A DNA stretch of 64,000 nucleotides from Streptomyces sp. SN-593 (lineage in GTDB: Bacteria > Actinomycetota > Actinomycetes > Streptomycetales > Streptomycetaceae). The number at the start of each line of letters is the position of its first letter. The stretch's first letter is position 1. Where the stretch lies: positions 4,067,001 through 4,131,000 of the forward strand of contig NZ_AP018365.1 in assembly GCF_016756395.1 (NCBI RefSeq), in the 5' to 3' direction. Under the pieces are notes generated by a model. That model was not told the origin of the DNA and did no database searches. It saw only the letters and a program-made list of their open reading frames with translations. Position numbers and translations under genes: made by a program. Below, in pieces: positions 1 through 64,000 of the stretch.

Positions 1-236
1 ACCAGCGGCGCGTCCTGCATGGTCGGCGTCTGCTCCACCCGGGTCGGCACGAACGGCCAGAAGCGGGCCCGGTCCGCCGGGTCGGTCAGGGCGAGGAACG
101 CCCACCCTTGCGAGAACCCCGCCGACGGCGCCCGCAGCGCGGACGCGAGCACCCGCTCGACCACGTCCGGGGCCAGCGGGCGGTCGGAGTAGTGCCGGAT
201 CATCCGTCGCCGTCGAACCACCTCGGAGAATTCCAT
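1..236 (-). CDS. Nitroreductase family protein (N-terminal part only)
   Basis: The first 78 codons of a gene that continues beyond the left edge. The N-terminus MEFSEVVRRRRMIRHY has the arginine-rich FMN-contacting stretch typical of nitroreductase-fold flavoproteins, followed by the family pattern RPLAPDVVERVLASALRAPS and then SAGFSQGWAF. Members are FMN-dependent NAD(P)H oxidoreductases acting on nitro compounds, quinones or flavins; the substrate cannot be read from this fragment. ATG at 236-234 is the start because the homology begins immediately there. The C-terminal half, including the remaining FMN contacts, is not visible. Confidence 0.85.
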   Translation of the reverse strand, partial: MEFSEVVRRRRMIRHYSDRPLAPDVVERVLASALRAPSAGFSQGWAFLALTDPADRARFWPFVPTRVEQTPTMQDAPL

Positions 237-307
237 GGCGCCAGATCCTCCCACTCCCCCGGGCCCGCCCACACCCCCTCGCGCCCCTCGCGCCTCCCGC
301 GTTCCCG

Positions 308-952
308 TCAGGCGTGCTCGCGGGGCGGGGAGGCGGGTGCGGCGGGGTGCGCCGGAGGAGTCGCGGAACGGCCGGACAGCGAACGGATACTGAGGGCGTG
401 GACGACCTCGGCCACGCCGAGGACGAGCAGCCAGATGCCGGACACGATCGTGAGCGCGGCGAGCGAGCCGAAGGGGGAGACGATCAGGACGATGCCCGCG
501 ATGAGGGTGATCGCGCCGAAGAACACCTGCCAGCCCCGGGCCGGCAGGCCCTCGGTGGACACCGCGACCGACAGCATCATGACCCCGCGCAGCAGCCACC
601 CGAAGCCGATCCACAGCGCCAGCAGCAGCAACGACTCCGCGGCGCCGCGGAAGCAGATCAGCCCGAGCAGCACGCACAGCGCGCCGGTGACGAAGGACAG
701 TGCCCGCATGGCGCCGGGGACGTGCGGCCCGAAGGCGCCGGCGAGTTGGAGGACGCCGCTGGCCACCAGGTAGACACCGAACAGGATCCCCACGACGAGC
801 AGCGTCTCGCCGGGCCAGGCGAGCACGATGACGCCCAGCACGGTCGCCGCGATCCCCGCGACGAGCAACACCTGCCAGGCGGCCCGGGCGAGCGCGGCGA
901 GCGCGCCTCCTGGAACCGGGGCCCCTGGTACATCTCCGGAGAGGTGGGTCAT
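308..952 (-). CDS. HdeD/DUF308-family membrane protein
   Basis: A 214-residue, very hydrophobic protein with about six membrane segments of alternating small and aliphatic residues and short loops, the pattern of the HdeD/DUF308 family (named for an E. coli acid-resistance protein; role in actinomycetes unknown). An in-frame start 18 codons upstream exists, but ATG at 952 is preceded by AAAGGCGGAG at good spacing, and the extra N-terminus would be Arg-rich and unlike a membrane-protein start. It lies in the same direction as the DUF4267-like gene, 145 bp downstream of it, so co-transcription is possible. No catalytic motif is visible. Confidence 0.8.
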   Translation of the reverse strand: MTHLSGDVPGAPVPGGALAALARAAWQVLLVAGIAATVLGVIVLAWPGETLLVVGILFGVYLVASGVLQLAGAFGPHVPGAMRALSFVTGALCVLLGLICFRGAAESLLLLALWIGFGWLLRGVMMLSVAVSTEGLPARGWQVFFGAITLIAGIVLIVSPFGSLAALTIVSGIWLLVLGVAEVVHALSIRSLSGRSATPPAHPAAPASPPREHA

Positions 953-1096
953 CGCACTCCGCCTTTCGCGCGCCGGCCCCGACCTGCGGGCCGAGGCCGT
1001 TTCCACCGTCGCACGACCGCGGCGGGTCCGCAGTCCGAGCGGCGGTGTGCGCGACCGTCCGACCGGACTGCGCGGCGGTGTGCGCAGCCGCCGCGC

Positions 1097-1465
1097 TCAG
1101 ACGGCGAAGAGCAGGCCCGCGGCGACGAGCAGCAGCACCGCCGTGGCGAAGTGGACGCCGAACGCGACCGCCCGGGTGCCGCCGTGCCGCAGCACTATGA
1201 GCGTGTCGCCGAACGGCATCACCGCCGCCACCAGCAGGAACCACGCCTCGGCATGGGCGCCGACCAGAATCAGCAGCACCAGCCCGAGCACCCCGTAGGT
1301 GCCGTCCCGCAGGCCCTTGATCGTGAGGTAGGCCGGGTCGCCGTCGGGCCTGGCGGGCACTCCGTACCCCGCTGCGGCGGCCTGGGGCTGGAGCAGGAAA
1401 CGGCCTCCGATGAAGAGCACGAAGACGTCGATGACGACGGCGAGCGTGTACGCGGTGACGGTCAT
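1097..1465 (-). CDS. DUF4267-like small integral membrane protein
   Basis: A 122-residue protein with four predicted membrane segments (roughly residues 5-25, 52-70, 72-92 and 100-120) and the central motif IKGLRDGTYGVLGL, which resembles DUF4267 proteins of actinomycetes. Function unknown. AAAAGGAGT stands just upstream of ATG 1465. It is transcribed divergently from a TetR regulator, and two CTAGC-N3-GCTAG palindromes lie in the shared intergenic region, one directly over its own likely promoter. The usual TetR logic makes this gene the regulated target; that is inference. Confidence 0.8.
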   Translation of the reverse strand: MTVTAYTLAVVIDVFVLFIGGRFLLQPQAAAAGYGVPARPDGDPAYLTIKGLRDGTYGVLGLVLLILVGAHAEAWFLLVAAVMPFGDTLIVLRHGGTRAVAFGVHFATAVLLLVAAGLLFAV

Positions 1466-1478
1466 GCCGGGACTCCTT

Positions 1479-1545
1479 TTCTAGCAACGCTAGGGTCGGG
1501 AGCGAAGCTAACAGATCGCCGACATGTTTTCTAGCGATGCTAGAA
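1479..1545. promoter_or_regulatory. Paired palindromic operators between TetR gene and DUF4267 gene
   Basis: Two copies of CTAGC-N3-GCTAG lie 50 bp apart centre to centre (1481-1493 and 1531-1543). The second extends to a perfect palindrome with 7-bp arms, TTCTAGCGATGCTAGAA at 1529-1545. One overlaps the leader of the DUF4267 gene and the other covers TAGAAT, the apparent -10 of the TetR gene. A TetR dimer could therefore repress both promoters. Confidence 0.75.
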
Positions 1546-1552
1546 TCCGGCT

Positions 1553-2212
1553 ATGTCGATCCAGACGCGCCGGGAGCGCGAACGAGCCGAACGCGAGCAG
1601 TTGATCGTCACCACCGCACGGGAACTCGCGGAGGCGGAGGGCTGGGACGCCGTCACCACCCGGCGGCTCGCCGCCGAGATCGAGTACAGCCAGCCCGTCC
1701 TGTACGGCCACTTCAAGGGCAAGAACGCGATCATGACCGCCGTCGCGGTGCAGGGCTGCGCCGAACTGGCCGTCGCCCTGCGGGCGGCGCGCACCCGGGC
1801 CGGGTCCGGGTCCAAGTCAGGGGCCGGGTCCAAGTCAGGGTCCGGGTCCGGAGACGCCCGTGCCGCCCTCGCCGCGGTGGCGGCGGCGTACACCGCCTTC
1901 TCCCGGGACCACCCGGCGCTCTACGACGCGATGTTCACCCACGCCGTCGAACTGCCCTTCGCCACCCCCGAGGCCCCGGCCCCCCTCCAGGACGCCTTCG
2001 CCGAGATCCTGGCGGCCGTCGCGCCGCTGGCCGCGCCCGACGACGTGCCGGGCATCCTCACCGAGACCTTCTGGGCCGCCCTGCACGGCCTGGTCACCCT
2101 CATGCGCAGCGGCCGCCTGCCCGCGCCCGGGCACGAGTACCGGCTGGCCCTGCTGATCGCCCGATTCGCCCCGGACGCCGGACCCGCGGCGCGCCCCGCG
2201 ACGGCCGGCTGA
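1553..2212 (+). CDS. TetR/AcrR-family transcriptional regulator
   Basis: 219 residues. The N-terminal helix-turn-helix is at about residues 33-53 (VTTRRLAAEIEYSQPVLYGH), with the TetR hallmark of a Tyr-Gly-His-Phe end to the recognition helix. The C-terminal ligand domain looks like the TetR_C WHG-type family (FTHAVELPF, FWAALHGLVTL). Residues 84-100 form a Gly/Ser/Lys linker encoded by an 18-bp tandem repeat, which separates the DNA-binding and ligand domains. ATG 1553 has no ribosome-binding site but sits 7 nt after TAGAAT, so the transcript is probably leaderless. The gene probably autoregulates through the palindrome overlapping that -10. Confidence 0.88.
   Translation: MSIQTRRERERAEREQLIVTTARELAEAEGWDAVTTRRLAAEIEYSQPVLYGHFKGKNAIMTAVAVQGCAELAVALRAARTRAGSGSKSGAGSKSGSGSGDARAALAAVAAAYTAFSRDHPALYDAMFTHAVELPFATPEAPAPLQDAFAEILAAVAPLAAPDDVPGILTETFWAALHGLVTLMRSGRLPAPGHEYRLALLIARFAPDAGPAARPATAG
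1803..1851 (+). repeat. 18-bp tandem repeat inside the TetR gene
   Basis: GGGTCCAAGTCAGGG occurs at 1808-1822 and again at 1826-1840, an 18-bp period flanked by further GGGTCCGG units. It stays in frame and encodes GSGSKS/GAGSKS repeats between the two domains. Copy number could change by slippage without breaking the frame. Confidence 0.8.
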
Positions 2213-2274
2213 GTCCCCGCGGCGGCCCGAAGATCCCCACGAACGGCCCTGGGGCCTGCCCGCCGGACAGGCCC

Positions 2275-3003
2275 TCAGCCCTCGCGCGGGCCCTTCGACT
2301 TCCTGTCGGACCTGGCCGCCTTGGCCGCCTTGGTCGCCCCGGTCGCCTTGGCGGCCGCCTTCTTCGCCTTCGACGCACCCGACTTCGCGGACTTGGCCGT
2401 CCCGGCCGTCTTCGCCGCCTTGGCCGTCTTCGCCGCCGCGGGCTTCCCGGCGGCGTCCTGGGCGTGGGGCGCCTGCCACTGGGCGCTGCGGGTGAGGAGG
2501 CCGTCGACGCGGTCGCGCAGGTCGTCCCGCTCGTCGTCGTCGAGGCCGACCGGAGCCTGGCGCAGCAGCGGCTCCAGCATCAGCCAGCGCTCCTCGACCC
2601 GCGCCGGGTTGCCCGAGGCGCGGCGCGCGGCATCGACGTCGCGGCGCTCCTTCTCCTCCTTGGCGACCTCGGCCGCGATCGTCCGGAGCAGTTGCGCGGC
2701 GTCGGCGCGGCCCGCGGTCGTCAACTGCTCGGCGGTCACGCCCAACGCGTGGGCGTACCGGGCCACTCCCCGGGCGCTGGGACGGGCCGGCACCTTCTTC
2801 CGGCCCACCCACTGGTAACCGCCCGCGACGCTGCGCCAGTACGACTCGCTCAGCGTCGACTTCCGCGGGGAGGAGCCCAGTTTCCGCAGGATCGCCGCGC
2901 TGAGCGCCGTGCGCTGCGCGACGTCGCGCCCGGAGCATCCCTGACGTGCCCTCGCCGCGATGAGCAACAGCCCCTCCGGGGGCGGCCGCAGGCCCTCAGT
3001 CAT
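2275..3003 (-). CDS. HTH-like DNA-binding protein with Lys/Ala-rich histone-like tail
   Basis: 242 residues. The first ~100 residues look like a divergent XRE-type helix-turn-helix: RDVAQRTALS, then LSESYWRSVAGGYQWVG, then GVARYAHALGVTAEQLTTAGR, which closely matches the usual end of such domains in Streptomyces regulators. The middle (105-170) is charged and helical. Residues 185-242 are almost only Lys, Ala, Gly, Ser and Thr with repeated AKTAKAAK/KAKKAAAKA units, like the tail of histone H1 or the HupS nucleoid protein. It is probably a nucleoid-binding regulator. It is divergent from a small XRE gene, with shared CTACTACGCGC repeats between them. No defined function is known to me. Confidence 0.75.
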   Translation of the reverse strand: MTEGLRPPPEGLLLIAARARQGCSGRDVAQRTALSAAILRKLGSSPRKSTLSESYWRSVAGGYQWVGRKKVPARPSARGVARYAHALGVTAEQLTTAGRADAAQLLRTIAAEVAKEEKERRDVDAARRASGNPARVEERWLMLEPLLRQAPVGLDDDERDDLRDRVDGLLTRSAQWQAPHAQDAAGKPAAAKTAKAAKTAGTAKSAKSGASKAKKAAAKATGATKAAKAARSDRKSKGPREG

Positions 3004-3017
3004 ACGGCGAGCTTCGC

Positions 3018-3158
3018 ACTACTACGCGCCCGGCGTCCAATTCCCCGCACCACCCGGGTCGTGCAACCGTCCCTGGCCTGCGCGAGCTCCTCCGACTGCG
3101 CAGTTCTGCTGCGCAGTGCGCGCGTAGTTGCTTGATCCACGCCCTACTACGCGCTAGT
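3018..3158. promoter_or_regulatory. Shared operator-like repeats between two divergent HTH genes
   Basis: CTACTACGCGC occurs identically at 3019-3029 and 3144-3154, and its core appears inverted as GCGCGTAGT at 3120-3128. The right copy extends to the palindrome ACTA-CGCGC-TAGT (3146-3158), ten bases before ATG 3168. One copy lies about 15 bp upstream of the leftward gene. This is what reciprocal or autoregulation by one of the two HTH proteins would need; the binding protein is inferred. Confidence 0.65.
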
Positions 3159-3167
3159 TTGTCCCCC

Positions 3168-3443
3168 ATGACATCCCGCGGCCGTTCCCGCCCGAGGCGG
3201 CTCTACCAGGAACCCGAAGCGGTCACCTGGGCACGGGAGAAGTCCGGGCTGACCAAGCGGGCACTGGCCGATCTCGTCGGCATCTCCGAGCAGTTGATGG
3301 GCGAGATCGAGTCGGGCTGGCGCAGCGCCACCCCGGCGAACCTGCTGAAGATCGCCGAGGCGCTGAACTGCCCGATCGTCGTCCTGGAGCGCAAGCGCCT
3401 GTCGGGGGGCGGCGCTCCGCCCGGCGGCACGCCCGCACGGTAA
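3168..3443 (+). CDS. Small XRE-family helix-turn-helix regulator
   Basis: 91 residues, nearly all one HTH_XRE domain: VTWAREKSGLTKRALADLVG, ISEQLMGEIESGWRSATP, then LLKIAEALNCPIVVLERKR. ATG 3168 was chosen over an in-frame start 12 codons upstream because the upstream codons cover the palindromic operator and the -10-like TAGTTT (3155-3160), which lies 7 nt before this ATG; the transcript is probably leaderless. The basic N-terminus (TSRGRSRPRR) may add DNA contacts. It probably controls itself and the divergent Lys/Ala-tailed gene. Confidence 0.85.
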   Translation: MTSRGRSRPRRLYQEPEAVTWAREKSGLTKRALADLVGISEQLMGEIESGWRSATPANLLKIAEALNCPIVVLERKRLSGGGAPPGGTPAR

Positions 3444-3500
3444 GGCGCGCGCAGGACCGCGCGCAGTCCGCGCAGTCGGGGATCCGCCACCCGGTCCGGC

Positions 3501-3625
3501 CGGGGTCGGGTCACGAGCGCGGTCGGGGTCGCGCGCGCGGTCGGGTCACGAGCGCGGTCGGGTCACGAGCGGTCAGAGTCGCGCGCGGTCAGAGTCGTGG
3601 GAGCGGTCAGGGTCGTGGGAGCGAT
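3501..3625. repeat. Degenerate intergenic tandem repeat
   Basis: The spacer after the XRE gene consists of imperfect copies of a roughly 15-17 bp unit, GGTCGGGTCACGAGCGC, drifting into GGTCAGAGTCG and GGTCAGGGTCGTGGGAGC. It is not coding and has no hairpin typical of a terminator. It looks like slippage-generated satellite sequence between convergent genes. Confidence 0.75.
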
Positions 3626-3682
3626 CACCGTCCCGGTCGCGGGAGGAGGGGTGCTCCCCCGTGCCTGCGGGAGCCGCCGGGC

Positions 3683-4228
3683 TCAGCCGGTGGTGACCAC
3701 CCGCGCGGACAGGTTCACCAACCGGGCCACTCCGAACTCCAGCATCAGCGGCAGCGTGTGCTGCGCGGTGACCCCGTGCACCGCGGTGAAGGTGACGGTC
3801 GGGCCGGTGCCGCCGAAGGTCACCGTGGTGCCGTCCGGCAGGTAGATCCCCGCGTCCATCAGCGAACCCGGGTCCCCCGTCTTGCCGGTGCTGCGGCCGG
3901 CGATCACACCGCGGCCCGCGTCCGGGGCCCCGACCATGTCGAGGTGCTCGGGCACTCCGCTGTCGTTGCGGATCGCCATCGTCAGGGTGCCGTTGCCCGC
4001 GCTGTCGAGGTGGGCGACGGCGTCGGTGATGGTGAGGTCGACGTCGGCCTCGTGCACGTCGGCCCGGCCGGGCGTGCCCGTCGTCGGGACCTGCGACGGG
4101 GCCGCCTGGGAGGAGCCGGAGTGCGTGCAGCCGGTGGCCAGCGCGACGAGTGCCGCCGCCCCCGCGAGTGCCCGCAGGGCGCGCGGGACCCGGGTCGAGC
4201 GGAGTGCGGAACGGCGGTTTCGGCTCAT
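3683..4228 (-). CDS. Putative lipoprotein with degenerate PCuAC (copper-chaperone-like) domain
   Basis: 181 residues. A basic N-terminus and hydrophobic core end in the lipobox ALATGC, so the protein is probably lipid-anchored outside the cell. The following domain (about 55-165) resembles the PCuAC/DUF461 fold, with a mid-domain HLDM and the LPDGTTVTFGGTG strand-turn. The second His-x-Met copper-ligand pair expected after that turn is not present (VTFTAVHG stands there), so a copper role is doubtful. Neighbours give no help: convergent with the XRE gene and 50 bp from an ABC permease. Confidence 0.65.
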   Translation of the reverse strand: MSRNRRSALRSTRVPRALRALAGAAALVALATGCTHSGSSQAAPSQVPTTGTPGRADVHEADVDLTITDAVAHLDSAGNGTLTMAIRNDSGVPEHLDMVGAPDAGRGVIAGRSTGKTGDPGSLMDAGIYLPDGTTVTFGGTGPTVTFTAVHGVTAQHTLPLMLEFGVARLVNLSARVVTTG

Positions 4229-4278
4229 CCCGGCATCATGTCAAGCCGCCCGCCGGGCCCCGCACCCGCCCCCGCGCC

Positions 4279-5094
4279 TCACACCGCCCGGCGGTAGAGC
4301 CAGACCCCGAGCGGCGCGAAGACCGCCACGATGCCCGCGTCCCAGGCGAGTGCCTGCCACACGTCGGTGGCGGTCGGCCCGCCCAGTACCAGGGCGCGCA
4401 CCGCCTCGGCGGTGCAGGACACCGGCTGGTGCCGCGCGAACGCCTGGAGCCAGCCGGGCATGGTGTCGACGGGGATGAAGGCCGCGGAGGCGAAGACCAG
4501 CGGGGCCAGGACGGGGAAGGCCGCGGCCTGCGCGGTCTCCGGGTCGCCGACGGCCATGCCGACCACCGCGAAGATCCACGACATCGCGAAACCGAAGGCC
4601 AGCACGAGCAGGATGCCGCAGAGGAAGGCCGGCACGCCGGCGTGGATGCGGAAGCCGATCGCGAAGCCCACCGCCGCCATCAGCGCGACCACGAAGACGT
4701 TCCGCACCAGGTCCGCCATGGTCCGGCCGACCAGCACCGCCGACCTGGCCATCGGCAGCGACCTGAACCGCTCCATCAGCCCGGTCTGCATGTCGGTGGC
4801 CAGCCCGATCGCGGTGTTCATGGCCCCGAAGACGGCGGTCTGCACGAAGATGCCGGGGATCAGGAAGTCGGAGTACGACACCCCGTGCAGCGCCGGCTCG
4901 ACCACCCCGCCGAAGACGTAGCGGAACATCAGCACGAACACCAGCGGCTGGATGGTGGAGAAGATCAGCAGCCGGGGCACCCGGCGCAACCCGATCAGGT
5001 TCCGCCAGGCGACCGCCGCGCCGTCCCCGGCGGTCCGGGCCAGGCGGGCGAGCGGCCCGACCGGCGCCCGCGACGCCGGGGCGCCGCCGGTCAC
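4279..5094 (-). CDS. ABC-2 type transporter permease (DrrB-like)
   Basis: 271 residues, six membrane segments, with the ABC-2 signature region (ETAQAAAFPVLAPLVFASAAFIPVDTMPG written in parts: AAAFPVLAPLVF, then FIPVDTMPGWLQ) typical of daunorubicin-resistance DrrB permeases. GTG at 5094 overlaps the ATPase stop in GTGA, so translation is coupled. With the ATPase it would form an exporter of a lipophilic compound or drug; the substrate cannot be read. No biosynthetic cluster lies beside it. Confidence 0.88.
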   Translation of the reverse strand: MTGGAPASRAPVGPLARLARTAGDGAAVAWRNLIGLRRVPRLLIFSTIQPLVFVLMFRYVFGGVVEPALHGVSYSDFLIPGIFVQTAVFGAMNTAIGLATDMQTGLMERFRSLPMARSAVLVGRTMADLVRNVFVVALMAAVGFAIGFRIHAGVPAFLCGILLVLAFGFAMSWIFAVVGMAVGDPETAQAAAFPVLAPLVFASAAFIPVDTMPGWLQAFARHQPVSCTAEAVRALVLGGPTATDVWQALAWDAGIVAVFAPLGVWLYRRAV

Positions 5095-6050
5095 GGCTCC
5101 GCGTCCTCGTCCGGCCCGCTGCGGTGCCCGGTCAGCCGCAGGAAGACGTCGTCGAGGCTGGACTCCCGGACCGCCACCGCCTCGGGCACCAGGCCCCGCT
5201 CGTCCAGCGCGCGCAGCAACCCGAGCAGCGGCCGGGACCCGTCGTGCGAGACCGCCCGGAGCCGGCCGCCCTCCGTGCCCGGCGGCTCGGGCAGCCGGCC
5301 GCCGAGCGCCTCGGCCGCCCGCGCCGCCCGGCCGGGGTCGCCCATGTCGAGCTCGATGACGGTGTTGCCCAGGTCGGCCTTGAGCAGCGCGGGGGTCCCG
5401 TCGGCGATGGCCCGGCCGTGGTCGATGACGACGACCCGGTCGGCGAGCCGGTCGGCCTCCTCCAGGTACTGCGTGGTGAGCAGCACCGTGGTGCCGTCGG
5501 CCACGAGCCGGCGGATCATCTCCCACAGCGCGATCCTGCTCTGCGGGTCGAGGCCCGTGGTCGGCTCGTCGAGGAAGAGCACCGGGGGGTCGGGGACCAG
5601 CGCGGCGGCCACGTCCAGCCGCCGGCGCATACCGCCGGAGTACGTGCGGGCGGGGCGGTCGCCGGCGTCCGTCAGGTCGAAGCGCTCCAGCAGCTCGCCC
5701 GCCCGCCGCCGGGTCCCGGAGCGCCGTACGTGGGTGAGCCGGCCGATCAGCCGCAGGTTCTCCCGGCCGGTGAGGTTCTTGTCCACCGCCGCGTACTGCC
5801 CGGCCAGGCCAATCAGGCTCCGCACGGTGCCGGCCTCGCGCACCACGTCGTGGCCCAGCACCGCCGCGCGCCCTCCGCTGGGGCGCACGATCGTGGTCAG
5901 GATGCGGATCGCGGTGCTCTTGCCCGCGCCGTTGGGCCCCAGCAGGCCGAAGACCGTACCGGGCTCGACGTCGAAGTCGACGGAGTCGAGCGCCGTCACG
6001 GAGCCGAACCGCTTGCTGAGGCCGGAGACGCTGATGGCTGCCTGGTCCAC
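5091..6050 (-). CDS. ABC transporter ATP-binding protein (DrrA family)
   Basis: 319 residues. Walker A GPNGAGKST at about 38-46, Q-loop near GLAGQY, signature YSGGMRRR, Walker B VLFLDEPTTGLDP and the switch region LLTTQYLEEAD are all intact. The ~90-residue C-terminal extension after the core is the DrrA/DUF4162 type regulatory domain. GTG 6050 is preceded by GAGGTGG at suitable spacing. It is first in a two-gene operon with the DrrB-like permease (4-bp overlap). It energises export, classically of anthracyclines in DrrAB; here the substrate is unknown. Confidence 0.92.
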   Translation of the reverse strand: MDQAAISVSGLSKRFGSVTALDSVDFDVEPGTVFGLLGPNGAGKSTAIRILTTIVRPSGGRAAVLGHDVVREAGTVRSLIGLAGQYAAVDKNLTGRENLRLIGRLTHVRRSGTRRRAGELLERFDLTDAGDRPARTYSGGMRRRLDVAAALVPDPPVLFLDEPTTGLDPQSRIALWEMIRRLVADGTTVLLTTQYLEEADRLADRVVVIDHGRAIADGTPALLKADLGNTVIELDMGDPGRAARAAEALGGRLPEPPGTEGGRLRAVSHDGSRPLLGLLRALDERGLVPEAVAVRESSLDDVFLRLTGHRSGPDEDAEP

Positions 6051-6250
6051 GGGACCACCTCGCTCGGCGTGGCGGATCTGCCTCGCCCACCATTCTCGCC
6101 CGGGGGGAGCGGGAGCGCAGAGGGGGACGATCCGGGCCGGCGGCCCACGGCGGACCCCGGCCCACGGCGGACCCCGGTCCGGGCGAGGCGCGGATCGGGC
6201 CGAGCGTCCGGGACGGCCACCCGGCCCGGACGGTCACGCGGACGGGACGG

Positions 6251-6868
6251 TCACGCGGACGCGGCGCCCGACGCGGCGGCGTAGCGGTTGCTGACGTCGG
6301 TCCAGTTGACGAGGTCCCACAGCTTGGTGACGTAGTCGGGCCGCACGTTCTTGTACTGGAGGTAGTACGCGTGCTCCCAGGCGTCGAAGACCAGCAGCGG
6401 GGTGGTGCCCTGGCCGACGTTGCCGTGGTGGTCGTAGACCTGCTCGACGATCAGGCGCCTGCCGACCGGCTCCCAGGCCAGCACGCCCCAGCCGGAGCCC
6501 TGCACCGAGGCGGTGGCCACGGTGAGCTGCTTCCTGAACGCCTCGAAGCCGCCGAGGTGTTCGTCGATCGCGGTGGCCAGCGCGCCGTCGGGGCGGTCGC
6601 CGCCGTCGGGCGAGAGGTTCTGCCAGAAGATCGAGTGCAGCACGTGGCCGGAGAGGTTGAACGCGAAGGTCTTCTCCAGTCCGACCAGCCCGGTCGGGGT
6701 GATCGCGTCCTTCTCGCGGGCCTCGGCGATCTGCTCCAGCGTGTCGTTGGCGCCCTTGACGTAGGCGGCGTGGTGCTTGGCGTGGTGCAGCTCCAGGATC
6801 TCGCCGGTGATCGCCGGCGCGAGCGCGGAGTAGTCGTACGGCAGGTCGGGAAGCGCGTAGGTGTCCAT
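6251..6868 (-). CDS. sodF: Iron (Fe/Mn-family) superoxide dismutase
   Basis: 205 residues, full length for the family; converts superoxide to oxygen and hydrogen peroxide in the cytoplasm. Metal ligands fit H28, H78, D162 and H166, the last two in the signature DAWEHAYY. The start [13 protein letters not shown] is the standard N-terminus. A Nur box stands in the promoter, so expression should be repressed when nickel is plentiful and nickel SOD is made, as known for S. coelicolor sodF. The 3' end carries a small tandem duplication (GACGGTCACGCGGACGG twice, about 6228-6258) overlapping the stop codon. Confidence 0.95.
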
Positions 6869-6913
6869 CAGGCACGGCCCCTTTCGGCGGGCGGGAACGA
6901 GTGGCCGCGACCC

Positions 6914-6944
6914 ACCCTAGACCTTTATTGCGAATAGCTTGCAA
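6914..6944 (-). promoter_or_regulatory. sodF promoter with Nur box
   Basis: TTGCGA-ATAGC-TTGCAA at 6928-6944 matches the published Nur consensus tTGCaa-N5-ttGCAA with one changed base. Read leftward, TTGCAA (6944-6939) also serves as a plausible -35 with TAGGGT (6919-6914) as -10, so nickel-bound Nur would block polymerase directly. The rest of 6869-7265 is C-rich low-complexity sequence without a gene; the D,D-carboxypeptidase promoter must lie near its right end but I cannot place it. Confidence 0.75.
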
Positions 6945-7265
6945 CAACACATGATGTGCATCAGCATGATGGCGGGGCGGGACCGGCCCGACAGCCCACG
7001 GAAGCCCGCTTCCTCGCTGATCGTCTTTCACCCGGCACCCGCCGGCCGTCCGGTTCCGCCCCCTCGCGCGCCCCCCGCGCCCCCGCTCGCTCCCGCGCGC
7101 CCGGCCCGCCGCGCCGGCCCGGCGCCGCCCCGCCCGCGCGTTCCCGCGCCGATCGGACGGGGCGTCAGAAAATGTCCTCCACCGGGACGCACCGTTGTGC
7201 CACGCCCGACGTCTCACCGGTGAGCGGCACTTCCGCATGCCGCCGCACGGACATCTGGAGCAGTC

Positions 7266-8222
7266 GTGAGTACCCACACCAGCAGCATCCGCCGGGCCCC
7301 GGCGGCGGCGGTCACCGCCGCCGCCCTCGTCGCGGCGGGCGCGCTCGCCGCCCCCGCGGCGCAGGCCGCGGCCCCTCGGGTGGCGCCCGCCGCCGCCCCG
7401 TCCGCTGCCACCGCCGGGACCACGGCCAAGGCCGCCCCCAAGGCGCCGTCGATCACCGCCAAGGGCGGCTTCGTGATGAACGACGGCACCGGCGGCACCC
7501 TGTTCACCAAGGCCGCCGACACCCGCCGCTCCACCGGCTCGACCACCAAGATCATGACCGCCCGGGTGGTCCTGGCCAGCAAGCACCTGAACCTGAACAC
7601 CAAGGTCACCGTGCAGAAGGCGTACAGCGACTACATCGTCGCCAAGGGCGCGTCCTCCGCGCACCTGATCGTCGGGGACAAGCTCACCGTCCGGCAGCTG
7701 CTGTACGGCCTGATGCTCCCCTCCGGCTGCGACGCCGCCTACGCGCTCGCCGACACGTTCGGCAGCGGTTCCACCCGCGCCGCCCGGGTGAAGTCCTTCA
7801 TCGGCACCATGAACTCCACCGCCCGCTCGCTCGGCCTGAAGAACACCCACTTCGACTCGTTCGACGGAATAGGGAACGGGAAGAACTACTCGACACCGCG
7901 CGACCTCACCGAGCTCGCGAGCAACGCGATGAGGAACGCCACCTTCCGCTCGGTCGTGAAGACCCGGTCGACCAAGCAGAAGGTCACCACGAAGTCCGGC
8001 GGCTACCGCTACATGACCTGGACCAACACCAACCCCCTGCTGGGCACCTACTCCGGCACCATCGGCGTCAAGACCGGTTCGGGTCCGGAGTCCGGCTACT
8101 GCCTGGTCTTCGCCGCCACCCGCGGCAAGAAGACCGTGATCGGCACGGTGCTCGCCTCCTCCTCGGTGGCCGCGCGCACCTCGGACGCCAGGAAGCTGCT
8201 GGACTACGGCTTCAAGAAGTGA
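7266..8222 (+). CDS. Secreted D-alanyl-D-alanine carboxypeptidase (peptidase S11)
   Basis: 318 residues. A signal peptide covers about residues 1-35 (cleavage near AAQA-AA). It has the S11 penicillin-binding motifs SxxK at S92-K95 (STTK), SxN in the variant form S153-G-C155, and KTG at 269-271. It trims the terminal D-Ala from peptidoglycan stem peptides outside the membrane. Asn of SxN is replaced by Cys, a form I have seen in other Streptomyces members, so it is not necessarily inactivating. There is no C-terminal amphipathic anchor. GTG start with GGAG upstream; an Ala/Pro-rich linker follows the signal. Confidence 0.9.
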   Translation: MSTHTSSIRRAPAAAVTAAALVAAGALAAPAAQAAAPRVAPAAAPSAATAGTTAKAAPKAPSITAKGGFVMNDGTGGTLFTKAADTRRSTGSTTKIMTARVVLASKHLNLNTKVTVQKAYSDYIVAKGASSAHLIVGDKLTVRQLLYGLMLPSGCDAAYALADTFGSGSTRAARVKSFIGTMNSTARSLGLKNTHFDSFDGIGNGKNYSTPRDLTELASNAMRNATFRSVVKTRSTKQKVTTKSGGYRYMTWTNTNPLLGTYSGTIGVKTGSGPESGYCLVFAATRGKKTVIGTVLASSSVAARTSDARKLLDYGFKK

Positions 8223-8244
8223 CGTGGGGCCCGACGCCCCGCCA

Positions 8245-8293
8245 GCTCCCCCGGGGCCTCCGCGGACCATGGCCCCCGGAGGCCCCGGGGAGC
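8245..8293 (+). terminator. Terminator after the D,D-carboxypeptidase
   Basis: A long hairpin of about 17 bp, with left arm GCTCCCCCGGGGCCTCC and right arm GGAGGCCCCGGGGAGC with one bulged C, begins 22 bp after the stop codon. There is no U-tract, as is usual in high-GC actinomycetes. Confidence 0.75.
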
Positions 8294-8379
8294 ACCTCGA
8301 CGGCGACGCCGCGGCGGTCGGAGCGGCCGCCACCGCGGGGGTGGGCGCGGGCCGCCTCCGGCTTCGCCGCTTCGCCCTC

Positions 8380-8560
8380 CGGTGGAGGTGTGCTAGCCTG
8401 TGGATTGTTGCGGTTGTGGTACCCATGAACTCTGTGTGCGCCTGACGGGATGTGACCCTCGGGCGCATTTTGTTTTCCGGCCTCCAGGATGGGGTCATTG
8501 CAGCGACGCCTGGCCCGTGAAGTGCGGGTTCAGGAACTGCACCATCAGAGGAAGTCAGAC
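8380..8560 (+). promoter_or_regulatory. Long 5' leader of the cold-shock gene
   Basis: TAGCCT at 8393-8398 is a good -10 element, which would give a leader of about 155 nt before the cold-shock ATG. The leader is less GC-rich than its surroundings and has U-rich stretches (TTGTTGCGGTTG, TTTTGTTTTCC), like the long regulatory leaders of csp mRNAs. The ribosome-binding site is AGAGGAAGT. A temperature-responsive structure is inferred, not demonstrated. Confidence 0.55.
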
Positions 8561-8764
8561 ATGGCAACCGGTACCGTCAAGTGGTTCAACTCCGAAAAGG
8601 GCTTCGGCTTCATCGAGCAGGACGGCGGCGGCGCCGACGTCTTCGCCCACTACTCGAACATCGCCACCCAGGGCTTCCGTGAGCTCCAGGAAGGCCAGAA
8701 GGTCACCTTCGACGTCACGCAGGGCCAGAAGGGCCCGCAGGCGGAGAACATCGTCCCGGCCTGA
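8561..8764 (+). CDS. Cold-shock protein, CspA family
   Basis: 67 residues, one cold-shock domain beginning [21 protein letters not shown]1 is KGFGFI and RNP2 is VFAHYS. These small OB-fold proteins bind single-stranded RNA and DNA and melt mRNA structure. ATG 8561 follows AGAGGAAGTCAGAC; an earlier in-frame start at 8489 would only translate the leader. It is followed by a terminator and then a DEAD-box helicase, so the two RNA-remodelling proteins are neighbours but not one simple transcript. Confidence 0.97.
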
Positions 8765-8794
8765 CCGGACGAGCAGTACCCGAGCAGTACCCGA

Positions 8795-8832
8795 GCCGGG
8801 TCCCGCCGCTTCATCCGCGGGGCCCGGCTTTT
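8795..8832 (+). terminator. Terminator after cold-shock gene
   Basis: GCCGGGtCCCGC, a ten-base loop, then GCGGGgCCCGGC followed by TTTT: a classical intrinsic terminator 30 bp after the stop. A 12-bp direct repeat (GAGCAGTACCC, twice) fills 8771-8794 just before it. Confidence 0.9.
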
Positions 8833-9015
8833 CGGGCCCGGGCGGGACCGGCTTCTTCCGCACCGGGGTGCGGACACCGGAGGTACGGCCTCCGTCCCTT
8901 CCGCAGTCCACCTCCTCCGCAGTTCCACTCCCGGCTCGTTTCGCGGGTCTCCGCCCGGTGTCACTCTTCGCGGAGTCTTTTTCGGCACGCGCCGCCTTCG
9001 AGGAAGGCTCCACGC

Positions 9016-10662
9016 ATGCCCGAAAGCACCCGACAGTCCAATACGGGCGGCCCGGCCCGCGCCCGGCGCAGGCCCCGCGGCCCCCAGCAGGGTGCCGGCC
9101 GCGCCGGCGCGTCGCGCGGCTCCGGCCGCACCGGCGGCCGCCCCGCCGACACCGGCTCCGAGGAGTCCGCGTACGCCTCCGCGTACACGACCCTCACCCC
9201 GGCGCCGCCGGCCGCGGCCACCTTCGCCGAGCTGGACCTGCCCGCCGCGCTGACGGAGGAGCTGGACCGGCAGGGCGTCACCGTGCCGTTCCCGATCCAG
9301 GGCGCCACCCTGCCCAGCTCGCTGGCCGGCCGCGACGTCCTCGGCCGGGGCCGCACCGGCTCGGGCAAGACCCTCGCCTTCGGGCTCGCCCTGCTGGCCC
9401 GCACCGCCGGACAGCGCGCCGAGCCGCACCAGCCGCTCTCGCTGGTGCTGGTGCCCACCCGCGAGCTGGCCCAGCAGGTCACCGACGCCCTCACGCCGTA
9501 CGCCCGGGCGCTGCGCCTGCGGCTGGCCACGGTGGTGGGCGGGCTGTCGATCGGCCGCCAGGCCTCGGCGCTGCGCGGCGGCGCGGAGATCGTCGTCGCC
9601 ACCCCGGGCCGGCTGCGCGACCTGGTCGAGCGGGGAGACTGCCGGCTCGACAAGGTCGTGATCACCGTGCTCGACGAGGCCGACCAGATGGCCGACATGG
9701 GCTTCCTGCCCCAGGTCACGGCCCTGCTGAACCAGGTCGTGCCGGGCAGCCAGCGGATGCTGTTCTCCGCGACCCTCGACCGCAACGTGGACACGCTGGT
9801 CCGGCGGTTCCTCTCCGACCCGGTGGTCCACGCGGTGGACCCGTCGGCCGGTGCCGTGGTGACCATGGAGCACCACGTGCTGCACGTCACCAGCGAGGAC
9901 AAGCGCGCCGCCACGGTGCGGATCGCGGCCCGCGACGGCCGGGTGCTGCTCTTCCTCGACAGCAAGCGCGCCGTGGACCGGCTCGCCAAAACACTGCTGG
10001 CCAACGGCGTGCGCGCCGCCGCGCTGCACGGCGGCAAGTCCCAGCCGCAGCGCACCCGCACCCTCGCGCAGTTCAAGACCGGCGAGGTGACCGCGCTGGT
10101 GGCGACCAACGTCGCGGCGCGCGGCATCCACATCGACGACCTGGACCTGGTGGTCAACGTGGACCCGCCGGCCGACCACAAGGACTACCTGCACCGCGGC
10201 GGCCGCACCGCCCGCGCGGGCGCGTCCGGCAGCGTGGTGACGCTGGTGCTGTCCGAGCAGCGCCGCGACATGGAGCGGCTGATGGCCAAGGCCAGGATCA
10301 CGCCGCAGACGGCGAAGGTGCACTCCGCGGACGAGGAGCTGGCCCGGATCACCGGTGCCCGGGTGCCCTCCGGCGTCCCGGTCACCATCCCGGTCCCCGC
10401 CCCGGCCACGCCGGCCGCGGGCACCTCCGCCCGGCGCGGGGGCGGCCGCCGCCGGCCGCGGTCGGGCGGCGGCACCGCCACCGCGGGCTCCGGCCGGAGC
10501 GGCGCGGGCCGTACCGGGACGGGCGGCGCCGGACGCACGGGCGGCGGCGCGGGCCGTACCGGCGGAGGCAGCGGCCGCGGCGGCTCGGGCGGCTCGGCGG
10601 GCGGCTCCGCCGGCCGCTCCGGGGGCGCCCGCGCGTCGCAGACCCGCCGGCGTGCGGCGTGA
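9016..10662 (+). CDS. DEAD-box ATP-dependent RNA helicase
   Basis: 548 residues. All core motifs are present: Q motif (PFPIQGATLP), motif I GRTGSGKT, Ia PTRELAQQ, Ib TPGRL, II DEAD within VLDEADQMADMGF, III SAT, V ARGIHIDD and VI HRGGRTARAG. The core is flanked by a basic Arg/Gly N-terminus (~60 residues) and a ~110-residue Arg/Gly-rich C-terminal tail with GRTGGGAGR-type repeats, which bind RNA non-specifically. It sits after a cold-shock gene and overlaps a fatty-acid desaturase by GTGA, so it is likely the cold-response helicase that unwinds mRNA or ribosomal RNA. The repeat-rich tail DNA is GC-biased beyond its neighbours. Confidence 0.95.
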   Translation: MPESTRQSNTGGPARARRRPRGPQQGAGRAGASRGSGRTGGRPADTGSEESAYASAYTTLTPAPPAAATFAELDLPAALTEELDRQGVTVPFPIQGATLPSSLAGRDVLGRGRTGSGKTLAFGLALLARTAGQRAEPHQPLSLVLVPTRELAQQVTDALTPYARALRLRLATVVGGLSIGRQASALRGGAEIVVATPGRLRDLVERGDCRLDKVVITVLDEADQMADMGFLPQVTALLNQVVPGSQRMLFSATLDRNVDTLVRRFLSDPVVHAVDPSAGAVVTMEHHVLHVTSEDKRAATVRIAARDGRVLLFLDSKRAVDRLAKTLLANGVRAAALHGGKSQPQRTRTLAQFKTGEVTALVATNVAARGIHIDDLDLVVNVDPPADHKDYLHRGGRTARAGASGSVVTLVLSEQRRDMERLMAKARITPQTAKVHSADEELARITGARVPSGVPVTIPVPAPATPAAGTSARRGGGRRRPRSGGGTATAGSGRSGAGRTGTGGAGRTGGGAGRTGGGSGRGGSGGSAGGSAGRSGGARASQTRRRAA

Positions 10663-11738
10663 AACCCGCCGCGGCGGTCGCGATCGCCCCCGCCGCCGGG
10701 CCGGACGACGGATCGGACACCGCCGGCACGCTCTGTGAGGGCAGCGACTTCTCCGTGCTGGCCCGGCGGATCACCGACTCGGGGCTGATGGAGCGGCGCC
10801 CCGGCTACTACGTGGCCAGGATCGGCGGGGTCGCCGCCCTGTACGCCGGCGCGTGGACCGCGTTCGCGCTGATCGGCCCCACCTGGTGGCAACTGGCCGT
10901 CGGCGGGGTGCTCGGCGTGCTCTTCTCCCAGATCGCGCTGGTCGCCCACGACATAGCCCACCGCCAGGTGTTCCGGCTGCGCCGGCCCAGCGAGGCCGCC
11001 GGACGGATCGCGGGCAACCTCTGCGTCGGCATGAGCTACGGCTGGTGGCAGGACAAGCACACCCGCCACCACGCCAACCCCAACCACGAGGAGCTGGACC
11101 CGGACGTCAGCCCGGACGTCCTGGTCTGGTCGCAGGGCCAGGCCCGCAGCGCGCGCGGCGTGGCCCGCTGGATCGGCGGCCGGCAGGCGTACTGGTTCTT
11201 CCCGCTGCTCACCCTCGAAGGCATGAACCTGCACGTGGCCGGAGTGCGGGCGCTGTTCCGGCCCGCGTACAAGCAGCGCACGCTGGAGGCCGTACTGCTC
11301 GGCGCGCACGTCGTCGCGTACGTCACGGCGCTGCTGCTGGTCCTCACCCCGCTCCAGGCACTGGCGTTCGCCGCCGTCCACCAAGCGGTGTTCGGCGTCT
11401 ACATGGGCTGCACCTTCGCGCCGAACCACAAGGGCATGCCGACGCTGACCGGCAAGGACCGGCCGGACTTCCTGCGCCGCCAGGTGCTCACCTCGCGCAA
11501 CGTGCGCGGCGGGCGGCTGACCGACCTCGTGCTCGGCGGGCTGAACTACCAGATCGAGCACCACCTGTTCCCGAGCATGCCCACGCCCCACCTGCGGCGC
11601 GCCCAGCCGATGGTGAAGGCGTACTGCGCGGAGCTGGGCATCGCGTACGCGGAGAGCGGGCTGGCCTCCTCCTACGCCCAGGCTCTGCGCCACCTGCACC
11701 ACGCCGGCGCGCCGCTGAGGGCGGGCGCCACCGCCTGA
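10659..11738 (+). CDS. Membrane fatty-acid desaturase
   Basis: 359 residues. Three histidine boxes identify a membrane di-iron acyl-lipid desaturase: HDIAH (HxxxH), HTRHH (HxxHH) and QIEHH (QxxHH, the form found in front-end and delta-5/6-like enzymes). Hydrophobic pairs lie between the boxes. GTG at 10659 overlaps the helicase stop (GTGA), so the two are translationally coupled; no other start fits the conserved N-terminus better. It introduces double bonds to keep the membrane fluid, which suits the cold-shock and helicase context. Regiochemistry cannot be read from sequence. Confidence 0.92.
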   Translation: MKPAAAVAIAPAAGPDDGSDTAGTLCEGSDFSVLARRITDSGLMERRPGYYVARIGGVAALYAGAWTAFALIGPTWWQLAVGGVLGVLFSQIALVAHDIAHRQVFRLRRPSEAAGRIAGNLCVGMSYGWWQDKHTRHHANPNHEELDPDVSPDVLVWSQGQARSARGVARWIGGRQAYWFFPLLTLEGMNLHVAGVRALFRPAYKQRTLEAVLLGAHVVAYVTALLLVLTPLQALAFAAVHQAVFGVYMGCTFAPNHKGMPTLTGKDRPDFLRRQVLTSRNVRGGRLTDLVLGGLNYQIEHHLFPSMPTPHLRRAQPMVKAYCAELGIAYAESGLASSYAQALRHLHHAGAPLRAGATA

Positions 11739-11872
11739 CCAAGCCGCGGACCCGGTCCGGAGTCGCGGACCGGAGCCGCCGACCCAGGCGAAGCCGTACG
11801 GCGGCGGGTACGCCGCCGCCGAAAGCATGAGACGGTGAGTCCGTTCCCCCGTTCCCTCACCCCTGTCGAGGC

Positions 11873-12118
11873 ATGATGCGCGTGACCATCGCCCGCCACC
11901 ACTTCTACTTCCACCCGTCCGAGGTCGAGCAGGCGATGAGCGGGGTCGCTCCCGAGCCCGTCACCGGCAGTTCCGTCGACATCGGCGGAGTCCGCTACCC
12001 GGTGATGCAGGTCGGCGCGACCCTCACCCGCCAGGACCGGCGTGACTTCAACGCGGGCGAGGTGGAACGGGCGATGCAGGCGCTCGGCTTCCCGCTGCAC
12101 AGCACCACGGCCGGCTGA
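11873..12118 (+). CDS. SCO5918-like conserved small protein
   Basis: 81 residues, soluble, with the phrase EPVTGSSVDIGGVRYPVMQVG followed by LTRQDRRDF-AGEVERAM. I recognise this as the Streptomyces family that NCBI names after SCO5918, which also lies near a DEAD-box helicase; function unknown. Two adjacent ATG codons (11873, 11876) could start it. It is 134 bp downstream of the desaturase in the same direction, so it may belong to the same cold-related unit. Confidence 0.75.
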   Translation: MMRVTIARHHFYFHPSEVEQAMSGVAPEPVTGSSVDIGGVRYPVMQVGATLTRQDRRDFNAGEVERAMQALGFPLHSTTAG

Positions 12119-12333
12119 GGCCGGTTCCTCCGCCACGGGGCGGCGCCGGGCCTCACCACCGCCCGCCGCCGCCCCGTGGCGGTCGCGGTGCCGGTCGGGG
12201 CCGGTAGCCGCCGGCCGACGGGGCACGGGCGCCGCCCGGCCCGTCGTGCGGCGGGGCCTGTCGCGCGACGGGGCCCGCAGCGGGGAGAATGCGAGGTCCC
12301 TCCCATACGCAGGGACGCAGAGAGGCGGATGAC

Positions 12334-13419
12334 GTGGCGCAGCAGGTGCGGGGTGTGGTGGCGCGGGGCAAGGGCGCGGCGGTGGGGATCGAGACGATCG
12401 TGGTGCCGGACCCCGGTCCGGGCGAGGCGGTGGTCGCGGTGCAGGCGTGCGGCGTGTGCCACACCGACCTGCACTACCGCGAGGGCGGTATCGGCGAGGA
12501 CTTCCCGTACCTGCTCGGCCATGAGGCCGCCGGCGTGGTGGAGTCGGTCGGCGAGGGGGTGACCGAGGTCGGGCCCGGGGACTTCGTGGTGCTCAACTGG
12601 CGTGCGGTGTGCGGCGACTGCCGGGCCTGCCGGCGCGGCCGGCCGTGGTACTGCTTCGCCACGCACAACGCCGCGCAGAAGATGACGCTGCTCGACGGCA
12701 CCGAGCTGTCCCCCGCGCTGGGCATCGGCGCGTTCGCCGACAAGACGCTGGTGGCGGCCGGGCAGTGCACCAAGGTCGATCCGGCGGCCTCGCCCGCCGC
12801 CGCGGGCCTGCTGGGCTGCGGGGTGATGGCCGGGCTCGGCGCGGCCATCAACACCGGCAACGTGGGCCGGGGCGACTCGGTCGCGGTGATCGGCTGCGGC
12901 GGGGTCGGCAACGCCGCGGTGGTCGGCGCCCGGCTGGCCGGCGCCGCGCGGATCATCGCGGTGGACGTCGACGACCGCAAGCTCGCCACCGCCCGGAAGC
13001 TCGGCGCCACCCACACCGTCAACTCCCGCGGCAGCGAGCCGGTCGAGGCGATCCGCGAGCTGACCGGCGGCTTCGGCGCCGACGTGGTGATCGAGGCGGT
13101 GGGCCGCCCCGAGACCTACCAGCAGGCGTTCTACGCCCGCGATCTGGCCGGGACCGTGGTGCTGGTGGGGGTGCCGACCCCGGAGATGAAGCTCGAACTG
13201 CCCCTGCTCGACGTGTTCGGGCGGGGCGGTGCGCTCAAGTCCTCCTGGTACGGCGACTGCCTTCCCTCGCGCGACTTCCCGATGCTGATCGACCTCTACC
13301 TCCAGGGCCGCCTCGACCTCGACGCCTTCGTCACCGAGACGATCGAACTGGCCGACGTGGAGCAGGCGTTCGCCCGGATGCGGGACGGCGACGTGCTCCG
13401 CTCGGTGGTCGTGCTCTGA
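12334..13419 (+). CDS. mscR: S-(hydroxymethyl)mycothiol dehydrogenase (zinc alcohol dehydrogenase family)
   Basis: 361 residues. Catalytic zinc site [13 protein letters not shown] motif in [11 protein letters not shown], structural zinc cluster [15 protein letters not shown] and the Rossmann motif GCGGVGNAA are all intact. The sequence around AINTGNV and [14 protein letters not shown] matches MscR, the mycothiol- and NAD-dependent formaldehyde dehydrogenase of actinobacteria, which also reduces S-nitrosomycothiol. GTG 12334 follows AGAGAGGCGG; an in-frame ATG 15 codons earlier lacks a site. The usual downstream metallo-hydrolase partner is absent; the next gene is a convergent formaldehyde dehydrogenase. 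Confidence 0.88.
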
Positions 13420-13505
13420 TCGCGCCGGCCGCCTGAGGGGCCCGGTCCGTCCGACCGGCCGGACCGGCCCGCTCGACCCGGCGGCCCGGCCCGCTCGACG
13501 CGACG

Positions 13506-13540
13506 GACCGGCCGTCCCCGGGTGTCCGGGGCGGCCGGTC
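13506..13540. terminator. Bidirectional terminator between two formaldehyde dehydrogenase genes
   Basis: GACCGGCCG-t-CCCCGG, loop GTGT, then CCGGGG-CGGCCGGTC: a 15-bp stem with one bulge in the gap between convergent genes. Confidence 0.8.
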
Positions 13541-13567
13541 GGCGGAACGCGGCCGGGGCGGAGCGGT

Positions 13568-14713
13568 TCACGCGGCGAGTGCCGGGTGCAGCACCACCTT
13601 CGTGTAGCCCTCCACCCGCTGGTCGAACTTCTCGTACGCCATCGGCGCCTGGTCCAGCGGGAGTTCGTGGCTGACCACGAAGCTGGGCCGGGCCCGCCCC
13701 GCGGTGATCAGGTCGCGCAACTGGCGGTTGTACCGCTTGACGTTGCACTGCCCGGTGCCCATCCGCTGGCCCTTCTCGAACATCTTGCCGATCGAGACCA
13801 GCAGTTGGCCGTGGCGCGCGTGCTCGTCGGGACCGCCGGGGTCGGACGGCACGTAGAGGCCGGGAATGCCGAGCCGCCCGGTCGGACGGACCGTCTCGAC
13901 CAGGGAGTTGAGCACGGTCGCGGGCTCCTCGTGGCCGGCGTCGTGGGCCTGCGCCTGGTAGCCGACCGCGTCGACACCCTTGTCGGTGCCCTCGCCGCCG
14001 GTACGGTCCCGGATCTGCTCGGCCGGGTCGCCCTGCGTGAAGTCGATCGGGATCGCGCCGATCTCCTCGGCCTTCGCCAGTCGCTCGGGCACCCGGTCGA
14101 CCACGAAGACCTTCGCCGCCCCGCGCAGCAGCGCGGAGTACGCGGCCATCAGTCCGACCGGCCCGGCGCCGTAGACGGCGACGGACTCGCCGGGGGCTAC
14201 CTCGGCCAGCTCGCAGCCGTGGTACCCGGTGGGGAAGATGTCGGCGAGCAGCACGAAGTCGGTCTCGAACTGCTCGCCCGGCGGGAGTTTCAGGCAGTTG
14301 AAGTCGGCGAACGGCACCCGCAGGTGCTCGGCCTGGCCGCCGACGTACGGGCCCATCGCCACGTAGCCGTACGCGCCGCCGGCGAACCCCGGGTTCACCG
14401 TGAGGCAGAAGCCGGTGTTGCCGGCCAGGCAGTTCTTGCAGAAGCCGCAGGCGACGTTGAACGGCATGACCACGCGGTCCCCGACCTTCAGGGACGTGAT
14501 GCCGGCGCCGGTCTCCTCGATGATGCCCAGGTTCTCGTGGCCGAAGACGATGCCGGCCTCGGCCGCGGTGCGGCCTTCGTACATGTGCAGGTCCGAGCCG
14601 CAGATCGCGGAGGACGTGATGCGGACGACCACGTCGTTGGGGTGCTGGATGCCCGGGGTGTCGACATCCGCGACCGCGACGGAGAAAGGTTCCTGATAGA
14701 CGACAGCCTTCAT
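13568..14713 (-). CDS. Glutathione-independent formaldehyde dehydrogenase
   Basis: 381 residues, zinc-containing medium-chain dehydrogenase. It has CGSDLHMYEG for the catalytic zinc, GHENLG, the structural zinc cluster CGFCKNCLAGNTGFC, and the nucleotide fold VYGAGPVGLMAAYSA. The long insert (DAVGYQAQAHDAGHEEPAT) and QRMGTGQCNVKRYNR are typical of the Pseudomonas FdhA group, which needs no thiol cofactor. ATG 14713 follows GGAGGTG. It is convergent with the mycothiol-dependent enzyme, so the cell has two formaldehyde routes side by side. Substrate range could also include other short aldehydes or alcohols. Confidence 0.88.
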   Translation of the reverse strand: MKAVVYQEPFSVAVADVDTPGIQHPNDVVVRITSSAICGSDLHMYEGRTAAEAGIVFGHENLGIIEETGAGITSLKVGDRVVMPFNVACGFCKNCLAGNTGFCLTVNPGFAGGAYGYVAMGPYVGGQAEHLRVPFADFNCLKLPPGEQFETDFVLLADIFPTGYHGCELAEVAPGESVAVYGAGPVGLMAAYSALLRGAAKVFVVDRVPERLAKAEEIGAIPIDFTQGDPAEQIRDRTGGEGTDKGVDAVGYQAQAHDAGHEEPATVLNSLVETVRPTGRLGIPGLYVPSDPGGPDEHARHGQLLVSIGKMFEKGQRMGTGQCNVKRYNRQLRDLITAGRARPSFVVSHELPLDQAPMAYEKFDQRVEGYTKVVLHPALAA

Positions 14714-15126
14714 GTTCACCACCTCCGTGGTCCTTCCAGCCAACACCCGGGGAGGACACATCTCAAACGCAGCCGCGGACGCGCACGGGCCGCGGTCCGG
14801 AAACGGCCCCCGGGCGGGACCCGGGCGGGCCGCGGACAGGATCCCGGGCAGGCCGCGGACGGGCCGCAGACGGGCCGCGGACAGGACCCGCGCGGGCCGC
14901 GGGCAGGCCGCGGGCGGAACCCGCGCGAGACCCGGTTCCGTAAACGTTGCCGTTCTCCTTGACACCCCCGCGGGCAGGCACGATCCTCCTGGAGGTGCTT
15001 GAGAGAGCGCTCTCAGACAGCAGGCACCGGCCGCCGGGTCCTCTCCGGCCGGCGGCGCGCGAGAAGGGCTCCACCCCCACGGCAGCACCGGAGCGATCCC
15101 CCACGACAGAAGGAGAGGCAGGACGC
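14714..15126. other. Divergent promoter region with GC-rich tandem repeats
   Basis: 413 bp between the formaldehyde dehydrogenase and the GH16 gene. The middle (about 14815-14935) is an imperfect tandem array of GGGCCGCGGACAGGACCC-like units of 12-18 bp with no open frame that looks real. The right part holds the GH16 promoter and operator listed separately. Confidence 0.7.
14959..15014 (+). promoter_or_regulatory. GH16 promoter with LacI-type operator
   Basis: TTGACA (14959-14964), 17-bp spacer, GATCCT (14982-14987) form a sigma-70-type promoter. The perfect 12-bp palindrome GAGAGCGCTCTC (15003-15014) lies just after the expected start point. It has the central CG and GCGCTC half sites of LacI-family operators such as CebR boxes, so sugar-induced control of the glucanase is likely. 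Confidence 0.7.
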
Positions 15127-17034
15127 ATGTCCACCCCACAGACGCGCGTACCACCGCCACCGCGCCGCCGAGGCGCCGGCGCACCGCACGGAAACGGTTC
15201 CGGCATCCGCCACGGCGTCCGTCACGGTATCCGGCGGCGCCTGCGCGGCGGCCGGGCCCTCGTCGGGCTGGTCGCCGCGGTCGCGGCGTTCACCGGCCTC
15301 GCCCTGGCCGGATCGCCGACCGCCCTGGCCGTCACCGGCGCGCAGACGGCCGGGGGCGCGGCGCCGGCGGCGGCCGCCCGGCCGGCCGCGGCGCCCTCCG
15401 AGGTGCCGGCCGCGCCGGCCGGCTTCAGCACCACCTGGAGCGACGACTTCGACGGCGCCGCCGGCACCGGCCTGGACACCGGCACCTGGCGCTACGACGC
15501 CGGCGCCGGCTGGACCTTCGGCACCGGCGAGATCGAGACCATGACCGACAGCACCGCCAACGTCTACCAGGACGGCAGCGGCCACCTGGTGCTCAAGGCG
15601 CTGCACAGCGGCACCGACCCGGCCTCCGGCTGGACGTCGGGCCGGGTGGAGACGCAGGCCGACGGGTTCGGCGCGCGGCCGGGCGGCGTGGTCCGCGTGC
15701 AGGCGTCGATCCAGCAGCCGAACCTCGACACGACCAACGGCGCGGGCTACTGGCCGGCGTTCTGGATGCTGGGCTCACCGCTGCGGGTCGGGGTCGGCTG
15801 GCCCGGCTCCGGCGAGGTCGACATCATGGAGGACATCAACGCCCGCAGCTCGGTCTTCGGCACGCTGCACTGCGGGGTCAGCCCGGGCGGCCCGTGCAAC
15901 GAGTCGACCGGCATCGGCTCCGGCGAGCGCGCCTGCTCGGGGTGCCAGACCGGCTACCACACCTACGCGGTGGAGATCGACCGCTCGACCTCGCCCGAGC
16001 AGATCCGCTACTACCTCGACGGGCAGAACTACTTCACCGTCAACTCCGGCCAGGTGGACGCCGCCACGTGGGCCAACGCCGTGGACCACAGCTTTTACGT
16101 GATCTTCGACCTGGCGATCGGCGGGGCCTTCCCGGGCGCCTTCGGCGGGGGACCGACGGCCGCGACCGCCTCCGGCGGCCAGATGAACGTCGACTACGTG
16201 GCCGTCTACAACAAGCCCGCCGCCGGCGACCTGGGCCCGGACATCGCGCTGGGCAGGCCGACCACGTCCTCGTCGAACGAGAGCGCGGACTTCCCCGCGT
16301 CCAACGCGACCGACGGCGACATCTCCACCCGCTGGTCGAGCGGCTTCGCCGACCCGCAGTGGCTCCAGGTGGACCTCGGCCGTTCCTACGACCTCACCCA
16401 CGCCGGCCTGACCTGGGAGGCGGCCGCGGCGGCGGCCTACCAGCTACAGGTGTCGTCCGACGGCCAGAACTGGACCACCGTCGCCACGAACGCCAACAGC
16501 CCGCAGGACCTCCAGGACATCGCGCTGCACACCACCGGCCGCTACGTGCGGGTCTACGCGACCGCGCGGGCCAGCCAGTACGGCGACTCGCTCTACGAAC
16601 TCGCGCTGTACGGCACGCCGTCCGACGGGAGCGGGCCGGGCGGCCAGGCGACCCTGCTCTCCCAGGGCAGGGCGGCCACCGCCTCCTCGGCGGAGAGCGC
16701 GGCCTTCCCCGCCTCCGCGGCGGTCGACGGCGACGCCGGCACCCGCTGGTCCAGCGGCTTCGCCGACCCGCAGTGGCTCCAGGTGGACCTCGGCGCCACG
16801 CACACGATCAGCCAGGTGAAGCTGGACTGGGAGACGGCGTACGGCACGGCCTTCCAGCTCCAGACCTCGCCCGACGGCCGCACCTGGACGTCCGTCTACT
16901 CCACCACGAGCGGGACCGGCGGCGACCAGACGCTGTCGGTGGCCGGATCGGGCCGCTACGTACGCCTGTACGGCACGCAGCGGGCCACGCAGTACGGGTA
17001 CTCCCTGTGGGAGTTCCAGGTCTACGGCACCTGA
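15127..17034 (+). CDS. Secreted GH16 beta-glucanase with two F5/8 type C (CBM32-like) modules
   Basis: 635 residues. A long basic N-terminus and hydrophobic segment (to about residue 70) form the export signal. The GH16 domain spans about 90-365, with GYWPAFWMLG and the catalytic GEVDIMEDIN (nucleophile and acid/base glutamates of ExDxxE). Two discoidin/F5-8C modules follow (about 375-500 and 510-635), each with AVDGD-TRWSSGFADPQWLQVDLG, nearly identical to one another and thus a recent duplication. It probably hydrolyses beta-1,3(-1,4)-glucan such as fungal wall or laminarin. ATG 15127 follows AAGGAGAGG. An upstream in-frame start at 14947 would read through the operator and was rejected. 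Confidence 0.92.
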   Translation: MSTPQTRVPPPPRRRGAGAPHGNGSGIRHGVRHGIRRRLRGGRALVGLVAAVAAFTGLALAGSPTALAVTGAQTAGGAAPAAAARPAAAPSEVPAAPAGFSTTWSDDFDGAAGTGLDTGTWRYDAGAGWTFGTGEIETMTDSTANVYQDGSGHLVLKALHSGTDPASGWTSGRVETQADGFGARPGGVVRVQASIQQPNLDTTNGAGYWPAFWMLGSPLRVGVGWPGSGEVDIMEDINARSSVFGTLHCGVSPGGPCNESTGIGSGERACSGCQTGYHTYAVEIDRSTSPEQIRYYLDGQNYFTVNSGQVDAATWANAVDHSFYVIFDLAIGGAFPGAFGGGPTAATASGGQMNVDYVAVYNKPAAGDLGPDIALGRPTTSSSNESADFPASNATDGDISTRWSSGFADPQWLQVDLGRSYDLTHAGLTWEAAAAAAYQLQVSSDGQNWTTVATNANSPQDLQDIALHTTGRYVRVYATARASQYGDSLYELALYGTPSDGSGPGGQATLLSQGRAATASSAESAAFPASAAVDGDAGTRWSSGFADPQWLQVDLGATHTISQVKLDWETAYGTAFQLQTSPDGRTWTSVYSTTSGTGGDQTLSVAGSGRYVRLYGTQRATQYGYSLWEFQVYGT

Positions 17035-17092
17035 TCCGGACGCGCCCTGGTGACCACTCCCCGCCGCACCAGGGCGCCCCTCCCACCGGGGC

Positions 17093-17124
17093 GCGCGGGC
17101 CGGGCTGTCAGGACCGGCCCGCGC
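17093..17124 (+). terminator. Terminator after GH16 gene
   Basis: GCGCGGGCCGG, a ten-base loop, then CCGGCCCGCGC: an 11-bp perfect stem 58 bp after the stop. Confidence 0.8.
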
Positions 17125-17255
17125 GGCTCCCGCGCCGCCCCGGCCCCCGCGGCGGCCACTGGCACGTAAAGGGGGTGCCAGGAACAGCGCGCCGGGCGTC
17201 AGGGGCGCGTCAAGGAACGGCTCACCGGCCCGCCGCCGACCTAGCGTTTCCGGAC

Positions 17256-17813
17256 ATGGGAAGCGGTGAGCACTACGGCGCGGCACCCCGGGCGCGGATC
17301 CGGGTCGAGGACGGTCCCGCGGTCGCGCACGACCGCGCGTGGGCCGGGCGGTTGTGGAGCGCCTACGGCGCGGCCGCGACGGTACTGGCCGTGGCGCTGG
17401 TGACGGACGGGTGGGACGGCACGCTGGACGTCCCGCGGCTCGCGGCGTGCGGGGCGCTCGCGCTCGCGCTGTTCGCGATCCTGCTGCCGGCGCGGACCTC
17501 GGCGGGCGACGGCTGGCTGGACGTGCGCGGGCTGCTGCGCGGTCGGCGCGTGCACACCGGGTACCTGGTCTCGGCGCGGTTCCTGGGCGAGATCGACCGG
17601 CGGGTGGTGCTGCGCGACGCGTTCGGCGGACGGGTGTCGGTGGAGGTGCGGGTGCTCGTGGCGAACCCGTTCCTGTGGCACGAACTCGACCGCGGCGCCC
17701 GGCGCTCGCACGCCGCCGGGCTGCTCCAGGACCGGGACGCGCTGCGCGAGCTGGCGGAGGCGATCGACGCGGCCGGCGCCCGGGACCTGCTGACGTCCGC
17801 GGGCATGCGCTGA
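17256..17813 (+). CDS. Two-helix membrane protein of unknown function
   Basis: 185 residues. Two adjacent membrane segments lie at about residues 35-53 and 62-80, followed by a soluble domain of short beta strands (VRGLLRGRRVHTGYLVSARF, VSVEVRVLVANPF) like the PH-like domains of bacterial membrane proteins, then a charged helix. I do not recognise a named family. ATG 17256 lies 8 nt after TAGCGT, suggesting a leaderless or nearly leaderless message. It is convergent with the hydroxyacid dehydrogenase, 11 bp apart. Confidence 0.75.
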   Translation: MGSGEHYGAAPRARIRVEDGPAVAHDRAWAGRLWSAYGAAATVLAVALVTDGWDGTLDVPRLAACGALALALFAILLPARTSAGDGWLDVRGLLRGRRVHTGYLVSARFLGEIDRRVVLRDAFGGRVSVEVRVLVANPFLWHELDRGARRSHAAGLLQDRDALRELAEAIDAAGARDLLTSAGMR

Positions 17814-17824
17814 GGCGCCCGTGG

Positions 17825-18775
17825 TCACAGGGTGCGTACCGGGGCCCCCGCGCGCCACGCGGCGATGTCCTCCACCGCGTCGGTGAAGAAGATCCGGTAG
17901 GTCCGGTCGGTGACGTAGCCCATGTGCGGGGAGAGCAGGGTGCGGGGCGCGGAGCGCAGCCAGTGGCCGTCGGGCAGCGGCTCGGTGTCGAACACGTCGA
18001 GGCCGACCCCGGCCGGGCGGCCGGCCTCCAGCGCGCGGCGCAGCGCGCCCTCGTCGACCAGCCCGAACCGCGAGGTGTTGACGAGGTAGGCGTCCGGGCG
18101 CATGGCACCCAGTTCGGCGTCGCCGACGATGCCGCGGGTGTCGTCGGCGAGCACCATGTGCACGGTGGCGACCTTCGCGGTGGCGAACAGCTCGTCCTTG
18201 GTGACCGCCCGGGCGCCGCCCCGCGCCGCGCGCTCCGCGGTGAGGTGCGGGCTCCAGGCGACCACGTCCATGCCGAACGCGGCGCCGACCGCAGCCACCT
18301 GGGCGCCCAGCCGGCCGAGGCCCACGACGCCCAGCACCTCGCCCGCCAGGTCCGGCGCGATCCGCTGCTGCCAGCCGCCGGCCCGGACCGCGGCGTCGTC
18401 GTCGGCGACCCGCCGGACCAGGCCGAGGATCATCGCCCAGGTCAGCTCGGCGGTGCCGGTCGGGTGCGAGCGGGTGCCGCAGACCAGCACGCCGAACTCG
18501 GCGGCCGCGGCCAGGTCCAGGGACGCGTTGCGCATCCCGGTGGTGACCAGCAGCCGCAGCCGGGGCAGCCGCTGGAGCACCTCGCGCGGGAAGGCGGTGC
18601 GCTCGCGCATCGCCACCACCACGTCGAACGGCTCCAGGGCGGCCACGAGTTCGTCGCGGTCGGCCAGGTGGCGGGGGAAGAAGACCGTCTCGGCCCCGGG
18701 CAGCCGCCCGGACCAGTCGGCCAGTTCCCCGGCGACCTGCTGGTAGTCGTCCAGTACGGCGACGCGCATCGGCAC
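17825..18775 (-). CDS. D-2-hydroxyacid dehydrogenase family protein
   Basis: 316 residues. It has the NAD-binding motif GVVGLGRLGAQVA and the family signature with catalytic Arg-Glu-His: NTSRFGLVDEGAL, then DVFDTEPLP, then LSPHMGY. These enzymes reduce 2-keto acids to D-2-hydroxy acids or act like phosphoglycerate dehydrogenase; SerA is normally longer with an ACT domain, absent here, so a role outside serine synthesis is likely. GTG 18775 is preceded by AGGAGG at nine bases; an in-frame ATG two codons later is also possible. It sits between a membrane protein and cobN with no evident link to cobalamin. Confidence 0.88.
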   Translation of the reverse strand: MPMRVAVLDDYQQVAGELADWSGRLPGAETVFFPRHLADRDELVAALEPFDVVVAMRERTAFPREVLQRLPRLRLLVTTGMRNASLDLAAAAEFGVLVCGTRSHPTGTAELTWAMILGLVRRVADDDAAVRAGGWQQRIAPDLAGEVLGVVGLGRLGAQVAAVGAAFGMDVVAWSPHLTAERAARGGARAVTKDELFATAKVATVHMVLADDTRGIVGDAELGAMRPDAYLVNTSRFGLVDEGALRRALEAGRPAGVGLDVFDTEPLPDGHWLRSAPRTLLSPHMGYVTDRTYRIFFTDAVEDIAAWRAGAPVRTL

Positions 18776-18822
18776 GGCGGTTCTCCTCCTGGTCGTCGGT
18801 CGTCCCTTCCGGCCCCGCGATC

Positions 18823-22803
<3,981 letters not shown>

Positions 22804-22844
22804 GGTGTGGCCTTCCTCGGGGTGTCCGCGCCCCGGGCGGTGTC

Positions 22845-22985
22845 GGACGGCGGGAGTTCCTGGCTTGCTCGGCCGCCGGAGGCACCGGTGGCCAAGTTCA
22901 CAGTGGCGGGACCGCGCCGGATTCTCACCGGGCTTCCTCCCCTGTCGCCGTCTGCGGCGATGCGCGAACCGGAAGGTCCGCACGG
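22845..22985 (-). promoter_or_regulatory. Cobalamin riboswitch upstream of cobN
   Basis: Read on the minus strand, the element has the conserved core GGTGAGAATCCGGCGCGG, then TCCCGCCACTGT and, 40 nt later, the B12 box AAGCCAGGAACTCCCGCC (about 22850-22868). Its 3' end is about 45 nt before the cobN GTG, so it could hide the ribosome-binding site when adenosylcobalamin is bound. The divergent cobG gene does not carry one. Confidence 0.92.
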
Positions 22986-23055
22986 CGAGCATAGTAAGTG
23001 TCGCGGCCGTTCGGCAGATGACCCGATTTGTGGCACGGTCGGTATGCTCGCCGCC

Positions 23056-24876
23056 ATGTCCACCGCCCCCGACCTGCCCGTCCGGCCGCCCCGGCCGGAC
23101 GCCGACGCCTGTTCCACGGGCGGCGGCGCGCAACCGGCGGGCACCGGCGCACCGGTGCCGGACGGCGCCGGCCTGCTGCGGGACCGGGGGGACGCCTGCC
23201 CGGGCGCCCTGCGCCTGCACCCCGCCGACGACGGCGCGTTGGCCCGCGTCCGGATTCCCGGCGGCGTGCTGGACGCGGCGCAGGCCGAGCGGTTGGGCGA
23301 GGCGGCCCGGCGGTTCGGCGACGGTGACGTCCATCTCACTTCGCGCGGCAACGTCCAACTGCGCGGCCTGGACGCGGGTTGCGGAGCGGAGCTGGCCCAA
23401 CTGCTGGGCGCCGCCGGGCTGCTGCCCTCGGCCACCCACGAGCGCGTACGGAACGTCGTGGCCTCGCCGCTGTCCGGCCTCGACGGGCGGGGGCACCTGG
23501 ACGTCGGGGACTGGCTGCGGGAGCTGGACGGGCTGCTGTGCGGCAGCCCGGCCGCCGCGGCGCTGTCCGGGCGGTTCCTCTTCGCGCTGGACGACGGGCG
23601 CGGCGACGTCGCGGCCCTGGCGCCCGACGTGACGCTGCGCGCGGCGCCCGACGGGACCGCGCTGCTGGCGGTCGGCCGCAACGCGGCCCTGCGCGTGACC
23701 GCCGCCGACGCGCCCCGGGCCGCCCTGCTCGCCGCGGAGCTCTTCCTCGCCGAGGCCGCGTCCGAGGGCGGCGAGCCCAGCGCGTGGCGGGTGGCCGACC
23801 TGCCCGACCGCGGCGCGGCCCTCACCGCCGAACTCGCCGGCCGCCTCCCCGCGCCGCCCGCGCCCGGACCCGAGCCGGCGCCCGCGGCCGACCCCGCGCC
23901 CGCTCCCGTGGCCGTGGCCGCCCGGGGGAAGGCCGCCTCCCCGGCCGCCCCCGACGGCACCCGGTCCGGAGCCGTCCCCGCCGCCCCCGACGGCACCCGG
24001 GCGAAGTCCGCACCCACCACCACCGACGGCACCCGGGCGAAGTCCGCCCCCACCACCACCGACCACGGCACCGGGGAGAAGGCCGGCCCTACCCCCACCG
24101 CCGACCACGGCACCCGGGCGGAGCCAGCACCCACCGCCACCGACCACGGCACCGAGGAGCGGTCCGCACCCACCGCCCCACCCTCCGCCGCCTCCGCCGA
24201 CGCCTTCCCCGCGCTCGGCCCCGTCGCGCACCCGGCCGCCCCCGGCGGCCCCCTCGCGCTCTCCGTCCTCGCGCCCCTCGGCCGCCTGACCGCCGACCAG
24301 TGGCGCGCCCTGTGCGCGCTCGCCGCCCGCACCCCGGCCGCGCACCTGCGGCTCACCCCGTGGCGGGGCGCCGTCGTCCCGGGCGTGCCCGCCGACCGGG
24401 CCCGGGAGGAGCTGGCCGCGCTGGCGGCGGCCGGGCTGGTGACGGACGCGGCCTCCCCGTGGGTCGGCGTGAGCGCGTGCGCCGGGCGGCCCGGATGCGC
24501 GAAGTCGCTCGCCGACGTCCGCGCGGACGCGGCCGCCCTCGTCCGCTCCGCCCCCGGGGACGCCGAGCCCTCCCGCCCCGCCCCCGGGAGCGCGGAACCC
24601 GGGGGCGGCGGCGCACCGGCGGACGGCGCCCCCCGCCCCGGCGGCCCCGCGGCCCCCCGCCTCCTGCCCGTCCACTGGTCCGGCTGCCCCCGCCGCTGCG
24701 GCCGCCCCCGCACCGCCGACCGCGTCGAGGTCGTCGCGACCCCCGACGGCTACCGTGTGGACCTCTTCCACCGGGCGGCCGCGACCCCCGGCACCCCGTC
24801 CCGTAGCGTCCATCCCGGCCCCCCTGACCTCGCCGCCACCGTGGCGGCCGCGCGCCGCGGCGCGCCGACCGAATGA
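23056..24876 (+). CDS. cobG: Precorrin-3B synthase (CobG)
   Basis: 606 residues, against roughly 400-460 for most family members. This mono-oxygenase converts precorrin-3A to precorrin-3B in aerobic cobalamin synthesis. It is a fused pair of nitrite/sulfite-reductase-like halves. The first has [13 protein letters not shown]; the second has the [4Fe-4S] cysteines in [13 protein letters not shown] and [12 protein letters not shown]. The excess length is a Thr/Pro/Asp-rich insert (about residues 295-385) built from [16 protein letters not shown] repeats. ATG 23056 lies 7 nt after TATGCT (23043-23048), suggesting a leaderless transcript; ATG 23044 inside that -10 is therefore unlikely. It overlaps cobH by ATGA. 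Confidence 0.93.
23935..24185 (+). repeat. In-frame tandem repeats inserted in cobG
   Basis: About seven imperfect 30-45 bp units of the type CACCACCGACGGCACCCGGG / GCGAAGTCCGC encode the alternating phrases [25 protein letters not shown] and [13 protein letters not shown]. They lie between the two structural halves of CobG, where a flexible linker would be tolerated. Confidence 0.85.
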
Positions 24877-25553
24877 GCGAGACCACCGTGCCCCCTGTGT
24901 CCCCGGTCCCCCCGGGCTCCGCGTACCCGTACGCGTACGAGAAGGACGGCGCGGCCATCTACCGCCGGTCCTTCGCCACGATCCGCGCCGAGGCGGACCT
25001 CGGCGGCCTGCCCGCGGACGTCTCCCAGGTCGCGGTGCGGATGATCCACGCCTGCGGGATGGTCGACCTGGTGGCCGACCTCGCGTACTCGCCCGGCGTG
25101 GTGGCGCGGGCCCGCGCGGCGCTGCGGGCGGGGGCACCCATCCTGTGCGACGCGGCGATGGTCGCCAGCGGGGTGACCCGCAGACGGCTGCCCGCGGACA
25201 ACGAGGTCGTCTGCACGCTCGGCGACCCCTCGGTGCCCGCGCTGGCCGCCGAACTCGGCACCACCCGCACCGCGGCGGCCCTGGAGCTGTGGCGCGAGCG
25301 GCTCGACGGGGCCGTCGTCGCCGTCGGCAACGCGCCCACCGCGCTGTTCCGGCTGCTGGAACTCGTGGCCGAGGGCGCGCCGCGGCCGGCCGCGGTGATC
25401 GGCGTCCCGGTCGGCTTCGTCGGCGCGGCCGAGTCGAAGCAGGCGCTGGCCACCGACCCGTCGGGCCTCGACCACCTGGTCGTCCACGGCAGGCGCGGCG
25501 GCAGCGCCATCGCGGCGGCCGCACTCAACGCGATCGCGAGCGAGGAAGAATGA
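24873..25553 (+). CDS. cobH: Precorrin-8X methylmutase (CobH)
   Basis: 226 residues, normal length. It moves the C11 methyl group to C12, turning precorrin-8X into hydrogenobyrinic acid. Family features are [25 protein letters not shown] with the catalytic His, [30 protein letters not shown] and [13 protein letters not shown]. The ATG overlaps the cobG stop (ATGA) and its own stop overlaps the cobIJ ATG (ATGA), so the three are translated from one mRNA. Confidence 0.95.
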
Positions 25554-27145
25554 GCAGCGGCCTTTCCGCGGCGCACGAGGCGACCGCTCCCGACGGCTCC
25601 GGCGTGGGGCGGCTCTACGGGGTCGGCCTCGGTCCGGGCGACCCGAAACTGCTGACGGTGCGGGCCGTGGAGGTGATCTCGGCGGCCGACGTCGTGGCGT
25701 ACCACAGCGCGCGGCACGGCCGGTCGATCGCCCGGGGGATCGCGGCGGGGTACCTGCGCGAGGGCCAGGTCGAGGAGAAGCTGGTCTATCCGGTCACCAC
25801 GGAGACCACCGACCACCCCGGCGGCTACCAGGGCGCGATGGAGGAGTTCTACGAGCGGGCCGCGGCGCGGCTGGCCGCGCACCTGGACGCGGGGCGGAGC
25901 GTGGCGGTGCTGGCCGAGGGCGACCCGCTCTTCTACGGGTCGTACATGCACATGCACAAGCGGCTGGCCGACCGGTACCCGACGGAGGTCGTGCCCGGGG
26001 TGACGTCGATGGCGGGCGCGGCCGCGCGGCTGGGGACGCCGCTGGTGGAGGGCGAGGAGTCGCTGACGGTGCTGCCCGGCACGCTGCCGGAGGAGGAGCT
26101 CGCGGCGCGGCTGGCGGCGGCGGACACCGCGGTGGTGCTGAAGCTGGGCCGGACGTTCCCGGCGGTGCGGCGGGCGCTGGAGCGGTCCGGGCGGTTGGCC
26201 GAGGCGCGGTACGTCGAGCGGGCCACCATGGCGGGTGAGCGGACCGCGGAACTCGCCGGGGTGGACCCGGAGTCGGTGCCGTACTTCGCCATGGCGGTGC
26301 TGCCGAGCCGGGGCGGCGCGACGGAGCCGGCGGCGGTACCGGCGGCACTGCCCGCGCAGGAGCGGGCCGAGGAGGCGGCGGACGGCCGCGGCGGGCCGGG
26401 GAACGTCGTGGTGGTGGGCACCGGTCCGGCCGGCCCGCTGTGGCTGACCCCCGAGACGCGCGGCGCGCTGGCCTCGGCGGACGACCTGGTCGGCTACACC
26501 ACGTACCTGGACCGGGTGCCGGTCAGGGCCGGCCAGCGGCGGCACGGCAGCGACAACAAGGTGGAGGCCGAGCGGGCCGAGTTCGCGCTCGACCTCGCCC
26601 GCAGGGGGCGGCGGGTGGCCGTGGTCTCCGGCGGCGACCCGGGGGTGTTCGCGATGGCCACCGCCGTGGTGGAGGCCGCCTCCCGGCCGCCGTACCGGGA
26701 CGTGCCGATACGGGTGCTGCCCGGCGTGACCGCGGCGAACGCGGCGGCCGCGCGGGCCGGTGCTCCGCTCGGCCACGACTACGCGGCCGTCTCCCTGTCG
26801 GACCGGCTCAAGCCGTGGGAGGTCATCGCCGAGCGGCTGCGCGCGGCCGCCTCCGCGGACCTGGTGCTGGCGCTGTACAACCCGGGGTCGAAGAGCCGCA
26901 CGTGGCAGGTGGCCGAGGCGCGCAAGCTGCTGCTGGAGCACCGCGCCCCCGACACCCCCGTGGTGGTCGCCCGCGACGTCGGCGGCCCGGGCGAGCGGGT
27001 GCGGATCGTCCGCCTCGACGATCTGGACCCGGAGGAGGTCGACATGCGCACCCTGCTGATCGTCGGCTCCTCGCAGACCAGGACCGTGGTGCGCGGGGAC
27101 GGCGAGCAGATCGTCTGGACGCCGCGGACCTACCCCCGGTCCTGA
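25550..27145 (+). CDS. cobIJ: Fused precorrin-2 C20- / precorrin-3B C17-methyltransferase (CobIJ)
   Basis: 531 residues, two SAM-dependent tetrapyrrole methylase domains in one chain. The N-terminal CobI half (about 20-255) has [38 protein letters not shown] and [13 protein letters not shown]. The C-terminal CobJ half (about 285-525) has [36 protein letters not shown] and [23 protein letters not shown] ~30-residue Ala/Glu linker joins them. The fusion is common in actinobacteria and couples the steps before and after CobG. ATGA overlap with cobH; a strong terminator follows. Confidence 0.95.
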
Positions 27146-27154
27146 GACCCGCCC

Positions 27155-27182
27155 CGCCCCGGGCCGACCGCGGCCCGGGGCG
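27155..27182. terminator. Terminator between cobIJ and cobK
   Basis: CGCCCCGGGCCG, loop ACCG, then CGGCCCGGGGCG: a perfect 12-bp stem between convergent operons, usable from both sides. Confidence 0.85.
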
Positions 27183-27237
27183 AACGCACCGCCCCTCGGC
27201 CCGGGGGCGAGGGCACCGCGCGCCCGCCGCCGTGTGC

Positions 27238-27975
27238 TCAGCCCGTCCGTTCCCGCACCCACCGCGCCGCCCGCTCCACGTCCTCCGCGACCTCCACCCC
27301 CTCCACCGCCGGCGGCCGGCGCACCACGACCACCGGCAGGCCCGCCTCCCGCGCCGCCACCAGCTTCGCGGCCGTGGCCGCGCCCCCGCTGTCCTTCGTC
27401 ACCAGCACCCCGATCCGGTGCTCCCGCAGCACCTCCCGCTCCCCCTGGAGCGTGTACGGACCCCGGTCGAGCAGCACCTCCGTCCGGCGCGGCAGCACCC
27501 CCTCCGGGGGGTCCACCGACCGCACCAGGAACCACAGGTCGTCCAGTCCGGCGAACGCGGCGAGCCCGCTGCGGCCGGTGGTCAGGAACACCCGGTCGGC
27601 GAGGGCGGGCAGCAGGTGCGCGGCGTGCGCGAGGGAGTCCGCCGGGTGCCAGCGGTCGCCCGGGGCCGGGGTCCAGCCCGGGCGGCGCAGCGCGAGCAGC
27701 GGCACCCCCGTCCGCGCGGCGGCCTCCGCGGCGTTCGCGCTGATCCTCGCGGCGAAGGGGTGGGTGGCGTCGACCAGTGCGGTCACGTGGTGGTCGCGGA
27801 GCCATTCGGCCAGTCCCCGTGGGCCGCCGAAGCCGCCGATCCGCACGGTGCCCCGCGGGAGGCGGGGGGCGGAGACGCGGCCGGCGAGCGACGACGTCAC
27901 GGTGCGCCCGCGCTCGGCGAGGAGCCCCGCGAGTTCCCTCGCCTCGGTGGTGCCGCCGAGGATCAGCACGTGCAC
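27238..27975 (-). CDS. cobK: Precorrin-6A reductase (CobK)
   Basis: 245 residues. It reduces precorrin-6A to dihydro-precorrin-6 with NADPH. Recognisable features are the N-terminal HVLILGGTTEARELAGLL, SLAGRVSAPRLP, VRIGGFGGPRGLAEWL, ALVDATHPFAARISANA and the later LVTKDSGGAATAAKLVAA. GTG 27975 follows AGGAAGGGC; a GTG two codons later is an alternative. It is downstream of cobL-cobM on the same strand but separated by 337 bp containing a parS-like site, so it may have its own promoter. Confidence 0.93.
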   Translation of the reverse strand: MHVLILGGTTEARELAGLLAERGRTVTSSLAGRVSAPRLPRGTVRIGGFGGPRGLAEWLRDHHVTALVDATHPFAARISANAAEAAARTGVPLLALRRPGWTPAPGDRWHPADSLAHAAHLLPALADRVFLTTGRSGLAAFAGLDDLWFLVRSVDPPEGVLPRRTEVLLDRGPYTLQGEREVLREHRIGVLVTKDSGGAATAAKLVAAREAGLPVVVVRRPPAVEGVEVAEDVERAARWVRERTG

Positions 27976-28312
27976 GTCGGTGCCCTTCCTGAATGTTCCA
28001 CGTGAAACAAGCCCAGGGTGCCTCATCCGCCCCTCGCTTCCCGGCGTTCCGGGCCCCGCTCCTTGCCGTCCGCGCCCACTCGCGGGTGCACCGTGGCTGC
28101 CCGTGCCCCCACACGGTCGGCCGGTTCCGCTGTCCGGGTACGGCGCCGGGTGCGCTGCGGAGCAGCCGCACCCACCCGGGGCGCGGGGAACCGCGCGACC
28201 GCCCACAGCGCACCCGGGGACGCCGACGCACCGCAAGACCCCCTCGCGCGCCTCCGTCACCGCCACCACCGGCAGGTGGTCCCTCGACCGACAGGACGGA
28301 GCCGGCCGGGGG
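27976..28312. other. 337-bp gap between cobM and cobK with a parS-like palindrome
   Basis: The only clear structure is the parS-like site at 27994-28009. The remainder has no convincing gene: the rightward frame beginning MFHVKQ at 27993 exists only because the palindrome encodes it. I see no B12 box here, so this is not a second riboswitch. Confidence 0.65.
27994..28009. other. Candidate parS (ParB-binding) site
   Basis: TGTTCCACGTGAAACA differs by one base (position 5) from the 16-bp parS consensus TGTTTCACGTGAAACA. It is intergenic, 18 bp upstream of the cobK start. In Streptomyces most parS sites cluster around oriC; none of the oriC marker genes (dnaA, dnaN, parAB) is in this window. 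Confidence 0.65.
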
Positions 28313-29056
28313 TCAGGGGCGCCCCCGGAGGGGCGAGTACAGGTGGCTGTCGGGAAAGGACGAAGCCCCCAGGGTGCGCCCGACCATGATGACGGCGGTG
28401 CGGCGGATTCCCGCCGCCGCCACCTGCGCGGCCACCGTCGCGAGCGTCCCCCGCAGGACGACCTCGTCCGCCCTGCTGGCGTAGGCGACGACGGCGGCCG
28501 GGCAGTCCGCCCCGTAGTGCGGCGTCAACTCGGCGACGACGCGCTCGGCGTACCCCGCCGCGAGGTGCAGCACCAGCAGCGCCCCGCTGGCCGCGAGCGT
28601 CGGCAGGTCCTCCCCCGGCGGCATGGGCGTGGCCCGCTGCGCGACCCTCGTGAGGATCACCGTCTGCCCGACCGCCGGCACCGTCAACTCCCGCTTGAGC
28701 GCGGCCGCGGCCGCCGCGAAGGCGGGCACCCCGGGCACCACCTCGTACGGCACCCCGGCCGCGTCGAGCCGGCGCATCTGCTCGGCCACCGCGCTGAACA
28801 CCGAAGGATCCCCGGAGTGCAGCCGCGCCACGTCGTGGCCGTCGCGGTGCGCCCGTACCAGCGCGTCGGTGATCTCGTCCAGGTCCATCCGCGCGGTGTC
28901 CACGAGTTCCGCCCCCGGCGGGCAGTCAGCGAGCAGTTCGCGCGGCACCAGGCTCCCGGCGTACAGGCAGACCCGGCAGGAGGCCAGCAGCCGCGCGCCG
29001 CGCACTGTGATGAGGTCGGCGGCGCCGGGCCCGGCGCCGATGAAGTGCACGGTCAT
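28313..29056 (-). CDS. cobM: Precorrin-4 C11-methyltransferase (CobM)
   Basis: 247 residues, one tetrapyrrole methylase domain. It methylates precorrin-4 at C11 to give precorrin-5. The sequence begins VHFIGAGPGAADLITVRG, then CLYAGSLVP, ARLHSGDPSVFSAVAEQM and VVPGVPAFAAAAAAL, all typical of CobM. ATG 29056 overlaps the cobL stop in ATGA, so cobL and cobM are translationally coupled. Confidence 0.95.
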   Translation of the reverse strand: MTVHFIGAGPGAADLITVRGARLLASCRVCLYAGSLVPRELLADCPPGAELVDTARMDLDEITDALVRAHRDGHDVARLHSGDPSVFSAVAEQMRRLDAAGVPYEVVPGVPAFAAAAAALKRELTVPAVGQTVILTRVAQRATPMPPGEDLPTLAASGALLVLHLAAGYAERVVAELTPHYGADCPAAVVAYASRADEVVLRGTLATVAAQVAAAGIRRTAVIMVGRTLGASSFPDSHLYSPLRGRP

Positions 29057-30303
29057 AGGTCTTCCGCTCCTGCCGGATCGGCCGGCTTGACCACCGACCA
29101 CTGGGTGACCGGCATCGCCTGACGCCAGCCGGTGAACGTCCCCACGGGTGCCGCGTGCGCGACGGCCAGCCGGACGAGGTCGCCGCCGCGTCGGCGGTAG
29201 TGCGCGGCGAGCAGCGCCTCGGACTCCAGGGTGACGGTGTTCGCGACGAGCCGGCCGCCGGCCGCGAGCGCGTCCCAGCAGGCGTCGAGCAGGCCGGGCG
29301 CGGTGAGCCCGCCGCCGACGAACACGGCGTCGGGGGCCGGGAGTCCGGCCAGCGCGGCGGGCGCGGCGCCGGTGGCGACCCGCAGCGCGGGCACGCCGAG
29401 CCGGTCGGCGTTGGCGGTGATGCGGGCGGCCCGGACCGGGTCGCGCTCGACGGCCACCGCGCGGCAGGACGGGTGCGCGCGCATCCACTCGATCGCGATC
29501 GATCCGGAGCCGCCTCCGACGTCCCAGAGCAGTTCGCCGGGCGCGGGGGCGAGCGCGGCGAGGGTGGCGGCGCGCACATGGCGCTTGGTGAGCTGCCCGT
29601 CGTGGTCGTACGCCTCGTCCGGGAGCCCGGGCACCGCGCCGAGCCGCGGGGCGCCGGCGCCGCGGCGGCAGTCGACGGCGACGACGTTGAGCGGGTCGCC
29701 GGGCGGGTGCGCCCAGCCGTCGGCGGTGCCGTCGGCCGCCACCCGCTCACGGGGGCCGCCGAGTTGCTCCAGCACCCGCAGGCGGCTCGGCCCGAAGCCG
29801 CGGTCGCGCAGCAGCGCGGCGACCTCGGCAGGGGTGGCCGCGCCGGCGCTGAGCACGACCAGGCGGCGGCGGTGGTGCAGGGCGGCGGCCAGCGTCGCCG
29901 CGGGGCGCCCGACGAGAGTGACGACCGCGGTGTCCTCGACCGGCCAACCGAGCCGGGCACAGGCGTAGGAGACCGACGAGGGGTGCGGCAGTACCCGCAG
30001 CGCCTCCGGGCCGGCCTCCTCCGCCAGGGCCCGGCCGATGCCGTGGAAGAACGGGTCCCCGCTGGCCAGCACAGCGAGCCGGCGGCCGGCGTGGGCCGCG
30101 AGCAGCCCGGGCACCGCGGGCCGCAGCGGCGAGGGCCACGGCACCCGCTGCCCGGCGCACTCCGGTGGCAGCAGGTCGAGTTGGCGCGGGCCGCCGATCA
30201 CCGCGTCCGCGGCGCGCAACGCGGCCCGGGACGCCTCGGGCAGCCCGTCCCAGCCGTCGGCGCCGATGCCGACGACGGTCACCGGCGCGGGGGCGGAGCT
30301 CAC
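29053..30303 (-). CDS. cobL: Precorrin-6Y C5,15-methyltransferase, decarboxylating (CobL)
   Basis: 416 residues, a two-domain enzyme. The N-terminal CbiE-like half (about 1-205) carries VTVVGIGADGWDGLPEASR, LASGDPFFHGIGRAL and HPSSVSYACARLGWP. The C-terminal CbiT-like half (about 215-405) has LTKRHVRAATLAAL, LWDVGGGSGSIAIEWMRA and AVERDPVRAARITANA, a class I SAM fold. It methylates C5 and C15 and removes the C12 acetate carboxyl. GTG 30303 begins the family N-terminus. First gene of the leftward cobL-cobM pair. Confidence 0.95.
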   Translation of the reverse strand: MSSAPAPVTVVGIGADGWDGLPEASRAALRAADAVIGGPRQLDLLPPECAGQRVPWPSPLRPAVPGLLAAHAGRRLAVLASGDPFFHGIGRALAEEAGPEALRVLPHPSSVSYACARLGWPVEDTAVVTLVGRPAATLAAALHHRRRLVVLSAGAATPAEVAALLRDRGFGPSRLRVLEQLGGPRERVAADGTADGWAHPPGDPLNVVAVDCRRGAGAPRLGAVPGLPDEAYDHDGQLTKRHVRAATLAALAPAPGELLWDVGGGSGSIAIEWMRAHPSCRAVAVERDPVRAARITANADRLGVPALRVATGAAPAALAGLPAPDAVFVGGGLTAPGLLDACWDALAAGGRLVANTVTLESEALLAAHYRRRGGDLVRLAVAHAAPVGTFTGWRQAMPVTQWSVVKPADPAGAEDL

Positions 30304-30611
30304 GCGGACACCTCGGATCGGGGAAGCGGCAGGTCAGCAGGACCCTACCGACCGACCGCGGGCTCCCGCCCGGCGGGTTCGCCGAGGGCGCGCCCCGGAC
30401 CGCCCGCGGCGGCGCCTGTCCGGCGGCCGCGCCGGGGTCCACCGACCGGGCGCGGTCCGCTGACCGGGCCGGGTCCACCGACCGGGCCCGGGCATGGCGA
30501 CGGGCCGCCGGCGAGGGGGGAAGGCCGGCGGCCCGTACGGGTGGAGCGGGCCGGTGGGGCGCGAGGGGGCGCGCCTCACCGGCCGGCGGCCGCAGGGCGG
30601 CCGCGGGTGGT
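30304..30611. other. 308-bp gap between cobL and the first rodlin
   Basis: It contains short direct repeats of GGTCCACCGACCGGGC (three imperfect copies, about 30434-30492) and the rodlin terminator listed separately. No gene is supported. Confidence 0.65.
30501..30535 (-). terminator. Terminator after the left rodlin gene
   Basis: CGGGCCGCCGGC, an 11-base purine loop, then GCCGGCGGCCCG: perfect 12-bp stem about 77 bp beyond the rodlin stop. Confidence 0.8.
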
Positions 30612-31022
30612 TCAGTGGTTGGCCACGCCGTTGCCGGACAGCACCGGGATGTTGCTGAGCACGTGCGACAGCGGCTCGTCGCCCTGGGCCTGGGTGGAGT
30701 TCTCGGTGCACTGCTGGTTCTGCGGCGAGGTCAGCACGTTGACGTCCTGGACGGTGATCGGCACCAGGCCGATCAGCGAGCCGACGTTGGCCTTCACCGG
30801 CACGCCGAGGCAGGGCTTGTTCAGGGTGCCCTGGACCAGGCCGATCTGCGGGCTCTGGGTGCCACCGGTGTGGGTGTTGCCGTACGCCTGCTCGGCGCCG
30901 TTGCCGTTCACCGTGGTGGTGCCACCGTCGTTGCCGATCGCCATGGCCTGCGGAGCGGCGGCGGCACCGACAGCGGCGACCGACGCGGCGAGAGCAGCAC
31001 CGGCAAGCATCTTCTTGATCAT
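30612..31022 (-). CDS. Rodlin (rodlet-layer protein)
   Basis: 136 residues. A signal peptide ([19 protein letters not shown]..., cleavage near AMA-IG) is followed by the rodlin body: [34 protein letters not shown], then [20 protein letters not shown], with two cysteines. Rodlins RdlA/RdlB arrange chaplin fibrils into the paired rodlets on aerial hyphae and spores. ATG 31022 was preferred over one 10 codons earlier because the signal peptide starts there after AAGGGACAA. It is about 57% identical by eye to the second rodlin at 33044. Which is RdlA and which RdlB cannot be decided. Confidence 0.95.
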
Positions 31023-31079
31023 TGTTGTCCCTTTTTTTGGTGCTTGGCGCACTGGTCTGGAAAGTCTGGAACGATCTGA

Positions 31080-31107
31080 TCAACCGCTCCAGCGGGGTTT
31101 GGTTCCG
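31080..31107 (-). promoter_or_regulatory. Sigma-BldN-like promoter of the left rodlin
   Basis: Read leftward, CGGAAC (31107-31102), exactly 16 bases, then GGTTGA (31085-31080). The published sigma-BldN consensus is CGTAAC-N16-CGTTGA, so each hexamer matches at five of six positions. Confidence 0.65.
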
Positions 31108-31177
31108 GCCTTTCACTCCGACGGGGTAACAGCCGGGTGGGAGGGGCCGGGAGAGCCGGGAAAGCGGCGGGCGGGCG

Positions 31178-31528
31178 TCAGCCGAGCGGGAGGCCGCCGA
31201 GCGGCAGACCGCCGAGCAGCGAGCCGCCGGGCAGGGCTCCGGTGACACCGGACAGCGCGGAGCCCGCGTGGCCGGCGGCACCCTGCACCGAGTCGGCGGC
31301 GCCCTGGAGGGTCTCCAGAGTGGACTGGACCTGCGTGGCGTCCGCGACCTTCTGGAGCGGCTGCTCGTTGAGCGCCTGGTCCACCCCGCCGTTGATGCTC
31401 GTGGGCATCGTCGACATGTTGTCGACCGAGACGGGGGCACTGGCGGTGTCGTCCGCAAAGGCGGGTGCGGCCACCCCGGCCGCCATGACCGAACCGGCCA
31501 GTACCGCCGCGACCTTCGAGTACTTCAC
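31178..31528 (-). CDS. Unknown secreted protein with a chaplin-type signal peptide
   Basis: 116 residues. The signal peptide (VKYSKVAAVLAGSVMAAG then PAFAD) is almost the same as that of the neighbouring short chaplin (KYSKVAAVAAGTLMAAG then PAFAS), but the ~90-residue mature part has no chaplin domain and no cysteine. It is Gln/Ala-rich and probably helical (QKVADATQVQSTLETLQGAA), ending in Gly/Leu/Pro repeats (LLGGLPLGGLPLG). GTG 31528 follows AAAGGGTGG. It lies between a rodlin and a sortase-anchored chaplin, so a surface role is likely. I do not recognise a family. Confidence 0.8.
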   Translation of the reverse strand: MKYSKVAAVLAGSVMAAGVAAPAFADDTASAPVSVDNMSTMPTSINGGVDQALNEQPLQKVADATQVQSTLETLQGAADSVQGAAGHAGSALSGVTGALPGGSLLGGLPLGGLPLG

Positions 31529-31558
31529 TTGCCACCCTTTCCTAAGCCGAGAGCCGGC

Positions 31559-31582
31559 CGCCCGACGCTTTGACGTCGGGCG
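31559..31582 (-). promoter_or_regulatory. Hairpin in the leader of the unknown secreted gene
   Basis: CGCCCGACG, loop CTTTGA, then CGTCGGGCG: a perfect 9-bp stem 31 bp upstream of GTG 31528. It could attenuate or stabilise the message, or end transcripts from the long chaplin upstream. Confidence 0.5.
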
Positions 31583-31757
31583 CCGTGGAACGCCGTCGGA
31601 GCGCCGAAGTCCGGCACGCTGAACAACGACCGCGCCGATCCACAGGAAACGGAAAACGGGCCGCGTCCGCGACAATCACCCGTACGTGGGGAACTTCGGC
31701 GCATTTCCCGTACCGGCGGCTTTTCCCGGCGGAGAGCGGCGCGGCCCACCGGGGCGG

Positions 31758-32243
31758 TCAGCGCGTGCGGGCGGTGGCGCGGGCGGACCTGGCGGCGGTG
31801 TGGGAGCGCCGGTAGAGCAGTGCACCGCCGAGCAGCAGGGCCGCACCCGCGGCGCCCGCGAAACCCGCCTCGTGCCGGGCGATACCGGTCTCGGCAAGCT
31901 GGTGGTGCTCGACGACCGGCTGGGCCGGCGGCGTCGTCGGGGCGGGCGGGGCCTCGGTGCGCGGCGGCGCCTGCCGGGGCGGCGTGGTCGGCGCGGGGGA
32001 CGACTCGTTGCTGCACGAGTTGCCGAACGAGGGGTTCAACAGCCCGGCGGCGTCGACCGTGTTGCCGCACGCGTTGACCGGCACTTCCACCGGGACCTGC
32101 ACGGAGTTGCCCGACAGGAGGCCGGGCGAACCGCTGGCGGTGCTGTCGCCGCCGGAATCCGCCTGTGCGTACCCCCCGGTCGCGGCCAGGACGCTGCTCG
32201 CGGCAGCGACGGTGAGCAGACTCCGGCTCAGGATCTGTCGCAT
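31758..32243 (-). CDS. Sortase-anchored long chaplin with a single chaplin domain
   Basis: 161 residues. Signal peptide to about residue 28, then one chaplin domain (GSPGLLSGNSVQVPVEVPVN, ACGNTVDAAGLLNPSFGNSC) with its two cysteines, a Pro/Thr-rich wall-spanning linker, the sorting signal LAETG, a hydrophobic segment and an Arg-rich tail. It should be linked to peptidoglycan by a class E sortase. The long chaplins ChpA-C of S. coelicolor carry two chaplin domains; here only one is present and the linker is shorter, so it is a reduced form. ATG 32243 starts the signal peptide. Confidence 0.92.
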   Translation of the reverse strand: MRQILSRSLLTVAAASSVLAATGGYAQADSGGDSTASGSPGLLSGNSVQVPVEVPVNACGNTVDAAGLLNPSFGNSCSNESSPAPTTPPRQAPPRTEAPPAPTTPPAQPVVEHHQLAETGIARHEAGFAGAAGAALLLGGALLYRRSHTAARSARATARTR

Positions 32244-32307
32244 CGACTCTTCTTTCGACTTCGCTACTCAGGGGCGCCCGGCTGCTCCGTGGGCCCCCGC
32301 CAGACGC

Positions 32308-32348
32308 ACCGCCCCGGGGCGCGAAGAGGTTCGGCGCTCCGGGGCGGT
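32308..32348 (-). terminator. Terminator after the short chaplin
   Basis: ACCGCCCCGGGGCGC, an 11-base loop, then GCGCTCCGGGGCGGT: a 15-bp stem with one mismatch, about 40 bp beyond the chaplin stop. Confidence 0.8.
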
Positions 32349-32386
32349 ACCTGTTCAGGACGCTGTCACGACCCGACAGGCAGACG

Positions 32387-32626
32387 TCAGTTGTCCGCGT
32401 TGACGCAGGTGTTGCCGAACGCGGGGTTCAGCAGGGCGATCACGTTGACGGTGTTGCCGCACAGGTTGACCGGGACGTGCACCGGGACCTGGATGACGTT
32501 GCCCGACAGCACGCCCGGCGAACCGGCGGCGACCGCACCGGCGCCGGAGCTGGCGAACGCGGGGACAGCGGCACCGGCTGCCATCAGGGTGCCGGCGGCG
32601 ACCGCTGCGACCTTCGAGTACTTCAC
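32387..32626 (-). CDS. Short chaplin (hydrophobic surface amyloid)
   Basis: 79 residues. Signal peptide to about residue 27 (PAFA-SS), then one chaplin domain: GSPGVLSGNVIQVPVHVPVN, LCGNTVNVIALLNPAFGNTC. The two cysteines place it with ChpD/F/G/H rather than the Cys-less ChpE. Short chaplins assemble into amyloid fibrils at the air interface and make aerial hyphae hydrophobic. GTG 32626 follows AAAAGGAGTTCACC. CGTTGA (32730-32725), identical to the sigma-BldN -10 element, lies about 100 bp upstream, though I see no good -35. By position next to the long chaplin and rodlins it may be the ChpD counterpart. Confidence 0.95.
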   Translation of the reverse strand: MKYSKVAAVAAGTLMAAGAAVPAFASSGAGAVAAGSPGVLSGNVIQVPVHVPVNLCGNTVNVIALLNPAFGNTCVNADN

Positions 32627-33043
32627 GGTGAACTCCTTTTCCGGAAACGGCGTCGTGCACCGCCACGGCCTTCGTGACGGTTCGCCGGGCAATTCCACGC
32701 CCGAGCACACCGCTGCCGACCGGATCAACGACCACCCCGGTACCGAGGAAACTGGCAGACGGCCGTCGGAAAACACTATTCACCCGAATGGCCGGTAGAA
32801 CTCCCCCGCCGTGCGGAAATCCCGCGCCCCGCGACGGCCGAGCCGGCGGAGGAACCGCGCACCCGCGGGCGGGTCGGCCGGGAATGCGGCCGCCCGGCCG
32901 GCCCGGAAATCGGCCGTCCGCCGAATTCCCGGGCCGCGCCGGGAGGGTACGGCGACGGCCCCGGTCCGCCCGACGGGGACGTCGGGGGCCGGGGCCGTGC
33001 GCAGCGGACAGGGCCGGGCGGTGCCGGCCGACTGCCGGCCTGG
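32627..33043. other. 417-bp gap between rodlin and short chaplin
   Basis: The left part is the chaplin promoter region. The right part holds the terminator of the right rodlin (32955-32998: ACGGCCCCGG paired with CCGGGGCCGT, enclosing CCCGAC/GTCGGG). Between them is Pro/Arg-codon-like GC-rich sequence with no supported gene. Confidence 0.65.
32955..32998 (-). terminator. Terminator after the right rodlin
   Basis: An outer 10-bp stem (ACGGCCCCGG / CCGGGGCCGT) encloses an inner 6-bp stem (CCCGAC / GTCGGG), starting about 45 bp after the rodlin stop. Confidence 0.75.
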
Positions 33044-33454
33044 TCAGTGGTTGGCCGTGCCGTTGCCGGAAAGGATCGGCAGGTCCTCGAGGATGTGCGA
33101 GAGCGGCTCGTCGCCCTGGGACTGGGTCGAGTTCTCGGTGCACTGCTGGTTCTGCGGCGACGTCAGGACGTTGAGGTCCTGGATGCTGATCGGCACGACG
33201 CCGACGAGCGAGCCGAGGTTCGCCTTGGCCGGCAGGGCGATGCAGGGCTTGTTGAGCGAACCCTGGATCAGCGCGAACGACGGGCTCATCACACCGCTGG
33301 TGTAGGTGTTGCCGTAGTTCTGCTCGGAGCCGTTGCCGTTGGCGGTGGTGGTGCCCTGGTCGTCGCCGATGGCCATCGCGCCGGGGGCGACCGTCGCGGA
33401 GACACCCGCGAGCGAGGCCGCGACGGCGGCCGTGGCGAGGATCTTCTTGATCAC
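33044..33454 (-). CDS. Rodlin (rodlet-layer protein), second copy
   Basis: 136 residues, same architecture as the other rodlin: signal peptide (MIKKILATAAVAASLAG..., cleavage near AMA-IG), then NGNGSEQNYGNTYTSGV, SPSFALIQGSLNKPCIA and [20 protein letters not shown]. Both cysteines are kept. In S. coelicolor rdlA and rdlB are divergent neighbours; here both point the same way and three other surface genes separate them. A sigma-BldN-like promoter lies upstream. Confidence 0.95.
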   Translation of the reverse strand: MIKKILATAAVAASLAGVSATVAPGAMAIGDDQGTTTANGNGSEQNYGNTYTSGVMSPSFALIQGSLNKPCIALPAKANLGSLVGVVPISIQDLNVLTSPQNQQCTENSTQSQGDEPLSHILEDLPILSGNGTANH

Positions 33455-33505
33455 GATAGGTCCTTCTGGGAAGAGAGGGTGGCCCCGGTACCAGGGCCGG
33501 TCTGA

Positions 33506-33533
33506 TCAACAGCGCGACAGCCGGTTGGTAATG
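33506..33533 (-). promoter_or_regulatory. Sigma-BldN-like promoter of the right rodlin
   Basis: Leftward CATTAC (33533-33528), 16 bases, TGTTGA (33511-33506): four of six and five of six matches to CGTAAC-N16-CGTTGA. TCTGATCAAC is shared with the other rodlin promoter at the same place. Confidence 0.55.
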
Positions 33534-33913
33534 AACGTTCACCCGAACGGATAGCCCCGCGCCCCCGTGAGGGACGCATTCCCCCACACGAGTGATTGAC
33601 GAACCGCGCCTCCGATGCGTCGTCGCACGGGCGAAATCCGATGGTCATAAGAAACGGCCAGCTCAGAGGGACTCCCGGCGCCGCCGCGCGTCCTGCGCGG
33701 GTTACCCGGGGTCGTCTGCCACCGTGCTGGGGGAATTCATAGGGATTACCTGACAGGCACGGTATTCGTTGAGTGCACGCGGTCGGTTGATCAAGGTCGG
33801 TCGACCACGGTCGATCCAGCGTTCCGGACGATCCGCCGGAGCAGGTCGCCGGGCCGCGGGCACCGACCGGACTCCGGACTTCTCCGGGTCCCGGAGAGAG
33901 GGAACGGCGCGCG
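33534..33913. other. Divergent intergenic region before the exopolysaccharide operon
   Basis: 380 bp, noticeably less GC-rich than the genes around it (for example TAAGAAACGGCCAGC, AATTCATAGGGATTACC), as expected of a promoter region. It must contain the promoter of the eight-gene operon, but I cannot place one with confidence. GGTTGATCAAGGTCGGTCGACC at 33783-33804 contains overlapping short inverted repeats. No gene is supported. Confidence 0.6.
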
Positions 33914-35161
33914 ATGCCGCAAGACCATGAGGACGAGGTCCCGCCGACGACCGGAGCCGCGGCGACCGCGGCCGCCGGGGGCGTCCGGCTCGACGGGCTG
34001 ACGGTGCTGCACGTCGCGCAGCCGGTGGACGGCGGGGTGGCCCGCGTCGTCGCCGACCTGGCGCGTGCCCAGACGGCGTGCGGCGCGCGGGTCGTGGTGG
34101 CCTGCCCGCCCGGAGGCGACCTCGGTCCGGCCGCGGTTGCCGCCGGCGCCGAGGTGGCGGCCTGGCCGGCCCGCCGCTCGCCCGGGCCCTCGCTGCCCGC
34201 CGAGGTGCGGTCGCTGGCCCGGGTGCTGCGCGAGGTCGGCCCCGGTCTGCTGCACCTGCACAGTTCCAAGGCCGGCCTGGCCGGCCGGCTGGCCGCCCGG
34301 GGCCGCGTCCCCACCGTCTTCCAGCCGCACGCCTGGTCCTACGACGCGGTGTCCGGCCCGACCGCGTGGGCGGTGCTGCGCTGGGAACGCGCCGCCGCGC
34401 GCTGGGCGCACCGCGTGCTGTGCGTCAGCGCCGCCGAACGGGAGTCCGGGGTGCGGCACGGCGTGCGCGCCCGCTGGGCCGTGGTGCCCAACGGCATCGA
34501 CACCGACCGCTTCCGGCCGCCGCTGCGCCGCGCCTCCGCGCGCGAGACGCTGCCGGCGCTCGCCGGACTCGACGCCGACGCGCCCGTGGTGGTCTGCGTC
34601 GGGCGGCTGTGCCCGCAGAAGGGGCAGGACGTCCTGCTGCGGGCGTGGCCCGAGGTGAGCGCGCGGCTGCCCGCCGCCCGGCTGGTGCTGGTCGGCGACG
34701 GGCCGGACCGGTCGCGCCTTGCGGCCGGCGCGCCCCCCGGCGTCCTGTTCGCCGGAGCGGCCGCCGACCCGCTGCCCTGGTACCAGGCGGCCGACGTGGT
34801 GGTGCAGCCCTCCCGCTGGGAGGGGATGGCGCTCGCGCCCCTGGAGGCGATGGCGTGCGCGCGTCCGGTGGTGCTCGGCGACGTCGGCGGCGCCCGGGAA
34901 TGCGTGCCGGACGCCGACACGGAGCTGTGCGTGGTGCCGCCCGACGCGCCGGAGGCTCTGGCGGCCGCGCTGCTGCGGCTGCTCTGCGACCCTGCGGCGC
35001 GGACCGCCGCGGGCCTGCGCGCGCTGTCCCACGTGCGCGCGCGGCACGACGTGCGCGCCGCCGCCGCGGCCGTCGGCGCGCTCTACGGCACCCTCGTGCC
35101 GCACCTGGCACCGCGGCCCCCGGCCCGGCCCGAGCACGAGGTCGAGGTGCCCGCCCGGTGA
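33914..35161 (+). CDS. GT4-family glycosyltransferase, first gene of the exopolysaccharide operon
   Basis: 415 residues, two Rossmann-like halves of the GT-B fold. The N-terminal part has VLHVAQPVDGGVARVVADLA; the C-terminal part has VVCVGRLCPQKGQDVLLRAW, the VLVGDGPDRSRL strand and the donor-binding PSRWEGMALAPLEAMAC (E-x7-E). It would add a sugar to a lipid-linked intermediate on the cytoplasmic face. It opens the operon; its stop overlaps the next GTG (GTGA). The first 22 residues are disordered. Sugar specificity cannot be read. Confidence 0.9.
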   Translation: MPQDHEDEVPPTTGAAATAAAGGVRLDGLTVLHVAQPVDGGVARVVADLARAQTACGARVVVACPPGGDLGPAAVAAGAEVAAWPARRSPGPSLPAEVRSLARVLREVGPGLLHLHSSKAGLAGRLAARGRVPTVFQPHAWSYDAVSGPTAWAVLRWERAAARWAHRVLCVSAAERESGVRHGVRARWAVVPNGIDTDRFRPPLRRASARETLPALAGLDADAPVVVCVGRLCPQKGQDVLLRAWPEVSARLPAARLVLVGDGPDRSRLAAGAPPGVLFAGAAADPLPWYQAADVVVQPSRWEGMALAPLEAMACARPVVLGDVGGARECVPDADTELCVVPPDAPEALAAALLRLLCDPAARTAAGLRALSHVRARHDVRAAAAAVGALYGTLVPHLAPRPPARPEHEVEVPAR

Positions 35162-37452
35162 ACCGCGTGAACCGCTCCTCGCTCCCCGGCCGCCCCGCCG
35201 CCCGCGACGCCGCCGCCCCGCCGCCCTGGCCCGAGACCGGCCTGCCGCCGTACGGTGACGCGGCCTACGGCGACGCCGCGTACGGCGAGACGGCCTACGA
35301 CGACGCGACCCGCCTGGGCCCCCGCGGCGACACCGCCCGCACCGGACCGGCCCGCGGCACCCCGACGTACGGCGGGCCCGCCTACGACCACACCGACGAC
35401 GACAGACCGAGACGCGGCGGCCCCTCCCGCGCCACCACCGCACCGGACACCACCGGGCAGGGCGCCGCCACCCACCCCGACCCGTACACCGACACCCGCC
35501 ACACCACACCCACCCGCAGCGCCCCCTCCCGTACCGCCACCGCACCGGACACCGCCGGGCAGAGCGCCGCCACCCACCCCGACCCGTACACCGACACCCG
35601 CCGCACCACACCCACCCGCAGCGCCCCCTCCCACGCCACCACCGCACCGGACACCGATGGGTACGGCACGGGGCGCGGCCTGGCGGCGGGCCGGACGGCG
35701 ACGGACCCGGGACCGCGGCAGGCCGCGGCGGCGCAGGGGCCCGCCGCGGACGCCGGTCTGCGGGTCGTGGTGCCGCAGCCCCAGGCACGACCGGCGAGTG
35801 CCGGGTCCCCGCGGAAGGCGGTGCCCGGACGGCACCCCGTCCCCGGCCGCCGCGGGGACCGGCAGGAGGCGGCGCCCCGCGCGTCCGGGGCCGGCCGGCG
35901 GCTGTCCCCCGGCGGCGTGCTCGTCGCGGCGGACTGCCTGGCCGGTCTGGTCGGACTGTGCGCGGTCGGCCCCGCCGGGGCGCCCGTGCTGCCCGCGGTG
36001 CTGCTGTGCGTGCTGCTCGCCGCCCACCGAAGAGCCGGCCTGTACCGGCCCGGGCTCGCGCCGGCCGCGCTGGAGGAGGTCCCCGCCATCGCGCTGGGCA
36101 CGGTGCTCGCCTGGGGACTGGCCGCCGCCGCGGGCGCGGCCACCGAGCGGCACGGCGCGCTCGGCTGGTCCGAACTCCTCGACGCCACCGCGCTCACCGG
36201 CGCCACCGCCCTCGCCCTGCGCGCGTTCGCGCACCGCCTGCACCGCTCCCGCGCCCGCCGCGCCCCGGCCCGGACCCTCGTGGTCGGCGCCGCCCCCGGC
36301 GCCGACCACCTGGCGGCCGCGCTGCGCGAGCACCCCGAGTACGGCCTCGCCCCGGTGGCCGTCGCCACCGCACCCCACCCCCACGGCCCGGCCGGACCCG
36401 ACCCGGTCGGCACGGCGTTCGCCGCTCCCGCCCCCGCACTCCCCCTGGACCAGGGCGCGTGCACGCCGTCCGCCGACGCCGCCGCCCCGGACCGGCTCCC
36501 CGCGCCGCCCTCCCAGGGCCGCGCCCCCGTCCACGGCGCGCTCGACGCGGCCGGCCCCGCCTCCCGCCCGCCCGCACCGCAGGCGCCCGGCGCCGCTCCC
36601 GCGCCGGTCCCCCGTCTCACCGTGACCGCCGCCGCGGACATCGCCCGGGCCGCGGTGCGCGACGCGGTACGCCACGTGGTGGTCGTCGGACCGGCCGGAC
36701 CCGCCGCGTCGGCGGCCGCGGAGCTGCTGGCCGCGCGGGGCTGCCGGATCTGGCAGGTGGACCCGGAAGGGCAGCGGCCCGGCGGCGGCCCGGACGGCAC
36801 CGGGCGGCCCGGCCGGCTCGGGCCCGGGCACCTGTGGGGCCACCCCTACCGGCCGTTCACCGACCTGCCGCACAGGTCACCGCACGGCAAGCGGCTGCTG
36901 GACGTGGTGCTCGCCGGTCTGGCGCTGGCCGCCGCCGCCCCGGTGCTGGCCGGCTGCGCGCTGGCCGTACGCCTCGCGGACGGGCCGGGCGTGCTGTTCC
37001 GGCAGGAGCGGATCGGCCTGGGCGGGCGGCCGTTCACCCTGCTGAAGTTCCGCACGATGCGCCCCGCCGACGACCACGAGTCCGCGACCTTGTGGAGCAT
37101 CGCCCACGACGACCGCACCAGCGCGGTCGGCCGGCTGCTGCGCCGCACCTCGCTCGACGAGCTCCCGCAGCTCTGGAACGTGCTGCGCGGCGACATGAGC
37201 ATGGTCGGCCCGCGCCCCGAACGCCCCTTCTACGTCCAGAAGTTCAGCGCCGAGCTGCCCGGCTACCGGGACCGGCACCGGATGCCCGCGGGCATCACCG
37301 GCCTCGCCCAGGTCAGCGGCCTGCGCGGCGACACCTCCATCCCGGACCGGGCCAGGTTCGACAACCACTACATCGAGAGCTGGTCGCTGTGGCAGGACGT
37401 GGCGATCATCGTCCGCACCGCGACCTCGTTCTTCCGGTTCGGCGGTAGCTGA
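35158..37452 (+). CDS. Polyprenyl-phosphate sugar-1-phosphate transferase (WcaJ/WbaP type)
   Basis: 764 residues, far longer than the usual 450-500. The C-terminal ~200 residues are the bacterial sugar transferase domain: KRLLDVVLAGLALAAAAPVL, FRQERIGLGGRPFTLLKFRTM, RRTSLDELPQLWNVLRGDMS and MVGPRPERPFYV. The middle has four membrane helices and a CoA_binding_3-like domain interrupted by a Pro/Ala-rich stretch. The first ~230 residues are disordered and include two to three ~34-residue repeats. It places the first sugar phosphate on undecaprenyl phosphate, starting the repeat unit. GTG 35158 overlaps the preceding stop; a later start near residue 240 cannot be excluded. One base (TGATG) is shared with the next gene. 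Confidence 0.9.
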   Translation: MNRVNRSSLPGRPAARDAAAPPPWPETGLPPYGDAAYGDAAYGETAYDDATRLGPRGDTARTGPARGTPTYGGPAYDHTDDDRPRRGGPSRATTAPDTTGQGAATHPDPYTDTRHTTPTRSAPSRTATAPDTAGQSAATHPDPYTDTRRTTPTRSAPSHATTAPDTDGYGTGRGLAAGRTATDPGPRQAAAAQGPAADAGLRVVVPQPQARPASAGSPRKAVPGRHPVPGRRGDRQEAAPRASGAGRRLSPGGVLVAADCLAGLVGLCAVGPAGAPVLPAVLLCVLLAAHRRAGLYRPGLAPAALEEVPAIALGTVLAWGLAAAAGAATERHGALGWSELLDATALTGATALALRAFAHRLHRSRARRAPARTLVVGAAPGADHLAAALREHPEYGLAPVAVATAPHPHGPAGPDPVGTAFAAPAPALPLDQGACTPSADAAAPDRLPAPPSQGRAPVHGALDAAGPASRPPAPQAPGAAPAPVPRLTVTAAADIARAAVRDAVRHVVVVGPAGPAASAAAELLAARGCRIWQVDPEGQRPGGGPDGTGRPGRLGPGHLWGHPYRPFTDLPHRSPHGKRLLDVVLAGLALAAAAPVLAGCALAVRLADGPGVLFRQERIGLGGRPFTLLKFRTMRPADDHESATLWSIAHDDRTSAVGRLLRRTSLDELPQLWNVLRGDMSMVGPRPERPFYVQKFSAELPGYRDRHRMPAGITGLAQVSGLRGDTSIPDRARFDNHYIESWSLWQDVAIIVRTATSFFRFGGS
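35430..35650 (+). repeat. ~102-bp tandem repeat in the sugar transferase gene
   Basis: Two full units and a partial third encode ATTAPDTTGQGAATHPDPY, TDTRHTTPTRSAPSR and their near-copies. Unit DNA is highly alike (CACCCCGACCCGTACACCGA occurs in both), so the duplication is recent, and the frame is preserved. Confidence 0.85.
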
Positions 37453-39041
37453 TGACCCTGACCCTCGCCCCGCCCGGCCGCACCGGCCGGGACCGGGCCG
37501 CCGCGCCGGAGCCGGCGCTCCGCCGCCTCGCCCGGTACGCGCACCTGCTGCCCGCGCTCGCCACCATCGCGCTGCTGGCCGCGCCCGTCGCCCCGGGCGA
37601 CGTCAGCGCCTCGGGCAAGGTCACCCCGGCCGACGCGGCCAGCGCCGTACTCGTGCTCGCCTGCGCCGTACGCCTGGTGCGCGAGCGGCGGCGGCCGCTC
37701 AGCGCGGCCGCCGCCCTCGTCCTGGGCGCGCCCCTCGTCGGCTTCGCGCTCGCCGCGGTCACCTCGCCCGACCCGGGCGCGTCGGCCACCGGGTTCGTGC
37801 GCTACGCCCAGGTGTTCGTGCTCGTGCCCGCCGCCCTGGTCCTCCTGCTGCGCGACCGGCGGGACTTCGCGGTCGTCGCGGGCGCGGTGGTGGCCCTCGC
37901 GCTGGTCCAGGGCGGGGTCGGGGTGTGGCAGTACGCCACCGCGACCGGCGCCTCGTACCAGGGCGAGGACGTCCGGGCGGTCGGCACCTTCGGGCCCTCG
38001 GACATCATGGGCATGGCCACGGTCGTCGCCTACGGCCTGGTCATCGCGGCCGGGTACGCGCTCGCGCCCGGCCGCCGCGCGGTCCGCACCGGGGCCGCGG
38101 TGTGCGCGGTGCTGCTGCTGGTGCCGCTCACCGTCTCCTTCAGCCGCGGCACCTGGATCGCCACCGCGCTCGCGCTCGCCGTGGTGGCGCTGCTCGCCGG
38201 GTGGCGCCAGGCGCTCCGGATCCTCGCGGTGCTCGCCGCGTGCGCGGTGCTGCTGGTCGGCGGGGTCGGCGCCGGCTCCCAGATGATCACCCAGCGGCTG
38301 GCGAGCATCACCCAGGTCACCGACGCGCCCGACCAGTCCGTGACGGACCGCTACACCCTCTGGTCGGCGGCGCTGTCCATGTGGCGCGAGCATCCCGCCA
38401 CCGGTGTCGGGCTCAAGCGCTTCCCCGACGAGCGGGACTCCCACGCCTCCCTCGCCCTCGACTCCGGCAGCGACACCGCGGGGGCCGGGCAGACCTTCAC
38501 CCGCGAACCCCTGCTGTCCCCGCACAACATGTACCTGCTCGCGCTGTCCGAGCAGGGGCTGGTCGGCTGCGGCCTGCTCGCCGGCTCCTGGGCGGCCCTC
38601 CTCGCCGTCGGCGCCGCACGGCTGCACCGCGCCCGCCGCGCCGCCCTCGGGCAGCGCGTACCGGCCCCGCGCGACGGCGCCGCCGCGGACATGAGCGGCA
38701 GCGCGGGACTGCCCGGCGGCGCGGGTGCCCGCACCGCCGGGGCGGGTGGAGACCTCGGCGGCCGATCCGCCGCCACCGGCGGCCCCCAGGCGCGCGCCAC
38801 GGAACCTGCCGCCCGCGCCACGGAACCCGCCGCCCGCGCCACGAAGCCCGCCACCGGCTCCGCCGTCCTCGCCGCCCGCACCGCCGTCGCCCCCGGTCTC
38901 GCCGCCGTCGGGCTCCTGGTGTGGCAGGCCGTCGACTTCCTCTACGCCGACATCGGCGGCCCCTCGACCCCGCTCACCGCGGTCCTCCTCGGCCTGACCG
39001 GCTGGTGGGCCCTGAACTCCACCGACGAGCCCGCCCGATGA
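37452..39041 (+). CDS. O-antigen ligase/polymerase-like membrane protein (Wzy-like)
   Basis: 529 residues with about eleven membrane segments and the Wzy_C/WaaL pattern: a central PLTVSFSRGTWIATALAL followed by a large extracytoplasmic loop with REHPATGVGLKRFPDE and SPHNMYLLALSEQGLVG, which contains the conserved His-Asn pair. It probably polymerises lipid-linked repeat units outside the membrane. A 15-30 residue repeat (RATEPAA, three copies) forms a cytoplasmic loop near residues 455-475. ATG 37452 overlaps the preceding stop by one base and its stop overlaps the flippase ATG. Confidence 0.87.
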   Translation: MTLTLAPPGRTGRDRAAAPEPALRRLARYAHLLPALATIALLAAPVAPGDVSASGKVTPADAASAVLVLACAVRLVRERRRPLSAAAALVLGAPLVGFALAAVTSPDPGASATGFVRYAQVFVLVPAALVLLLRDRRDFAVVAGAVVALALVQGGVGVWQYATATGASYQGEDVRAVGTFGPSDIMGMATVVAYGLVIAAGYALAPGRRAVRTGAAVCAVLLLVPLTVSFSRGTWIATALALAVVALLAGWRQALRILAVLAACAVLLVGGVGAGSQMITQRLASITQVTDAPDQSVTDRYTLWSAALSMWREHPATGVGLKRFPDERDSHASLALDSGSDTAGAGQTFTREPLLSPHNMYLLALSEQGLVGCGLLAGSWAALLAVGAARLHRARRAALGQRVPAPRDGAAADMSGSAGLPGGAGARTAGAGGDLGGRSAATGGPQARATEPAARATEPAARATKPATGSAVLAARTAVAPGLAAVGLLVWQAVDFLYADIGGPSTPLTAVLLGLTGWWALNSTDEPAR

Positions 39042-40813
39042 CCGGGCAGCCCCCCGGCGCGGAGCCGACCGCCTCCTGGCGCGCGCGGCCGCGCGGGACG
39101 GCCGGGGGCCTGCCGCGGGAGGTCTGGACCCATCCGGCCGACGACCCCCGAACCGACGCGCGCCCGGCGCCGCCGCCGCCGGCCGCCCCCGAGCCCCCGG
39201 ACGTGTGGGCGCCGCACCCCGACCCGATCGACCTGCCGCCGCCCCGCCCGCACACCCCGGCCCGGGGCCCGGCCCCCGCCTCGGCCCCGGTGTCCCGCGA
39301 GCCCTCCTCCCGGATGGCCCACGCCGCCGCGGCCACCGCCGGGCTCAGCATCGCGGGCTCCGTCCTCGGCCTCGTCCGCGACCAGGGCATCGCCCACTTC
39401 TTCGGCGCGGGCGCGGAGTCCGACGCCTTCCTCGTCGCGTGGACGATCCCCGAGATCGCGGCGACCGTGCTGATCGAGGACGCGATGGCGCTGCTGATGG
39501 TGCCGGCCTTCAGCGCGGCGCTGGCCCGGGGCGAGGGCCCGCGCGCCCTGGTCCGCGGCACCCTGCCGCGGCTGCTGGCCGCCCTGGCGCTGCTGACCGC
39601 GGCGCTGGCCGCGGGCGCCGGCGGGGTCGTCCGCGTCCTCGCCCCCGGCATCGCCGATCCGGCCACCGCGGCGGCCTGCACCCGGCTGACCGCGCTGACC
39701 GTCCTCACCTTCGGCGTCGCCGGCTACCTCAGCGCCGGACTGCGCGCGCACCGCCGCTTCGCCGCTCCCGCCGCGATCTACGCGGCGTACAACACCGGCA
39801 TCGTGGCGGTGCTGTTCACCCTGCACGGCAGGTTCGGTGTCCGGGCGGCCGCCGCCGGCGTCGCGGTCGGCGGGGTGCTGATGATCACGACCCAACTCCC
39901 GTCCTTCCGGCGGGTTTTGAAATCCTCGCCGGCCCGGTCCGCCGGCCCGCGCCGGGGCAACCCGCTGCGCCTGGCGCTGCTCGCGCCGGTCGTCGTGTTC
40001 ACCCTGGGCCGGCAGGCGCAGGTGCTGGTCGAGCGGTTCTTCGCCGCCCCGCTGCCCGCGGGCGCCATCTCGCACCTCAACTACGCGGAGAAGGTCGCCC
40101 AGTTGCCGATGGCGCTGTCGGTGATGATCGTGACGGTCACCTTCCCGGTGCTGTCGCGGGCGCTGGCCGACGGCGACCGCGAGCAGGCCAGGCGCCGGGT
40201 CGAGCGCGACCTCGCGCTCGCCTGCCTGGTGGTACTGCTCGGCACCTCCTACGTCATCGCGTGCGCCCCGCAGATCATCGAAGTCCTCTTCCAACGGGGC
40301 GAGTTCACCGCCGTGGACACCGCGGACACCGCGACCGTGATGCGGGTCTACGCACTCGGCCTGCTCGGCCAGAGCCTGGTCGGCGCCTTGGTCCGGCCCT
40401 ACTTCTCGGCGGCGGGGCCGACCTGGTACCCGGCCGCCGCGATGGGGTGCGGCCTGGTGGTCACCGCCGTCGCGGACGCGGCCGCCGTCGGCCCGTGGGG
40501 CGCGTACGGCATCGCGGCGGGCAACGCGCTCGGCATCACCGTGACCGCCGCGCTGCTGCTGCGCGGCCTGGGCGCGCACACCGTCGCCGTCCGGGTCGCC
40601 GCGGTGGCACCCCGGATCGGGCGGATCGCGCTGGCCGCGCTGTGCGCCACCGCCGCCGGCTGGGTGCTCGCGCACCGCCTCGCGGACCCGGCGGTGGCCG
40701 CCGGTGCCTGCGCGGTCGCGGTGCCCGCGGTGTTCGCCGGGGCCGCGCTCGCCGTCCGGGTGCCCGAAGTCCCCTACCTGCTCGCCACCGTCACACGGAA
40801 GGGCCGCCCATGA
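39038..40813 (+). CDS. MurJ/MviN-family lipid flippase
   Basis: 591 residues. An ~85-residue Pro-rich cytoplasmic extension precedes 13-14 membrane segments of the MOP superfamily. MurJ-like features are GLVRDQGIAHFFGAGAESDAF, the pair of charged residues in LVERFFAAPLPAGAISHLNYAEK, and FQRGEFTAVDT. The housekeeping MurJ is usually encoded near the chromosome origin beside trxB; this copy lies inside a polysaccharide operon and probably serves as the Wzx-like flippase for the undecaprenyl-linked repeat unit. ATGA overlaps at both ends. Confidence 0.9.
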   Translation: MTGQPPGAEPTASWRARPRGTAGGLPREVWTHPADDPRTDARPAPPPPAAPEPPDVWAPHPDPIDLPPPRPHTPARGPAPASAPVSREPSSRMAHAAAATAGLSIAGSVLGLVRDQGIAHFFGAGAESDAFLVAWTIPEIAATVLIEDAMALLMVPAFSAALARGEGPRALVRGTLPRLLAALALLTAALAAGAGGVVRVLAPGIADPATAAACTRLTALTVLTFGVAGYLSAGLRAHRRFAAPAAIYAAYNTGIVAVLFTLHGRFGVRAAAAGVAVGGVLMITTQLPSFRRVLKSSPARSAGPRRGNPLRLALLAPVVVFTLGRQAQVLVERFFAAPLPAGAISHLNYAEKVAQLPMALSVMIVTVTFPVLSRALADGDREQARRRVERDLALACLVVLLGTSYVIACAPQIIEVLFQRGEFTAVDTADTATVMRVYALGLLGQSLVGALVRPYFSAAGPTWYPAAAMGCGLVVTAVADAAAVGPWGAYGIAAGNALGITVTAALLLRGLGAHTVAVRVAAVAPRIGRIALAALCATAAGWVLAHRLADPAVAAGACAVAVPAVFAGAALAVRVPEVPYLLATVTRKGRP

Positions 40814-41679
40814 CCAGACCGATGACCACGGCAAGGACCTCCGACCTCCTTGCCCCCGCCGCGGACGTGGCCGCCGCGGACGTCCACGCCCGGGACCTCC
40901 ACGCCCCGGACCTCCACGCCCCGGACGTCCACGCCGGCCGCCGGGCTCCCTGGACGCTGATGTACCACTCGGTGGGCGACCGCCGCGCCGGCGACCCGTA
41001 CCAGGTCACGGTGACCCCCCAGCGACTGGCCGGGCAGTTGCGCTGGCTGCGTCGGCGCGGCCTGACCGGTGTCAGCATGCGGGAGTTGCTCGCCGCGCGC
41101 GCCCACGGCCGGGCCGCCCGGCTGGTCGGGCTGACCTTCGACGACGGGTACGCCGACTTCCTCACCGAGGCGGTGCCGCTGCTGCGCGCGCACGGCCACA
41201 CCGCCACCGTGTTCGTACTGCCCGGCCGGCTCGGCGGTACCAACGCCTGGGACCCGGAGGGCCCGCGCCGGCCGCTGCTCACCGCCGACGGCATCCGCGC
41301 CGCACACGCCGCGGGCATGGAGATCGGCTCGCACGGCCTGCTGCACCGCGACCTGACCACCCTCGACGACGCCGCGCTGGACGCCGAACTGACCGGCAGC
41401 AGGGGCCTGCTGGCGGACATCACCGGCACCGTCCCGGCCGGCTTCTGCCACCCCTACGGCGCGGTCGACCCGCGCACCGCGCTCGCCGCCCGGCGGGCCG
41501 GATACGCCTACGCCTGCGCGGTCGACCCCGGGCCGGTCGCCTGCGGCCACGCCCTGCCGCGCACCTACGTCGGCCAGGCCGACAACTCCCCCCGGCTGCA
41601 CGCCAAACGGCTGCGGCACCGGCTGCGGCGGACCGGACTCGCCGCCCTGCCCACCCTGTCCCAAGGAGGCGACGCATGA
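40810..41679 (+). CDS. Polysaccharide deacetylase (NodB-like, CE4)
   Basis: 289 residues. The NodB fold begins at about residue 45 with LMYHSVGD; the metal and catalytic motif TFDDGYADF gives the base and metal Asp, SHGLLHRDL the two metal His, and CHPYGAVD the groove motif. No signal peptide or membrane anchor is visible, so export is unclear. Residues 18-42 are a small tandem repeat (VHARDLHAPDLHAPDVHA). It would remove acetyl groups from the polymer or its precursor. ATG 40810 overlaps the flippase stop; its own stop overlaps the next ATG. Confidence 0.9.
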   Translation: MTRPMTTARTSDLLAPAADVAAADVHARDLHAPDLHAPDVHAGRRAPWTLMYHSVGDRRAGDPYQVTVTPQRLAGQLRWLRRRGLTGVSMRELLAARAHGRAARLVGLTFDDGYADFLTEAVPLLRAHGHTATVFVLPGRLGGTNAWDPEGPRRPLLTADGIRAAHAAGMEIGSHGLLHRDLTTLDDAALDAELTGSRGLLADITGTVPAGFCHPYGAVDPRTALAARRAGYAYACAVDPGPVACGHALPRTYVGQADNSPRLHAKRLRHRLRRTGLAALPTLSQGGDA

Positions 41680-43019
41680 AGGTCCTGCACGTCATCACCG
41701 GCCTCAACGTGGGCGGTGCCGAGCAGCAACTCCACCTGCTGCTGCGGCATCTGGACGCCCGGTGCGAGGTGGCCACGCTCACCGACCCCGGCCCCGTGGC
41801 CGACGCGATCCGCTCCGACGGCGTCCGCGTGCACGACCTGCGGATGGCCGGCAACCGCGACGTCGGCGTGCTCCCCCGGCTGACGGGCCTCATCCGGGCC
41901 GGCCGCTACGACGTGGTGCACACCCACCTCTACCGGGCCTGCGTCTACGGGCGGATCGCCGCGCGGCTGGCCGGGGTGCGCACCGTCGTGGCCACCGAGC
42001 ACTCGCTGGGCGCCACCCAGATCGAGGGCCGCCCGCTGCGCCTGGGCACGCGCGCCCTGTACCGGAGCACCGAGCGGCTCGGCCACGGCACCCTCGCGGT
42101 GTCCGCGACCGTCGCCGAACGGCTGGTGTACTGGGGGGTGCCGGAGGCGCGGGTGCACCTCGCGCCCAACGGCATCGAGCCCGAACGCTTCCGCTTCGAC
42201 CCCGAGGTGCGCGCCGAGGTGCGGACCCGGCTGCGCATCCCCGCGGGCGCGTACGTGGTCGGCGGGGTGGGGCGGCAGGTGCCCGGCAAGCGGTTCGACG
42301 CGCTGATCCGGGCGATCGCCGAGATCCCCGACGTGCACCTGCTGCTCGCCGGCGACGGGCCCGAACGGGTGCCGCTGCTGCGGCTCGTGCACCACCTGAA
42401 CCTCCAGCACCGGGTGCACGTCACCGACTCCGCCGGCGCGGACGTGCCCGGGCTGCTCGCCGCGATGGACCTGTTCGTCTCGGTCTCCGCCGAGGAGGCG
42501 TTCGGGCTCGCGGTGGTCGAGGCGCTGGCCGCCGGGCTGCCCGCGCTCTACACGGCCTGCCCCGCGGTGGAGGACGTGCCGGCCGAGGACGCGCCCGGCG
42601 CCTGCCGGATCGACCTGGGCGAGCTGCCCGCCGCGCTGGCCGCGGAGCACCGCGCGGGGCCGCGCCGGCTGCCCGCCCCCGCGGCCGTCGAGTACTACCA
42701 CATCGCGCGGACCGCGCAGCGCGTCATGGCCCTGTACACCCAGGCGTCCGAGCGGGAGAGCCTGCGGGAGAACCTCCGGGAGGGCCTGCGGCGCCGCCGC
42801 CGGTCCGCGGCCACCGCGATCGTGCCCCGACCGGCGCGCGCCGCCGCGCCCCGCCCGGCGTCGGCGGCCCCGCCCGCGGCCCCGCCCGCGCAGGCGGCCG
42901 CGCCGTCGTCCCGGCAGGGGGCCGTCCAGCCGCCCGCGCCGCCGGCGTCCCGGCAGGAGTCCGGGACCGTCCCCGGCGCCGCCGCCGAACCCACCACCCC
43001 GACACCCGCCCAGAAGTGA
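41676..43019 (+). CDS. GT4-family glycosyltransferase, second copy in operon
   Basis: 447 residues. GT-B fold with KVLHVITGLNVGGAEQQLH, VHTHLYRACVYGRIAA, VGRQVPGKRFDALIRA and the donor motif SVSAEEAFGLAVVEALAAG (E-x7-E). It is closer to the EpsF/WcaL type than the first gene. The last ~80 residues are a disordered Ala/Pro/Arg tail after the basic RRRRRSAAT, probably without catalytic role. It follows CCAAGGAGGCGACGC, a strong ribosome-binding site, and still overlaps the preceding stop. Confidence 0.9.
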   Translation: MKVLHVITGLNVGGAEQQLHLLLRHLDARCEVATLTDPGPVADAIRSDGVRVHDLRMAGNRDVGVLPRLTGLIRAGRYDVVHTHLYRACVYGRIAARLAGVRTVVATEHSLGATQIEGRPLRLGTRALYRSTERLGHGTLAVSATVAERLVYWGVPEARVHLAPNGIEPERFRFDPEVRAEVRTRLRIPAGAYVVGGVGRQVPGKRFDALIRAIAEIPDVHLLLAGDGPERVPLLRLVHHLNLQHRVHVTDSAGADVPGLLAAMDLFVSVSAEEAFGLAVVEALAAGLPALYTACPAVEDVPAEDAPGACRIDLGELPAALAAEHRAGPRRLPAPAAVEYYHIARTAQRVMALYTQASERESLRENLREGLRRRRRSAATAIVPRPARAAAPRPASAAPPAAPPAQAAAPSSRQGAVQPPAPPASRQESGTVPGAAAEPTTPTPAQK

Positions 43020-43756
43020 GACGCACCGTGAAGCACCCCGACGACATCAGCGACCCGCAGGACCGCGGGCGCCGCGCCCCGCGACGGCCGCTGCCGCGCT
43101 GGCTGCCGCTGCCGCTCGGCATCGGCATCGGCCTGCTCGGCGGTGTCGGGTACGGCCTGACGGCCACCCCGCAGTACACCGCGACCAGTTACGTGATGGT
43201 CGTACCGCGGCAGGGCACCGACGCGCAGACCGCGCTCGGCTTCGCCCAGGCGTACGGCCGGATCGTCACCGGCTCTGCGGTGCTGGCCGGGGCGCAGGCC
43301 GCCACCCACTCCGCCGCCGCCGACCTGAAGGGCCACGTCCAAGCGGCGACGTCGCCCGACGCCCCGATGATCTCGGTCACCGGCAGTTCGTCGGAGGCCG
43401 GCACCGCCGCCGCCGTCGCCAACGGCGTGGCCCGCTCGCTCGCCGCCGTCGGCAACCGCGACGCGGACAGCACCGGCGTACGGCTGCTGGTCTTCGCTCC
43501 CGCGGCCGCCCCCGCCGCGCCGTCCTCCCCGTCGGCGGCGCTGTCCGGTGCGGTCGGCGCGAGCGCGGGCGGGCTGCTCGGCGCGCTCACCCTGCTGGTC
43601 CGCCCCCGCCGGCAGGACGGCGCCGGGCGGCCGGACCGCGCCCAGGTCCCCGCTCCCGCCGCCTCCCCGCCGGCGTCCGAGCCGGCCGCGCCGTCGCCGG
43701 AGTCCTCGCAGGCGTCCGAGCCGGCCGCGTCCCGGCCGGAGAGGACGGCGGTGTGA
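43016..43756 (+). CDS. Wzz-like chain-length-determinant membrane protein
   Basis: 246 residues. A basic N-terminus, a first membrane helix (about 27-47) ending in YGLTATPQYTATSYVMVVP, an extracytoplasmic domain, and a second helix (about 180-200) before a Pro/Ser/Ala tail. This is the Wzz/polysaccharide co-polymerase layout, but with a short outer domain and no tyrosine-kinase part or Tyr-rich tail. It should tune polymer length with the Wzy-like protein. GTG 43016 overlaps the preceding stop; GTG 43028 is an alternative. Confidence 0.8.
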   Translation: MRRTVKHPDDISDPQDRGRRAPRRPLPRWLPLPLGIGIGLLGGVGYGLTATPQYTATSYVMVVPRQGTDAQTALGFAQAYGRIVTGSAVLAGAQAATHSAAADLKGHVQAATSPDAPMISVTGSSSEAGTAAAVANGVARSLAAVGNRDADSTGVRLLVFAPAAAPAAPSSPSAALSGAVGASAGGLLGALTLLVRPRRQDGAGRPDRAQVPAPAASPPASEPAAPSPESSQASEPAASRPERTAV

Positions 43757-45165
43757 CGGTGGAGGGCCCGAAGACCGCGGTCCCGGCCGCCGCCGGCAGC
43801 CCGCCGCGCCCCAGGACCGCACCGCGCCGCCCGTCCGGGGCCGCTTCCCCGGCCCCGGCGGGCGCGCCCGCGGCCGCGCTCGACGTGCGGATCTGCCGCG
43901 ACCCCGAGGAGTTCGCCGCGCTCGCCCCCGAGTGGACCCGGCTGCACCGCAGTTGCCCGCAGGCCACGCCGTTCCAGAGCCACGCGTGGCTGCACTCGTG
44001 GTGGCTGTCGTACGGTCGCCCTGGGCGGCTGCGGGTGGTGCTGGTCAGGCGCGGCGGGGACGGCACGCAGGGCGGCGACGGGACCGGCACGCTGGTGGGC
44101 GCGGTCGCCCTGATGCGCGTCCACCGCCCGCTGCCCGCCCTCGTGCCGCTCGGCGGTGCCGTCACGGACTACTCGGACGTGCTCATCGACCCCGCGGCCG
44201 ACGCGTACCCCGACGCCGACGCGCCCGCCCGGTCGCACAGCGCTTCCGACGGAAGGGACGAGTCGGGCGAGGGCCCTGCGGCCGACCCCGTGGGCCCGGG
44301 GAACGCGGGGAGCCGGAGGGACGCCGGGAACACGGGGAACGCGGGGAGCGCAGGGAGCGCGGGGAGCGCGTGCGGCGGACCGGTGGCGGCCGCCCTCGTC
44401 CGCGGGATGCGCCGCGCCGCCCGGGGCGGGGTCGTCGACCTGCGCGAGGTGCCCGCGGACGCCGCCGCCGAGCGGGTGTTCGCGCTGTGGCCCGGCCCCA
44501 GGCGGCGGCTGGCGGACTCGGAGTGCCTGGAACTGCCCGGCGGCCCCATGGCCGGGCTGATCGCCCGGGTCGGCAGCTCACGCGGCCAGCGCATCCGCGG
44601 CCACCTGCGCAAGATCGACGCCTCGGGCGTCGAGGAGCGTGACGTCCCCGCCGCCGAGGTACCCGACGCGATCCGCACGATACTGCGGCTGCACACCGCC
44701 CAGTGGGCGGGCCGGGGCGTCACCCCCGAGCACGTGCGCCCCCGGTTCGCCGAGCACCTCGGCCGTGCCGGGGCCGCGATGACCGCCTCCGGCGAGGCCC
44801 TGCTCACCGAGTTCCGGATCGGCGGCGAGGTGGTCGCCGCGAACCTCACCGTCCTGTCGCCGACCCTGGCCGGCGGCTACCTCTACGGCGCCGACTTCGC
44901 CGCGCTGCGCGCCGCGAAGGTGGACCTCAACACCCTCCTGATGCGGCACGGCGCCCGCCTCACCACGGCCGCCGACCGCCCGGTCCTGAGCATGCTGCGG
45001 GGCGCCGAGCCGCACAAAGCCCACTGGCGCCCGGTCCCCACGACCAACGCCCGCCTCCTGCTGGGCACCCGCCGCGCCCTGCCCTCCCTGCTGTGCCGCC
45101 AGGTCCTGGCCGCCGCCCGGTCCCGGCTGCGGGAGGTCCGCCGCCGCGCGCGGGCCGCGACCTGA
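43753..45165 (+). CDS. FemAB/BioF2-like GNAT acyltransferase
   Basis: 470 residues. The start of the domain (DPEEFAALAPEWTRLH, TPFQSHAWLHSWWLSYG) and the later EFRIGGEVVAANLTVLSPTL, GGYLYGADFAALRAAKVDLNTLLM match the Acetyltransferase_6 (CelD/BcsL-like) proteins found in polysaccharide clusters. It probably transfers an acyl or aminoacyl group to the polymer. A Gly/Asn/Ala/Ser repeat (NAGSAGSAGSA) of ~50 residues interrupts the middle (about 170-215). GTG 43753 overlaps the Wzz-like stop. Last gene of the operon, ending 22 bp from a convergent hydrolase. Confidence 0.85.
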   Translation: MTVEGPKTAVPAAAGSPPRPRTAPRRPSGAASPAPAGAPAAALDVRICRDPEEFAALAPEWTRLHRSCPQATPFQSHAWLHSWWLSYGRPGRLRVVLVRRGGDGTQGGDGTGTLVGAVALMRVHRPLPALVPLGGAVTDYSDVLIDPAADAYPDADAPARSHSASDGRDESGEGPAADPVGPGNAGSRRDAGNTGNAGSAGSAGSACGGPVAAALVRGMRRAARGGVVDLREVPADAAAERVFALWPGPRRRLADSECLELPGGPMAGLIARVGSSRGQRIRGHLRKIDASGVEERDVPAAEVPDAIRTILRLHTAQWAGRGVTPEHVRPRFAEHLGRAGAAMTASGEALLTEFRIGGEVVAANLTVLSPTLAGGYLYGADFAALRAAKVDLNTLLMRHGARLTTAADRPVLSMLRGAEPHKAHWRPVPTTNARLLLGTRRALPSLLCRQVLAAARSRLREVRRRARAAT

Positions 45166-45187
45166 CCGCCCCCGCCGCGCGCCCGCC

Positions 45188-46642
45188 TCACAAGGCGCTG
45201 GTCGGCCCCGGGGTCGGCGTCACCGTGGGCGCGGCGGAGGGCCTGGCGGACGGCGTCGCGGAAGGCCCGGCGGAGGGCGTGGCGGAAGGCGTGGCCGGGG
45301 CCGCGGGTGTGGCCGGGGCGGCGGCCCGCGGTTCGAGCCGCATGCACACCTGCCCGCTGGTGTACGACTTCTTCAGCACCTCGCTGAGCGGCATCGGCAC
45401 GCAGGTCTCGACCGGGGAGGACGTCGTCGACGTGCCGGTCCCGGGGCCGCCGGCGCCGTCGGTGCCGGTACCCGGGGCCGGTGCGGCGGGCGCGGTGCCG
45501 ACGGGCCCGGCGGTCGCCGTCCGGCGGCCGAAGAGCAGCGCCCGGTACACCTTCGACGCCTCGGGGTTCTGCGCGCACTGCAGGACGCCGTGCGGGCAGT
45601 AGTCGGTGATCGTCTGGTACAGCGGGTGGTGGGTGATGATCCAGGTGAGCATCAGGCTCATGTAGTCGGCGTCGTCGCCGTTCCTGAACAGGCCCCACTC
45701 CGGGTAGGAGATCTCCTTGCCGTGCGCGGCGGCGAAGTCCACCTGGGCCTGGAGTCCGTACGGCTCGGTGACCTGCTGGTGGAAGGTCTCGCCGGACGGC
45801 TGGTCGTAGGAGTCCATGCCGATGACGTCGACGGTGGCGTCACCGGGGTAGCACTGCGTCCAGGCGACCGCGTCCCGCCCGCGGTCGGGGGCGAAGTCGA
45901 ACCGGAAGTGCTGGCCGGGGACCGCGCGCATAGCGGTGACCACCCGGTTCCAGTACGCCTTCCAGCCTTCGGGGTCGGGGCCGCAGCGGTGGGTGTAGGT
46001 GGTGCCGTTCATCTCCCAGCCGAGCACGATCACCGTGTCGGGCACGCCGAGCCGGACCAACCGCTGGGCGAGCGCGGTGAAGTGCGCGTCGAAGGCGCCG
46101 CTCGCGCCCTGCGCGATGAGGTCGCGCACCTGGGAGTCGGGGAGTCCGCCCTCGTTGTCGGCCTGCATGGGCACGTTGAGCACGAAGAGCCGGCCCGGTT
46201 CGGCGCGGGTCCAGTCGGCCCACGGCTGGAGCAGGTCGCCGTCGCCCTCGATGCTGCCCCAGTCGTCGCCCGGCAGGTAGGTGTGGCCGACGCTCACCTG
46301 GGTGCCGCCGAGCCACGTCTGGAGCGCGGCGAGGTTCCGCACGCCTTCGGCGCCGGAATCGGTGAAGGCGCCCATCGGCGGCAGCCCGCCGTTCGCCTGC
46401 GTCACCGTGCCCGGCGTGGCGGAGGGCGCGGCCGACGCCGCGCCCCGGCCGGACCCGGTGGCGGTGTCCGTGCCCGCCGGGGAGGGCAGCGGGGCCGCGA
46501 CGGGGCTCCCGTACGCCGGCAGGTCGAGCAGCCGGCCGGCGGAGTCGTCGCCGAGGCCGGTCGCGCTCGCCCCGGACAGCAGCGCCGCGGCCGTGGCCAG
46601 CGCGATGCCCGCCCTCACCCACCAGTGGTGTCGCTCGGCCAT
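45188..46642 (-). CDS. Secreted GH26-like glycoside hydrolase
   Basis: 484 residues. Signal peptide to about residue 30, a Ser/Thr/Pro linker, then a (beta/alpha)8 domain (about 90-390). VIVLGWEMNGTTY holds the candidate acid/base Glu (GH26 H/W-E-x-N-G) and KEISYPEWGLF the candidate nucleophile Glu. A Cys-containing C-terminal part and Ala-Thr-Pro-Ser repeats follow. GH26 enzymes cut beta-mannans and related glycans. Being convergent with the exopolysaccharide operon, it may trim that polymer. ATG 46642 follows GAGGAGGGG; an upstream in-frame start lacks a site. Confidence 0.8.
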   Translation of the reverse strand: MAERHHWWVRAGIALATAAALLSGASATGLGDDSAGRLLDLPAYGSPVAAPLPSPAGTDTATGSGRGAASAAPSATPGTVTQANGGLPPMGAFTDSGAEGVRNLAALQTWLGGTQVSVGHTYLPGDDWGSIEGDGDLLQPWADWTRAEPGRLFVLNVPMQADNEGGLPDSQVRDLIAQGASGAFDAHFTALAQRLVRLGVPDTVIVLGWEMNGTTYTHRCGPDPEGWKAYWNRVVTAMRAVPGQHFRFDFAPDRGRDAVAWTQCYPGDATVDVIGMDSYDQPSGETFHQQVTEPYGLQAQVDFAAAHGKEISYPEWGLFRNGDDADYMSLMLTWIITHHPLYQTITDYCPHGVLQCAQNPEASKVYRALLFGRRTATAGPVGTAPAAPAPGTGTDGAGGPGTGTSTTSSPVETCVPMPLSEVLKKSYTSGQVCMRLEPRAAAPATPAAPATPSATPSAGPSATPSARPSAAPTVTPTPGPTSAL

Positions 46643-46973
46643 GGCCCCTCCTCGTTCGACGGCGAAGGCGCGCCGGAAGCGCCACCTGACCATCAGTCAT
46701 AACGTACGAATAAACGGCGGCTGCGGATTCGGCGCGCCGGGCGCCACCGCGCCACATACGGATCGCATGGTCATACGATCGGGTTCTCCTCCGCGAAATT
46801 CCCTGCCGTCAAAGGGATTTCCCCTCCGCCACCACCGGCCGAAGTTTTCCGGTCACATCACCCGGTCGGATGAATTTCCAGACCGCTGTTGCCGATCGCC
46901 GCCGGTAATCCCGGGAATCCGGGCCCCGGCGGGCAAGATGAGCCGCGCCGAGAGCCGAGGAGAGGAGCCGGGC
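46643..46973. other. Divergent promoter region between GH26 and melC
   Basis: 331 bp with AT-richer patches (CATAACGTACGAATAAACGG near 46697-46716, and AAATTCCCTGCCGTCAAAGG) fitting two promoters. GATCGCATGGTCATACGATC at 46762-46781 is an imperfect inverted repeat. I cannot assign exact promoter elements. No gene is supported. Confidence 0.55.
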
Positions 46974-47402
46974 ATGGCGTCACGCAGGAGGGTGCTCAGG
47001 ACCGGGCTGATCAGCGCGGCCGCCGTCACGGGCACCGCGGCCGGGCTGGGCCCGATGCTCGCGGCGGACCGGTCGTCCCCGCGGGCCGCGACCGGGCCGG
47101 GCGCCGGCGGGCAGGACGCGAAGGCCGTGGCGGGCGCCGACCTGGAGGACGTGAGCCTCCCGCTGTTCGACGAGGTCTACCGGGGCCGGCACATCCAGGG
47201 CTTCACCTCGGACGACCCCAGCGGTCTGCTGCTCATGGTCGACGGGCGGCCGCTGGGCGCCATGCGGCGGTTCGACGGCAGCTACGTCAGCATGGCCAAC
47301 CACTTCCAGCCGTACCCGACGCCGCTGTCCACCGCCCGGGGCGCGGTCGACGTCATCGGGAACGCCGAACTGGGCGACGCCGCCGCCGTGCACCACCACT
47401 GA
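46974..47402 (+). CDS. melC1: Tyrosinase copper chaperone MelC1
   Basis: 142 residues. A twin-arginine signal (ASRRRVLRTG followed by a hydrophobic stretch) means the folded MelC1-MelC2 pair leaves by the Tat route. The mature part has FDEVYRGRHIQGF, LLLMVDGRPLGAMRRFDGSY and VSMANHFQPYPTPLS, matching MelC1, which loads copper into tyrosinase and supplies its export signal. It ends in His-His-His. ATG 46974 follows GAGGAGAGGAG. It is 27 bp upstream of melC2, forming the classical melC operon. Confidence 0.95.
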   Translation: MASRRRVLRTGLISAAAVTGTAAGLGPMLAADRSSPRAATGPGAGGQDAKAVAGADLEDVSLPLFDEVYRGRHIQGFTSDDPSGLLLMVDGRPLGAMRRFDGSYVSMANHFQPYPTPLSTARGAVDVIGNAELGDAAAVHHH

Positions 47403-47429
47403 CCGACCGAGCGTCGAGGGGCCGCACCT

Positions 47430-48299
47430 GTGTACACCCGGAAGAACCAGCGGAATCTGACCAGCGACCAGCGCTCACGCTTCGTGCAGGCCGTACTCCA
47501 GCTCAAGCGCCGCGGCGGGTACGACAAGTACGTCAAGCTGCACACCCAGTACTTCTCCGCCGACGGCGAGACGGGACTGCGGGTGGCGCACATGGCGCCC
47601 ACCTTCTTCCCCTGGCACCGCCAGTTCCTGCTGGTCTTCGAGCACGAACTGCGGATGATCGACCCCGACGTCAGCATCCCGTACTGGGACTGGACCGCCG
47701 ACCGGTCAACGACGTCGGCGCTGTGGGACGACGACTTCATGGGCGGCAACGGCCGCTCCAGCGACGGCCAGGTGATGACCGGCCCCTTCGCCTACGGGTC
47801 GGGCGACTGGCCGATCACCTACGGCGTCACGCGCGAGAGGTACCTGACCCGCAACATGGGCCGCCCGGACCGGCCGATCGTGCTGCCCACCGCCGCGGAG
47901 CTGAACGACGCGCTCAAGATCCCGACCTACGACACCGCGCCGTGGAACTCCGCGCCCGGCACCCAGGGGCTGCGCAACAAGATGGAGGGGTGGGTGGTCA
48001 GCGACACCAAGGGCGGCTACCTCCACAACCGGGTGCACCAGTGGGTCGGCGGCCACATGATCGGCGGGTCCTCGCCGAACGACCCGGTCTTCTGGCTGCA
48101 CCACGCCTTCATCGACCTGATCTGGACCCGCTGGCAGCGGCTGCACCCGAAGTCCGGCTTCCTGCCGGCCAAGCCGCTCAGCGCGAAGGACCCCGAGCAC
48201 GGCCGTGTGATCAGCCTCGACGAGCCGATGCCGCCCTTCCACGTGAAGCCCTCGGCGGTGCTGGACGCCCGCGGGTACTACACGTACGAGGAGGGCTGA
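47430..48299 (+). CDS. melC2: Tyrosinase MelC2
   Basis: 289 residues, slightly longer than the usual ~273. It oxidises tyrosine and DOPA to quinones, giving melanin. The CuA ligands fall at H38, H54 and H63 exactly as in the S. castaneoglobisporus enzyme; the CuB ligands are H199 and H203 (HNRVH) and H225 (WLHHA), nine positions later because of a mid-protein insertion near 105-125. No signal peptide, as expected, because MelC1 carries it. GTG 47430 gives the canonical start (M/V)YTRKNQRNLT. A long terminator follows. Confidence 0.97.
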   Translation: MYTRKNQRNLTSDQRSRFVQAVLQLKRRGGYDKYVKLHTQYFSADGETGLRVAHMAPTFFPWHRQFLLVFEHELRMIDPDVSIPYWDWTADRSTTSALWDDDFMGGNGRSSDGQVMTGPFAYGSGDWPITYGVTRERYLTRNMGRPDRPIVLPTAAELNDALKIPTYDTAPWNSAPGTQGLRNKMEGWVVSDTKGGYLHNRVHQWVGGHMIGGSSPNDPVFWLHHAFIDLIWTRWQRLHPKSGFLPAKPLSAKDPEHGRVISLDEPMPPFHVKPSAVLDARGYYTYEEG

Positions 48300-48326
48300 C
48301 GCGGGCCGTCCCGCGACCGGCACGGC

Positions 48327-48376
48327 ACGCGTACGGCCCCCGCCCGTAGTTCTTCTCGGGCGAGGGCCGTACGCGT
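48327..48376. terminator. Bidirectional terminator between melC2 and chaplin
   Basis: Two 20-base arms (48327-48346 and 48357-48376) beginning ACGCGTACGGCCC and ending GGGCCGTACGCGT pair with one mismatch around a ten-base loop. It serves both convergent genes. Confidence 0.9.
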
Positions 48377-48388
48377 GGTGCGGGGGAC

Positions 48389-48670
48389 TCAGTACTGGGC
48401 GCCGGCGCCGTTGCCGTCCCAGCCGTGCGAGGAGCTGTTCTCGCACTGGTTGCCGAACACCGGGTTGAGCAGACCGACGACGTCGACGGTGTTGCCGCAC
48501 ACGTTCACCGGAACGTGCACGGGCACCTGGACGACGTTGCCGGACACGACACCCGGCGAACCGACCGCAGCGGCCCCGGCACCGGCGTCGGCCGAAGCCA
48601 CACCCGCACCCGCGGCCAGCGCGGCACCTGCGGCGGCGGTGAGGGCCGCGGCCTTCGCGATACGCGACAT
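48389..48670 (-). CDS. chpG: Short chaplin beside melC (ChpG-like)
   Basis: 93 residues. Signal peptide to about residue 28 (ASA-DA), then the chaplin domain GSPGVVSGNVVQVPVHVPVN, VCGNTVDVVGLLNPVFGNQC with both cysteines. Unlike the other short chaplin it has a ~17-residue hydrophilic tail, SSSHGWDGNGAGAQY. In S. coelicolor chpG (SCO2699) sits next to melC2-melC1 (SCO2700-SCO2701), from memory, and the position here is the same; the symbol rests on that. ATG 48670 follows AGGGAG; the TTG one codon earlier is unlikely. Confidence 0.9.
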   Translation of the reverse strand: MSRIAKAAALTAAAGAALAAGAGVASADAGAGAAAVGSPGVVSGNVVQVPVHVPVNVCGNTVDVVGLLNPVFGNQCENSSSHGWDGNGAGAQY

Positions 48671-48935
48671 CAAGATCTCCCTGAGACGTCATACGAGATG
48701 GGAATCGCCGCAATGCTGCGGCTTTTGACGCCTTGGGCAACGGCCGGGACCGGGAATGGTCACGCAGGTTGGGCCGAATCGGTGAGGAATTTCCACGGAC
48801 GCGCGGAATCGGGGGCGGGCGGTTCGGAAACCGCGCCCGACGTCCGGGCGGACCCGCGGCCCGCGGCCCGTTCCGCACGGGGAGGAGGCCGCGGGCCGGG
48901 GCGCGGTCAGCCCGGCGGGAGGGCCGGGCTCGGGG

Positions 48936-49625
48936 TCACAGCCCCGGAGTGGTGGGCAGCGTGGGGGTGGACGGCAGCGAGGGGAGCGTCGGCAGGCCCG
49001 GCAGGTCGGGCTGGGGCAGCCCGCCACCGAGCACCGTGGCGACCGCGACATTGACCAGGCCGGTGACGACCGCGGTGCCGGCGGTGACGGCCCCCGCCGC
49101 GTCGCCCGCGGCGACGGCCTTGCTCAGCGAGTCGATGGCGGTCTGGAGCGCGGCCAGGGCGTCCGCCTGCACGTCGGCCGCGGCGCGCGGCCGCACCGCC
49201 CCGGTGGCGGCCGCCGAACCGCTCGGCGCGGCGGGGGCGTTGGACGCGGCCGAACCGTTCGGCGCGCTCGGCGCGGTCGGGGTCGCCGGGGTCGCGGGCA
49301 GGTCCTTCTTCGCCGCGGCGATGGCCGCCGTCGCGGCGGTCGCGTCCGAGGCCACCTTGTCCTTGGAGACGGGCGTGGCCAGCGCGTCGTGGACCAGCGT
49401 CGTGACCGGGGTGAGGACGCTCCCGAGGCCGCCGAGCGTCTTGGCCTGGGCGAGCACCGTGGCCGCGTCCGCCCGCGCCGCGGGCTGGGCGGCGGGAGTC
49501 GCGGGCTGGGCGGCGGCGGAGTGCTGGTGCGGGGCGTCGGCGGACGCGGTGCCGACGACGCCGCCGGCCAGGGCGGCGACGAGCGCGGCGGAGACGGCCA
49601 CGCCGGTGGTGCGGTGGCTGAGCAT
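48936..49625 (-). CDS. Secreted Ala-rich protein of unknown function
   Basis: 229 residues. Signal peptide to about residue 30 (cleavage near ASA-DA), an Ala/Gln/Pro stretch, then two predicted helical regions (about 55-110 and 145-195) separated by an Ala/Pro/Ser linker, and a C-terminal proline ladder with LPGLPTLPSLPSTPTLPTTP. No enzyme motif or anchor. Its C-terminal Leu-Pro repeats recall the unknown secreted protein at 31178. ATG 49625 starts the signal peptide after GAAGGGAAA. Possibly a surface or spore-associated protein, by location only. Confidence 0.75.
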   Translation of the reverse strand: MLSHRTTGVAVSAALVAALAGGVVGTASADAPHQHSAAAQPATPAAQPAARADAATVLAQAKTLGGLGSVLTPVTTLVHDALATPVSKDKVASDATAATAAIAAAKKDLPATPATPTAPSAPNGSAASNAPAAPSGSAAATGAVRPRAAADVQADALAALQTAIDSLSKAVAAGDAAGAVTAGTAVVTGLVNVAVATVLGGGLPQPDLPGLPTLPSLPSTPTLPTTPGL

Positions 49626-49919
49626 GGAACGGTTTCCCTTCGTGGAAGCGGGACTGCTGCCTCGACCACGGTGGGAAGGGGTCCGCGGGCCCGCAACCGA
49701 GAGGGCCGGGCGGACCCGGCGGACCCTGCCCGCGTCCCCGGCAAGTCGGCTGTGCGCGGGCGGGGTTCGGCGGTCACCCGACCGCCGGGCCGGGATACTC
49801 CGTCGGGGTGCGAACGCCGTGCCGACAGCTCCACGAACGGGCGAATCCTGTGCCCGGGTGTCGCCCGCTGAGGTGACATCGGCGCGGTACCGGGCCGGTA
49901 GCCCGTTAGGGTCCGGCGC

Positions 49920-50420
49920 ATGAGCCAGACCAACACCGCCTCCGCGTCGTCCCTCCAGAGCCGCCTGGGCACCCTCGTGGTGATCCCCTGGGCCGGCAGC
50001 CACGAGGACGGCGGGGACACCCCGTTCCTGCTCGCCTACTCCCTCGGTGACGGGGTGGACGGCCCCGAGGCCGGACAGGAGGCGGTGCTCCAGGCGGCCA
50101 AGGAGATCGGGCTGCCGGTGGGCGGCGCGATCCTGGACGTGGCGCAGTCCCCGAAGGCGGACGTGCGGGTGCTGGTCGAGGGCGGCAAGGCGGTGCTGAC
50201 GATGCCTTACCTGAAGGTGACCTGCCCGGTGCCGGACCAGTGGACGGCCGCGGCCCGCGCCCGCGAGTCGGTCTACGTCATCCTGGCCAGCCGCCCCTGG
50301 CCCGAGGCGGCCCCGGGCACCGCGGTCACCGAGGAGTCGCTGCGCGCCTTCGCCGCCGACGCGGAGGTGCTCGGCACCGCGGCCCACTTCACGGTCCCGG
50401 TCGGCACCCTGCGGGTCTGA
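49920..50420 (+). CDS. DUF5949-like conserved protein
   Basis: 166 residues, soluble. The phrases LGTLVVIPWAGSHEDG, TPFLLAYSLGDGVDGPEAG and VYVILASRPWPEAAPGTAVTEE are what I recall of DUF5949, a Streptomyces family with no known function. ATG 49920 lies 7 nt after TAGGGT (49907-49912) and lacks a ribosome-binding site, so it is probably leaderless. A strong terminator lies between it and the convergent small secreted gene. Confidence 0.75.
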   Translation: MSQTNTASASSLQSRLGTLVVIPWAGSHEDGGDTPFLLAYSLGDGVDGPEAGQEAVLQAAKEIGLPVGGAILDVAQSPKADVRVLVEGGKAVLTMPYLKVTCPVPDQWTAAARARESVYVILASRPWPEAAPGTAVTEESLRAFAADAEVLGTAAHFTVPVGTLRV

Positions 50421-50446
50421 GCCGGACCGGACCGCGGACAGCACTG

Positions 50447-50474
50447 AGGGGCGCCCCCGGAAAGGGGCGCCCCT
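50447..50474. terminator. Terminator between DUF5949-like gene and small secreted gene
   Basis: GGGGCGCCCC, loop CGGAAA, GGGGCGCCCC, then TT. Each arm is itself a palindrome, so the structure works in both directions. Confidence 0.88.
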
Positions 50475-50495
50475 TGTGCGTGCGGACGGGAGGAG

Positions 50496-50759
50496 TCAGC
50501 CGTTGACGAGTTCGTTGCCCGCGGTCACCGCGTCGGACCCGGCCTTGACGGCCTTCTGGACGGCGTCGACCTTCGAGCCGACCCCGGACTGCTGGACCAC
50601 GCCGGACGCGACGCTGCCGGCCTGCGCTCCGGTGTCGGCGGCGGTCACCGCGGTGCTCGCGAGGGTGGAGCTGAGGTCGGCGGCCTGCACGGCGGGCGCG
50701 GCGGCGGCGAGCACGAAGGAACCGGCCGCGGCGGTGGTGAGGATGCGGAATACGTTCAT
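50496..50759 (-). CDS. Small secreted protein of unknown function
   Basis: 87 residues. Signal peptide to about residue 26 (VQA-AD), then a ~60-residue Ala/Ser/Val-rich, probably helical mature part (QQSGVGSKVDAVQKAVKAGS) with no cysteine. Composition resembles the mature part of the protein at 31178. ATG 50759. No family recognised. Confidence 0.7.
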   Translation of the reverse strand: MNVFRILTTAAAGSFVLAAAAPAVQAADLSSTLASTAVTAADTGAQAGSVASGVVQQSGVGSKVDAVQKAVKAGSDAVTAGNELVNG

Positions 50760-51014
50760 GGTCCGTACAACGCCCGAGCCCGCTCCCAGGGCACGCCCCC
50801 GGCGCCGGGCGTCAGCCCCGGTCCACGGCGTTCACCCGTGCAGGTGGAACGGCGCACCCGTCCGGCGCAGCCCCGCCGACGAGGTGACCGCACGTACCGC
50901 GGTGTTGCCCGGCTGTGACAACCACCGCACGCCGCGGGGACGTTGGCTTGCCAGGCTTCCCCCAGCGGCTCGTACCGCCACCGCCGCACCGTCTTCGTTC
51001 ATGGGGGAACCGAG

Positions 51015-52049
51015 ATGCACGCGACCACCTCCCGCCGTACCCGCGGCCGCAGACGCAGCACCGCCGCCGCCATCGCGCTGACCGCGGGGATCACCGCCAG
51101 CGCCGCGCTGCTGCTGACGGGGTGCGGCCCCGACGACCCGACCGCCGACGGCACCGCGCCGCCGTCGGCCTCCGGCGGCCCGACGGGCGGGTCCGGCGGC
51201 ACGACCGTCCCCGCGGACCCCGGCGGCACCCGGCTCAACGGCACCGCGCACAACGGCCTCACCCTCAGCGACGGCAGCCGCTACGTCGTCATGAACGGCA
51301 CCCGCGTGGACTTCGGCACCCTGGTGCGCGACCTCGCCTGGTCCCCGGACGGCGGCCGGGCCGCGTTCGTCGACGGCGACGGCGACCTCGCGGTGAGCGG
51401 CGCCGACGGCTCCGGCCGGGTGGTCGTGGCCAGGAACCCCGGCGGCCAGACCTGGTCGCACCCGACCTGGCAGACCCGCACGGCTGACCCGGCCAACGGC
51501 ATGACCGCCCTGGACAACCTCGTCTTCGCCGTGCGCAGCGGCGGCACCACCACGCTGGAGAGCGTCCCCTCCGCCGGAGGAACCCCGCAGCCGATCACCC
51601 TCAACCCGATGGCGGTGGAGCACCCGGACCCGTTGCCGACCACCGGCAACACCTGGCCGAACGCCGGCCGGGAGGGCACCGCGGTCTACGCCAACACCGA
51701 CAGCGGCCAGGTCTACTTGCGCGACGACAACCTGCGGCAGCAGGGCTCGGCGCTGACCGCGGGCTCCGAGCCGGCGATGTCCCCGGGCGACGACGAGGAC
51801 GTCGTCTTCGTCCGCTCGGTCGACGGCCACGACCACCTGTTCCTGGAGGACTCCACGGACGGCGGCCCGACGTACAAGGACCTCACCCCGGACGCCACCA
51901 CGGACTACACCGAGCCGGCGTTCTCGCCCGACGGCACGCTGATCGCCGCGCGCACCCGCAGCGGCACGGTGGAGCTCCGCGCCGACGGCTCCGGCACGCC
52001 GGTGAAGATCTCCGACTACACGGGGCTGCCGGCCTTCCGGTCGTCGTAG
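51015..52049 (+). CDS. Lipoprotein with TolB-like beta-propeller repeats
   Basis: 344 residues. Basic N-terminus, hydrophobic core and lipobox LLLTGC indicate a lipid-anchored outer protein. The mature part has PD40/WD40-like blades: LAWSPDGGRAAFVDGDGD, PAMSPGDDEDVVFVRSVDG and EPAFSPDGTLIAARTRSG. Such propellers usually act as protein-interaction platforms or sensors. ATG 51015 follows GGGGGAACCGAG; an upstream in-frame start at 50943 would put a soluble stretch before the signal. No operon partner. Confidence 0.85.
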   Translation: MHATTSRRTRGRRRSTAAAIALTAGITASAALLLTGCGPDDPTADGTAPPSASGGPTGGSGGTTVPADPGGTRLNGTAHNGLTLSDGSRYVVMNGTRVDFGTLVRDLAWSPDGGRAAFVDGDGDLAVSGADGSGRVVVARNPGGQTWSHPTWQTRTADPANGMTALDNLVFAVRSGGTTTLESVPSAGGTPQPITLNPMAVEHPDPLPTTGNTWPNAGREGTAVYANTDSGQVYLRDDNLRQQGSALTAGSEPAMSPGDDEDVVFVRSVDGHDHLFLEDSTDGGPTYKDLTPDATTDYTEPAFSPDGTLIAARTRSGTVELRADGSGTPVKISDYTGLPAFRSS

Positions 52050-52061
52050 GGCGGCCGCGTC

Positions 52062-52643
52062 TCAGCGGCGGTCGCCGAGTTCGGCCCGCAGGGCGGCCAG
52101 GTGGGTGTCGGCGTTCTCGTGCGGCAGGAACTCCACCACGTCCAGGAAGCGGAAGAGGGTCCGGTCCGCGGTGACCGCGAACTCGTACTCCGCGAAGCCG
52201 ACCACCGCCCCCAGCACCCCGCGCGCGGCGCCCCGTACGACATGGGCGGTCAGCGCGTCGGGGTGCTCGGCGTCGGTGCCGCGGCGGCCGCCCGGGCGGG
52301 CCAGGTACGGGCAGACCATCGACGCGTAGAGCATGCACGCCCGGTGCCCGGGTCCCTCGGTGGTCGGCGCGAGGTTGCGGTACGGGCGGCCCGCCGCGCG
52401 CGCGTCGGCGATCGCCCCGGCCTCGGTCGCGCCCACCACGCGCCAGACGGTGCCGCGCGGCATCCGGGTGCCGCACACCGAACACAGCCGCTGCCGGGCG
52501 CAGTCCGCGCTGCGCCCGTGGTCGGTGAGCGCGAACTGCGGGCGCTCCCCCTGCCACGGGGTGATCGCGGGCACGGGGTAGCCGCGCTCGTCACGGGGCC
52601 TGGCCTCGACGGGTGGCGGCTTGGGAACCGCGTCGAATCGCAC
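52062..52643 (-). CDS. Conserved hypothetical protein with cysteine pairs
   Basis: 193 residues, soluble. CARQRLCSVCGTRMP, followed later by GHRACMLYASMVCPYLAR, gives five or six Cys and a His that could hold a metal. The N-terminus starts with a proline-rich stretch and YPVPAITPWQGERP. I do not recognise a named family. GTG 52643 lies 53 bp inside the upstream DUF1992 gene, so the two overlap out of frame and are probably co-transcribed. Confidence 0.65.
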   Translation of the reverse strand: MRFDAVPKPPPVEARPRDERGYPVPAITPWQGERPQFALTDHGRSADCARQRLCSVCGTRMPRGTVWRVVGATEAGAIADARAAGRPYRNLAPTTEGPGHRACMLYASMVCPYLARPGGRRGTDAEHPDALTAHVVRGAARGVLGAVVGFAEYEFAVTADRTLFRFLDVVEFLPHENADTHLAALRAELGDRR

Positions 52644-53184
52644 GGGCCATGCCTACCAGGGCCGCACGGGCGGCCGGAACACCTCTGCCGGGCCGCCTCG
52701 GTCCGCGGGCCCCAGGGCGGCCGCCGGCCCGGGGGGAGCCGGTGCCGCCGCCGTCAGCTCCGCCGTCGACGCCGCCCCCGGCGCCGTCCGCGCGGCGCGC
52801 ACGCCAGTCCGCGACGGCCTGCTCGACGTCGAACGGCCGCACGTTCAGCGGCGGGCCGGGCGGCGGGCGGCGGATCGCGGCCTCGATCTTCTCGTTGACC
52901 GCCGTGAGGATCCGCCGCACCTGCCGCTCGGAGCGCGCCTCGGCGACGGCCGCGGCGGCGTCCTCAGCCTCCTTGCGCAGCACCAGCGACGGCGGCAGGA
53001 AGGACAGCCCCTCGCGCCGCATCTTGCCCTTGACCCACCACAGCTCGTCGTAGGGGGCGTCGAGCGAGGCCAGCGGTCTGCCGCGGCCGGGCAGGTCGGC
53101 GAAGGCGCCGCGCTCCTCCGCCTCGCGGATCTGCCGGTCCGCCCACGTCTCGAAGGACACACCGGGCGGCTTGCGTTCGGTCAT
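52591..53184 (-). CDS. DUF1992 (DnaJ-homologue subfamily C28-like) protein
   Basis: 197 residues. The N-terminal ~90 residues are the DUF1992 domain: ERGAFADLPGRGRPL, DELWWVKGKMRREGLSFLPP and SLVLRKEAED, known from bacterial YbbM-like and eukaryotic DNAJC28 proteins; function unknown. The C-terminal ~65 residues are a Gly/Arg/Pro-rich basic tail whose end overlaps the next gene by 53 bp, so that tail may be a recent extension. ATG 53184 is preceded by GAGGAGTGACCC. Confidence 0.8.
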   Translation of the reverse strand: MTERKPPGVSFETWADRQIREAEERGAFADLPGRGRPLASLDAPYDELWWVKGKMRREGLSFLPPSLVLRKEAEDAAAAVAEARSERQVRRILTAVNEKIEAAIRRPPPGPPLNVRPFDVEQAVADWRARRADGAGGGVDGGADGGGTGSPRAGGRPGARGPRRPGRGVPAARAALVGMARAIRRGSQAATRRGQAP

Positions 53185-53250
53185 GGGTCACTCCTCGGTA
53201 CGCCTCGACTCGGGGTCGCCGGGCAGCGGCGGCGCGCACCTTCGAGGCTA

Positions 53251-53413
53251 GGGCCTGTCCGGCGGATCGTGCCGGTCGAGCTCGCGGGGTCCGGTGCCGT
53301 GCATCGCAAGGCGGAGAATCATCCGCGTACCGGGTCGTACGTGGGTGATTCGACAACGCAGGGAGGTGCGGTGCCGGGCGCCGCGAGCCCGGCAGGATCC
53401 GCCGGACAGGCGG
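53251..53413. repeat. Putative MITE-like element with 23-bp inverted ends
   Basis: The left end (53253-53275) and the reverse complement of the right end (53389-53411) agree at 22 of 23 positions, both starting GCCTGTCCGGCGGATC. The 113-bp interior (containing GTACCGGGTCGTACGTGGG and GGTGCGGTGCCGGGCGCCGC) has no gene. The size, inverted ends and intergenic location fit a non-autonomous transposon remnant or a regulatory intergenic repeat. I believe similar sequences occur in other Streptomyces genomes, from memory. It fills most of the 396-bp gap 53185-53580. Confidence 0.7.
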
Positions 53414-53580
53414 CCGGTAAGGGTCACGCCCCCAGGAGTTCGGGGCTTACCCCGTGCTCAGGTCCACCGCGGCAGCGCTTCAGGTCCATCACGGCACGGC
53501 GCGGGAGTTCGCCCCGGCACCGCGGGGGGAGTCGCCCGGCAGCCGCGCCGCCCGGCCCCGAATCGCGGCGCCCCCTGACC

Positions 53581-55326
53581 TCAGCGGCGGGGTCCGGGCT
53601 CGGGGACGGCCCGGGCGGCCAGCAGGGCCACGTCGTCCTCGGCCGCGTCCGGCGCGAGCCGGTGCACCACCCGGGCCAGCAGCGCGTCGAGCGACCCTCC
53701 TCCCGCGCGCGCCGGCACGGCCCCCTCCGCCGACGGGGCGCCCTCGGGCGGGAGCCGCAGCCCGGCCAGCCGTGCCAGCGACGTGTCGATGTCCTCGCCC
53801 CGCCGCTCCACCAGCCCGTCGGTGTACAGCAGCAGGGTGTGCCCGGGCGGCCAGGGCTGGTACACCGTCTCGTACCGTCCGCCGAGGTCCGCGCCCAGCG
53901 GCGGGCCGGGCGGCACGTCGAGCAGCGACACGCGGCCGTCGGGGGCGACCAGGGCGGGCGGCAGGTGGCCGGCGCTGGAGAACCAGGCGGCGCCGCGCAG
54001 CGGGTCGGCGATGCCCAGCAGGCAGGTCGCGGGCCGCTCCACGCCGCCGGCCGCGAGCAGCCGGTCGATCCGGCGCAGCACCCGGTCCGGCGCGTCGCCC
54101 TCACCGGCGCCGACCCGCAGCATGGAGCGGTAGTGGCTCATCTCGACCGCGGCGCCGACGCCGTGGCCCATCACGTCCCCCATCGCCAGCAGCGTCAGCC
54201 CGCCGGGCAGCGCGAGCGTGTCGAACCAGTCGCCGCCGACCAAATCGTCGGCGCCGGCCGGCAGGTAGCGGGTGGCGGTGTCGACCCGCGGGTTCGGGGC
54301 GCCGGGCACGGCCAGCAGCGCACGCTGCAACTCCACCGCGATGCCGTGCTCGCGGGTGTAGCGGCGGGCGTTGTCCAGGCTGATCGCGGCCCGCTCGGCC
54401 AGCGCGCGGGCGACGGCGACGTCCTCCTCGTCGAAGGCGGGCGACGCCCCCGCCCTGACCATCGAGACCGTGCCGATCTGCTCGCCGCGCGCGGCCAGCG
54501 GCACGATCAGGCCGGAGTGGATGCCGGCCGAGCGGTAGAACGGCACGTGTCCGGTGCTCGGCGCGGACCGGCTCATCTCGTCGTCGGACAGCAGGTTCAG
54601 CACGATCGGCCGGCCCGTGCGGAGGCAGCGCGGGATCGCCGAGCCGGGCTGGCAGTCGAGGTACTCGCCCGGCTCGCCCAGGCCCGCCGCGACCGCGCGC
54701 AGCGACGGGCCGGCGCTGAGGGCGGAGCGGCGCAGCCGGACGGTGCCGTCGGGCGGCGGGCGGTGGCCGTCCTGCTCGCCGCTGGAGAGCACCTCCACCA
54801 TCGCGGCGTCCGCCAGCACCTCGACCAGCAGGTCCGCCAACTCCTGGCAGGTCGGCTCCATCTCCAGGGTGGAGCCGATCCGCATCGCCGCCGCGTCCAG
54901 GACGAGCAGCCGCTCCCTGGTCCGTTCCAGTTCCCGCCGCGTCTCCTGGTCCTCGCTCACCTCCAGCAGCACCAGGCCGACGCCCAGGACCCGGCCGCCG
55001 GTGTCCGTGACCCGGTGGCAGCAGCCGCGCCAGTGCCGCCGGGCGTGGGCGGAACCCGCCCGGGTCTGCCCGCTGGAGGTCAGCTCGCGCGGCCGGCCGT
55101 CGGCCAGCACCTGCCGGAACAGCTCCTCGTCGATGTCGACCCCGGGCACGATGTCCGCGATCCGCCGCCCGGCGTGCGCCTCGACCTCGACGCCGTTCAT
55201 CCGGGCCAGCGCCGGGTTCACGTACAGGTACCGCAGGTCGGGGCCGAGCAGCGCGACCCCGGCCTGCGTGCCCTCCAGCAGCGCCTGCCACACGGGGCTG
55301 CCGGGCGCCGGACCGTCGGGCTGCAT
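53581..55326 (-). CDS. PAS-GAF-PP2C (SpoIIE-type) serine phosphatase
   Basis: 581 residues. PAS sensor at about 10-125 (GVALLGPDLRYLYVNPALARMNG), GAF domain at about 145-340 (FYRSAGIHSGLIVPLAARGE, FDEEDVAVARALAERAAIS), then the PP2C/SpoIIE domain (VGGDWFDTLALPGG, LAMGDVMGHGVGAAVEMSHYR, LLLYTDGLVERRGEDID) with the metal-binding aspartates. Such proteins dephosphorylate anti-anti-sigma factors in SigB/SigF-type stress and sporulation circuits, which is relevant to the sigma genes at the right end, though no anti-sigma pair is adjacent. ATG 55326 follows AGGAGGGACC. Confidence 0.93.
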   Translation of the reverse strand: MQPDGPAPGSPVWQALLEGTQAGVALLGPDLRYLYVNPALARMNGVEVEAHAGRRIADIVPGVDIDEELFRQVLADGRPRELTSSGQTRAGSAHARRHWRGCCHRVTDTGGRVLGVGLVLLEVSEDQETRRELERTRERLLVLDAAAMRIGSTLEMEPTCQELADLLVEVLADAAMVEVLSSGEQDGHRPPPDGTVRLRRSALSAGPSLRAVAAGLGEPGEYLDCQPGSAIPRCLRTGRPIVLNLLSDDEMSRSAPSTGHVPFYRSAGIHSGLIVPLAARGEQIGTVSMVRAGASPAFDEEDVAVARALAERAAISLDNARRYTREHGIAVELQRALLAVPGAPNPRVDTATRYLPAGADDLVGGDWFDTLALPGGLTLLAMGDVMGHGVGAAVEMSHYRSMLRVGAGEGDAPDRVLRRIDRLLAAGGVERPATCLLGIADPLRGAAWFSSAGHLPPALVAPDGRVSLLDVPPGPPLGADLGGRYETVYQPWPPGHTLLLYTDGLVERRGEDIDTSLARLAGLRLPPEGAPSAEGAVPARAGGGSLDALLARVVHRLAPDAAEDDVALLAARAVPEPGPRR

Positions 55327-55471
55327 GGCTGGTCCCTCCTGCGGGTCGTACGTCCACCCTGCCCGCAGGTCGGCCGATCGGCGATTCGGGCGCGGGGCGG
55401 GGCGGACGGGGCCACGGATCAGGCGGGGAGTGGAAAGCGGGCCCGGTCGGGGGGCGGGGCGGCGGGGCGGG

Positions 55472-56017
55472 TCAGGCGCGGGGCAGCCCGAGCCGTCCTT
55501 CGAGCTGGACCAGCAGTTCGGCGAGGAGGGTCGCGACCTGCCGCCGGTCGCCGTCCGGCAGGCCGGAGAGCGCGGCGGTCTCGTACCGCAACTGCTCGGG
55601 CATGACCGTGTCGATCAGCTCCCGGCCGCCGCGGGTGAGCCGCACCCGGGCGACCCTGCGGTCCCGGGTGTCGCTGCGGCGGTCCACCCAGCCGCGCTCC
55701 ACCAGCAGCTTCAGCCGCTTGGTCACGGCCGCGCCCGAGGAGAAGGTCTCCCGGGCCAGCTCGCCGGGGGTCAGCTCGTGACCGGTCCGCCGCAGGGCGC
55801 TGAGCAGGTCGAACTCGGCACGGGTCAGGCCGGCCCGGCGCAGCGGGGCGTCCTCCGCGTGCTGGAGCAGGGCCGCGCAGCGGTTGATCCGGCCGATGAC
55901 CTCGATCGGGCCGGTGTCCAGGTCGGGCCGGACGGCCCGCCACTGGCGGACCACCCCGGCCACCGTGTCCCCCGCCACCGCGTCCCCGGCCGCTCCGCCG
56001 TCGCCCGCTGCCGTCAT
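55472..56017 (-). CDS. MarR-family transcriptional regulator
   Basis: 181 residues with the MarR winged helix (about 65-145): LTRAEFDLLSALRRTG, LTPGELARETFSSGAAVTKR, LKLLVERGWVDRRSDTRDRR with the wing DxRxxR. ATG 56017 overlaps the FUSC stop (ATGA), so it is made together with the exporter it presumably controls. Its likely operator is the inverted repeat in the FUSC promoter. The effector would be an aromatic acid or similar compound, by analogy only. Confidence 0.92.
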   Translation of the reverse strand: MTAAGDGGAAGDAVAGDTVAGVVRQWRAVRPDLDTGPIEVIGRINRCAALLQHAEDAPLRRAGLTRAEFDLLSALRRTGHELTPGELARETFSSGAAVTKRLKLLVERGWVDRRSDTRDRRVARVRLTRGGRELIDTVMPEQLRYETAALSGLPDGDRRQVATLLAELLVQLEGRLGLPRA

Positions 56018-57693
56018 GCCGCCGCGCCCCCTCCGGTGTCCGCCGCGGTGCCGCCGTTCCCGAGCCCCTGGGCGCGCACCGTCTCGGCGAGCGTACGGTG
56101 TCCGCCGCGCTGGACGGCCAGCACGTCCTGCTCGGGCAGCGGGGCCTGCCACCACTCGCCGGCCGCGATGTCCCGTACCTCGCGCAGTTCGACCAGCGCG
56201 AAGGTCAGCCGCCGCCTGGCGGCCTCCAGCCTGGCCGGGTCGGGCTGCGGGTCGGCGAGCACGCGCCGCGCGTCCTGCTGGGCGGCGCGGGCACCGCTCA
56301 GCGCCACCGCCAGGATCCGGCCGGGGCGGCGGGTGACCACCGCCATCGCGGCCAGCATCCCGACGACGGCGCCGACCAGGGTGTCCACCACCCGGTCGGT
56401 GAGCAGCACACCGGCCGACTGGGGCCGGGCGAACTCCACGATCAGCAGGGCCATCGGGGTCACGCAGATGCTGCCCAGCCAGTAGTTGCGGGGCATGAAC
56501 GCCTCGGCCGCGAAGTTGAACGCCAGGGCGACCAGCACCAGGGCGGTGCTGCCGGTGTCGGTCAGCGGGGTGACCGCCACGAAGACCAGCACGCCGACCA
56601 CGTTGCCGACCACCCGCTGGATGCTGCGCCGCCAGGACTGGCTGACGTTGGCCTGGGAGACGGCGGCCGCGGTGACGATGGCCCAGTAGGGACGCCCGAC
56701 GCCGAGGCCGAACGAGACGTAGCCGGCCAGCGCGCAGCCGGCGAAGGTGCGGACGGCGACCGGCAGGAGCAGGCCGCCCGGGCGCATCCGGCGCAGCAGG
56801 GACGGCCCGGGGAAGGCGTGCTCCACCTCGACGCCGAGCAGGTCGGTGTCGCCGCCCGGGTCGGCCGGCCGCGGGACCGGTCCGGTGCCGCGCAGCCGGT
56901 CGGCCCATCCGGCGAGCAGGCCGGCGTCGGGCGCGGTCGGGCTGGCGAGGACGATCTCGGCCCGGATCAGCAGGCGCTCCAGGGCCCGCCGGTCCTCGGT
57001 GCGCCGCCCGCTGAGCAGCAGGTTCTGCCAGCCGATCTGGATGGCGGCGGCCGCGGCGTCGCGGGCGGGCCCGGTCTCGGGGTCCCCGGCCGGCAGCCCG
57101 GCGTAGCGGGCGGTGGCCCGCAGCGCGCCGCGGACCGCGCGCCGCTCGGGGCCCTGCGGGCGGAACAGCCCGGGCGCCATGCTCACCAGGTAGGCGAGGG
57201 CCGCCGCGCCCAGGGTGAGGGCGAGGTGACCCGGCACCTGGCCGATCCGCTGGGGCACGAACAGGGCCGCCGAGCTGATGAACGTGAAGATCACGTGTGC
57301 GGGCGGGCCGATCCTGGTGGCGTCGCAGAGCAGTTTCTGCACCGCGGCGAGCAGCGCGCCGACGGTGATCAGCGCCATGGTGCCGTCCACGAGGGAGGAC
57401 GTGACGAGGGCCGTGGCGAGCCCCGCGACCATGCCGATGATGACGCCGACCATGGTCCTGGCCCGGTTGGCGTACGGCCGGTTGTGCGCGTAGGTCGCGC
57501 AGAGCGAGCCGGCCATGGTGTACACCGCCAGGTCAAGCCGGTCCAGGCAGAGCAGGATCACGTTGGGGACGGCCGAGGCGACGACCGCGCTGACCGCCGG
57601 CTTGAACCAGATGTCCGACGTCCGACCCAGCCGCAGCACCCCGGCGGTGGGCAGCCGGCGCGGCCCGTGCGGAGGGAGGACGGTTTTGCTCAT
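56014..57693 (-). CDS. FUSC-family aromatic-acid exporter-like membrane protein
   Basis: 559 residues. Two sets of about five to six membrane helices (roughly 30-175 and 320-470) are separated by a cytoplasmic helical region, the FUSC/AaeB layout. The second block has GVGRPYWAIVTAAAVSQANVS and RVVGNVVGVLVFVAV, the conserved core of the family. AaeB-type proteins are efflux valves for aromatic carboxylic acids. ATG 57693 lies 6 nt after TAAGTT and has no ribosome-binding site, so it appears leaderless. Forms an operon with the MarR regulator. Confidence 0.9.
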   Translation of the reverse strand: MSKTVLPPHGPRRLPTAGVLRLGRTSDIWFKPAVSAVVASAVPNVILLCLDRLDLAVYTMAGSLCATYAHNRPYANRARTMVGVIIGMVAGLATALVTSSLVDGTMALITVGALLAAVQKLLCDATRIGPPAHVIFTFISSAALFVPQRIGQVPGHLALTLGAAALAYLVSMAPGLFRPQGPERRAVRGALRATARYAGLPAGDPETGPARDAAAAAIQIGWQNLLLSGRRTEDRRALERLLIRAEIVLASPTAPDAGLLAGWADRLRGTGPVPRPADPGGDTDLLGVEVEHAFPGPSLLRRMRPGGLLLPVAVRTFAGCALAGYVSFGLGVGRPYWAIVTAAAVSQANVSQSWRRSIQRVVGNVVGVLVFVAVTPLTDTGSTALVLVALAFNFAAEAFMPRNYWLGSICVTPMALLIVEFARPQSAGVLLTDRVVDTLVGAVVGMLAAMAVVTRRPGRILAVALSGARAAQQDARRVLADPQPDPARLEAARRRLTFALVELREVRDIAAGEWWQAPLPEQDVLAVQRGGHRTLAETVRAQGLGNGGTAADTGGGAAA

Positions 57694-57730
57694 ACGACAA
57701 ACTTACCAAGTGTTTTACCTGGAAAACAAA
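57694..57730 (-). promoter_or_regulatory. FUSC-marR promoter with inverted-repeat operator
   Basis: Leftward -10 TAAGTT (57705-57700) ends six bases before the ATG. GTTTT-ACCTGG-AAAAC (57712-57727) lies between the -10 and the T-rich -35 region, and ACTT-ACC-AAGT (57701-57711) overlaps the -10. Both are suited to block polymerase when MarR binds. The tract is strikingly AT-rich for this genome. Confidence 0.7.
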
Positions 57731-57804
57731 AACTCATGCCGCGGCCGGACGCCATCCCTGCGTCGAGGCTGCGCCCGGACGAGCGGGGCCGGTAGGCTTT
57801 CCGT

Positions 57805-58101
57805 GTGATCTTCAAGCGCATCGGAAACGGGCGGCCGTACCCGGACCACGGCCGGGTCAGCACGCGTGAGTGGGCGGACGTCGCCCCCCGTCCCGTGCGG
57901 CTGGACCAGTTGGTGACCACCAAGGGACAGCTCGACCTGGAGACGCTCCTGGCGGAGGACTCCACCTTCTACGGCGACCTCTTCGCCCACGTCGTGAAGT
58001 GGCAGGGCGACCTCTACCTGGAGGACGGCCTGCACCGGGCGGTGCGCGCGGCGCTGCAACAGCGCCAAGTGCTCCACGCCCGGGTCCTGGAGATGGACTG
58101 A
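57805..58101 (+). CDS. Conserved VapB-like small protein
   Basis: 98 residues: IFKRIGNGRPYPDHG, RPVRLDQLVTTKGQLDLETLL, FYGDLFAHVVKWQGDLYLEDGLHRAVR. I recall this very conserved Streptomyces protein being labelled as a VapB-family antitoxin, but no VapC toxin gene is adjacent, so a toxin-antitoxin role is doubtful. GTG 57805 is 6 nt after TAGGCT (57793-57798), a leaderless arrangement. Divergent from FUSC and 21 bp upstream of the LytR_C gene. Confidence 0.8.
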   Translation: MIFKRIGNGRPYPDHGRVSTREWADVAPRPVRLDQLVTTKGQLDLETLLAEDSTFYGDLFAHVVKWQGDLYLEDGLHRAVRAALQQRQVLHARVLEMD

Positions 58102-58122
58102 CAATCCGCTTACGCTGCGCTC

Positions 58123-58767
58123 ATGAGCATGCTGACCCCCTCCGGGATGGGCGGGAAGTACCGGGTCACGGGAAACGCCTATCCGCGAATGCGCCCGCCC
58201 AAGCGGCGCGGCCGGTTCGTGGCCGTCCTGGTCGCCGCGGTGGTCGTCCTCGGCCTCTTCGGCTGGGGGGCCGTGCAGCTCTTCCACGTCTTCGGCGGTG
58301 ACGGCGGCAAGAGCACCGCACGGGCCGCGCCGAGCCGTCCGTCCTGCTCGCCCTCGGCCAGTCCGGTGGCCTCCAAGCCACTGGCCCTGCCGCAGCCGGC
58401 GCACGTCACGATGAACGTCCTCAACGCGACCACCCGCGGCGGGCTCGCGAAGACCACCGCCGACCAGCTCGCCGCGCGCGGCTTCAAGGTGGCGAAGTTC
58501 GGGAACGCGCCCGACCCGTACAACGCGAAGGTCGCGCAGTCCGCGCTGATCATCTCCGGGCCCGGCGGGGAGGCGGCCGCCCGCGAGGCGGGCACCCAGG
58601 TGGTCGGCTCCACCGTCACGATCGACCCCAAGCGCAAGGGCAGTACGGTCGACGTGCTCATCGGCAACGCCTTCGCGAAGCTGGCGACTCCGACCCAGGC
58701 GGCGGAGGCCCGGGTCACCGCGGCCAACCCCCCGGCTCCCAAGCAGAGCTGCGCGCCCCAGGACTGA
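58123..58767 (+). CDS. LytR C-terminal domain membrane protein
   Basis: 214 residues. A ~30-residue basic cytoplasmic part, one membrane helix (about 32-52), a Ser/Pro linker and then the LytR_C domain (MNVLNATTRGGLAKTTADQL, ARGFKVAKFGN, GSTVDVLIGNAFAKL). Such domains occur in LytR-CpsA-Psr wall-assembly proteins, here without the catalytic part. ATG 58123 lies 6 nt after TACGCT (58111-58116), so it probably has its own leaderless promoter despite closeness to the upstream gene. Confidence 0.87.
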   Translation: MSMLTPSGMGGKYRVTGNAYPRMRPPKRRGRFVAVLVAAVVVLGLFGWGAVQLFHVFGGDGGKSTARAAPSRPSCSPSASPVASKPLALPQPAHVTMNVLNATTRGGLAKTTADQLAARGFKVAKFGNAPDPYNAKVAQSALIISGPGGEAAAREAGTQVVGSTVTIDPKRKGSTVDVLIGNAFAKLATPTQAAEARVTAANPPAPKQSCAPQD

Positions 58768-58787
58768 GCCGCCCCTCCCGGCGGCTG

Positions 58788-58820
58788 GGGCCGGTCCGGC
58801 GGATCCTGCCGGACCGGCCC
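58788..58820. terminator. Terminator between LytR_C gene and upp
   Basis: GGGCCGGTCCGGC, loop GGATCCT, GCCGGACCGGCCC: a perfect 13-bp stem that ends on the first base of the upp stop codon. Its core TCCGGCGGATC-TGCCGG is the end motif of the element at 53251-53413. Confidence 0.85.
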
Positions 58821-59455
58821 TAGCCGACCGTGCCGTAGAGGCGGTCGCCGGCGTCGCCGAGGCCGGGGACGATGAAGCCCTGCTCGTTCAGCCGCTCGTC
58901 GACCGCGGCGGTCACGACGGTGACGGGCTTGCCCGCGAGTTCACGCTCCATCACCTCGACGCCCTCGGGGGCGGCGAGCAGGCAGAGGGCGGTGACGTCG
59001 TCGGCCCCGCGGGCGATGAGCAGCCGTATCGCCGCGACCAGGGTGCCGCCGGTGGCCAGCATGGGGTCCACCACGTACACCTGGCGGCCGGAGAGGTCCT
59101 CGGGCATGCGGGTGGCGTACGTCCTGGCCTGGAGCGTGTCCTCGTCGCGGACCATGCCGAGGAAGCCGACCTCGGCGGTGGGCAGCAGCCGGACCATGCC
59201 GTCGAGCATGCCCAGCCCGGCGCGCAGGATCGGCACCACGAGCGGCCGGGGGTAGGACAGCCGCACGCCCGTGGTCCGCGCGACCGGTGTCACGATGTCG
59301 ACCTGCTCGGTGCGCACGTCACGGGTCGCCTCGTAGGCGAGCAGCGTGACGAGTTCGTCGGCGAGCCGGCGGAAGGTGGGCGAGTCGGTGCGCTGGTCGC
59401 GCAGGGCGGTGAGCTTGTGCGCGACCAGCGGGTGGTCGACAACGTGGAGACGCAT
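58820..59455 (-). CDS. upp: Uracil phosphoribosyltransferase
   Basis: 211 residues, normal length. It makes UMP from uracil and PRPP in pyrimidine salvage. Family features: [49 protein letters not shown], the PRPP loop [16 protein letters not shown], and the C-terminal uracil-binding YIVPGLGD-like [19 protein letters not shown] 59455 follows TACAGT (59467-59462) by six bases, with CCTCCC rather than a ribosome-binding site between, so leaderless. Confidence 0.96.
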
Positions 59456-59591
59456 GGGAGGACTGTATCCGGCGGCCCCGCCGTGCACCCCGCCTCCGTC
59501 ACCCGCGCCCTCTGCGGGCGGGGACGGGTAAACCGCACCTTCGGGGGAAGGTTCCGGAGGAATCGCGACACAGACGCGGGGACGGTGGCAC

Positions 59592-59837
59592 ATGCCGGAC
59601 ACGACGGGCCGCGGCAGCGGCGGCGGACGCGGCGAGCGGACTACGGCCTCGGCTACGGCTTCGGCCTCGGCCTCGGCCTCGACCCAGCGCGACCGGGAGC
59701 AGGAACGGCGGCACAAACGGGCCGCGTTCCTGCGCGAGCTGGACGAGGCGAGGGAACTGCGCGACCGGGTCCGGCCCCGGCGGGCGCGGGCCGCCCGGAT
59801 GCGCCAGCAGATGCGGATGCGCACCTTCCGCTGGTGA
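59592..59837 (+). CDS. Small basic conserved hypothetical protein
   Basis: 81 residues. The C-terminal ~50 residues ([39 protein letters not shown]) are Arg-rich and probably one long helix; I recall similar C-termini in Streptomyces proteins at this place next to upp. The N-terminal part is a Thr/Ala/Ser repeat ([13 protein letters not shown]) encoded by a GCCTCG/GCTTCG hexamer array at about 59646-59690. Function unknown. ATG 59592 has only a weak GGGGAC upstream. Confidence 0.6.
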
Positions 59838-60118
59838 CCCGTTGGGCGCTCGCGGGCGCCGGCCGGGAGAGGCCCCCGCGATGTGCGCAACGTCACCACG
59901 GCGAGCGGTCGGGTGGCCGTGGGGCCGGTCGGGGGTCCGCCAACATCGCGGTTTTCCGGAGAAGTGACCAAGTCCTGGCACGTCGCGGTGGCGAAGACCT
60001 CTCGCAACGGCCGTGTTTCTGCCACGATGCCGAGTGGGTGGGACCGTCATGAAACCCTCATGAACCGCAAGGTGGGCCCACCCGTTCCGGACGGCCCGAG
60101 ACCTGTGGGAGAGTCACG

Positions 60119-60670
60119 GTGTACTTCGCCGCACTGCTCGCGCGCACCGAGGACGGTTGGCAAGCGAGCGAACCCGATCTCGACGATGTGGAAACCCTCG
60201 CCGATCTGAGCGAACTGGCTCGTACGGCAGGCGAGGAGGAGGAGACGGTCCTGGTCTTCATCGAGCAGGAGGACGCCTGGTTCGGCGTCATCCGCGTCGA
60301 CGGTGAGGACGACCCAAGGATCTACGTGTCGGACGCGGCCGCCGCCGCCCGCAGCTCGTACGGGGAGATCCTGCTCACCGACGAGGTGCTGGGCCGCGAC
60401 CCGGGGAACGCGGACGACCTCGACGACCTCGTCGACCTCGACGGCACCGAGGACGGCGACACCGACGACACCGACGAGGAGGCCGTGGCCGGCCTCGCGG
60501 AGGACCATGTGCCGACCGGCCCGCTCGGCGAGACCGGCCTGCTGGCCGACCTGGGCATGAGCGCCGCCGACCTGCTCGCGCTGAGCGGCGACGGCGCCCT
60601 GACCGGTGAGGCACTGGGCGAGATCGCCGACGCCCTGGGCGCGGCCGACGTGCTGGAGGCCGTCCGCTGA
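60119..60670 (+). CDS. tRNA adenosine deaminase-associated protein
   Basis: 183 residues, very acidic in the middle (DDLDDLVDLDGTEDGDTDDTDEE in part). The N-terminal domain MYFAALLARTEDGWQASEPDL and VFIEQEDAWFGVIRVDGEDDPRIYVSDA is the actinobacterial family always found directly before tadA, hence its usual name; activity unknown. GTG 60119 follows GGGAGAGTCAC. Its stop overlaps the likely start of tadA. Confidence 0.88.
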   Translation: MYFAALLARTEDGWQASEPDLDDVETLADLSELARTAGEEEETVLVFIEQEDAWFGVIRVDGEDDPRIYVSDAAAAARSSYGEILLTDEVLGRDPGNADDLDDLVDLDGTEDGDTDDTDEEAVAGLAEDHVPTGPLGETGLLADLGMSAADLLALSGDGALTGEALGEIADALGAADVLEAVR

Positions 60671-61167
60671 CCGACCCCGATCCCGGTGCCGGCGCCGGAC
60701 CCGACGTCCTGCGCGACCCGTGGGTGCCCGCGATGCGGATCGCCCTGGCGGAGGCCGAGCACGCCCCGCTCACCGGTGACGTACCGGTGGGCGCGGTCGT
60801 GCTGGCCCCCGACGGGTCGGTGCTCTCCCGTGCCCGCAACGAGCGCGAGGCGACCGGCGATCCGACCGCCCACGCGGAGGTGCTGGCCATCCGGCGCGCC
60901 GCCGCCGCGCTGGGCGGCTGGCGGCTGACCGGCTGCACCCTGGCGGTGACGCTGGAGCCGTGCACCATGTGCGCCGGCGCCATCGTGCTGTCCCGGCTGG
61001 CGCGGGTGGTCTACGGCGCGGCCGATCCGAAGGCGGGCGCGGCCGGCTCCCTGTGGGACCTGGTCCGCGACCGCCGCCTCAACCACCGCCCCGAGGTGAT
61101 CGCCGAGGTGCTGCCCGCACCGAGCGCGACCCTCCTCTCCCGCTTCTTCCGCCCCCGGGATTTCTGA
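60667..61167 (+). CDS. tadA: tRNA-specific adenosine deaminase (TadA)
   Basis: Converts A34 to inosine in tRNA-Arg(ACG). Zinc-deaminase motifs are HAE (in PTAHAEVLAIR) and PCTMC (EPCTMCAGAIVLSRL), followed by YGAADPKAGAAGSLWDLVRD. The first ATG/GTG in frame is GTG 60724, but the conserved phrase VLRDPWVPAMRIALAEA of the family begins upstream of it. The only possible start between the in-frame stop at 60607 and 60724 that covers this is CTG 60667, which overlaps the preceding stop as CTGA. I chose it; GTG 60724 (147 residues) is the conservative alternative. Confidence 0.85.
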   Translation: MTDPDPGAGAGPDVLRDPWVPAMRIALAEAEHAPLTGDVPVGAVVLAPDGSVLSRARNEREATGDPTAHAEVLAIRRAAAALGGWRLTGCTLAVTLEPCTMCAGAIVLSRLARVVYGAADPKAGAAGSLWDLVRDRRLNHRPEVIAEVLPAPSATLLSRFFRPRDF

Positions 61168-61198
61168 CCACGGCCCCCGGTGGGCTAAGCTCTCTCTC

Positions 61199-61288
61199 GG
61201 TAGCGTGTCCGAGCGGCCTAAGGAGCACGCCTCGAAAGCGTGTGAGGGGGCAACTCCTCCGTGGGTTCAAATCCCACCGCTACCGCCA
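61199..61288 (+). tRNA. tRNA-Ser (anticodon CGA)
   Basis: Acceptor stem GGTAGCG (61199-61205) pairs with CGCTACC (61278-61284), then G and encoded CCA (61286-61288). Anticodon stem-loop is CACGC-CTCGAAA-GCGTG with anticodon CGA at 61233-61235. The long variable arm (GTGAGGGGGCAACTCCTCC region) is class II, as serine tRNAs require, and the T loop is TTCAAAT. It reads UCG codons. Confidence 0.97.
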
Positions 61289-61301
61289 TGAGCTGCAAGG
61301 A

Positions 61302-61336
61302 CGAGGGGCCCGACCGTTGTTCGGTCGGGCCCCTCG
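61302..61336 (+). terminator. Terminator after tRNA-Ser
   Basis: CGAGGGGCCCGACCG, loop TTGTT, CGGTCGGGCCCCTCG: a perfect 15-bp stem 14 bp after the tRNA. Confidence 0.92.
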
Positions 61337-61545
61337 CCGTGCCCGTCCCGGTTCCCGTCCCCCGCGGCCGCCACCGGGCGCGCCGACCGCCCCGCCGCCC
61401 ACCGCCGGGAAAGCCTCGCAATCATCATCGTTTTTACGGATGATGATGCTGTCCGATCGTCTGGTTACTCCGTTCGACGGATAGAATCCGGCGGTTGCAC
61501 AGGTGCGACCGCCGGGCCGAGTCGCTGCCGGGGAGGCCAAAGAGC

Positions 61546-61710
61546 ATGGCGCAGGCGAGGAGGATCGCCACCATCGTGCTGGTGATCTTCGTGCTCTACA
61601 CGATCATCGACCAGCCGGCTCGGGCGGCCGATCTCGTACAGGTGGGGTTCGTCGGGATCTCGAACGCCGCCAAGAGCTTGGGGCAGTTCATGCACGACCT
61701 GGCCAACTGA
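61546..61710 (+). CDS. Small membrane or secreted 54-residue protein
   Basis: 54 residues. A hydrophobic helix (RRIATIVLVIFVLYTII) is followed by a mixed amphipathic stretch, DLVQVGFVGISNAAKSLGQF. It could be a single-pass membrane peptide or have an uncleaved signal. I believe a similar small protein is conserved at this place in streptomycetes. ATG 61546 follows GGGGAGG; the in-frame start 17 codons upstream has no site and would put charges before the helix. Confidence 0.7.
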   Translation: MAQARRIATIVLVIFVLYTIIDQPARAADLVQVGFVGISNAAKSLGQFMHDLAN

Positions 61711-61736
61711 GGCCGCGGGCAAGACGAGGAGTGGCG

Positions 61737-62030
61737 ATGATCCGGCACCTGGTGCTGTTCAAGCTGAACGAGGGCGTCGAACGCGACGACGCGCGCGTGG
61801 TCGAGGGCGGCCGGGTGTTCGCCGAACTCGGCGCGCTCATCCCGGAGGTGGCGGACTGGGAGTGCGGCTGGAACGTGACGGACCGGCCGATCGCCTACGA
61901 CTTCGCCATCAACTCCTCCGTCGCGGACGCCGACGCGCTGACGCGCTACCTCGAACACCCCGCGCACCAGGCCGCGGTCGCGCTGTGGTCGCAGTTCGCC
62001 ACCTGGGTCATCGCCGACTACCCGGTCTGA
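61737..62030 (+). CDS. Dabb-family (stress-responsive A/B barrel) protein
   Basis: 97 residues, one dimeric alpha-beta barrel: MIRHLVLFKLNEGVE, then ADWECGWNVTDRPIAYDFAINSSV and YLEHPAHQAAVALWSQFATWVIADY. The first strand IRHLVLFK and the late HPAH motif are family hallmarks. Members often act in stress responses or polyketide cyclisation; no substrate can be assigned. ATG 61737 follows GAGGAG; it lies 26 bp after the small membrane gene and may share its mRNA. Confidence 0.9.
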   Translation: MIRHLVLFKLNEGVERDDARVVEGGRVFAELGALIPEVADWECGWNVTDRPIAYDFAINSSVADADALTRYLEHPAHQAAVALWSQFATWVIADYPV

Positions 62031-62071
62031 TCGCACGCCCGTTCGCCACGGCCCCCCGGCCGCCGGCCCGG

Positions 62072-62100
62072 AGCCCCTCGCCGTCCGCGGCGGGGGGCTT
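62072..62100 (+). terminator. Terminator before sigF
   Basis: AGCCCCTCGCCG, loop TCCG, CGGCGGGGGGCT followed by TTCGTC: a 12-bp stem with one wobble pair, 41 bp after the Dabb gene. Confidence 0.8.
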
Positions 62101-62149
62101 CGTCGTGCCGGCGCGCGCCCGGCCCGTTCGTACAACACGGCAATATGCG

Positions 62150-62178
62150 GTGCTTGCACAAAGCACACATGAATTGTG
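62150..62178. promoter_or_regulatory. Inverted repeats upstream of sigF
   Basis: GTGCTT-GCACA-AAGCAC (62150-62166) is a perfect inverted repeat; directly after it CACA-TGAAT-TGTG (62166-62178) is a second. Both lie in an AT-rich tract about 100 bp before the sigF GTG and could bind a developmental regulator. No regulator is assigned. Confidence 0.5.
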
Positions 62179-62269
62179 ATGCTATGACCGCTTTGCCCGA
62201 CGTTTCGACGGACGTTCGCCGGATGGTGCCGTCGCAAGCGAACCGGAGTGGACCGACAAGGGGTGTGGT

Positions 62270-63106
62270 GTGCCGGTATCGGCCCGTACGGCGTCAACGC
62301 CGGCGACGACGTATCCGCGTGCGAGGACGCGGACGCCGAACAGCAACGCGGCCGACGCACGCGCGCTGACCCAGGTGCTCTTCGAGGAGATCGCGCGGCT
62401 GGAGCCGGGCACACCCGAGCACGCCCGGGTGCGGGCCGCGCTGATCGAGGTGAACCTGCCGCTGGTGCGGTACGCCGCGGCGCGCTTCCGCAGCCGCAAC
62501 GAGCCGATGGAGGACGTGGTCCAGGTCGGCACGATCGGCCTGATCAACGCGATCGACCGCTTCGACCCGGAGCGGGGGGTGCAGTTCCCGACCTTCGCGA
62601 TGCCCACGGTGGTCGGCGAGATCAAGCGCTACTTCCGCGACAACGTGCGCACCGTGCACGTGCCGCGCCGGCTGCACGAGCTGTGGGTGCAGGTCAGCGG
62701 CGCCATCGAGGACCTGACGGTGCTGCACGGCCGCTCGCCGACGACCGCGGAGATCGCCGAGCGGCTGCGGCTGTCCGAGGACGAGGTGCTGGCCTGCCTG
62801 GAGGCCGGCCGCGCCTACCACGCCACCTCGCTGGAGGCCGCCCAGGAGGGCGACGGCGCCCCCGGGCTGCTGGACCGGCTCGGCTACGAGGACCCGGCGC
62901 TCAACGGCGTCGAGCACCGCGATCTGGTCCGCCACCTCCTGGTGCAACTGCCGGAGCGCGAGCGGCGCATCCTGCTGCTGCGCTACTTCGGCAACCTGAC
63001 GCAGTCCCAGATCAGCGCCGAGCTGGGCGTTTCCCAGATGCACGTGTCCCGGTTGCTGTCGCGCAGCTTCGCCCGACTCAGATCCGCAAACCAGCTCGAA
63101 GCGTAA
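62270..63106 (+). CDS. sigF: SigB-family RNA polymerase sigma factor SigF
   Basis: 278 residues, group 3 sigma factor with regions 2, 3 and 4: [30 protein letters not shown] given in parts as LVRYAAARF and [15 protein letters not shown] (region 2), [20 protein letters not shown] (region 3), [20 protein letters not shown] then [15 protein letters not shown] (region 4 helix-turn-helix). The phrases [14 protein letters not shown] and [15 protein letters not shown] match S. coelicolor SigF, needed for spore maturation. GTG 62270 follows AAGGGGT. It is followed by a related sigma gene, as SCO4035-SCO4034 are in S. coelicolor (memory). Confidence 0.93.
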
Positions 63107-63190
63107 CCCAACGGGATCAAGCCACCTGCACAGATAAGTCGACATGACGCTACAGCGTGTTGCCGACATGTGACATTCTGCGGATAGCGC

Positions 63191-63216
63191 GTTTGTGACG
63201 GCCGGTCCTCCGGTAT
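63191..63216 (+). promoter_or_regulatory. SigB-type promoter ahead of sigN
   Basis: GTTT (63191-63194), 16 bases, CGGTAT (63211-63216) closely matches the SigB-family consensus GNNT-N14-16-GGGTAC/T, with one changed base in the -10. It suggests control of sigN by a SigB-family sigma factor, possibly SigF or SigN itself. Confidence 0.7.
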
Positions 63217-63273
63217 TCCAGTGGAGGAACAACCGTCGCTCGCGACGCCCGTCCGCGACCTCAAGGGGGTGGC

Positions 63274-64000
63274 ATGTCCGTACAGTTGGGCAGTCCCAAG
63301 GTGCTTCGTACCGACGCAACCGACGCTGACGCACCGCATGACGCTGTGCACAGCGATGCCATCGACACCCGCACGCTGTCCCGTTCGCTCTTCCTGCGGC
63401 TGGCGGAGCTTCCCGTCGACAGCCCGGACCGCACCTACGTCCGCGACACGCTCATCGAGCTGAACCTCCCGCTGGTGCGGTACGCCGCCGCCCGTTTCCG
63501 CAGCCGCAACGAGCCGATGGAGGACATCGTCCAGGTCGGCACGATCGGCCTGATCAAGGCGATCGACCGGTTCGACTGCGAGCGCGGCGTGGAGTTCCCG
63601 ACCTTCGCGATGCCGACCATCGTCGGCGAGGTGAAGCGCTTCTTCCGCGACACCTCGTGGTCGGTGCGGGTGCCGCGGCGGCTCCAGGAGCTGCGGCTGG
63701 CGCTGACCAAGGCGAGCGACGAGCTGTCCCAGAAGCTGGACCGCTCTCCGACCGTCGCCGAACTGGCCGGCTGCCTCGGCGTCTCCGAGGAGGACGTGGT
63801 CGACGGCCTGGCGGTGGGCAACGCCTACACCGCCAGCTCGCTGGACTCCCCGCCGCCCGAGGACGACGGCGGCGAGGGCACCCTGGCCGACCGGCTGGGA
63901 TACGAGGACAGCGCCCTCGAAGGCGTGGAGTACCGCGAGTCGCTGAAGCCCCTGCTGGCCCAACTGCCCCCGCGGGAGCGCCAGATCATCATGCTGCGGT
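63274..64000 (+). CDS. sigN: SigB-family RNA polymerase sigma factor SigN (3' end missing)
   Basis: 242 codons are visible; region 4.2 is cut by the window edge. Region 2 ([20 protein letters not shown], then GTIGLIKAIDRFDCERG) is nearly the same as in the upstream sigma factor, while region 3 (SWSVRVPRRLQELRLALTKA) is the commoner SigB/SigG form. It ends in LPPRERQIIMLR, the start of region 4. By position next to sigF it should be SigN. ATG 63274 follows AAGGGGGTGG. Because it runs off the window it shows as an open frame without a stop. Confidence 0.88.
   Translation, partial: MSVQLGSPKVLRTDATDADAPHDAVHSDAIDTRTLSRSLFLRLAELPVDSPDRTYVRDTLIELNLPLVRYAAARFRSRNEPMEDIVQVGTIGLIKAIDRFDCERGVEFPTFAMPTIVGEVKRFFRDTSWSVRVPRRLQELRLALTKASDELSQKLDRSPTVAELAGCLGVSEEDVVDGLAVGNAYTASSLDSPPPEDDGGEGTLADRLGYEDSALEGVEYRESLKPLLAQLPPRERQIIMLR

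Follow-up and report, generated by a model that had tools for sequence, protein, structure and literature searches.

Among the described systems closest to the locus considered here, wps-1 of Actinoplanes missouriensis resembles that locus in being a Wzx/Wzy-type cluster with a GH26 gene in an actinomycete that sporulates. According to the available part of its report, loss of the whole cluster leaves the sporangia severely distorted and the spores unreleased, and the authors knew of no earlier characterised Wzx/Wzy cluster involving a GH26 enzyme (PMC13390465). The same excerpt describes wps-3, in which GT4, Wzx, Wzy, Wzz, polysaccharide deacetylase and acyltransferase genes occur together, as they do here, and whose deletion gave no phenotype (PMC13390465). 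The imp cluster and GimA/GimB provide a further case in A. missouriensis, for which the accessible text credits a developmental matrix glycan to a Wzx/Wzy-like cluster and reports that this glycan is cut by secreted glycoside hydrolases, one of them encoded next to imp (PMC12691653). The known surface glycans of Streptomyces, as presented in the portion of the article at hand, include those of MatAB, whose MatB component carries a carbohydrate esterase domain, and of CslA-GlxA; in attachment, the CslA glycan acts together with chaplins, and it has been linked to chaplin fimbriae (PMC5972031). Chaplins and rodlins are themselves BldN targets (PMC4125116).

Here, an eight-gene operon of Streptomyces sp. 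SN-593 is analysed within a window of 64,000 nucleotides, the whole stretch of DNA considered, from whose first letter all positions are counted. On balance, the operon probably encodes a Wzx/Wzy-type exopolysaccharide system that serves aerial hyphae or spores and is timed by development. No paper describing its product was found in the open-access literature, and a full-text search for SCO2703, SCO2704 and SCO2706-2715, which may be the S. coelicolor numbers for this operon, returned no paper on it. Of two other studies, one, on ArgR, lists SCO2704 as overexpressed in an argR mutant, alongside a rise of rodlins and chaplins, and the other includes SCO2713 as an RNA control; as SCO2704 is no more than a candidate member of this operon, its overexpression was not counted as evidence.

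Organization of the Operon and its Surroundings

Between 33914 and 45165, eight genes follow each other on one strand, and all seven junctions overlap by one or four bases (4, 1, 4, 4, 4, 4, and 4 bases from g1/g2 to g7/g8). The genes and their neighbours are, by position:

30612..31052, minus strand: second rodlin gene, rdlB-like
31758..32243, minus strand: long chaplin gene, PF03777
32387..32632, minus strand: short chaplin gene, start codon inferred
33044..33454, minus strand: rodlin gene, rdlA-like, divergent from the operon
33914..35161, plus strand: g1, GT4 glycosyltransferase, 415 aa, EX7E motif
35158..37452, plus strand: g2, polyprenyl-phosphate sugar-phosphate transferase (PNPT, initiating enzyme), 764 aa
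37452..39041, plus strand: g3, Wzy_C / O-antigen-ligase family membrane protein, presumed polymerase (Wzy), 529 aa
39038..40813, plus strand: g4, MurJ-family flippase, 591 aa
40810..41679, plus strand: g5, CE4 polysaccharide deacetylase, 289 aa
41676..43019, plus strand: g6, GT4 glycosyltransferase, 447 aa, EX7E motif
43016..43756, plus strand: g7, polysaccharide co-polymerase (chain length), no kinase domain, 246 aa
43753..45165, plus strand: g8, GNAT-fold (Acetyltransf_6) acyltransferase, 470 aa
45188..46642, minus strand: GH26 glycoside hydrolase gene, convergent with the operon, 484 aa, PF02156
46992..48299, plus strand: melC1 and melC2 (tyrosinase co-factor and tyrosinase), adjoining the GH26 gene
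48389..48673, minus strand: third chaplin gene, beyond melC2, start codon inferred

On recheck of the eight genes, the coordinates, strand, gene count and one-or-four-base overlaps of the original prediction all proved correct, and so did its placement of the operon in a chaplin-rodlin-melanin region, with rodlins, chaplins and melC1/melC2 on the flanks. Its range of 33914..46642 is right for the operon genes and also takes in a ninth gene on the opposite strand, that of the convergent hydrolase, whose GH26-like nature was borne out by a profile match (E 1e-6) at 45188-46642.

A start codon is available at the overlapping position in most relatives at g1/g2 (22 of 29 loci), g3/g4 (33/39), g5/g6 (30/33) and g7/g8 (29/32), and is less conserved there at g2/g3 (14 of 40 loci, the remaining 26 within 30 bases), g6/g7 (17/37, with 17 further within 30 bases) and g4/g5 (8/41, with 30 further within 30 bases); these counts exclude pairings of g1 with g5 or g6 and of g6 with g2, which come from truncated loci where a GT4 query matched the other GT4. 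A crude codon-composition gene model favoured later starts for some genes, such as 35917 for g2. No TTA codon (bldA control) occurs in any of the nine genes. A defence-system reading was discarded, PADLOC having given no match for the four genes tried out of the nine.

Predicted Functions of the Encoded Proteins

The initiating transferase g2 matches PF02397 (E 1e-61) and scores 306.2 bits against TIGR03025, above the cut-off of 295.55, as befits the enzyme that starts a Wzx/Wzy pathway; its N-terminus is long and of low complexity. It would load a sugar-1-phosphate onto the polyprenyl carrier, and the carrier-bound sugar would be lengthened into a short repeat by g1 and g6, both of which were assigned to GT4 by domain search and carry the EX7E motif. 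For g1, a crude hydropathy scan found no membrane segment. The repeat unit would then be flipped by g4, a MurJ-family protein turned to exopolysaccharide use, and polymerised outside the cell by g3, with the chain length set by g7.

The Wzz match of g7 is the weakest domain call of the operon, at 20.7 bits under a curated cut-off of 25.5. Its predicted fold, modelled from an input that included a glycosyltransferase-like L039 row of 25% identity that does not represent g7, matches KpsE and Wzc (E 5e-6 to 2e-4, TM-score about 0.5), as expected of a chain-length co-polymerase, and the protein has no kinase domain. In the accessible part of a transporter comparison, the S. coelicolor protein Q9KYG0, of 239 residues, is encoded beside a glycosyltransferase and a polysaccharide deacetylase, a neighbourhood that would fit g5-g6-g7 (PMC3924187). 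The operon had been credited with a complete Wzx/Wzy-like logic. Each gene's role is backed, the chain-length call with the aid of the predicted structure, but "complete" overstates the case, since neither a nucleotide-sugar gene nor a Wzc-type kinase is present among the eight genes.

The deacetylase domain of g5 was found at E 2e-24, and D111, D112, H175, and H179 are invariant in all 17 aligned sequences (the window and 16 of 43 relatives); we take them to be the metal-binding D-H-H and the catalytic D of CE4 enzymes. Its nearest solved relatives are poly-N-acetylglucosamine deacetylases. In g8, Acetyltransf_6 was found at E 6e-17. The same hydropathy scan, which missed the segments of g7 and of the GH26 protein and is weak in this respect, gave no signal peptide or membrane segment for g5 and no membrane segment for g8. 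Acting in the cytoplasm, g5 would strip off an N-acetyl group, and another acyl group would then be attached by g8. In the Caulobacter holdfast, the soluble deacetylase HfsH and the acyltransferase HfsK act on an exported polysaccharide, the same pairing as here; g5 itself scores far under the cut-off of the HfsH model (33.8 bits, cut-off 400) and better against PgaB (68.2 bits), also under the cut-off.

The GH26 protein exceeds the cut-off of PF02156 (28.8 against 20.2 bits), and its predicted fold best matches the CtLic26 lichenase and GH26 mannanases, that is, the fold of the family. E210 and E315, presumably the catalytic residues, are invariant in 30 of 30 aligned sequences (the window and 29 of 32 relatives); in an alignment with GH26 mannanases of solved structure, E315 falls on the glutamate of TEYG/TEFG, and E210 lies outside that alignment. 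An N-terminal hydrophobic helix reads as a signal peptide. Encoded by its separate convergent gene, the enzyme would be secreted and cut or trim the finished polymer. The polymer would probably contain an N-deacetylated, re-acylated amino sugar and have the GH26 protein as its dedicated trimming enzyme.

Distribution and Linkage to Chaplins and Rodlins

The polymerase was matched in 21 of 25 genomes of the genus; in 20 of these 21, a chaplin gene lies at most 11 kb from it. Three near-complete genomes of the genus (G001, G009, and G012) have chaplins and no polymerase match, which indicates that the coat can manage without the operon. All eight genes stand on one strand in 28 of the 46 named loci, and in the window's order in 26 of those 28. 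The GH26 gene, convergent every time, accompanies 32 of the 46 loci and was not found in 6 of the 38 with enough sequence to hold it; in L011, L013, and L044, a rodlin gene sits between g8 and the GH26 gene.

The search for chaplins and rodlins around the operon used a profile built on those of the window, which distant members may escape. Matches were obtained in 21 of the 22 Streptomyces and Actinacidiphila loci that comprise g1 and its upstream flank, L022 having none and L015 and L021 having theirs beyond melC2 only, and in one of seven short or partial loci. Near the operon, they were found in none of 17 loci of other genera, of which L035, L039, L051, and L053 are short stretches, so that the operon is not tied to the chaplin-rodlin coat.

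A Promoter-Like Dyad Before the Operon

What seems to be new is a promoter-like dyad before the operon, apparently of the same kind as those of the rodlin and chaplin genes, as a comparison with the rdlA-like gene illustrates:

33744..33772, plus strand: promoter-like dyad GATTAC-N17-CGTTGA, 170 bases before g1, in a block common to some relatives
79 bases before the rdlA-like start, minus strand: rdlA-like dyad CATTAC-N16-TGTTGA

In the window and some relatives, the operon dyad resembles the promoters of the rodlin and chaplin genes, and its likely assignment to BldN depends on what we take to be the consensus of that sigma factor. With at most two mismatches, the dyad stands before the operon and four of six coat-region genes, against one of 49 other window genes, seven later operon genes included in the latter; rdlB (three mismatches) and the long chaplin gene (four) are poor matches, and the GH26 gene is without it. 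A loose form of the pattern, partly selected after the sites had been seen, has 14 sites in the window and the 46 loci, compared with a mean of 1.3 (SD 1.0, maximum 3) in 20 Markov resamplings. Five of these sites lie before the operon, three before rodlins and two before chaplins; those of L018, L021 (one of two), and L047 are located elsewhere, and that of L014 is identical to the chaplin site of L015, yet has no chaplin behind it. The strict dyad precedes the operon in just five of 29 upstream regions (the window, L009, L010, L038, and L044), and a partial match was seen in L011 and L013, for which the first alignment group alone was used. The block that bears the dyad is missing from L016 and L017, close relatives too, and this, together with the L014 site, weakens the promoter argument. 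Transcription would start from the dyad at 33744, probably with the sigma factor, BldN being the likeliest, that also serves the rodlin and chaplin genes.

BldM/WhiI-like sites were found in five relatives. Four of them, from related Streptacidiphilus, amount to about one event, and the fifth, in L009, matches the window site close to rdlA. Such a site was rejected for the window's own operon, the sole near match lying about 85 bases before rdlA, which it more likely serves. The main text of the BldM paper names no polysaccharide or glycosyl gene, and that of the sigma E regulon paper no SCO27xx gene.

Alternative Interpretations

A glycan of the aerial hypha or spore wall had originally been proposed from placement. 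Chaplin linkage within the genus and the common dyad argue for it indirectly, as do the BldM/WhiI-like sites of five relatives, whereas the unlinked loci of other genera argue against it. The operon might instead supply vegetative hyphae with a general exopolysaccharide or wall glycopolymer, and its proximity to chaplins would then be inherited gene order with no functional link. This would agree with the occurrence of the operon, mostly with the convergent GH26 gene, in Streptacidiphilus, Actinomadura, Planobispora, and Planomonospora where chaplins and rodlins are not nearby, with the three chaplin-bearing genomes devoid of a polymerase match, and with the lack of the strict dyad in most upstream regions. 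We nevertheless hold it to be rather unlikely, given the dyad common to the window and some relatives, the BldM/WhiI-like sites, the linkage retained in almost every polymerase-carrying member of the genus, and the rodlin gene lodged inside three of the loci.

Two further proposals concern the membrane proteins. The domain search placed g3 in Wzy_C (E 4e-20), a family that includes both polymerases and ligases; as a ligase, g3 would attach the glycan to protein by O-glycosylation, or to peptidoglycan or the wall. Its top NCBIfam match is a putative O-glycosylation ligase, at 48.5 bits far under the cut-off of 188.1, and no relative of solved structure was found by sequence search, but the operon also encodes a chain-length protein, which one would expect beside a polymer rather than beside single-unit transfer, and this makes the ligase proposal improbable. 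Still further from probable, to the point of being nearly negligible, is the idea that the operon serves peptidoglycan, with g4 acting as a spare flippase of lipid II at sporulation septa. MurJ is indeed the sole Pfam family matched by g4 (E 4e-58), the protein aligns with solved MurJ structures, and the accessible part of a 2013 transporter comparison proposes lipid-linked peptidoglycan precursors as possible export substrates for two of the three MOP-superfamily proteins of S. coelicolor (PMC3924187). Nevertheless, g4 remains below the cut-off of the MurJ equivalog TIGR01695 (223.1 against 235.55 bits) and its gene sits in a single operon together with those for the initiating transferase, Wzy and the chain-length protein. 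Moreover, the genome holds two stronger, canonical MurJ genes elsewhere (368 and 361 bits against 198 for g4 with PF03023), whose products are about 25% identical to g4, and this leaves g4 free for another substrate. With 14.4 bits against a Wzx-like NCBIfam model whose cut-off is 300, g4 may work like Wzx, yet is not a member of the Wzx polysaccharide-transport family. The charged residues of MurJ were dropped as proof of a changed substrate, as the two stronger MurJ proteins deviate there from the solved chains too; in the g4 alignment, some rows (e.g., L034) are without N-termini owing to start choice.

The developmental exopolysaccharide reading can be extended, tentatively and as a possibility open to doubt, to a hitherto undescribed glycan layer of the aerial hypha that would be co-expressed with the rodlins and chaplins under one sigma factor and form the bed on or within which the rodlet sheath is deposited. 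Its MurJ-family protein would have switched substrate, from lipid II to the unit of an exopolysaccharide, and its dedicated GH26 enzyme would remodel the layer, perhaps at germination. The sub-rodlet layer of streptomycetes and the anchoring of chaplins and rodlins are known in part, and the operon may provide a further sheath glycan.

Comparison with Described Systems

As a GH26-containing cluster needed for normal Actinoplanes sporangia, wps-1 is a precedent for the developmental Wzx/Wzy reading, as far as the available part of its report goes (PMC13390465). Unlike the operon, it is described there with GT2 and GT26 transferases, two sulfotransferases, a methyltransferase and a kinase-like protein, without a deacetylase or a GT4 pair, and its flippase is described by a polysaccharide biosynthesis/transport domain (PMC13390465). 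The excerpt lists neither a GH26 gene nor an initiating sugar transferase for wps-3, which has aminotransferase, monooxygenase and dioxygenase genes instead (PMC13390465). In the accessible text on imp, the cluster differs by three GT4 and one GT2 transferases and an Alg6/Alg8-like ImpE, and the gene-map legend names a GH5 hydrolase (PMC12691653). The MatAB and CslA-GlxA gene sets are unlike that of the operon, with no Wzx/Wzy description in the portion of the article at hand (PMC5972031). The Ebosin (ste) cluster of Streptomyces sp. 139 is, like the operon, an exopolysaccharide cluster with repeat-unit glycosyltransferases; it is set apart by its description, with 27 genes and, in the part of the text available, no mention of a flippase, a deacetylase or Wzy (PMC4347597). 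Beside these systems, the operon offers a naturally occurring example of a MurJ-family flippase that may act outside peptidoglycan, and it adds one more GH26-coupled polysaccharide cluster to those of sporulating actinomycetes.

Operon layout and neighborhood

The window lies at 4.07–4.13 Mb on contig C1 of a 9.0-Mb genome. Eight consecutive genes (g1–g8) overlap at every junction, by 4, 1, 4, 4, 4, 4 and 4 bases, and are followed by a hydrolase gene:

33914-45165, forward strand: g1 to g8, encoding in this order a GT4 transferase, an initiating transferase, a Wzy_C protein, a MurJ-family flippase, a CE4 deacetylase, a second GT4 transferase, a chain-length protein and a GNAT acyltransferase
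45188-46642, opposite strand: GH26 gene, convergent on the operon

The G+C content at third codon positions is 94–98% in all eight operon genes, a codon-position bias typical of genuine genes in such organisms. The left flank comprises a rodlin gene divergent from the operon, then two genes for chaplins, one for a small secreted protein and another for a rodlin; melC1, melC2 and one more chaplin gene make up the right flank. Elsewhere in the window, the product of 15403-17034 (forward strand) carries two F5/8 type C (galactose-binding) domains and may be an enzyme that binds or degrades surface glycans, and an ordinary cobalamin riboswitch (22854-22960, reverse strand) precedes a cobN gene, with other corrin genes close by.

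Conservation across genomes

The operon is real and conserved. A single scan of named genomes yielded 46 loci, from Streptomyces, Actinacidiphila, Streptacidiphilus, Actinomadura, Planobispora and Planomonospora; the four with the closest g4 identity belong to Actinacidiphila, near kin of Streptomyces. All eight genes lie on one strand in 28 loci, in the window order in 26 and with g1 at the end in two. The GH26 gene is present in 32 of the 46, convergent every time; it was not found in six loci with sequence available, and the contig ends before its position in eight more. The otherwise fixed block holds an additional rodlin-like gene, placed between g8 and the GH26 gene, in three Streptomyces relatives (L011:16551-16970, L013:16614-17033, L044:16669-17091). 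Two Kitasatospora loci (L029:7489-11491 and L049:7744-11491) carry grouped relatives of g5, g8 and g4 alone of the operon genes in the stretch examined; among the neighbors scanned are a sigma-factor gene (L029) and terpene synthase and P450 genes (L049).

Whole-genome searches detected the polymerase gene g3 (E up to 1e-15) in 21 of 25 genus members, the window's own genome included, and in none of 15 genomes from other families of the order nor in the one from the class. A chaplin domain lies on the same contig within 11 kb of the polymerase in at least 20 of these 21. Three of the four members lacking the polymerase are at least 99% complete, with eight chaplin matches each, and the fourth is 71% complete.

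Proposed biosynthetic pathway

Profile matches place g2 above the family cut-offs for polyprenyl-phosphate sugar transferases; the whole genome contains one further PF02397 match. Both g1 and g6 were assigned to GT4 and carry the EX7E motif, the best solved relatives of g1 being PimB-type mannosyltransferases. In the CE4 deacetylase g5, whose best solved relatives are poly-N-acetylglucosamine deacetylases, four key residues are the same in all 17 sequences aligned; a crude scan and inspection by eye revealed no signal or membrane segment. The acyltransferase g8 has a GNAT fold, and a sequence search returned no solved relative.

Among the export genes, g3 encodes a membrane protein of the Wzy_C family, and g4 falls within the MurJ Pfam family but below the MurJ equivalog cut-off, with two stronger MurJ-family matches and one weak match elsewhere in the genome. 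The weakest assignment is that of g7. Its structure model, built from 35 sequences of which one (L039) was misassigned, has a mean pLDDT of 81 and best matches KpsE, then Wzc, with TM-scores near 0.5; as modeled, g7 looks like a co-polymerase without a kinase.

The GH26 protein starts with a hydrophobic helix resembling a signal peptide, and its model is a GH26 barrel (mean pLDDT 71, disordered parts included). CtLic26 lichenase is its best structural match, followed by mannanases, a likeness that does not fix the substrate. GT4 enzymes form alpha linkages and GH26 enzymes cleave beta linkages, so the bond cleaved might, at a guess, be that formed by the polymerase.

The system probably works by the following scheme, each step of which is deduced from what is known of the families. 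The repeat unit would be initiated by g2 and receive two sugars from g1 and g6; in the cytoplasm, g5 would deacetylate and g8 re-acylate an amino sugar. The unit would then be flipped by g4 and polymerized by g3 under length control by g7, and the polymer would be trimmed outside the cell by the GH26 enzyme. The locus plausibly specifies a developmental exopolysaccharide, with a flippase of unusual type and a hydrolase coupled to the system.

A promoter-like dyad upstream of the operon

When the rodlin-operon gaps of the window and five relatives were aligned, a GGATTACCTGACAGGCACGGTATTCGTTGA block, located 170 bases 5' of g1 in the window, was common, allowing for a few changes, to four of the six (window, L009, L010, L038) and absent from L016 and L017; L044 has a similar block. 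Its dyad, GATTAC-17-CGTTGA, corresponds in form to an ECF-type promoter, and the divergent rodlin gene carries CATTAC-16-TGTTGA 79 bases 5' of its start. A second conserved block in this gap, at 33640-33652, reads GATGGTCATAAGA in the window and GATNNTCATA in all six aligned sequences.

A loose pattern covering both dyads has 14 occurrences across the window and the 46 loci, whereas 20 Markov resamplings gave 1.3 on average; as the pattern was drawn from the window, orthologous sites represent conservation and not independent finds. Five sites precede the operon, three rdlA-type rodlins and two chaplins (L015 and L021), these last two being independent of the window-derived pattern. Three lie elsewhere, and one, at L014:10482-10509, is identical to the L015 site and adjoins melC2 with no chaplin gene found behind it, perhaps a lost-chaplin remnant.

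Within the window, matches to CGTTAC-N15-18-CGTTGA with at most two mismatches precede the operon and four of six coat-region genes (rdlA, the short chaplin, the small secreted gene and the third chaplin), against one of 49 other genes, counts that are descriptive since the consensus was partly picked after the data were seen. No such match was found upstream of rdlB, the long chaplin, GH26 or melC1. The sole control gene with a comparable dyad (50496-50759, reverse strand) encodes an 87-residue protein with a signal-like start and, given its dyad, may belong to the same developmental set. The small secreted-looking protein encoded between rodlin and chaplin (31178-31528, reverse strand; upstream dyad CGTTTC-17-CGTTGT) has no curated family match and occurs in several relatives. 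The upstream regions of five of 25 operons contain BldM/WhiI-like sites (no more than one mismatch), against 0.9% of 544 background stretches, but four of the five come from related Streptacidiphilus. According to PMC4125116, the key targets of sigma BldN include chaplins and rodlins.

Comparison with described systems

No description of the operon's product was found in the open-license literature; one may exist elsewhere. The nearest described system is wps-1, a Wzx/Wzy cluster of Actinoplanes missouriensis, whose authors state that to their knowledge no GH26-containing Wzx/Wzy cluster had been characterized before (PMC13390465). The gene set of wps-1 differs from that of the window operon, which is therefore not the same cluster.
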